Virus record (IMG/VR): IMGVR_UViG_3300042691_008567
Span: 1 to 30,365 of that record
Reading direction: 5' to 3' (one strand)
DNA length: 30,365 bases
Source: a virus
Below are positions 1 through 30,365 of the stretch, in pieces (position 1 is the stretch's first letter; each line of letters begins with the position of its first letter). The notes beneath the pieces are model-generated. The model worked only from the letters and a program-made list of their open reading frames with translations. It had not been told where the DNA came from and searched no databases. A program made the translations under genes and the position numbers.

Positions 1-725
1 TAATCACTATCCATGATGCGTTGTATACCGTCAACACACTCATCAATATATAAGAAGCTGCGTGTTTGATGACCCGGGCCCCAAATCTCAATAGTATCAT
101 TATCTTCGGCAAGTGCCACTTTTCTACACAGTGCGGCTGGCGCCTTTTCTTTGCCGTTGTTCCAACTACCCCTTGGGCCGAAAACATTATGGAAGCGTGC
201 AATGCGTGCTTCTATTCCATAATTCTTTTCATATGTCATGTATAATCGTTCGCTGAATAGTTTCTCCCAACCATATTCGCTATCAGGGTTAGCTGGGTAT
301 GCGCTAGATTCAGTACAGATAGGGTTGTCGGGATCTAGTTGATTATATTCTGGATACATACATGCGCTACTACTATAAAAAATCTTCTTGACCTTGTAAT
401 TCTTAGCACATTCTAATACATTTAAGTTAATCTGTACACTGTTATGCATAATGTCTGCATCATGCTCGCCAGTAAAGATATAGCCCGCGCCGCCCATGTC
501 TGCTGCTAATTGATATATTTCATTAAATGGCCCTTCAAGTTGAAATAGTTTTTCAACTAGATTTTGTCTACGTAAGTCCATTTCATAAAAATAAGTGCCA
601 GCAAAGTCGCTATATATTGGCTTCTTTAAATCAACGCCAACAATATAATGCCCTTCACTGGCTAATTTTTCTGCTAAGTGTGAGCCAATAAATCCGCCGG
701 CTCCGCAAATTAGTATTTTTTTCAT
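1..725 (-). CDS. GDP-mannose 3,5-epimerase-like NAD-dependent epimerase (3' end outside window)
   Basis: Partial gene, 241 residues visible; the C-terminus lies beyond base 1. It is an extended short-chain dehydrogenase: a Rossmann NAD-binding motif GAGGFIG is at residues 8-14 and the catalytic YGWEK (Tyr151, Lys155) is present. Several stretches match what I know of GDP-D-mannose 3,5-epimerase (GME): LAADMGGAGYI (73-83), SSACMYPE with Cys122, RFHNVFGP (177-184), KEKAPAALCRK with Lys194, and QTRSFLYIDEC. In plant GME the equivalent Cys and Lys are the acid/base pair that epimerises C3 and C5 of GDP-mannose to GDP-L-galactose or GDP-L-gulose. The ATG at 725 overlaps the upstream gene's TGA (ATGA junction), so translation is probably coupled; no clear Shine-Dalgarno is visible. 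The likely role is donor-sugar synthesis for the adjacent glycosyltransferases. A related GDP-sugar epimerase of another specificity is the main alternative. Confidence 0.88.
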   Translation of the reverse strand, partial: MKKILICGAGGFIGSHLAEKLASEGHYIVGVDLKKPIYSDFAGTYFYEMDLRRQNLVEKLFQLEGPFNEIYQLAADMGGAGYIFTGEHDADIMHNSVQINLNVLECAKNYKVKKIFYSSSACMYPEYNQLDPDNPICTESSAYPANPDSEYGWEKLFSERLYMTYEKNYGIEARIARFHNVFGPRGSWNNGKEKAPAALCRKVALAEDNDTIEIWGPGHQTRSFLYIDECVDGIQRIMDSD

Positions 726-2047
726 TTCATATCAGTCTTTACTATATCATTAATGTGCTTCATTAATGGAGCAACATTTAAATTCTTAATAAGATTAAAG
801 TTATGATCTAATATAGGCTTGACTCTGCGCTTAAAGTCAAGTACTTCCTCTGGATTCCAGTTGGCGATAACTTTAATAACTTCAACAATACGCTTGATTC
901 TATCTTCCGGTGCACCGTTCTGATCATAGTCTTCTGGCCAAAACTCACTAAACGTCTTAAAGCCCAAACTACGCAAGAACTTGATAGCGCCCGGGCCAGC
1001 AACTAATACAAATGGATGCTTTTCCTTAAAGGGTTTAAAACTCTTTTCAGTCAGTGTTACTTCGGCGTCTCTAAAGTTAGTCTCAGTGACAATACTTACC
1101 AAGCTATTCTGATAATAAGGTCTTGACTTATGCCCTTCATCACTGCACATTTGTTGTATCTGATCTTCGCCGTCTAAGATTAGTGGCAATTTGTTGTTGA
1201 ATCTTTCAATAACTTCTTGACTTAAATCATATTTCTCAGCAATTCTTTGATGCTGTGCTTCAATTAAGAAAGTATCGATAGGTCTTTCTATGTTTTCTCT
1301 ACTAAAGCTAATATAACTCTTGTCAACTAAATCTAGATTTTCTAATTGCACTACCATTTCTAATCTATGCACCCTAAATCTACGATTCCACATTAAAAAT
1401 AGTTTTTCGGGTACAGTCTCAGTATCATATGCTGGCTCATCCTCAGGGTCATTTAGATATGATGAAAAGATATAAGATGAACTAGCATATGGAATGATAG
1501 TTAATCTATTGTTTTTATCGTCTGGAATACCCTTAGTTATGCAATATTCTTCGTATAGTTCTGTGGCGTTTACTGCGCCAGTCAAATAAATTATCTTATG
1601 CAATGGAATACCATGAATAGCCCCAAAGTAACTGTGCAATGCATTTAGGTGTCCATGTGACATATATGCTTCAACGCCGTGATCAATTAGAATATAACCA
1701 TTCTTCATTCTAACTAATCTGATAAGATGCCAGGGTACATGTGCAAACTCTAATAAGCCTGTCTTACCGCAGAAGTATGTACTGAAATCAATACGCCAAA
1801 ACAATGTGTATGGAATAACAAAAGGTCTGTCATCTTCTGTGTCAATACTTACCGCAGGATAAATTTCATATAGTTCTGGAGTTTTACTAAACATCTGCTG
1901 CCAAACACTATCAGCCATAAAGAAACGTGAGTCTACTTGTGCATTTTCACTTGCACATGCTAGACTCATAACATTGGGTAACTCAGTGTTCCACAATGGT
2001 CCTTTAGGCCCAATCCAACTATATACAACTTTAATTTTATCACTCAT
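722..2047 (-). CDS. Putative glycosyltransferase, GT-B/fucosyltransferase-like C-terminus
   Basis: This 441-residue protein has no signal peptide or membrane segment. The N-terminal half is not recognisable to me. The C-terminal part contains VSIVTETNF followed by LTEKSFKPFKEKHPFVLVAG, then GPGAIKFLRSLGFKTF. This arrangement (Glu in a VTE strand, then TEKxxKPF and a nucleotide-loop-like HPFVLVAGPG) resembles the donor-binding region of GT-B enzymes such as GT10 fucosyltransferases and of uncharacterised phage glycosyltransferase-like proteins. Start and stop overlap both neighbours by four bases (ATGA junctions), linking it to the radical SAM gene upstream and the GME-like gene downstream. 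If the GME-like protein makes GDP-L-galactose, a GT10-like enzyme would be a natural user, but that is inference. The family call is tentative. Confidence 0.5.
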   Translation of the reverse strand: MSDKIKVVYSWIGPKGPLWNTELPNVMSLACASENAQVDSRFFMADSVWQQMFSKTPELYEIYPAVSIDTEDDRPFVIPYTLFWRIDFSTYFCGKTGLLEFAHVPWHLIRLVRMKNGYILIDHGVEAYMSHGHLNALHSYFGAIHGIPLHKIIYLTGAVNATELYEEYCITKGIPDDKNNRLTIIPYASSSYIFSSYLNDPEDEPAYDTETVPEKLFLMWNRRFRVHRLEMVVQLENLDLVDKSYISFSRENIERPIDTFLIEAQHQRIAEKYDLSQEVIERFNNKLPLILDGEDQIQQMCSDEGHKSRPYYQNSLVSIVTETNFRDAEVTLTEKSFKPFKEKHPFVLVAGPGAIKFLRSLGFKTFSEFWPEDYDQNGAPEDRIKRIVEVIKVIANWNPEEVLDFKRRVKPILDHNFNLIKNLNVAPLMKHINDIVKTDMK

Positions 2048-3033
2048 AGTAGTTCTAATTTCTTTTTAATTTTAGGAATAATAATATCAGTTCCACACAT
2101 GCACATATCTTTATAACAAGTAATTGTCTTTGGACCCACTTTGCTAATATCTTCTAAAATATGTCCAATTGTTCCGCCTAATCCACAGCTTGCAAGACTG
2201 ACTTCTCCTACAGGATTAATAAAGATACAGTCACCTACATCACAGTCCCAGCCACTGAAAAAGTTTTGACTGTTAACGATAAGTTCATTAGCATTACAGA
2301 AGCTAGTTGTGCCATCACTATATCTATTATAGCTGCTTGTCTCTGCTCTTTTATTTGGCTTTGGAATACTTTGATGCATTTCAATATTGTGCGTCTTAAA
2401 GAATTCTTCTTTGGCAGGGTCTTTATACTGCCATGGGCCAGTAACGTGACTTAATTCATCGTATAATGGAGTCCACTCAATAAAGTAATTGGGTAGTATT
2501 TCTTTTAAGCTATTACCAAACTCAACTACTTCCCAAAAGCGTTCATCGTGCATGAGCATCTTGCTTGATAGATAGTTGACCTTATCGCATAGATATAATG
2601 AATTCTCAATATAGCGGTCCTTCTTAGCTTGTTCAACGTGAAAGCTTGCAACAATATCATCAAACAAATGATGATGCTTTTCCCACCATGCTAAAGGACG
2701 ACTTAGATTAGTATTGACTGCGATAGTACAGTCTGTCTCCGCACGTAGAAACTCACAGATAGGAATAAAGTTACGCCATGCCGTAGGTTCACCGCCACTA
2801 AAAAAGAACTTGAATTGTTTGTATCCAGCAGATTTATACTTATTGATAATGATTCTAAGATTGGTTAAGTAGATATCTAGATTGCCGTTGTTGGGATTTG
2901 CGCCCGCCCAATTGCCTGGGTTACAATAACTGCAACTGAAATTGCAGAAATTGTTAACTTGCCAGGTAATAGCAACATACGGCTCGGGAGCCTCAATAGC
3001 AATTAGTTCTGCTGTATTGCTTGTTCCGCCCAC
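2044..3033 (-). CDS. Radical SAM protein with C-terminal SPASM-like cysteine cluster
   Basis: This 329-residue protein carries the radical SAM signature CX3CX2C as CNFSCSYC (Cys30, 34, 37), preceded by a strand WQVNNF, and the SAM-binding GGEPT at 80-84. The C-terminus has Cys246, 264, 269, 283, 306, 311 and 313, a spacing reminiscent of SPASM-type domains that bind auxiliary 4Fe-4S clusters, so more than one cluster is expected. It lacks the N-terminal cysteine region of its four radical SAM neighbours. The start is GTG at 3033: a strong AAGGAGGT sits six bases upstream, inside the preceding gene, and no ATG occurs before the cysteine motif. It overlaps the upstream gene by 31 bases and the downstream one by four. 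SPASM enzymes commonly modify peptides, and some act on sugars; the substrate here is unknown. Confidence 0.88.
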   Translation of the reverse strand: MGGTSNTAELIAIEAPEPYVAITWQVNNFCNFSCSYCNPGNWAGANPNNGNLDIYLTNLRIIINKYKSAGYKQFKFFFSGGEPTAWRNFIPICEFLRAETDCTIAVNTNLSRPLAWWEKHHHLFDDIVASFHVEQAKKDRYIENSLYLCDKVNYLSSKMLMHDERFWEVVEFGNSLKEILPNYFIEWTPLYDELSHVTGPWQYKDPAKEEFFKTHNIEMHQSIPKPNKRAETSSYNRYSDGTTSFCNANELIVNSQNFFSGWDCDVGDCIFINPVGEVSLASCGLGGTIGHILEDISKVGPKTITCYKDMCMCGTDIIIPKIKKKLELL

Positions 3034-4292
3034 TCGTAGACCTCCTTGATTTCAGGCACGAGGTCTTCGAACTTTTCATTTCTAAACTGATCTAACTCAT
3101 CGTTAAATTGTTTGAATTCCAAAATGCCGCCGGGGTTTTCATCACCCTGATTTAGATTATAAATAATCATCTTAAAGCCGTTGTATACATCTGTGTTCTC
3201 AGCGCCATACTTCTTTTGATATACACGATATAGTTCAACTAACCTACGCTTAACATGCTTAGGAAGAATCATGATATTTGCGTACCATGGACTTGTTGCA
3301 AGGTTAAATCTTGGGCAAGTTTTTAGATCGATCAATTCATTTTCAATCAAGTAGTCAAAGAAGTCGGGGAACTTAAAGATATTCCAAATACTAATAGTAG
3401 GAGTAATTTGGAATTGTACGTTGGGTAGTTCTTCCTTTAACTTTTTAATATTAGCAACTGTTTTTTCCCAGTCTGTACCTCTACGAATACACTCTGCTAG
3501 ATCACCGTGTGCATCAAGACTTGCCCACACTTGAATATTCTTAAACTTCTTCCAATATTCAAGTAGGTTCTTGTCCTTATAACCATGTAGTGTACTGAAA
3601 TTAGTTGTATAGTTTAACTCAATATCAGTATTTCCATTTTCAAGCCAATGATCTAAACACTCGTAATGTTCTGGAGTAATAATAATTTCACCACCAGCGA
3701 AATAAACTTCCTTAACGTCATTTAAATATGGCTTTAACTTAACCATAAATTGCTGGTCATCGTTGTTATTAATAACGACTTTGCGATTAGGGAAATATTG
3801 CTCGAACATTTCCTTGCCGCGCTTATCAACAAACTCTTGTGCCCATTGACTACTACAGTCTGGACCACAACTACGACACTTCATGTTACACAGATTGCTG
3901 AAACGAATATCCATGTACTTCATTTCAAATTCAGATAGCGCACCATCTTCTTGTGTGTTCTCAGCAATATAATCACGATACTCTAGACCGCGGCGTCTGT
4001 TATGACTTTGACGCATAGTCCAAGTACCCATTAGTTCTAAGTCATAGCAACGTGTACATGCTTCGACGGGTTCATCATTAAGCATCTGGCGACGAATTTC
4101 TTTAAATCCTTCGCTGTTCATCATTTCAATAATAGATTGATCGCTTTCAATCTGTGCTACTGGCATGTTACTATCAGCAACACAGCATGGCATCACACGC
4201 TTATCTGGCCAAGCATGAAAGTGGACCCAGGGTAGAATGCAGAAATGCTTACCTTCGTGTACTAAATCTTCAATTTTATCTTTATCAATCAT
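3003..4292 (-). CDS. Twitch-type radical SAM protein
   Basis: This 429-residue protein has an N-terminal cysteine region followed by a radical SAM core. The N-terminal set is FCILPWVHFHAW with Cys18, then PCC (Cys36/37) and CTRC (Cys79/82), the pattern of N-terminal twitch-domain radical SAM proteins and a likely auxiliary FeS site. The core has CNMKCRSC (Cys135, 139, 142) after DIRFSNL, with an additional Cys146. The glycine motif at 200-203 reads GGEI: the usual proline of GGEP is replaced by isoleucine. The ATG at 4292 has GAGGT eight bases upstream and overlaps the preceding small gene by eight bases. It is paralogous to the proteins at 4475-5704 and 5704-6963. Function is unknown beyond SAM-dependent radical chemistry. 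Confidence 0.88.
   Translation of the reverse strand: MIDKDKIEDLVHEGKHFCILPWVHFHAWPDKRVMPCCVADSNMPVAQIESDQSIIEMMNSEGFKEIRRQMLNDEPVEACTRCYDLELMGTWTMRQSHNRRRGLEYRDYIAENTQEDGALSEFEMKYMDIRFSNLCNMKCRSCGPDCSSQWAQEFVDKRGKEMFEQYFPNRKVVINNNDDQQFMVKLKPYLNDVKEVYFAGGEIIITPEHYECLDHWLENGNTDIELNYTTNFSTLHGYKDKNLLEYWKKFKNIQVWASLDAHGDLAECIRRGTDWEKTVANIKKLKEELPNVQFQITPTISIWNIFKFPDFFDYLIENELIDLKTCPRFNLATSPWYANIMILPKHVKRRLVELYRVYQKKYGAENTDVYNGFKMIIYNLNQGDENPGGILEFKQFNDELDQFRNEKFEDLVPEIKEVYEWAEQAIQQN
3040..3047 (-). promoter_or_regulatory. Strong Shine-Dalgarno (AAGGAGGT) fixing the GTG start at 3033
   Basis: The minus strand reads AAGGAGGT, then six bases (CTACGA), then GTG. The site lies inside the coding sequence of the preceding radical SAM gene. 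It explains how the downstream gene can be translated independently of the upstream stop, and it decides the GTG start. Confidence 0.75.
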
Positions 4293-4473
4293 TTACTATT
4301 ACCTCGGGCCATTCATATTTTTCGTTTGTTGGTTTATTCTTAAAAATAAACTCTAGCTCAGTTGCTCTATCGATCAATCGTTGATCTCCACCCATTTCAT
4401 TTGCAGTTTGTACATACATTTGTAATGCTAATGCGATGATGCCATTGTCCGAGTCATACACTAATTCTGTCAT
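4285..4473 (-). CDS. Small protein of unknown function within the radical SAM cassette
   Basis: This 62-residue protein is acidic and probably helical (central stretch ALALQMYVQTANEMGG, then RATELEFIF), without cysteine, signal peptide or membrane segment. I do not recognise a family. It is likely genuine: its ATG at 4473 follows the upstream stop by one base, AGAGGA lies five bases ahead of it, and its stop overlaps the next gene's start. Without it there would be an unusual 180-base gap in an otherwise gapless operon. Its place between two twitch radical SAM genes makes it a candidate partner, carrier or substrate of those enzymes, but nothing in the sequence proves this. Confidence 0.72.
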   Translation of the reverse strand: MTELVYDSDNGIIALALQMYVQTANEMGGDQRLIDRATELEFIFKNKPTNEKYEWPEVIVND

Positions 4474-4474
4474 C

Positions 4475-5704
4475 CTAGTCCTCTATGTCTCTCAATTTAT
4501 TTAATTCGGGGAACACTTGCCAAAAGTTTTCATCACGTATTCTATCGATACTTCGGGTATGAGTAAGGAACTTTTCACGAACATTGTTCCATTGATCACC
4601 ATCGTTAGCAAAATTAACTGCATCAACAACTAATCTTGGAATGCATGTATGATCGTCCATATTACTATTAGCCCACTTCATTGCCTTCTCAGCAGCTTCT
4701 TCTTTAAGAACTCTGGGAAGACTCTTTGCACAATAATAATCAGGATGTACCGCAAGGTAAAGACTATGATACCAGTCTTCTTTACGGACAATACCCTTAT
4801 CCTTTAAGTATTGATAGAACTCAGTGATAGTCGAATAGTTATATATTGAGAATACAGTATTCATTTGGAAAATAACATAATCCAAATCACGGAATGTTAA
4901 TAGATTTTCTTCTACCTTGCCCCAGTCTGTACCCTTACGCATATATTCAGCACGTTCACCATAATGATCGATACTGCAACTTAGTTCAATCTTTTTAAAG
5001 TGTTTCCATAAATCAAGTACATCGTGCTTCTTATACTTGATATTGCTAGCATTCGTATTGTAACGGAGTGTGATGTCTGTTCGTCCCTTACGTATCATTG
5101 CTTCAAGCATAGTATAATGCTCATCAGTAATAAGGGGTTCACCTCCAGCAAAATATGCTAGATCAATATGTTCAATATGTTCTAATACTTCGTCAAGTAC
5201 TGTGCCCTTATTGTCATCAACGTGAATTAATACAGGATGATTAGGGTCATAGTTCTTACGCATTTCTTCGCCCCACTTGGAGCTGAATTCACTTCCGCAT
5301 GTTCGACATTTAAAGTTACAGATATTACTAAAACGAATATCAAAATAACGCATTTTAAATTCGTCTACAGTGCCGTCTTCTTGCGTAGTAGGAACGATTT
5401 CATCAAAGTATTTGCCAAAGTGTTCTTTGCTATAGTTTCTAAAGCTATGAGGGCCTGCTTCTTCGTGCTTGTAGCAGAAATCACAGATAGTATTTTTCTT
5501 CTCATTAAGCATGTCAAGACGAAGTTCCTTCATCTTGGGACTATTAAAGATTTCAGCTAGGGTATTATCTTTAGTGTTGCCTACTGGTTGTGTGTAGTCA
5601 TTACTACAGCAAGGATATACATCGCCCTTAGGCGTAGCATTTAAATGCAACCAGGGGAACATACAAAAAGTCTTGCTGTCGTTTAGTAAGAAATCTTTAT
5701 TCAT
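4475..5704 (-). CDS. Twitch-type radical SAM protein
   Basis: This 409-residue protein has the same architecture as its neighbours. The N-terminal auxiliary-cluster region is FCMFPWLHLNATP with Cys14, YPCC (Cys32/33) and CDFC (Cys74/77); the radical SAM core is DIRFSNI followed by CNFKCRTC (Cys129, 133, 136), then FAGGEPLIT. Conserved blocks shared with the protein at 5704-6963 include SPKMKELRLDML, KHEEAG/QHEDAG and LRYNTNASN/LRYNTNLSN. The ATG at 5704 shares one base with the upstream TAA (TAATG junction); only a weak TGGA precedes it, so translation is probably coupled. It is predicted to be cytosolic and oxygen-sensitive. Substrate unknown; the closest paralogue is the next upstream gene, suggesting a fairly recent duplication. 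Confidence 0.88.
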   Translation of the reverse strand: MNKDFLLNDSKTFCMFPWLHLNATPKGDVYPCCSNDYTQPVGNTKDNTLAEIFNSPKMKELRLDMLNEKKNTICDFCYKHEEAGPHSFRNYSKEHFGKYFDEIVPTTQEDGTVDEFKMRYFDIRFSNICNFKCRTCGSEFSSKWGEEMRKNYDPNHPVLIHVDDNKGTVLDEVLEHIEHIDLAYFAGGEPLITDEHYTMLEAMIRKGRTDITLRYNTNASNIKYKKHDVLDLWKHFKKIELSCSIDHYGERAEYMRKGTDWGKVEENLLTFRDLDYVIFQMNTVFSIYNYSTITEFYQYLKDKGIVRKEDWYHSLYLAVHPDYYCAKSLPRVLKEEAAEKAMKWANSNMDDHTCIPRLVVDAVNFANDGDQWNNVREKFLTHTRSIDRIRDENFWQVFPELNKLRDIED

Positions 5705-6963
5705 TATAAATCCATTAATGGTGCTAATTCGGGGAAAGTTTTTCTAAAGTCTTCGTTGCGAATTAAATCAATACGATTGATTTCATTCTTGAATAAATCC
5801 TTCTTTTCTTCCCAATAATTATTCGTTGTTGACCATGCGTGTGTATTGTACAGTTGCCCAAGACTTGGACGACTAAATGATAGTGCTGCCATTCTAGCGA
5901 TTGTACGATTGACACTTTCTTTTCCCTGAGCCTTATATTCTTCTGGCAATACATGCACTGAAAGAAATTCTGGATGAGACATATTGTATAGTGTGTACAT
6001 TCCATCATTTCTAGTATACATGTTAGTATCAATCAAGTATCCATAGAACTCATCAATAGTAAGATAGTTAAATGCGCTTAACACAGTGTTGAATTGAATT
6101 CTAATATTAGGCTCTTTCTTAATAGCCCAGAAGTTATTTTCAATAACTCCCCAATCAGTACCATGTCTGATATATTCAGCACGTTCTTTAACGTGATCAA
6201 CACTAGCATATAGTTCGACTGGTTTAGAAAAATGCTTCCACAGTCCAATTAAATCTTTATTCTTAAACTTAAGATTGCTTAAATTAGTATTATATCTGAG
6301 TACAATATCGGTTCTATTCTGTCGAATCATATCTTCGATGAGAAGATAATGTTCCTCAGTGATTAATGGTTCACCGCCTGCAAAGTATGCAACTTCCATA
6401 TTAGGAATCTGATCTAATACATCTTGCAAGAATTCTTTATTACTGTTTTTAGGAAACTCTAGTGCGTACGGCACGTTATTTCGTAAGTTTTCTTGTTCCC
6501 ACTGACTACTATATTCTTGCCCGCAAGTTCTGCATTTAAAATTACAGATATTATTGAATCGAATATCATAGTAACGCATATTAAACTTTTCTAATGAACC
6601 GTCATCATTAGTATTATTATATACGTCATCATACCCATTCATGTAAACATTGTTTACTGATTGGCGATAGCTTCCAATACCAGCATCTTCGTGCTGGTAG
6701 CATTTATTGCATTCATTATTCTTTTTACCCTCAAGCATATCAAGACGAAGTTCTTTCATCTTGGGGCTGTTAACCAAATCCATAAGACGTTGCTTTTTTG
6801 CATCGCCCATGCCAATATGATTACTACATGAGTCTGCAATACAGCAAGGTGCTGCTACTCCCTCTGGAGTAGTGTGCAGGTGGATCCATGGCATGATACA
6901 AAAAGTATCACTGGATTCTACCTTCGCTTTTAAAGCGGATTGGTCAGATTGACTTCTTGGCAT
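5704..6963 (-). CDS. Twitch-type radical SAM protein
   Basis: This 419-residue protein has an N-terminal twitch-like cysteine set: FCIMPWIHLHTTP with Cys22, PCC (Cys40/41), a further Cys46, and CNKC (Cys85/88). The radical SAM core is YDIRFNNI followed by CNFKCRTC (Cys140, 144, 147), then YFAGGEPLITEEHY. It aligns along its whole length with the protein encoded just downstream, including the C-terminal EINRIDLIRNEDFRKTFPEL versus SIDRIRDENFWQVFPEL. The ATG at 6963 lies inside the 3' end of the preceding radical SAM gene (34-base overlap); the upstream sequence has only a weak TGGAA. The extra cysteine could alter the auxiliary cluster. Substrate unknown. Confidence 0.88.
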   Translation of the reverse strand: MPRSQSDQSALKAKVESSDTFCIMPWIHLHTTPEGVAAPCCIADSCSNHIGMGDAKKQRLMDLVNSPKMKELRLDMLEGKKNNECNKCYQHEDAGIGSYRQSVNNVYMNGYDDVYNNTNDDGSLEKFNMRYYDIRFNNICNFKCRTCGQEYSSQWEQENLRNNVPYALEFPKNSNKEFLQDVLDQIPNMEVAYFAGGEPLITEEHYLLIEDMIRQNRTDIVLRYNTNLSNLKFKNKDLIGLWKHFSKPVELYASVDHVKERAEYIRHGTDWGVIENNFWAIKKEPNIRIQFNTVLSAFNYLTIDEFYGYLIDTNMYTRNDGMYTLYNMSHPEFLSVHVLPEEYKAQGKESVNRTIARMAALSFSRPSLGQLYNTHAWSTTNNYWEEKKDLFKNEINRIDLIRNEDFRKTFPELAPLMDL

Positions 6964-8327
6964 AATCTATAAAATTCCATCATTTCCGGGAACACTGAAA
7001 GCATGTCAGTTTCTCGTCTATCGTCTAGTTCATTGAACCAATTATAAAAGTCTCTGCGACCTTCAATTAGCTTTTGTTCAGTATACACTGTTTCTGCCAT
7101 ATAGTCAACCACTCGTTTGAACTTTTCGTATTCAATTGTAGTGAATGCGTCAGGGCGAGCATCATCAAGATTATCTTCCATAAACTTCAATGCCTCGTAC
7201 ATATATGGCATAAACTGTTCTTTAGGAAGAATGTTCATATCGTATTGAATAGGGTCACGTAGATATGGAGTGTCAAAGCGAACTATATGTTCTTTACGGT
7301 CTTCATACCATCCATATTGCTTACGCCACTCTAAGAACTTTTCTAATAAGCTCTTAAACGTAGTAACGCTAAAGATATTGAATGTAATCATGAACGTGAT
7401 AGGTGCGCCACTAAGCGTTAAGTAAGTGTGAAAGTTCTTTTCCCATAGCTCTAATTCAAGGCCAGTACGAATATACTCAGCACGTTCACCCCATGTATCC
7501 ATGCTAGTGAACAATTTAAATGTTCTAATCTTCTTTTCATCATATAGTTTGCGAACCTTAGTAGCTAATCTTTCAATAAGAATATTCTTAGTGCCAAGAT
7601 TGCTGTTGATATTAAGTTCTAGCCAAGGCATGGGATCTTCATCGATCTTATCTAATAGCGTCCATGTACTCTTGTGCAATGTAGGTTCACCACCCGTAAC
7701 ACGCATGATGTTTAATGTCTTGCGTAGTTCAGGCCACCACTCCCAAAATGCATCAACGTAGGGGTTTTCTTCTTCACGTTGATATAACTTCATCCAATCA
7801 ACGTCACATCGATGGTTCTTTACATTAGTAACAGGCCCAAAGTTTTCTATTTCTTTGTAGAATTTTGTACTATATTTCGGATGGCAATAGCCGCATTTAA
7901 AATTACACTCGTTACCAAAATTGATTTCCAAATATTCTGGGTTGATATTTTGATCCCACGCACCCTTTGCAGTTTGTTCAAAACGTTCCTCCGTAAAAAT
8001 ACTCGCATTGCGAATATGTCTATCGCTAATGTAGTCTTTACCCATTGCTTCAATGTTCCAGCAATACTGACAGCCCTTGGGCTTTTCGCCTTCAAGCATC
8101 TGTTTGCGTTCCATTTTCTTTTCCCAAGTATTATGCAATGCACTTGGGTTTTCTTTTATTTCGTGCAATGGAATCTTGTGCGGGGCGGGGTGATAACAAC
8201 TATGTGTCTCACCTGTTTGTAAATACATTGTAACGTGATGCCACTTAGCCAAACAGAATGTAGGCGTAGCATTTACGTCAATGAAGTCACGAATTCTTTT
8301 AATTCTATCTGATTCTGATTCTGACAA
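6930..8327 (-). CDS. Divergent radical SAM protein with N-terminal cysteine region
   Basis: This 465-residue protein is the longest and most divergent of the five. The N-terminal region is FCLAKWHHVTMYLQTG (Cys25), SCYHP with a single Cys44 where the paralogues have CC, and CQYC (Cys86/89). The core is YLEINFGNE followed by CNFKCGYC (Cys141, 145, 148), and later MRVTGGEPTLH. The start is TTG at 8327, directly after the upstream TAA: GAGGG lies seven bases ahead, and the first in-frame ATG (residue 34) would remove the conserved FC. It is the first radical SAM gene transcribed in the operon. Its core resembles B12-independent radical SAM enzymes generally; substrate unknown. Confidence 0.87.
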   Translation of the reverse strand: MSESESDRIKRIRDFIDVNATPTFCLAKWHHVTMYLQTGETHSCYHPAPHKIPLHEIKENPSALHNTWEKKMERKQMLEGEKPKGCQYCWNIEAMGKDYISDRHIRNASIFTEERFEQTAKGAWDQNINPEYLEINFGNECNFKCGYCHPKYSTKFYKEIENFGPVTNVKNHRCDVDWMKLYQREEENPYVDAFWEWWPELRKTLNIMRVTGGEPTLHKSTWTLLDKIDEDPMPWLELNINSNLGTKNILIERLATKVRKLYDEKKIRTFKLFTSMDTWGERAEYIRTGLELELWEKNFHTYLTLSGAPITFMITFNIFSVTTFKSLLEKFLEWRKQYGWYEDRKEHIVRFDTPYLRDPIQYDMNILPKEQFMPYMYEALKFMEDNLDDARPDAFTTIEYEKFKRVVDYMAETVYTEQKLIEGRRDFYNWFNELDDRRETDMLSVFPEMMEFYRLCQEVNLTNPL

Positions 8328-9278
8328 TTACCAGCCCTCGATTTTTCTAATTACGTCCATTTCTTTTACTAACGGACCTTGATTGTATTTGTCTGCATTA
8401 TAATGACGCTTAAAGAACTTGCTTTGATCCGGACTTAATATGCACATTGGCAATCCTAGTTTGGTTTCAAGTTCTGCTGCTAAGCTTTCATTTTCAAGTT
8501 CAGGATCGTGATTTTTGTAGTCTTCCCAAAGAGCAGGATAGTTATCAAAGTCTGCTACGTCACGGTAGTTCCAATCAGTAAGCATAGTCATATATGTACC
8601 AAGTCTAGCACCATAGATAGCCCACATACCATTCTCTACATCTGCACCAACATTGTGCCAAATAGTAAGATTGTTTAAGTTGCGATTGGCAACACGTTCT
8701 TTGAAGTCATCTATACTGGGCTTTGCACCCCGATCAAGTACCATCTTGACACCTTCACGGAATCCTGCTCTCCACGCTTGGAAGGGAGTGTAGTTAGGAT
8801 ACGTGGTGGAATAGCAATCGTGCATTGCCCAGTATAGATTATCGGAAGAGTCCATACAGAAGTCAACAGTAGTTGCATCACTACCGTCACTACTTTCATG
8901 GGTCTTCATGTTGGCAACGTAAGTCTTAGTCCAAGAACTCATACCGCCGTTGCCATAGCGTAGTCCATTGATAGCATTGACTGCTCTCCAACGATACTGT
9001 GCTAATTTGTAATTACTATTAAGTCCTGTAAAATCTAATTGTAGGTTAAAAAAGTTCTCGTCGGGCATGTTGTCGCCGTCGATAAGAATGAAGCGTTCAG
9101 TTGTTGATGCTTCACCTGCTGCTTTATGTGCTGCATCAGAACCCTTAACGCCGTCTACTCTTACAGCCCAGGGAACCATGTTCTTAATCTTAATCCAAAA
9201 TTCTTCTTTTTGAGGTTCGTCGTAGCTAAGATAGATAACGTCTAAGTCTGCGATATCTACTATGTCATCATAACTCAT
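8328..9278 (-). CDS. Putative GT-A-like glycosyltransferase
   Basis: This 316-residue protein has DVIYLSYDEP near the N-terminus, a short strand/helix pattern, and RFILIDGDNMPDENFF, where Asp67-Gly-Asp69 fits the metal- and nucleotide-sugar-binding DxD motif of GT-A enzymes. A central TIWHNVGAD and a Trp/Tyr-rich segment (YWAMHDCYSTTYPNYTPFQ) follow. There is no signal peptide or membrane helix. It is longer than the two other GT-A-like proteins upstream and not an obvious paralogue of them. The ATG at 9278 overlaps the 110-residue gene by 11 bases. The stop abuts the TTG of the first radical SAM gene, tying glycosyl transfer to that cassette. Sugar and acceptor cannot be told. Confidence 0.62.
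   Translation of the reverse strand: MSYDDIVDIADLDVIYLSYDEPQKEEFWIKIKNMVPWAVRVDGVKGSDAAHKAAGEASTTERFILIDGDNMPDENFFNLQLDFTGLNSNYKLAQYRWRAVNAINGLRYGNGGMSSWTKTYVANMKTHESSDGSDATTVDFCMDSSDNLYWAMHDCYSTTYPNYTPFQAWRAGFREGVKMVLDRGAKPSIDDFKERVANRNLNNLTIWHNVGADVENGMWAIYGARLGTYMTMLTDWNYRDVADFDNYPALWEDYKNHDPELENESLAAELETKLGLPMCILSPDQSKFFKRHYNADKYNQGPLVKEMDVIRKIEGW
8335..8339 (-). promoter_or_regulatory. Shine-Dalgarno (GAGGG) supporting the TTG start at 8327
   Basis: On the minus strand GAGGG is followed by the seven-base spacer CTGGTAA and then TTG. It lies inside the last codons of the glycosyltransferase gene upstream and is the main support for the TTG start. Confidence 0.6.
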
Positions 9279-9600
9279 AAGTTTTTAATTTCCAATATTG
9301 TCCGTCACTGTCAGTGATAATGCTGATATCTTCCACTTCGCACAACATACCATCGTCAGCCATTTCAAGCTTTGAAATCACTGCACCAGTTGTTGATTTA
9401 ACAAGTTTGCCATCAACTACTCTAATGTCTGGTCTTGCCTCAGCATACGCTGTAGCATCGATTACGACATAATTGCCTTCTAGCTTTTCACAAGTGTAAG
9501 TTACAACATATCCCTTATCATCATAATACAGCCTAAACTCCGGCTTTTCAATAGTCGGAGTTTCCCAAATGATCATATATTCTTCATTAGTGTCGCTCAT
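9268..9600 (-). CDS. Conserved-looking small protein of unknown function
   Basis: This 110-residue acidic protein is rich in beta-type sequence (FRLYYDDKGYVVTYTCEKLE, then YVVIDATAYAEARPDIRVVD, then DGQYWKLKTYEL). I do not recognise a named family. It has two cysteines, no signal peptide and no membrane segment. The start is well supported: GGAGAA lies six bases before the ATG at 9600, which overlaps the preceding stop as ATGA; the 3' end overlaps the next gene by 11 bases. It sits between two glycosyltransferase genes, so a role as accessory subunit or acceptor in the same pathway is possible, but this rests on context only. Confidence 0.72.
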   Translation of the reverse strand: MSDTNEEYMIIWETPTIEKPEFRLYYDDKGYVVTYTCEKLEGNYVVIDATAYAEARPDIRVVDGKLVKSTTGAVISKLEMADDGMLCEVEDISIITDSDGQYWKLKTYEL

Positions 9601-10352
9601 TTAAGCTTCTCCAATATTGTTTTAGCAAAAGGTTTGACATGATAATGGAACGGATAACATTGAGGAATAGTATTGACTCTTAACGTATGGGGTAAAATCT
9701 CATATACTAAAGTATCTGTCCAATCGTCTGTCGGCAATCCATTAATATATTGCTTCATGTGTACCATTCCAAACTCTGTAAAGTCTGGAAGAGTAGTCTT
9801 CTCTACTCCATGAATATGACAAGCCAATGCGTATACCCAATCTGTTGTTGCAATTTCTTTTGGACTGCACTTTAATGTAGCTTTGACCTCATCCCAATTT
9901 TCAAACAGTGTACGAACTGTGTTATAGAAGTCTTTAGCTAACTCACTTTTCTTAAAGTAGGTAATTGCATTATAAACATCAGGTAAATAATTATCGTCAA
10001 TGAATCGGCGATATGCACGAACTTTACTAACATCTTGTCTAAAGTCTCGTACATGGGTAGAAACAGCTAAATCATGTTCTTTTAAAATATCCCACCAATG
10101 TTCAATCGATCTTGGTAGATACATGTCGGCTTCTAGCTTGATTGTATATTCATATGGACTTGCTTCATATACTTGCCAATCGTTGATTAATTTCCAATCA
10201 CTAGTTGGATCTTGATCCCCGTATGGAAGCATTTCAGTTGTTACAATAGTAACATTTGCATCTGGCATAGACTTTTTAATACTAAGCTCTAATGCCTTAG
10301 CACAGGTGACATAATCATCACCCTGTGCCATAATTACGAATCCTTTATTCAT
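9597..10352 (-). CDS. Putative GT-A-like glycosyltransferase
   Basis: This 251-residue protein begins GFVIMAQGDDYVTCAKALEL, a typical GT-A N-terminal strand and helix where a host of glycosyltransferases bind the nucleotide. SPYEYTIKLEADMYLP follows, with Glu74-Ala-Asp76 at the position of the DxD motif, so the first acid is Glu rather than Asp. Later blocks (ITYFKKSELAKDFYNTV, TDWVYALACHIHG) match the neighbouring 268-residue protein (VVMFKKTERAKQIFN, NDYALTLALRIVNG), showing a paralogous pair. GGAG lies seven bases ahead of the ATG at 10352, which overlaps the upstream gene by eight bases. Donor and acceptor unknown. Confidence 0.65.
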   Translation of the reverse strand: MNKGFVIMAQGDDYVTCAKALELSIKKSMPDANVTIVTTEMLPYGDQDPTSDWKLINDWQVYEASPYEYTIKLEADMYLPRSIEHWWDILKEHDLAVSTHVRDFRQDVSKVRAYRRFIDDNYLPDVYNAITYFKKSELAKDFYNTVRTLFENWDEVKATLKCSPKEIATTDWVYALACHIHGVEKTTLPDFTEFGMVHMKQYINGLPTDDWTDTLVYEILPHTLRVNTIPQCYPFHYHVKPFAKTILEKLK

Positions 10353-11151
10353 TGATCAGCTCCACATAGATATCTTTATTCATTACGTGGAAGTCCATGT
10401 CCTTAATATCAATATATTCTTTTCTTACCTTGCCCTTTTGCCAGTTGTCAAAAATTACAGTATACTCCGTGTTAAGCGGGTCTTTATTGTTATTATGAAT
10501 TTGCGTATTTTTTCCAACGTGCAATAGATTCCAAGGAATAAAATCGCTGGGACTAGAACTATGGCCGTTAACAATACGGAGGGCAAGAGTAAGAGCATAA
10601 TCATTACGATATACACCGGCGATAAAATTATGAATGTTGGCGTAGTGGTCATAGTTCTTTTGTACCATTTCTAAGCAATTAAAGATTTGCTTTGCTCTTT
10701 CAGTCTTCTTAAACATTACAACAGTTGCCCACAATGTCTCGTAGCTATATGCACTGAGAATTTCTTGTGGAGCATTGGGATGCATCAAGAAACTAGTATG
10801 ATTGTGACAGCAAAAGTCTGTATCCATATCAAACAGTGTTAATAGTTTATCTGAATTGATAACGTAGTCCACATCTAGTAGTATCGTTTCATCATATGGG
10901 CTTAATTCATAGGCCATATATCTGCCTTTATTAATCCACATTCCCCAGTCACGAAAGTTATCTTTGTCTGGGGTAATCTTTACTACCTTATCCCAAACTT
11001 CATAATCATCGTTAGGCATAGAGTCATCATCTGTCACTAAAGTAACAGGCAACTTTAAGAAATGTTCAACACGTTTCTTAGTGTGAAGTGCCATTTCATA
11101 GTAGTTGTACTTAGGACTATTGAAGGCAAATAGTAATACGCCCTGAGTCAT
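10345..11151 (-). CDS. Putative GT-A-like glycosyltransferase
   Basis: This 268-residue protein has an N-terminal strand GVLLFAFNSPKYNYYEMAL, then LPVTLVTDDDS, and SPYDETILLDVDYVINSD, giving a clean DVD (Asp93-Val-Asp95) metal-binding motif of GT-A glycosyltransferases. WNLLHVGKNTQIHNN near the C-terminus contains histidines that could complete the metal site, as in GT8-like enzymes. It is paralogous to the 251-residue protein encoded immediately downstream. There is no signal sequence or transmembrane helix. The ATG at 11151 overlaps the upstream stop (ATGA). The family assignment rests on the motif and the predicted fold order, not on a database match. Confidence 0.65.
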   Translation of the reverse strand: MTQGVLLFAFNSPKYNYYEMALHTKKRVEHFLKLPVTLVTDDDSMPNDDYEVWDKVVKITPDKDNFRDWGMWINKGRYMAYELSPYDETILLDVDYVINSDKLLTLFDMDTDFCCHNHTSFLMHPNAPQEILSAYSYETLWATVVMFKKTERAKQIFNCLEMVQKNYDHYANIHNFIAGVYRNDYALTLALRIVNGHSSSPSDFIPWNLLHVGKNTQIHNNNKDPLNTEYTVIFDNWQKGKVRKEYIDIKDMDFHVMNKDIYVELINE

Positions 11152-11462
11152 CTTTTATTCTCTAGCTCTTTCCACTCATTATACCATTCAGACATAACAG
11201 TATTATAAACTTCTTTTAGCTTAGATAATAGTTCGCTACGATCTACAAGTACTGGATTGTCAAAGGTATCCTTAAGAATAACTTTGTCATCCCAGTCATT
11301 GGACATTGCAAATAAAAATGTGATTGTTTGCTGATCAGCCTTCCAAAGGCCTCCCTGATCAGCAACGATTAGTTTAGCATTATACTTTTCTGATAGATAA
11401 TGCTTAGCTGAATTGTGAATAAATCTAGCTTTAGTTTCGGCAATTAAGGTTTTGGTATCCAT
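11148..11462 (-). CDS. Conserved phage-type protein of about 100 residues, function unknown
   Basis: This 104-residue protein is charged, with mixed helix and strand: FIHNSAKHYLSEKYNAKLIV, then GGLWKADQQTITFLFA, and a helical C-terminus with VYNTVMSEWYNEWKEL. It reminds me of a small uncharacterised protein common in marine T4-like phages (GG.WK...I.FL....D...L.D.......V.R..LL....E.Y..VM..W), but I cannot name it. It is the first gene of the glycosyltransferase/radical SAM operon: AGGAG lies six bases ahead of the ATG at 11462 and a late-promoter-like octamer lies just upstream. Its stop overlaps the next start as ATGA. It is probably cytosolic. Confidence 0.75.
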   Translation of the reverse strand: MDTKTLIAETKARFIHNSAKHYLSEKYNAKLIVADQGGLWKADQQTITFLFAMSNDWDDKVILKDTFDNPVLVDRSELLSKLKEVYNTVMSEWYNEWKELENKR

Positions 11463-11478
11463 TATATACTCCTAGAAG

Positions 11479-11486
11479 TATTTAGA
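11479..11486 (-). promoter_or_regulatory. Possible late promoter element (TCTAAATA)
   Basis: In the 49-base gap between the 317-residue structural gene and the start at 11462, the minus strand reads TCTAAATA, one mismatch from the T4 late consensus TATAAATA. It lies 16 bases ahead of the ATG and just before AGGAG. It is the only promoter-like site I can place ahead of the 13-gene operon that follows. Because the region is AT-rich, a chance match is possible. Confidence 0.4.
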
Positions 11487-11511
11487 TGGTTACCGGTTGC
11501 TGGTTAAAAAA

Positions 11512-12465
11512 TTATGAGCCGGAGACAGTGCCGGATAGTGTAATTGCGCCCCAAGTGTTAGCTATGTTAGTTGTTTCTGGTGCTGCTACTGTCATTGTTG
11601 TAGTAGAGCCTGATGCTACCACAAGACCATCTGGAACTTCGTCCCAAATAGTATATACGGTGATGATTGAGCCGGCGTCACCGTTAACACCCTGAGTTCC
11701 GTTACTCTTTACAATGAATCTAATGAATGTTGAAAGATATCCAGAAGGTCCTGTGCTAGCGGTTTGAGTGAATACAGTAGCGTTTGCGGTAGTAAGCCCG
11801 TAATAACCCTTACTAGAGTCAACAGTAGGAGCATTGCCCCCGCCACCTATCTTAGTGATGCCTGCATAAGATGTACCCGTAATTGATACTGTTCCTGAAG
11901 TAGGAGCAGAAATAACTACTGTACCCACATTGCTTGCCAAGTTATTGAATAATAAATTGATGCCAGTACCGGTAGGATGAGATACAGTCATTTTAAGCTG
12001 ACCGCCTGAGTTAAAGAAATAACGTGCCGCGTCACCATTAGCGAATGATGCCGTATGCGTAAACGTTAGTGCAGATGACCATGTTGTAGAATACACCGCA
12101 GCATTGGATGCTGTTGCACCTTGTGTTTGTGCATTCAATCGATTAGAGTAGATTGTTTGAAGGTTAGTAGGAATAGCTGATGCATAAGTGATAGTGCCGC
12201 CTGCAACCGGGGTCGAGACTGATGTGATGCTTGAACCTTGGTGTGTTGCTGCACTTGCAGTATTAGCGACAAGTGACGCCCATTGTGCGCTAGAAGCTAC
12301 GGATTGACCAACTGCAACTGTGCCAACAGCAGTCTGCCCATATCCAGCAGTGCCGCTTCCAGTTGCCCAAGTTGCGTTCAGTGTGTTCGCTGTTGAGGTA
12401 GGGTTGGGGCCCACTAATGCATTAAAGTCAGTTGCCTCAATTATACCATATTGTGCGTAGCTCAT
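11512..12465 (-). CDS. Putative virion structural/adhesin protein, Ser/Thr/Ala/Gly-rich
   Basis: This 317-residue protein has low-complexity composition typical of phage fibre or decoration proteins. The N-terminus, MSYAQYGIIEATDFNALVG, is followed by GYGQTAVGTVAVGQSVASSA and PTNLQTIYSNRLNAQTQG. The C-terminal half alternates small beta-rich units (GTVVISAPTSGTVSITGTSY) and ends with IANTWGAITLSGTVSGS. It has no cysteine and no obvious signal peptide. AGGAA lies six bases ahead of the ATG at 12465, which follows the preceding fibre gene by 12 bases, so the two are probably cotranscribed. It lies at the end of the virion block and the next gene begins a new transcription unit. I cannot name the virion part; structural role is inferred from composition and context. 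Confidence 0.6.
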   Translation of the reverse strand: MSYAQYGIIEATDFNALVGPNPTSTANTLNATWATGSGTAGYGQTAVGTVAVGQSVASSAQWASLVANTASAATHQGSSITSVSTPVAGGTITYASAIPTNLQTIYSNRLNAQTQGATASNAAVYSTTWSSALTFTHTASFANGDAARYFFNSGGQLKMTVSHPTGTGINLLFNNLASNVGTVVISAPTSGTVSITGTSYAGITKIGGGGNAPTVDSSKGYYGLTTANATVFTQTASTGPSGYLSTFIRFIVKSNGTQGVNGDAGSIITVYTIWDEVPDGLVVASGSTTTMTVAAPETTNIANTWGAITLSGTVSGS

Positions 12466-12477
12466 TATTAATTCCTG

Positions 12478-13701
12478 TTACTTAATCGTGACTATGGCTT
12501 CTACAAAGCCCTCACCTTCTGTTTTCTTATCTTCTAAGGCTCTGCCAATAGTGTTGAATGCGGTTGCTTCGCCAGCTTGAGCAGCACGAGCAATACCATT
12601 GCCTGCACTTACAAGGCGCTGACCTTTACTAACTTCACCGATAACCTTAACTGCTACACGACCTGACATAGCAACAGGTGGGTGAGTTTGATCATCTCCC
12701 GCTCCCGCATTCATTAAGTAAGCAGCAGTATTTGAGATTACCCCAAATACATCTTCTGAAAGTTCGTATTGGACAGCAGTAATTTCATGCTTTCCGCCCA
12801 ATTGAACAACCGTACCTGGATCATATACAGTATCCGAAGCAAATCTTTCTGCAAGGTCAGCGTAAGTAGCTTGAAGTCTAGAACCTGCACTTAATGTCCA
12901 GTTACCTGTCATCGTACCTGCAGTGGTATTTGCGCCTGTCGTTATAACTGTTGCTTGTGTTGTGCTAGTTAAGATTGCACCACCGTATGATGGGAGATAA
13001 GCAGCAACGTTACTGTTACTGTATGTACCAGCAAAGCTGATTGGTTGACCGTTTGAATAATAATAGAAGTCAGCGACTAAACCTCTACTAGATGTATTAG
13101 CAATTACTAGATTACCACCGGTGACATAGAGGCTTGTCCCTGCGAAACCGCCAGCAGTACCTGATCCGTTTGCTGTCCAAACGCCAGTAAGATTTCCGTT
13201 GGTTGAACTACTACCTGTTGTAATTATTGTGGTGTTTAGTGTACCAATGTTAGCTGTTGTGATATTAGCATCTGCAATGTTAGCAGTGGCTGAAACTGTC
13301 AAATACGAACTCACCACTGCGTTAGAGGTGATTTGATTTGTTGTAGAAATATTATTTGATTGTAGATTTCCTGAAACGGTTACTGCGCCGAATGTAGTCG
13401 CACCGCCACTAGAGGTGGATGTCAATGACAACCATGCTAATGCGTTAGCTTCACCGTCAGATGGGCAAACATATAGTGTGGAGTCATTTGTGTTATACCA
13501 AAGCTGACCTCTTAATGGGTACGAAGGAGGGGTAACATCTGCGAAATTTTCAAGTAGATGTACAAGATCAGTGTCTAATGTTTGTCCATACCCAGCGTAA
13601 TTTCTACCAGGTAGGCCAAGTGAAGTACTCGTAGTATTGATTGTACCATCGGCGATGGTCGTCAATACCGTACCGTCACTTTTTACAATTGTATAAGCCA
13701 T
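12478..13701 (-). CDS. Tail fibre-like protein with peptidase-G2-like C-terminal domain
   Basis: This 407-residue protein starts SDGTVLTTIADGTINTTSTS, then LPGRNYAGYGQ, TDLVHLLENFA and GQLWYNTNDSTLYVCPSDG: an N-terminal module shared with the 1,115-residue fibre upstream and probably the virion attachment part. The middle is Ser/Thr/Asn-rich, with YYSNGQPISFAGTYSNSNV also found in the larger fibre. Residues 273-407 begin TYADLAERFASDTVYDPGTV, then DVFGVISNTAAYLMNAG, VAMSGRVAVKVIGEVSKGQR, which resembles the peptidase G2 / intramolecular chaperone domain that trims some phage appendage proteins after trimerisation. A GATAAATA element and AACGGAG lie upstream. If the domain is active, the mature fibre would lose its C-terminus; this is inference. 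Confidence 0.72.
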   Translation of the reverse strand: MAYTIVKSDGTVLTTIADGTINTTSTSLGLPGRNYAGYGQTLDTDLVHLLENFADVTPPSYPLRGQLWYNTNDSTLYVCPSDGEANALAWLSLTSTSSGGATTFGAVTVSGNLQSNNISTTNQITSNAVVSSYLTVSATANIADANITTANIGTLNTTIITTGSSSTNGNLTGVWTANGSGTAGGFAGTSLYVTGGNLVIANTSSRGLVADFYYYSNGQPISFAGTYSNSNVAAYLPSYGGAILTSTTQATVITTGANTTAGTMTGNWTLSAGSRLQATYADLAERFASDTVYDPGTVVQLGGKHEITAVQYELSEDVFGVISNTAAYLMNAGAGDDQTHPPVAMSGRVAVKVIGEVSKGQRLVSAGNGIARAAQAGEATAFNTIGRALEDKKTEGEGFVEAIVTIK

Positions 13702-13710
13702 TTTTCAAAT

Positions 13711-13719
13711 CACTCCGTT
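13711..13719 (-). promoter_or_regulatory. AACGGAGTG box (ribosome binding site) before the 407-residue fibre gene
   Basis: AACGGAGTG on the minus strand, with GGAG eleven bases from the ATG at 13701. The same nine bases stand at the equivalent place before the larger fibre gene (17449-17457), so leader and N-terminal coding sequence were probably duplicated together. Confidence 0.5.
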
Positions 13720-13724
13720 AAATT

Positions 13725-13732
13725 TATTTATC
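13725..13732 (-). promoter_or_regulatory. Late-promoter-like element (GATAAATA)
   Basis: The minus strand reads GATAAATA in the 56-base gap before the fibre gene, one mismatch from T4 late TATAAATA. It sits in a 13-base stretch (AATGATAAATAAA) repeated exactly at the end of the giant gene (18241-18253). It lies 23 bases from the ATG at 13701, a normal distance for a T4-type late promoter. The rest of the gap is AT-rich without a terminator hairpin. Confidence 0.55.
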
Positions 13733-13757
13733 ATTATAATATCATTATTAATTCATG

Positions 13758-14084
13758 TTATGGCAACAGTGGGTTGCCGGGGCTGCCAAGCACTTGCAGT
13801 ATGTTTGGTTCATTACTCTGTAGTAAACGCTGTGCTACTTCTCTATTTGCGTCAGCGGTTCTTACTACTTCATTCCTAAAACTTTCAACTGCGGCGCCTG
13901 TATGACGTTGCTGCTGACTATTTTCAATCAATAGTACAGGAAGCCATGTTATAGCGCAATTCCAATCATCTACATCTTCTCCTGTCTGAGGGTGCTTACC
14001 TCTGACTAACATAAACCAATTACATTGTAATCCTACGCAATCTTTCTTGAGAAGAGGACAAAACTTACCGGGTTCTATTTTCAT
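13758..14084 (-). CDS. Small cysteine-containing phage protein, possible metal site
   Basis: This 108-residue protein has four cysteines in its N-terminal half: FCPLLKKDCVGLQCNWF (Cys9, 16, 21) and WNCAITW (Cys43), around PQTGEDVDDW. The arrangement CX6CX4CX21C suggests a zinc or iron-sulfur site. The second half is helical, with RHTGAAVESFRNEVVRTADA, and ends with a Pro-rich tail. I do not recognise a characterised family. It lies between two tail-fibre genes that share an N-terminus. The ATG at 14084 follows the larger fibre gene by eight bases with only a weak AGAAGA ahead, so it is likely cotranslated with it. A fibre chaperone or assembly role would fit the position but is speculative. 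Confidence 0.72.
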   Translation of the reverse strand: MKIEPGKFCPLLKKDCVGLQCNWFMLVRGKHPQTGEDVDDWNCAITWLPVLLIENSQQQRHTGAAVESFRNEVVRTADANREVAQRLLQSNEPNILQVLGSPGNPLLP

Positions 14085-14092
14085 ATTCTTCT

Positions 14093-17000
14093 TTAATCTT
14101 TCTGTGCAACAATAGCGTCTACGTATTTAACTGCGAGATTGATGCTGGATCCCGAAAATGAGTGATTATGTCCCGGTGATGTGAAGGAGTGACTATGGGC
14201 AGTCCCAGTGAAGTCATGCGTGTGAGTACTTCCCGAACCAGTATACGAAGACAGTAATGAGTCAGGTGGACTGTAAGTAGCCTGTAAGTTGTATTCAGTA
14301 TCGCCACCGATATCGGTTTCTCTTGCGAGATAAAAGCTAGAACTAAATGGCGCTGCGGTACCACTAGTAACCTTAATATTTCTAGCAACTAAGTGAGCGT
14401 GAACTGGTATTTGACTTTCAGTAAGTGCAGTATCACCTACTATACCAGTAGCCGTAGTTTGACCAATTGTAGCTGATACCGCAGTAGAACCTATTGATCC
14501 AGATACTGACTGAGAGGTAAATGCTGCGGTAAAATCGACCGATCCGCCACTGCCTGCCGAGCCAGACACAATTCTTAGTGCAGCATTATCATTAGATGTT
14601 ATTTTAGTCCATCCTGTTGGTGCACTTGTTTGTACGAACAACATTCTAGTTCCTGAGGGGAGGAAAGAAACTGATGCAGCAGAGCCCGCATTAGTTGCGT
14701 ATGCAGCATTCGCTACAGTACCAGTGACATTAGCGCCCGGCAAATTAGTTAATCCTGCGCCACTGCCGGAGTGCGATGCAGTTACGGTACTTGCGTTGAT
14801 GCCACCACTAACAGAAAGTGAACTCAGTGTGCCGACACTAGTAATATTGGGTTGCGCTGCTGTTGTTACCGTACCTGCCGTTGTTGCTGAGCCTGCTGTA
14901 GTGGCAAATGCTGCATTTGCTACAGTACCACTGACGTTTGAACCATTGATATTAGTTAATCCTGCGCCGCTACCAAAATGAGCAGCGATTACGTTGCCGG
15001 AGTTGATATTACCAGTTACAATCAACGTACTTAACGTACCAACACTAGTAATATTAGGCTGTGCTGCTGTGGTTACGGTGCCTGCGGTTGTTGCAGAACC
15101 GGCAGTAGTCGCACTGCCCGCAGTAGTCGCACTGCCTGCGGTTGTTGCAGAACCGGCAGTAGTCGCACTGCCTGCACTAACTGCATAAGTCGCATTTGCT
15201 ACTGTACCGGTAACATTTGATCCATTGAGGCTGGTGAGTCCAGCGCCACTTCCAAAATGATTACCGGTTACGTTTGCCGCAGTTACATTGCCTGAAACTG
15301 TCAATAACGTAAGTGTTCCAACACTTGTGATATTTGGTTGGGCGCCAGTGGTTACTGTACCAGCAGTACCAGCTGAGGTAGCGAATGATGCAGTAGTTGC
15401 TGATGATGCGCTTCCTGCATTTGTAGAGAAATCTGCATTAGCTGCATGAGTTGCATTAGCTACAGTACCAGTAACATTAGCACCAGTAAGGCTAGTTAGA
15501 TTTGCACCAGAACCAATAAATCTAGTTGCTTGGACATTTCCATTGACTGTTAATAATCCACTGCTGCTGTTAAAGGTAAACTTTGTGTCTGTTCCAATTG
15601 AACCCTGGTTATTGAATAGCACCTGAGTATTTGAGCCGGGAATCACAATGTTTCCGGGTACAATATTACCGACAACTTCACCGATAAAGTAAGGTGCTGT
15701 TATATTTCCAGTAGATGTTAAGCCAGTGATTGTACCTAGACTTGTAATGTTTGGTTGTGCTGCTGTAGTGAGTGTACCTGACAAGAAGTTAGCACTTACT
15801 AAGTTACCACCTGCTACATTACCCGAAGTAATATTAGCTGTAACAGAAAGAGAACTTAGTGTACCAACTGAAGTGATGTTGGGTTGTGCAGCAGTTGTTA
15901 CTGTACCGGCAGTGGTCGCAGACCCAAGAATGTTGATTGTATACGAACCGCTTAATCTTGCGCCAGGCACAGTTCCGGTTGACAAGTTACTAGCATTTAA
16001 ATCAGTGAGACTTGTACCGCCACCTACAAAATTAGTTGCACCGATGTTTCCGGCATTAGCGTTTCCTGAAACAGACAGCGATGTAAGAGTACCAACACTA
16101 GTGATATTTGGCTGTGCGTTGGTCGATAGAATGCCTGCTATACGAGTGGCAGAGATATTACTGGTAGATATATTTCCTAGAACAGTCATCCCTGCACCAG
16201 TGAATAGTGCTACGTTAGCTAGACCACCTACTGCAATTGCTACATTACCACTAGGTGAAACTACCGCAACATTAGATACACCACTAGAAATTGAAGAAAT
16301 TTGAGCAGCACTTAATCCAGTAATGAATGCACCATTACCAATGATATAGTTTGCTGCTAGGTTGCCGTTTTCATCACGAATTGCTACAGAATTAGCTGCC
16401 ACCGGTATTGATGTATCGAATCCATCCAGTAAATCAGCATTAAGATTTGCTACTCTTGTAGAAGAGGCAACTGTTAAGGGTTGAGTTCCGGTTGCTATAT
16501 TTGATACAAATCTTCCAGCAGTTACTATACCATCAACACCTAAGCTAGTTAGCGTACCCACCGAAGTAATGTTTGGTTGAGCATTAGTATATACAGTTCC
16601 GGCTACAAGAGCGTTAGCTACTTGACCGACAATATTAGCAGCAGAAATATCAGAAAGTCCGGCGATCTTAGATCCCGGTGACAGTGTCCAATTACCTACA
16701 AGTGTTCCGGGATTTGCATTAGAACCGGTACTCAATATATTACCGTTAAATGCAGTTGTGCCGCTTACGTCACCTACGTTAGCATTTAATACAGCTAGGA
16801 AAGAACTTACATTAGAGTTAGTATACGTGCCGTCAAAAGATACAGCATCACCGTTTGCATAATACCAATTATCTGTTTTTAGACCTAATGCAGTAACATT
16901 TCCGTTCGAAGTCAATGTTCCATTTAATGCCCACTGACCTATTAAGTTTCCAGAAGTAGTATTTGCTCCGGCAGTAATGTTTCTTGTGATTACATTAGCT

Positions 17001-17440
17001 AACTCGGATGCTCCAGTAACATTAGCATTTGCGATATTTGCTTGAATGTTTACTGTTAGATAATTAGTGTCAACAATATTTGCAGTTAGTTTATCAGAAA
17101 GATTAATGTTTCCTGCGTCTATGTTGCCAAACTGAGCATTTGCTCCGGGATCGATGGTAAATACTTTGATCCAATCTGCCGGATCTGTTACTCCGTCTTG
17201 CGGGCAAAGATATAATTCAGCAGTTTCTTTATTGTACCAAAATTGTCCTTCTATTGCGTTTGCTGGTGGATTAGCAGCCGCAAAATTTTCTAGTAAATGC
17301 ACAATATCGGTATCTAATACTTGACCATATCCAGGATAAAGTCTACCAGGCAGTGCTAAAGGAGTGCTTGTAGTGTTAACAGTTCCGTCGGCGATAGTCG
17401 TTAAGACTGTACCATCACTCTTAAAAATTATATATGACAC
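14093..17440 (-). CDS. Long tail fibre protein with tandem repeats and collar/HxH tip
   Basis: This 1,115-residue protein has three parts. The N-terminus (SDGTVLTTIADGTVNTTSTP, LPGRLYPGYGQ, TDIVHLLENFA, GQFWYN) matches the 407-residue fibre protein and probably anchors the fibre. The shaft holds seven QPNITSVGTL-type repeats and four longer GSGAGLT / NVTGTVANA units. The last 190 residues begin GTRMLFVQTSAPTGW and resemble a phage tail-collar domain, with HAH, HTH, HSH and HNH motifs; HxH motifs hold iron ions in the T4 gp37 tip. It is therefore a likely receptor-binding fibre. The start is GTG at 17440, chosen because it aligns exactly with the paralogue's ATG and follows AACGGAG. The shaft is rich in Ser, Thr, Asn and Ala, making it a plausible glycosylation target. 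Confidence 0.85.
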   Translation of the reverse strand: MSYIIFKSDGTVLTTIADGTVNTTSTPLALPGRLYPGYGQVLDTDIVHLLENFAAANPPANAIEGQFWYNKETAELYLCPQDGVTDPADWIKVFTIDPGANAQFGNIDAGNINLSDKLTANIVDTNYLTVNIQANIANANVTGASELANVITRNITAGANTTSGNLIGQWALNGTLTSNGNVTALGLKTDNWYYANGDAVSFDGTYTNSNVSSFLAVLNANVGDVSGTTAFNGNILSTGSNANPGTLVGNWTLSPGSKIAGLSDISAANIVGQVANALVAGTVYTNAQPNITSVGTLTSLGVDGIVTAGRFVSNIATGTQPLTVASSTRVANLNADLLDGFDTSIPVAANSVAIRDENGNLAANYIIGNGAFITGLSAAQISSISSGVSNVAVVSPSGNVAIAVGGLANVALFTGAGMTVLGNISTSNISATRIAGILSTNAQPNITSVGTLTSLSVSGNANAGNIGATNFVGGGTSLTDLNASNLSTGTVPGARLSGSYTINILGSATTAGTVTTAAQPNITSVGTLSSLSVTANITSGNVAGGNLVSANFLSGTLTTAAQPNITSLGTITGLTSTGNITAPYFIGEVVGNIVPGNIVIPGSNTQVLFNNQGSIGTDTKFTFNSSSGLLTVNGNVQATRFIGSGANLTSLTGANVTGTVANATHAANADFSTNAGSASSATTASFATSAGTAGTVTTGAQPNITSVGTLTLLTVSGNVTAANVTGNHFGSGAGLTSLNGSNVTGTVANATYAVSAGSATTAGSATTAGSATTAGSATTAGSATTAGTVTTAAQPNITSVGTLSTLIVTGNINSGNVIAAHFGSGAGLTNINGSNVSGTVANAAFATTAGSATTAGTVTTAAQPNITSVGTLSSLSVSGGINASTVTASHSGSGAGLTNLPGANVTGTVANAAYATNAGSAASVSFLPSGTRMLFVQTSAPTGWTKITSNDNAALRIVSGSAGSGGSVDFTAAFTSQSVSGSIGSTAVSATIGQTTATGIVGDTALTESQIPVHAHLVARNIKVTSGTAAPFSSSFYLARETDIGGDTEYNLQATYSPPDSLLSSYTGSGSTHTHDFTGTAHSHSFTSPGHNHSFSGSSINLAVKYVDAIVAQKD
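14660..15530 (-). repeat. Four tandem fibre-shaft units of about 65-90 residues
   Basis: Within the long fibre gene, four consecutive units each begin FxGSGAxLT (or HSGSGAGLT), continue NVTGTVANA and AGSATTAG; the first three end TTAAQPNITSVGTL and a short SGNxxxxNV segment, and the last runs into the collar domain. Unit boundaries are approximate. Units differ in length mainly through the number of six-residue AGSATT repeats. Confidence 0.75.
14827..16579 (-). repeat. Seven QPNITSVGTL-type shaft repeats
   Basis: Copies end near 14855, 15061, 15340, 15759, 15887, 16115 and 16579 on the window. Six read QPNITSVGTL; the one near 15731-15759 reads QPNITSLGTI. Spacing varies from about 130 to over 460 bases, so the repeats are dispersed and not strictly periodic. 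They are typical of beta-rich fibre shafts. Confidence 0.8.
15081..15170 (-). repeat. Five tandem 18-base units encoding AGSATT-type repeats
   Basis: Units lie at 15081-15098, 15099-15116, 15117-15134, 15135-15152 and 15153-15170. The first two (36 bases) are repeated exactly as the fourth and fifth, so there is a 54-base higher-order period. The array adds whole six-residue blocks to the fibre shaft and keeps the frame. Confidence 0.85.
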
Positions 17441-17448
17441 TGTTCCTA

Positions 17449-17457
17449 CACTCCGTT
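17449..17457 (-). promoter_or_regulatory. AACGGAGTG box (ribosome binding site) before the long fibre gene
   Basis: AACGGAGTG on the minus strand, with GGAG ten bases from the GTG start at 17440. It is identical to the box before the 407-residue paralogue. A second AGGA lies only three bases from the GTG and is probably too close to act. Confidence 0.45.
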
Positions 17458-17464
17458 ATTATTT

Positions 17465-18085
17465 TTATGCTGTAATTAGGTTGGTCAAGCTTTGAATTCT
17501 TACCGTATAATCGATTTGAATCTGTCTGTTCAATGACTTCTGCACTGGATGAAAGATTACGTGAGTCAATAAACGAGTAATAACACTACCGTTACTATCA
17601 GTTCCGTAGTTAGCTAACAATCCAAGTTCGTCAAATATGTATTCCCCATCAGTTTGCGTGCTATTGTCGAATGCCGCTTGCCCTGCTGGTTCACCGTAGT
17701 CAAGCAAACATTGAACTAGAATATCAGTATAGGTTCTACCAGTTGTATGAAACACAGTCATCTTGTTTCTAGTAGGATCAAGATTGAATACACTGGTATC
17801 ATCTACGATCTTAGCGTATGTCTGATTATACAATGCTGCATTTTGACCAGTTGTGTTTGGCGGGAGGTAAGTAATAACACCAGTTTCGTCAACACTAGCG
17901 CCGCCGTTACCAAATGCCATTTGATAGATTTCGCCATATCCGCGGCTGCTTAGTGTGTCCGCAATTGCCTCTGACATGTTTTCATAGTTGATGGCATTCT
18001 TTTTATCTACAAAAATTTCCCCATTATTAGGGTCGTAGATTTTAAGAAATCCCTCAACCTTATACGACAACGTAATCACAGACAT
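17465..18085 (-). CDS. Putative virion structural protein
   Basis: This 206-residue protein begins SVITLSYKVEGFLKIYDPNN, then GEIFVDKKNAINYENMSEAI and IYQMAFGNGGASVDETGVIT, with LARGELY soluble mixed alpha/beta character and no signal peptide. The opening module (KIYDPNNGEIFVDKKNAI) and the GNGG segment recall small structural proteins encoded near tail-fibre genes in marine T4-like phages, but I cannot assign a T4 gene number. The ATG at 18085 has GAGGGG seven bases upstream and shares its A with the stop of the hidden 50-residue gene (TAATG). It lies between the giant protein and the long fibre, so a baseplate or fibre-attachment role is likely by context. One Cys is present; no enzymatic motif is seen. 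Confidence 0.7.
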   Translation of the reverse strand: MSVITLSYKVEGFLKIYDPNNGEIFVDKKNAINYENMSEAIADTLSSRGYGEIYQMAFGNGGASVDETGVITYLPPNTTGQNAALYNQTYAKIVDDTSVFNLDPTRNKMTVFHTTGRTYTDILVQCLLDYGEPAGQAAFDNSTQTDGEYIFDELGLLANYGTDSNGSVITRLLTHVIFHPVQKSLNRQIQIDYTVRIQSLTNLITA

Positions 18086-18237
18086 TAAACGTCCCCTCTT
18101 TTGTGTACTAATACTTGCTGCGAATTTGGATCAAAAATCTTTACACTAGAGGAAAAGTAAAAGCCGGCATTTTCGTTCGGCTTCTTTTCTGGAAGTTTAC
18201 CAGTGTTTCCTTGATTTTTAGACTTATAATCACTCAT
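18085..18237 (-). CDS. Small 50-residue protein with a KIFDPN motif
   Basis: A short frame from ATG at 18237 to TAA at 18085 fills the interval between the giant gene and the 206-residue gene. The translation begins MSDYKSKNQGNTGKLPEKKP, a basic polar head, and ends GFYFSSSVKIFDPNSQQVLV plus HKRGDV. The tail resembles the first residues of the neighbour encoded next (GFLKIYDPNNGEIFVDKK), which supports real coding and a shared ancestry or shared binding partner. The stop overlaps the next ATG (TAATG). No strong Shine-Dalgarno is seen (only AAAGAA close to the ATG), so translation may be coupled to the giant gene, whose stop is 11 bases upstream. Without this gene the interval would be a 163-base gap, out of keeping with the rest of the block. 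Confidence 0.7.
   Translation of the reverse strand: MSDYKSKNQGNTGKLPEKKPNENAGFYFSSSVKIFDPNSQQVLVHKRGDV
18093..18098 (-). promoter_or_regulatory. Shine-Dalgarno (GAGGGG) before the 206-residue gene
   Basis: GAGGGG with a seven-base spacer to the ATG at 18085. It lies inside the last codons of the 50-residue gene. Confidence 0.6.
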
Positions 18238-18242
18238 TTCTT

Positions 18243-18250
18243 TATTTATC
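18243..18250 (-). promoter_or_regulatory. Late-promoter-like element (GATAAATA) overlapping the giant gene's stop
   Basis: GATAAATA, in the same 13-base context as at 13723-13735, overlaps the TGA of the giant gene. It lies only five bases before the ATG at 18237, so a T4-type start point would give a leaderless or nearly leaderless message for the 50-residue gene, or serve the 206-residue gene further on. Confidence 0.5.
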
Positions 18251-21200
18251 ATTGCATTACGTCCGATTCTAGGAATAGTGCAGGTACTGTAGTACTCAAC
18301 TGTAATGGTAGATATTCAATTAAGTTTCCTTGCTCATCATATACCGGAGTATTCCATACTTGATTGTAATATATGTCACTCAATTTATTTTCTGACAACA
18401 AGCCATAGACTACAGTATAAGTAGGTATGTAGAATTGTGCAGCAGTACCGTTTGCTCCTCTCTGTATACCAGTGAGTGTATTGGTTGTTAAGTCAACACC
18501 GCTAAAGTTAATTTGCTCACCGTTGACCATAATAGTTCCACCCTCTAGCGTAGTGATGGTCAATGAATCATCTGCGTTTAGATATACGCCGTCCTTAATC
18601 TTAAGGATCGGAGATAGGTCTTCGACTACGATACTATAGTTATCACTGTCAATTACATTTCCTGTAGTGTTATTAAGTACAGTCACAGACAATATTAAAT
18701 TCTTATCTGCGGTCAATCCTATATTATAGTACCCACCTGACACAGCAGGAGTAATGACATTTTGTACTATTTGATCAGTAACACTAGTCACATCATTAAC
18801 ATATACAACGGTGCTTAAATCATAGATGGGCTGTGTTATCCAAGTTCTATTACCTGCATTTTCTCTATACACTGATCCTTCACCTGATGCATTCACGAAG
18901 TTAATATAAATTTCTTCGTTTGGCGTAGCAGTAGGAATCATACTAGTAATGATTACAACGTCTCCAGGAACAATAGTAGTTAATATACTAATTTCATTTA
19001 CTGCATTAACTCTAATTTTGTTTGTTGGGACTTGGTATCCGTTGACCCAAACCCAAACTCTATTAGTATCTTGCTGATTCCACTGAGTCACTGCGACACT
19101 AGCCGTATCAGTAGTCAAAACAAATTCGTCACCATACTGTTCAGCAGAAACACTGAATTCATTTTCATCAAATATTTCTTTAATGTAATATTCAGTACCC
19201 TGAATCAATCCACCCAACACATCATCTCCGTTAGCTGCACCGATTTTGTTAAAGTATACAGGAGTACCAATCACTAATTCACCGGTAGTACTTGTTACAT
19301 TAGTTGTAATTCTGTTAGTCGAAGATGAACTTGATGCAGCCAGTGTTGTAGTAATATAGAATGTACCAGCACGCCATACATAACCACCACTTATATAAGT
19401 AGATACGTTTGTTACAGGATAGTTAACTGCGGTTGCTCCTGCATTGTATGGTTGCTGATAGAGATCGATTGTATTAGGATTGATCACATGAACGTAGTAA
19501 GTATTATTATTCAACTGCGTTGAACCAAGTATACCATCAATTCTAACCAAGTCATTAGTAATCAACGTGTGCGGGATAGCAGTAGTTACACGAACAGCTT
19601 CTATGCCCCCTACTATAGCTATAACATTTCCAGTAGCGTCGGTCAATCCAGTAACCGGAGAACCATTTCCATATTTTAATGTAATTAAACTATTCAACGT
19701 ATCAACGGTGTCGATGTAATAAACTGTTCCATCAGTTAACAATCCACCAAACGCTGTTCCCTTAAATTGAATGGTCTGTCCTATAATAAAGTTGCTAATA
19801 TTGTCTACTTCAACTGTATCTGTTCCGCTGTTAGTTGCAATTGCGTTAGTGACTGCTAGAGGAGGAGTTAGACTATTAATTACAGCATTGATTGGAGCAA
19901 CAGTGATACCATTGCTTGTTAAATCCATTGATCCTGTGTCATTAGTCAATATTACCGGAGCGCCACCAAGCTGTTCTGATACAACGAAGTCATTAGTATC
20001 CCAAATTTCAGTTACATAGTATGTTCTTCCTGCAACTAGTCCGCCTAACATATCGGGATTAGCTGAGAATATGATTGCGTCATTAACGCTAAGTGCCGAA
20101 GTCGATCCAGATGATAGTGTTAGCCAACTTAAATCCTGGTTGTATGCACTATCTACTGTTGCGGCAGTACCTGTACCTACGCCTACATTGATGACGGTGA
20201 TGATATCGCCGGGTGCATATGTATTACCCACAGAGCCAGCAACATCGTTCCAATCAGTGTCACCCAATAGAACAATTTCGTAAGTACGTCCGATTTCTAA
20301 GTTAGATGCAGAATATGTGATTGATGCAACTGGTCCAGAGCCGTCATATTCACTTGGTTGTGTGTTAGCAGTTCCTGTACCTGATCCCGCTGCTGCTGCA
20401 ATAAATGCATCGCCTACAGCCCATGTATAACCAGTAGAACCAGTGACTACATCCCAATCAGTATCACCCAATGAAGTGATGATGTATGAATCTCCTACTA
20501 CAAATGACCCTGCATTTACTGATACTGGAACGAATGATTCAGGATCGTCATAATTTATTATGCTTCTAGAAGTCTGACCAACCGTCAACTCTGCAATAGG
20601 TGATCCTGGGTTAGCAGTAATACCGAACTGAGTTGTCAAATATTGTTGTTCGGTATCATTATATGTAACGATTCTAATAGGAGCACCATTAACAGGAGGA
20701 GTATTGAAAGCAATAGTATTTGTTAATGTATTAATAACATACTGTGATGACAATAAACGCAATCCGCTAACTTCAACAATTGCATTTTCTGGATTAGTTC
20801 CGATCACTGCATTGTCTAGTACAAATACGGACTGTGAACCATCGCCGACAAATTCTTCTGCTTCGGGGAACGAGTAACCATATTGTGCGGGTCCGGTTTG
20901 ACCAAATACTGAGTATACTAGATAATCTTCACCATTTACATATGCATTTGATGATAACATCATTTTCGCTTGAATTCCGTTTGGTTGAATACCGAATGCA
21001 TAGTCATTAGTAATGAACATCGAGCCGCCGGTTGCATCTACTAGTGGAAGCACAGGTCCAAGTGGCGTAGCTGATATAGTGAATTCATTACCATCAATAA
21101 CCTGCTTAACGTAGTAAGTTGTAAGCGGTAGTATACCTGAATCAAACATGCACTGACAGAAAATTATTGGCTCTCCCACTACCATACCAGCAGTAGATGT

Positions 21201-24200
21201 AGTTGTAAATGCATTAGTAGAAGCAGTAGATTTTGTTATCAAACCACTTACACCGAATACTAGCTTACTTCCATTGTGATACACAATTGGATCTGTCCAC
21301 ACTTGACCATTAGCTGCCTGAATTTGTACATACATACTACCGGTAGCAGTTGTCAAAATGAAGGTCGGGCCAGCGATACCAGTTACTACATTATAAGACG
21401 CTGATACAGTAATTGTATTTGTAGCAGGGTTAATTGTTTTGACGTAATAAGTAAAGTCTTCTTGAATATTTCCAAATGTTACACCCTGGAATGTGACTGG
21501 AGCGTTTATCACAAACGAAGCAGTATCGACTACTGTGATTCTATTAGAAGCGCCATCTGTTGCAGTAGCTTCTACTGTGATTGGTTCAGTTCCTGGTCTA
21601 ATCACGCCGCTTCCCAAGAAGCTAGGTGCGCTATAATTACAATTCAAATAGATTTCGTCAAACCCTGAATTTTCATTCAAACGTATTGGATTTACATCTG
21701 TGCTTGATTTCACAAGCTGATTGCCGTTACCTACTTCATACGCTTCAATTCGTAATTGATCTGAAGGTAAGAATGCTAGAGCATTGTTTAGAGTTACTGT
21801 TTTATCTACCCAATCTACACTATACTCACTAGATGCTAATGTAGTGGCTAGCCCTGTTGCATAGTTGATAACCTGAACAGTAATTTGAATAGGATATTCA
21901 ACTAGGCTATGGAAACTGTACACAGTTTGGTTGGCGCTAGTGGGTGTTAAGTTGATTGATTTTACATCAAATCCAGAATATCCATAGTCTACTGCTGACC
22001 AAGTAGAGCCTGGCTTAGTAGTGACAATTAGTTCTAGGTTGTCAGATATCAGTCCGGGAACTAATTCTTCTGGACCATATCCAAAGTCAAATGCGTCACC
22101 GCGCACATTATAAACAGGATTTGCTATTTCAAATAGTGATACGTTTGTCCAAGTTGCGCCGTCATCAGTGCTGGTAATAATAGTGTTGTTATCACCTACT
22201 ACCGTATATGCAGAAGTGTCACTATTAAATGTAATGCCATTTAGATTTTCTAATGTTCCTGAAACTACCTTTGTCCAATTTAAGTAATCAGTAGAAGTCT
22301 TGACAGTACCATCATCTCCCACAGCAATCCACTTACCATCCACATAAATCACATCATTAAGAGTTGATGGAATAGGATCGAATGAATCATATAGACGCAA
22401 CAGTGTTTGAGTTGGGATAACCCCTCCTGATGCAAGCTCCGCAATGCCATTGCCTGTGCCTGCGCCGGTCGCAATAAACGAGGTACCCACTGAGTTTGAG
22501 GCTGCTCCGATCGCAATGAAATTAGTTGTGCCTACAGAAGTAATAATGTATGTCTTTCCGATTTCGAACGAGCCAGCAGTAATGCTAATCAATTGCTTGG
22601 TTGAGCCGCCCAAAGTATCAGAAATTGTAATTTGATTTGCAGAATCAATAGATTTGATATAGTATATTTCGCCCGCGTCAATTGAAGCGAATGTCTTATT
22701 GAATACGATAGTATCATTTACTGACAATCCACCAGTATTTCCTACAATAAGCTGATTAGTCGAACCATTGACTGAGGTGATTGCGGTTTCTGTTACACCA
22801 AACCATACTGAGCCGTTGGTAGTATAATAAATTGCGCCTTCCTCGCCTACTGTTACTGCAACTGATCCATTAGATGCAACACCCTTAAATCCGTTTGGAC
22901 TTACTGAAGGGGTACTCGACCAATTTATTCCATTATCACCACTATAGAAAGCTATATTGGTATTAACGAGTTCAGTAACACCGGTTGAGTAGTCTGGCAT
23001 CTTGCCTGTACCAACTGCAATAAATCCATCAAATCCTTGAATGTCAACTGCGGCTACACTTAATAATTGATACTGATATGTGGGATCAAAATCTTGTACA
23101 TTGCTCCAGTTGTACGTGTCGTTACTACGTAGAATCTTGTCGCCTACTGCTACCCAATAACCATCCTTGTACGCAACTGAGTTTAGTGATAGCGAAGACT
23201 GATTCAATTCAGATGCATTGTATGGAGTAATGTCGAATGGAAGCAGCTTTTCAGGAGTATAGTATCCTTCTACCGACCACACGAGTCCGTCAGTGCTTCT
23301 GAAAATTGGAGTAGCTGAATTTGCAGAAGTCATAACATAATAGCCACCTGCGTACACGATGTCTGTTACGCCGATACCTACATTAGTTAACTTTCCGATA
23401 ACCCAGTTTTCATTGTCTACACTTCCGATTACCGCAGTGTAAGTTGGAAGATTAGCTGCCGAAAGATATTTGCTACCATCCCATGCAATTGAAACAATAT
23501 TAACTTGATTTGGATAGAATGCTTGATCTTGTAATACTACATCTACCGCAAACTGTTGATCAGGTTCGAACGCATTACCTCGATAGATTGGATTTGGATA
23601 AGCAACGCCTTCAAATAACTGTGTTAAATCAACACCTGGCATATTAATAGTTGGTTGATAATATCCTAGTACTCTATCTAAAGCATTTAGTCTTCTATCA
23701 CCAGAGGTTAACTCTTCCCACTTACCGATAACAAATTCATCGTCGTTATTAGAAATTACGCATACCCATACACGACCAAGATGCTTGACGATAGACGGGG
23801 TAAAGTAGAATGGTTCAGGCAAGAATGCAAAGCTTCCTGCTTTTGCCATTGTGAAATTAGTTGACAAGTCGCTTGACAGGGTAGCGGATGACCCACCGGG
23901 GGTTTCACTTAATTGCAAATCGTTACTTGTTATAGATATAATATAATAAGTTTGATTTGGAATTAATCCACCTTCTACGTTTCCAGTGAATACTACTGCA
24001 TCGTTTAATTCAAATCCACTTGCGTCATTAACCGTAATCAAGTTCGAAGGCGAACCTTGAACACTTACTACAGTAGTTTCTGTAAACCCTACATAACCAA
24101 AATCTATTCCTGAAACAGGAACTGTCATTAGTGGATTACTGAACACGGCAAACGTATTGGGTGTACGTACCTTTAGGTAGTACTGATTAGAATTATCAGG

Positions 24201-27200
24201 TACTGTGCCTTCACAGATTACGTCTGTAATTGCACCATTTGAATTAATATCATTAACCGTTAGTGTTACGTCATTAGCAGGAGTTGTTCCACCTACTTTA
24301 TCACCAGTAATTACAATAGTATTGTTAATTGCAAAACCAGAACTTCCATCCGATACAATAGCTCTGTATCCTCCCAAGATATAAGAAATATCAAATACAG
24401 GTCCTGATGGATTTGGATACTGATTAAGAGCAATTTCGCTAACTTCGTTAGTGAGTATTACCGGATCATCACCAGGGATAGTAGATACCTTAATGAACGG
24501 CTCGCCAGTTCCCACCATAATGCCATTTTGTGTGGTTAAGTTGATAGGAGAGCTTCCTGCAATATCAGTTATCTTGAATCGTACGCCGTCCGGGTCTATC
24601 TCTGCAACGTAATATTCTTTGCCGATGATTACGCCACCTAATGCAACGCCGGTGAATATAATAGGCATACCGACATATAACGTATCAGTTGGTCTTGCAA
24701 AATCTGCTGTTCCACAAGTCAATACGCCTTCACCACTATCACTGGTGGTGTTAAGCACAGTGACTTCAATATTAGGACGTAATATTGTGTTGCTAGGATT
24801 TTCTGGATCAGGTATTTCTTCTCCTGAAAATTCAGTTACATAATATGTTGTTGATGGAAGAATACCATCAGGCACACCGATTGGAGTATCAACACGCACT
24901 GGCATATTTACATAGAAATTGTCAGTGCCACCGCTTAAGTCAGAAATTGCAATTCGATTTAGACCGCCAGTTGTGCCGTCACCCAAAGTTGCAGTGATGG
25001 TTCTAGTGATTAGATTTCCTATATTAACATCGCTAATATTTGGGTACTGAGCAGATGTATTATACAGTGTAAACAATTGTCCATCTACCTGCCCTGGACT
25101 TACCGGAAGAGAAACATTCATGGTCATTGAACCAGTAGCAGTTGTTAATACTTCGGTTTCATTTTGATTTACTACGGTTGCAGTGCCCGTTGCATCTGTA
25201 AGTGCGAATACAGGGCCGTTAATTGCAGTAGAAATCGTCATTTGAGTCAAGCTAATAATTTGACTTACAAAGTATACTTGACTAGCTACGATATTACCAA
25301 ATGTTGTTCCTAAGAAAATGATAGGATCATTTACATTAAAACCTTCAGTAGATTCTAGAACTACAGTGTCAGAAGAAGCAATGGTTTCAGTTACAGAGAC
25401 CGTTAGTGGGTTTTCAGTTTTAGAAACAGTAAAGTGTTCCTCGTCAATGACAGTGGTGATGTAATAAGGATCATTTTCAATGATGCCACCGAAGACATTA
25501 CCAGTAAAGAATATTGGAAGATTAGGATAGAAACCAGCAGTACCACCTGTGCCTATCGCAGACACCGGTATTCTTAGTATATTAGTTACTGCTGTGGTTT
25601 CTGTTACGTCAAGAATGCCAGGATAGTTTACTGTCAATACCGCGGTATTCGTAACTTCTCCCACTAAGCATTCTAGACCCTGCAAGTTTACTGTTCCGTC
25701 GCCTAGCGATTTAGTAGGCCCACCTACTGTTTCAGAGATAGTGAATTCCAAATCAGAAACAACCGACTTGACATAATATGTTCTATTGTTTTCAAGTCCA
25801 CCGACCACAGCACCAACAAACTTGATCGGCATACCTTCATAGAAACCAATAGTAGTACCAGAAGCGTTTGGTTCAGGATTTAATGGATCGTTGTTTCCAT
25901 CTTGTGGAATCAATTTGATGGTACTATTATCAAACTCAGTTGAGGTTACATAACGAATGAATGATGACCAAGTTAATATTTGATCATTGCCGACCTCAGT
26001 AATTTCAAAGGGAACACCCTGGGCACTTGCAAGAATTGCACTAATATCTGGATTAGTATTTTGCAAGTTGATTGAAGAACTTGATACTGCTTCTGAGTTG
26101 AAGTAGCTGCCTGCAAAGAATGAACCATAGTATGCACCAGTCTTCCAGTCTTGTAGCTTGGAGTTGTAAGTAGTTCTATCAAAACGTAACGTAATGTTGT
26201 TTTCTCTGATAGGAGATGAACTAGAGACTGCGGAAGCTTTAGCTCCAGCATTTAGTGACATTCCTGATACAGATGTGTTAGCTGTGAATGGGATTCTGTC
26301 ATGATCTTTTACTGCATTTCCATAACTAGCGTACAGTGCAATTACAGTCAAAGGAGATTGTTCTAGTATACCTACATAGTACCATTGTCCATCATCTAAA
26401 CGATTAATAGTTTCACCAGTTAAAGATGCTTTAAACTTAACTAGGTCTCCGGTCTGTAGTGATGGAGCATACACGTTGATAGTATGCAATGAATTATTGA
26501 CATTACTGCTTGAGAACGGAACCTTGTATGCAGGATCAATTATGATTTCAGGCAACACAGCATAACCTTGACCTGGATCGATAACGTTAATTGACAATAC
26601 ACTGTCAATTCCCATTACTGCTTCTAATTGTGCAGGGACTTTAGGTGCAGGATACTTGGTAGTATCGATGTATGCAGTTACTTTAGGAGGTTCGTTATAA
26701 CCACGACCACCATCCAATAGAAGAACTGCCGGTAGATCAATAAAGATTTCTGCGCCCGGAATATGGTCGGTAATCAATGTTCCATTGACACCTCGTACTA
26801 GTCCTCCTAGCAAATTCAATGATCGATCAACAAATGCATATGAGATTTGTTCTTCGCCAATAGTGATTACGCCGTTAATTGGGAAACCACTTGCATTATC
26901 TACGATAATATAGTTAGAGCTTAGGCTGGCGTATGAGACTAGCGTAGTCATCGGATAGTTGGTTTGACCTACTAACGAAACTCCATAGTTTGAGAACCAC
27001 TGATTATATAAATCAGATTGCCAGATATCGCTCAATGGCGAATACTCGTACTCATTAGATGGAACACCATACACCAACTGCGGAGAGATAAACTTTTCGT
27101 ATGTTGGACTGAACGCAGATGGTAAGTCGAAGTCAGTAATATCACCCTCGAATATTTCAGTGCGTGTATATTTAAATAAGAAGTCCTTAATCACTACGTG

Positions 27201-30200
27201 GAAAGGCTTGACTTCATTCAAATATCCTTCCAAGAATGCTTGGTTATCAGTCTTTAGGTTTTGTATTGGTTCAAGTTCACGAATGGTATGTGATACGTCG
27301 ATCAACGAAGTTTTATTCAACCAAGGCAAGAAATTCTGAGATTCAGTAGTTTCGCTTTGGATAAACTCAAACAAGATGATCAAACTCTTATTTCTGAATT
27401 CTACTAATTCATCAATATAAATTTGCTCGTTCAATGCACGAATAATGTAGCGTGTTTCTTGACTTGGGTAAGTGTCGAAGGTCGATGTATCGAAGAAATC
27501 TCCGCCGAAGCCAAGCTTAGCTGCGCTGTAATCCCAAAGAGTGGTATTGAAACGGATAGTTCCGTTTTCAAGACCAATGCGAGTCCAAACGTCGAACAAT
27601 GCATCGTCTAAGCGATATACTTCAAACTTACCTGCACCATTTTGTTCAACCGTAGCAAGTGTTCCCACTGGTACATTAAGTGCAGAAAGATCAGCGTATA
27701 CTGGTACTTGAACGGTTGACTTTGTGTTGTCATCATAGCCCGGTGCCCACCAGTTTACATACTCCCAATAATCAGCAGTGTTATAGAATTCACCTGATGC
27801 AAACAGGAATGTAGCGTCTGGTCTAGTTTCAGATATAGGATACTGTGATAACACTTCGTTAGCATAAATTAAGTAGTTTTTAATTGCTAAGAATCTGTTA
27901 TAGAAGAAACTCTGTCTTGGACGTGCGAGAATTCCGCTCTGTACTGCCTTAGGCAAGAATGGATTAGGAACAACTTGACCGTCTTCGTCACAACCAGAGA
28001 ATGAATCGAGCATTCTGTCGTATAGACCATATGGTTCTGTAGTCTGATTCAAATTGGTTGTAACGTTAGTGTTTGTACCATGTTTAATAACATTGGTCGG
28101 AATACCGGGCAAGAAGTCATCGGGATAGTCTTCACGAATCAAGGTATATTCGTTGTGTCCTACATCGTCGGTTGTTCCGTTCGCATATCCGATATGAAAT
28201 ACAGTATCGTTTGCATTGACGTATGGCGCACAGTTATATAACGCAAAGGCATTAGGTAAAATAGCTGATACGTATGCAATACCACTAGCTCTTGGATTAG
28301 AGATATAAGAAGCAACGATAGTATCCGAAAGAGTCTTTCCTAATTTCTTAGTTATAATGTTGCTGTTTCTTACCCAGAAGTAGTAAACAGGGACAACTAC
28401 GCCTGATGCATTCAATGCACTGCTTACAGAGAACAAGTTAACGTCTAGAGGAATACCGTCACCTTCATATGATGCAGGTGGTACGTTACTTGCTACCCAA
28501 GTATATACTGCAACATCCGAACCGGGGAATAATGTACCCCAATACTTGGCATTGTATACTGGATCGTTCTGGTGATAGTTCATGTATCTTACGTTAGCAG
28601 TGTTGAACCAAATCTCACCAACGTGCTTGGCTCCCCATACTTGACCAGTAACCTGAGCGAGGTCGCTATTGTATTTTGCTGGATCAACACTAGCTACGTA
28701 ATCGATGTTTGATCTTACTGCACCTAGTAGTTTACCATTTAATGGATCCATATAATCTAGATTTACTAGAGTATCGTTAGTTTCTGCACTAAACAATTGT
28801 GTATTCTGAATCTGTTCAACGTTTACCATAGGGGCGCTTTGTCTGAAGACTGCCCAGTCTTGTACCTTTGATGAGTTATCGTATGTAACTACCTGGCCAC
28901 CGAGAAGAACGGGCTGATAGTTAGGTGAACCCACTACTACACGGTTTTCGTTGAAGTCTAATGAGTAGCCATATTCAGGACCATATCCATAGTCAAGGCT
29001 GGAACTGTTAACGGTCTGTGCAAAAATGTACGCACCTGGATTTAACAAACTCTCATTATATTGACCCAAGAAGTCAAACATGTATACTGCACCGGCATTA
29101 GGATAACGATCCACGAATCGAGTTGCATTGTTGTCAAACACAGTATCATTATCAAGTTGCTCATCGTCTGTGAAATCGAAGGTAGTCCCTTCGAATCTAG
29201 TGCCAGCAGGCGCAGAAATAATTACAGATCCTGCGTCATTAATCTTGATAGTTGAACCAAACTGAGTTGGACCTTCTGCATGAGGGCATGTGATTATCTG
29301 AGTCTTAGTGAATAGGGTAAAGCCTAATTCATTTAAGGTGCTTCCATCAAATGCACTAATAATAAGCTTTTCATTTGGCAAGGTTAAATTATTGTTTATT
29401 GTTTGAATAACAAGTTTGCCGTTTAGTGCGCTTGCTTGGATGTTCGTAATATTATTAGAGTTGATAGTGGCTGCTGTTGCTTCGGCATCACCAGGACTAA
29501 TTGGTACTAAGAATCCATTAATTAATAGATTTCTATTACCAAGTACTTGGCATTCACTAGTGCCGACTACTACACCGTGTCTTGCTCCACCGTTAGTAAA
29601 TCTATATACTGAACCTTCTTTTCCGTCAGTGTTGATTTCATAAGGAGAACCTACAAGAATGTCTGAGCCTTGTTTATTAACGTCAATAGCGTAACCAAAC
29701 TGAATATTTGTTCTGTCATTATAATCGTTGTCAAGCGTTTGGACTAAGTTAAACTGATTATCGCTAATATTTACAATGTCACCTGCTTGAAGTGTTCCAG
29801 TATAATAGAACATGTTTCCTACGCTAGCGTAGTTGACATCATCTACTAATGCACCATTAACAGTAACATAAAGAGGAGTTGTTTGAGCGGTCGCCGTAAT
29901 ATTAGAAATTGTAGCTGCGGTATCAACTACTTCTACTGCGGTAGTTGAGCGTGAAAGCTTCAAGGTAATATCGTTACCCGTGATACTTTCAATATAGTAA
30001 ACTAGATTAGTAGATACGCCGGTTCCCCCTAATCCAATTCCAGTAAAGATAATCGGATCGTTAACTGCCATACCCGCGGTATCATTCAACTCTACAGTGT
30101 TAGGTGCAGTAGTTGAAACAACCGTAGTTTCTACCTGATCAGGTGTCCACGCTAAGCGGAATGTCTGTGGTTGATATGGTATTGAATTATATTGTGCTTC

Positions 30201-30365
30201 TACATTTTGTGAGGTACGTTGTAACACATAGGCTGCGCCGTTGTCTAATATCAATGAGCTAAAGTTTTTGTTGGGTGCACCTACGACTAACACGTTACCG
30301 GTCTGATTCGTTGCCAATGATTTAGCAAACCCGTCAGATGTTTCTAGTCCAAAATCTACACCGTC
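18249..30365 (-). CDS. Giant multi-repeat virion structural protein (5' end outside window)
   Basis: At least 4,038 residues are visible and the frame is open to the window edge, so the true start lies beyond base 30365; the TTG at 30317 is internal. About 28900-30365 encodes four FG-GAP-like blades (GNVLVVGAP...GAAYVL; FGYAIDVNKQGSDILVGSP; AGSVIISAPAGTRF; YGYSLDFNENRVVVGSP). About 27000-28830 is non-repetitive and holds NEVKPFHVVIKDFLFKYT. From about 26900 to 19000 there are beta-rich modules (PIxFxG..GG......YYV.xI....FTIS), an Asp-box propeller region at about 22130-23480, and three GxxYxIxxxGxT...GTGTA units. A GEQI...VD...RGxNGT module occurs near 26800 and again near the C-terminus. There is no signal peptide in view and no enzyme motif. 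Comparable giant proteins are known from marine T4-like phages as virion components; tail-fibre or baseplate placement is inferred. Confidence 0.82.
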   Translation of the reverse strand, partial: DGVDFGLETSDGFAKSLATNQTGNVLVVGAPNKNFSSLILDNGAAYVLQRTSQNVEAQYNSIPYQPQTFRLAWTPDQVETTVVSTTAPNTVELNDTAGMAVNDPIIFTGIGLGGTGVSTNLVYYIESITGNDITLKLSRSTTAVEVVDTAATISNITATAQTTPLYVTVNGALVDDVNYASVGNMFYYTGTLQAGDIVNISDNQFNLVQTLDNDYNDRTNIQFGYAIDVNKQGSDILVGSPYEINTDGKEGSVYRFTNGGARHGVVVGTSECQVLGNRNLLINGFLVPISPGDAEATAATINSNNITNIQASALNGKLVIQTINNNLTLPNEKLIISAFDGSTLNELGFTLFTKTQIITCPHAEGPTQFGSTIKINDAGSVIISAPAGTRFEGTTFDFTDDEQLDNDTVFDNNATRFVDRYPNAGAVYMFDFLGQYNESLLNPGAYIFAQTVNSSSLDYGYGPEYGYSLDFNENRVVVGSPNYQPVLLGGQVVTYDNSSKVQDWAVFRQSAPMVNVEQIQNTQLFSAETNDTLVNLDYMDPLNGKLLGAVRSNIDYVASVDPAKYNSDLAQVTGQVWGAKHVGEIWFNTANVRYMNYHQNDPVYNAKYWGTLFPGSDVAVYTWVASNVPPASYEGDGIPLDVNLFSVSSALNASGVVVPVYYFWVRNSNIITKKLGKTLSDTIVASYISNPRASGIAYVSAILPNAFALYNCAPYVNANDTVFHIGYANGTTDDVGHNEYTLIREDYPDDFLPGIPTNVIKHGTNTNVTTNLNQTTEPYGLYDRMLDSFSGCDEDGQVVPNPFLPKAVQSGILARPRQSFFYNRFLAIKNYLIYANEVLSQYPISETRPDATFLFASGEFYNTADYWEYVNWWAPGYDDNTKSTVQVPVYADLSALNVPVGTLATVEQNGAGKFEVYRLDDALFDVWTRIGLENGTIRFNTTLWDYSAAKLGFGGDFFDTSTFDTYPSQETRYIIRALNEQIYIDELVEFRNKSLIILFEFIQSETTESQNFLPWLNKTSLIDVSHTIRELEPIQNLKTDNQAFLEGYLNEVKPFHVVIKDFLFKYTRTEIFEGDITDFDLPSAFSPTYEKFISPQLVYGVPSNEYEYSPLSDIWQSDLYNQWFSNYGVSLVGQTNYPMTTLVSYASLSSNYIIVDNASGFPINGVITIGEEQISYAFVDRSLNLLGGLVRGVNGTLITDHIPGAEIFIDLPAVLLLDGGRGYNEPPKVTAYIDTTKYPAPKVPAQLEAVMGIDSVLSINVIDPGQGYAVLPEIIIDPAYKVPFSSSNVNNSLHTINVYAPSLQTGDLVKFKASLTGETINRLDDGQWYYVGILEQSPLTVIALYASYGNAVKDHDRIPFTANTSVSGMSLNAGAKASAVSSSSPIRENNITLRFDRTTYNSKLQDWKTGAYYGSFFAGSYFNSEAVSSSSINLQNTNPDISAILASAQGVPFEITEVGNDQILTWSSFIRYVTSTEFDNSTIKLIPQDGNNDPLNPEPNASGTTIGFYEGMPIKFVGAVVGGLENNRTYYVKSVVSDLEFTISETVGGPTKSLGDGTVNLQGLECLVGEVTNTAVLTVNYPGILDVTETTAVTNILRIPVSAIGTGGTAGFYPNLPIFFTGNVFGGIIENDPYYITTVIDEEHFTVSKTENPLTVSVTETIASSDTVVLESTEGFNVNDPIIFLGTTFGNIVASQVYFVSQIISLTQMTISTAINGPVFALTDATGTATVVNQNETEVLTTATGSMTMNVSLPVSPGQVDGQLFTLYNTSAQYPNISDVNIGNLITRTITATLGDGTTGGLNRIAISDLSGGTDNFYVNMPVRVDTPIGVPDGILPSTTYYVTEFSGEEIPDPENPSNTILRPNIEVTVLNTTSDSGEGVLTCGTADFARPTDTLYVGMPIIFTGVALGGVIIGKEYYVAEIDPDGVRFKITDIAGSSPINLTTQNGIMVGTGEPFIKVSTIPGDDPVILTNEVSEIALNQYPNPSGPVFDISYILGGYRAIVSDGSSGFAINNTIVITGDKVGGTTPANDVTLTVNDINSNGAITDVICEGTVPDNSNQYYLKVRTPNTFAVFSNPLMTVPVSGIDFGYVGFTETTVVSVQGSPSNLITVNDASGFELNDAVVFTGNVEGGLIPNQTYYIISITSNDLQLSETPGGSSATLSSDLSTNFTMAKAGSFAFLPEPFYFTPSIVKHLGRVWVCVISNNDDEFVIGKWEELTSGDRRLNALDRVLGYYQPTINMPGVDLTQLFEGVAYPNPIYRGNAFEPDQQFAVDVVLQDQAFYPNQVNIVSIAWDGSKYLSAANLPTYTAVIGSVDNENWVIGKLTNVGIGVTDIVYAGGYYVMTSANSATPIFRSTDGLVWSVEGYYTPEKLLPFDITPYNASELNQSSLSLNSVAYKDGYWVAVGDKILRSNDTYNWSNVQDFDPTYQYQLLSVAAVDIQGFDGFIAVGTGKMPDYSTGVTELVNTNIAFYSGDNGINWSSTPSVSPNGFKGVASNGSVAVTVGEEGAIYYTTNGSVWFGVTETAITSVNGSTNQLIVGNTGGLSVNDTIVFNKTFASIDAGEIYYIKSIDSANQITISDTLGGSTKQLISITAGSFEIGKTYIITSVGTTNFIAIGAASNSVGTSFIATGAGTGNGIAELASGGVIPTQTLLRLYDSFDPIPSTLNDVIYVDGKWIAVGDDGTVKTSTDYLNWTKVVSGTLENLNGITFNSDTSAYTVVGDNNTIITSTDDGATWTNVSLFEIANPVYNVRGDAFDFGYGPEELVPGLISDNLELIVTTKPGSTWSAVDYGYSGFDVKSINLTPTSANQTVYSFHSLVEYPIQITVQVINYATGLATTLASSEYSVDWVDKTVTLNNALAFLPSDQLRIEAYEVGNGNQLVKSSTDVNPIRLNENSGFDEIYLNCNYSAPSFLGSGVIRPGTEPITVEATATDGASNRITVVDTASFVINAPVTFQGVTFGNIQEDFTYYVKTINPATNTITVSASYNVVTGIAGPTFILTTATGSMYVQIQAANGQVWTDPIVYHNGSKLVFGVSGLITKSTASTNAFTTTSTAGMVVGEPIIFCQCMFDSGILPLTTYYVKQVIDGNEFTISATPLGPVLPLVDATGGSMFITNDYAFGIQPNGIQAKMMLSSNAYVNGEDYLVYSVFGQTGPAQYGYSFPEAEEFVGDGSQSVFVLDNAVIGTNPENAIVEVSGLRLLSSQYVINTLTNTIAFNTPPVNGAPIRIVTYNDTEQQYLTTQFGITANPGSPIAELTVGQTSRSIINYDDPESFVPVSVNAGSFVVGDSYIITSLGDTDWDVVTGSTGYTWAVGDAFIAAAAGSGTGTANTQPSEYDGSGPVASITYSASNLEIGRTYEIVLLGDTDWNDVAGSVGNTYAPGDIITVINVGVGTGTAATVDSAYNQDLSWLTLSSGSTSALSVNDAIIFSANPDMLGGLVAGRTYYVTEIWDTNDFVVSEQLGGAPVILTNDTGSMDLTSNGITVAPINAVINSLTPPLAVTNAIATNSGTDTVEVDNISNFIIGQTIQFKGTAFGGLLTDGTVYYIDTVDTLNSLITLKYGNGSPVTGLTDATGNVIAIVGGIEAVRVTTAIPHTLITNDLVRIDGILGSTQLNNNTYYVHVINPNTIDLYQQPYNAGATAVNYPVTNVSTYISGGYVWRAGTFYITTTLAASSSSSTNRITTNVTSTTGELVIGTPVYFNKIGAANGDDVLGGLIQGTEYYIKEIFDENEFSVSAEQYGDEFVLTTDTASVAVTQWNQQDTNRVWVWVNGYQVPTNKIRVNAVNEISILTTIVPGDVVIITSMIPTATPNEEIYINFVNASGEGSVYRENAGNRTWITQPIYDLSTVVYVNDVTSVTDQIVQNVITPAVSGGYYNIGLTADKNLILSVTVLNNTTGNVIDSDNYSIVVEDLSPILKIKDGVYLNADDSLTITTLEGGTIMVNGEQINFSGVDLTTNTLTGIQRGANGTAAQFYIPTYTVVYGLLSENKLSDIYYNQVWNTPVYDEQGNLIEYLPLQLSTTVPALFLESDVMQ
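20150..22570 (-). repeat. Three GxxYxIxxxGxT...GTGTA units
   Basis: Copies read IGKTYIITSVGTTNFIAIGA (about 22440-22570), VGDSYIITSLGDTDW (about 20360-20520) and IGRTYEIVLLGDTDW (about 20150-20310), each ending in a Gly/Thr-rich GTGTA or GNGIA. The last two are adjacent. This unit is familiar to me from other phage structural proteins, where its role is unknown. Confidence 0.7.
22130..23480 (-). repeat. Seven Asp-box-like motifs (propeller) in the giant protein
   Basis: Motifs of the S/T-x-D/N...W type occur in order as SVDNENW, STDGLVW, SNDTYNW, SGDNGINW, TTNGSVW, STDYLNW and STDDGATW, several next to WIAVGDDG or AVTVGEEG strands. This matches BNR/Asp-box beta-propeller blades. One PIxFxG-type module and one GTGxA unit interrupt the series between the fifth and sixth motif. 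Confidence 0.7.

Follow-up and report, generated by a model that had tools for sequence, protein, structure and literature searches.

An unusually large member of a jumbo-phage virion protein family encoded at the edge of an environmental viral contig

The sequence analyzed (the window), 30,365 bases long, is a linear fragment that makes up the whole of an IMG/VR record and so offers no room for extension. A reading frame on the reverse strand at 18249–30365 comprised 4,038 codons and a stop codon, contained no in-frame stops, and was still open at the contig edge, thereby taking up 12,117 of the 30,365 bases (39.9%). From the base composition, ∼262 stops would be expected across this frame (log10 of the probability of observing none, approximately −118), whereas stops numbered 178–427 in each of the five alternative frames of this stretch. 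An initial annotation had described a gene of >12.1 kb running off the window and spending about 40 percent of it, and both statements are borne out. The first in-frame start codon, the TTG at 30317, is residue 17 of the window portion and thus lies, as had also been noted, within an FG-GAP sequence, the FG-GAP_2 match spanning residues 9–47. The features of the locus are collected in Table 1.

Table 1. Features of the giant gene and its downstream neighbor (residues are numbered from the first codon of the window portion)
Feature	Coordinates	Strand	Evidence
Giant virion-protein gene, 3′ 12.1 kb	18249..30365	-	Open frame; alignment to complete relative L006; PHROG 10938 match, E 2.2e-55
FG-GAP_2 match, residues 9–47	30225..30341	-	Pfam E 9.7e-6, 26.1 bits versus cut-off of 23
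Single ∼79-residue repeat, residues 78–153	29907..30134	-	Iterated HMM, E 1e-15
Conserved core, residues ∼471–1171	26853..28955	-	Common to PA5oct-like, Rak2-like, Atu_ph07 and SCTP-2 phages; pLDDT 74 model; BFVD matches
First repeat array, residues 1500–2168, seven ∼79-residue copies (one marginal, E 9e-3)	23862..25868	-	Iterated HMM
BNR/Ycf48-like stretch, residues ∼2250–2800	21966..23618	-	Pfam PSII_BNR E 4e-4, below curated cut-off
Second repeat array, residues 2929–3760, six ∼79-residue copies	19086..21581	-	Iterated HMM
C-terminal segment, residues 3900–4038, motif VNGEQINFS...NTLTGIQRGANGT	18249..18668	-	Sequence
Downstream neighbor gene, 206 aa, phrog_11259	17465..18085	-	93–96% identical in L010 and L006 contigs

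A scan of viral contigs returned 49 relatives of the giant gene, and a profile scan of the same collection returned at least 597 related stretches. Both termini of the frame are present in 28 environmental loci of the window's group. The gene was intact in 27 of these, several of which are near-duplicates; there it began with ATG and encoded 5,279–6,629 residues. The remaining locus (L020) was split by a stop. In another contig, the frame stayed open for 6,726 codons. The closest complete relative, L006, encodes 6,612 residues and was 68% identical to window residues 1–4,035. Given that window residue 1 aligned with L006 residue 2,588, ∼2,590 codons are missing from the window, and the whole gene would span ∼19.9 kb. 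For the same reason, 30317 does not mark the start of the gene. The initial annotation had doubted this TTG while allowing that the gene might begin there; its doubt was justified, since the relatives start with ATG and show ∼2,590 further codons upstream. From the alignment, the full product is predicted to have ∼6,600 residues (roughly 0.7 MDa), of which the window holds the last 61%. Its description as one of the larger phage proteins is therefore apt; it is large and not the largest, as huge phages have been reported to encode predicted proteins as long as 7,694 aa, some of which were tentatively considered structural (Al-Shayeb et al. 2020, PMC7162821). Comparison with L006 gave pN/pS values of 0.16–0.34 in each 500-codon block, with synonymous sites near saturation. 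Purifying selection thus acts across the entire frame, which argues that all of it is translated and selected. Contigs with the giant gene reached 333 kb, and the gene accounted for ∼6% of the sequence of the 333-kb relative. The frame was broken in L020 near 6457 by an in-frame stop and in L046 near 10290 by what was apparently a short sequence loss.

Residues 1 to ∼500, which open with the FG-GAP_2 match, look β-propeller-like, and the BNR/Ycf48-like stretch also appears propeller-like. The iterated HMM placed one ∼79-residue repeat inside the latter, at residues 2525–2596. Two modules of the form VGxxYxIxxxGxTDW were found in the second repeat array, with one more at residue 2602, and a weak Pfam E1_FCCH match was seen in the same array at residues 3591–3663. 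A form of the C-terminal motif is kept in Cassandra. By iterated HMM, the ∼79-residue repeat was counted 15 times in the window (one copy marginal) and 15 times in each of L006, L007, L010 and L014. It was found once in L037 and L040 (5.3–5.5 thousand residues), once and marginally in CBB, and not at all in Cassandra. Therefore, the proteins of the window's group are larger mainly through added modules; the extra size is modular, consisting of ∼15 repeats and propeller-like stretches that are nearly absent from the isolates examined. Residues 1–2,300 of L006 were highly conserved, except for a variable stretch near 300–500, as were residues ∼3,050–3,750; conservation was lower elsewhere, including the repeat regions. 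No match to the repeat region was obtained from the phage collection by tblastn, and the sole match to the C-terminal half was a 73-residue stretch of the tail fibre of Caulobacter phage KSC.

The profile of PHROG 10938 (“head and packaging, virion structural protein”) matched the window product best at residues 491–847. Matches to the core in the phage collection came from PA5oct-like Pseudomonas phages, Salicola phage SCTP-2, Atu_ph07 and Rak2-like phages. Homologues in PA5oct-like, Rak2-like and Atu_ph07-like jumbo phages have 3,340–4,455 residues, and that of SCTP-2 has 3,807. The N-terminal region lies beyond the window edge and was read in complete relatives such as L006, where it carries the signature FLPEIF..TN..FL.ATLDQL...GYIG together with YQL.P; this signature is common to Cassandra, L169 and SCTP-2. 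For the stretch NEVKPYHVVIKEF, suspected of resembling the LKPAHT motif of P2 gpI/Mu gp48, Pfam gave no support, and a P2 gpI profile compared with the N terminus gave nothing. No relatives in bacterial or archaeal genomes were confirmed in one pattern scan.

An AlphaFold model of the core, built with 69 sequences, had a mean pLDDT of 74 and a mix of strands and short helices. In BFVD, this model matched giant phage proteins, among them the Atu_ph07 “structural protein”; comparison with the PDB gave no convincing fold match, and profiles of three segments searched against PDB sequences returned nothing. An earlier model from 16 sequences reached a pLDDT of only 47, and its matches were meaningless. 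Tailspikes matched the small region 411–464 of the 69-sequence model with a Z score of 5.4, a similarity too slight to rely on; gp7 was absent from these matches, which excludes nothing.

A gp25-like gene (PF04965) lay upstream in each of eight contigs from the window's group, and a gp6-like gene (phrog_10646) lay directly upstream of the giant gene in relatives from this group. The order in relatives is thus gp25-like gene, gp6-like wedge gene, giant gene, the window's own upstream DNA being beyond the contig edge. In Cassandra and CBB, the homologue also directly follows the gp6-like wedge gene. The Atu_ph07 homologue (4,449 aa) directly follows a 3.6-kb gene at the corresponding place, consistent with the same wedge-giant order. 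In AP-J-162, ORFs 56 and 57 are listed as encoding baseplate wedge proteins (131 and 1,198 aa) and ORF 58 a structural protein of 4,455 aa (PMC11242549). By its profile match, the giant product belongs to the PHROG 10938 family of jumbo-phage virion proteins, and in relatives its gene stands beside baseplate-wedge genes. The 206-aa product of the downstream neighbor is a candidate partner protein. Assignment of the window's group to the bS21-encoding freshwater phage clades (PMC9723584) was considered and rejected, no bS21 having been found in six contigs. In an open-access library, no description of the giant protein of this environmental group was found.

Members of the family have been recovered from virions. 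CBB_236 was represented by 21 peptides in virion mass spectrometry (PMC5259590), and phAPEC6 gp245 (382 kDa), which is listed next after the 131-kDa baseplate wedge protein gp244, was represented by 17 (PMC7247149); both are homologues of the giant product at ∼25–30% identity and are essentially without repeat arrays. In T4, the gene order is 6-7-8, and gp7 is present in six copies in the wedge, where it contacts gp6, gp8, gp9 and gp10 (PMC3004832). The reading that we favor, with measured rather than high confidence, is that the giant product is a virion protein of ∼6,600 residues from a contractile-tailed jumbo phage and, by inference, one present at low copy number in the baseplate wedge, at the position that gp7 takes in T4. 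Each particle would contain a few copies, probably six, with the conserved blocks (L006 residues ∼1–2,400 and 3,050–3,750) anchoring them in the wedge. The variable β-rich repeats and propeller-like stretches would reach outward and may carry fibres or contact the host surface.

A metagenomic fragment with internal repeats invites the suspicion, raised in the initial annotation, that separate genes were fused during assembly, and the broken frames of L020 and L046 might be taken in its favor. The 27 intact complete copies in other contigs have the same architecture, however, the alignment to L006 runs the whole length at 68%, and selection is purifying throughout. Because the same continuous frame recurs in many other contigs, it is not a chimeric join, and we regard the chance of an artefact as close to negligible. 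Length alone would suggest a tail tape-measure protein, whose gene is often the longest in a tailed phage (PMC8570332). The long, mainly α-helical character expected of such a protein is not seen in the giant product; its repeats and matched families are of β type (FG-GAP, BNR and E1_FCCH-like) without long helices, its core model mixes strands with short helices, and Atu_ph07 has a different gene, gp701, annotated as its tape measure (PMC6102473). A tape-measure function is therefore very improbable. A more serious competitor, although still an unlikely one, is a virion protein of the tail or capsid surface that is merely encoded among wedge genes, such as a component of the hair-like whiskers. 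Whiskers are present without explanation on both CBB and phAPEC6 (PMC5259590, PMC7247149), the PHROG label says merely “head and packaging, virion structural protein,” and repeat-rich β modules would fit a filament. Against this, the distant phages that were examined have the gene directly after a gp6-like wedge gene, and the family is spread over PA5oct-, Rak2- and Atu_ph07-like phages. The CBB peptide count, 21 versus 13 for the wedge protein, is similar and fits few copies, and the CBB authors could assign the whiskers to no gene (PMC5259590).

A sharper form of the wedge proposal, and one compatible with it, is that the giant product is a genuine homologue of T4 gp7, enlarged by insertions past profile detection. 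In relatives, the gene immediately follows the gp6-like gene, as gene 7 follows gene 6 in T4, and the size of gp7 orthologues is known to vary (242 aa in XM1 versus 1,032 in T4; PMC10457771). The T4 gp7 profile nevertheless found no support in four segments and the N terminus (hhalign probabilities <1%), and the core, the one part folded with fair confidence, is without a convincing fold match in the PDB. Such homology is a real possibility, to which we give somewhat less than even weight. Given the lack of profile support, the relation to gp7 is positional only, and membership is not claimed.

With the wedge placement as the preferred reading, the product can be set beside known systems. It resembles CBB_236 and phAPEC6 gp245 (PHROG 10938, Rak2-like) in its profile match, conserved core and position after a gp6-like wedge gene, but the CBB homologue has 3,340 aa against ∼6,600 here and is essentially free of ∼79-residue repeats (one marginal). 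With the virion structural protein of PA5oct and Cassandra (Arenbergviridae) it has the N-terminal signature, core and gene order in common, whereas the Cassandra protein has 3,857 aa, is ∼27–28% identical across the core, and has no detected ∼79-residue repeat. The proteins of Atu_ph07, which also matches in core fold, and of Sinorhizobium phage AP-J-162 occupy the corresponding place beside wedge genes but are ∼2,150 residues shorter, and the core profile matched them only in parts. T4 gp7 is likewise encoded directly after gp6 (in our case, as judged from relatives) and likewise is a large wedge protein, but it has 1,032 aa and no detectable sequence-profile similarity. The giant product thus falls within a known, little-studied family of jumbo-phage virion proteins, in which it is unusually large. 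It is among the longer known phage proteins, and it belongs to a family found in virions and without a matching solved structure. Its relatives, graded from 3.3 to 6.7 thousand residues, offer a system for asking how the baseplates of contractile tails grow and for what reason a phage would bear the cost of one giant chain in place of several small ones. Speculatively, the wedge protein of one widespread jumbo-phage lineage from the environment may have grown to ∼6,000–6,700 residues via β repeats and propellers, such that a single chain could replace several peripheral baseplate or fibre-attachment proteins (the T4 gp7–gp11 set).

Elsewhere in the window, the reverse-strand genes at 12478–13701 and 14093–17440 share an N-terminal stretch, the first ∼260 residues of the longer product matching counterparts of the shorter at 45–46%. 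The end of the shorter product has a weak Peptidase_G2-like match, and no full-length counterpart of the longer was found in the 333-kb relative contig (L063). The two look like paralogous fibre proteins. Five radical SAM genes are clustered at 2044–8327 on the reverse strand; three of these genes encode a SPASM-like iron-sulfur domain ahead of the radical SAM domain and not behind it. This cluster is conserved in L063, with four counterparts 70–82% identical and one 53% identical. Adjoining it, a gene for an NAD-dependent epimerase/dehydratase (3–725, reverse strand) runs off the other end of the contig.
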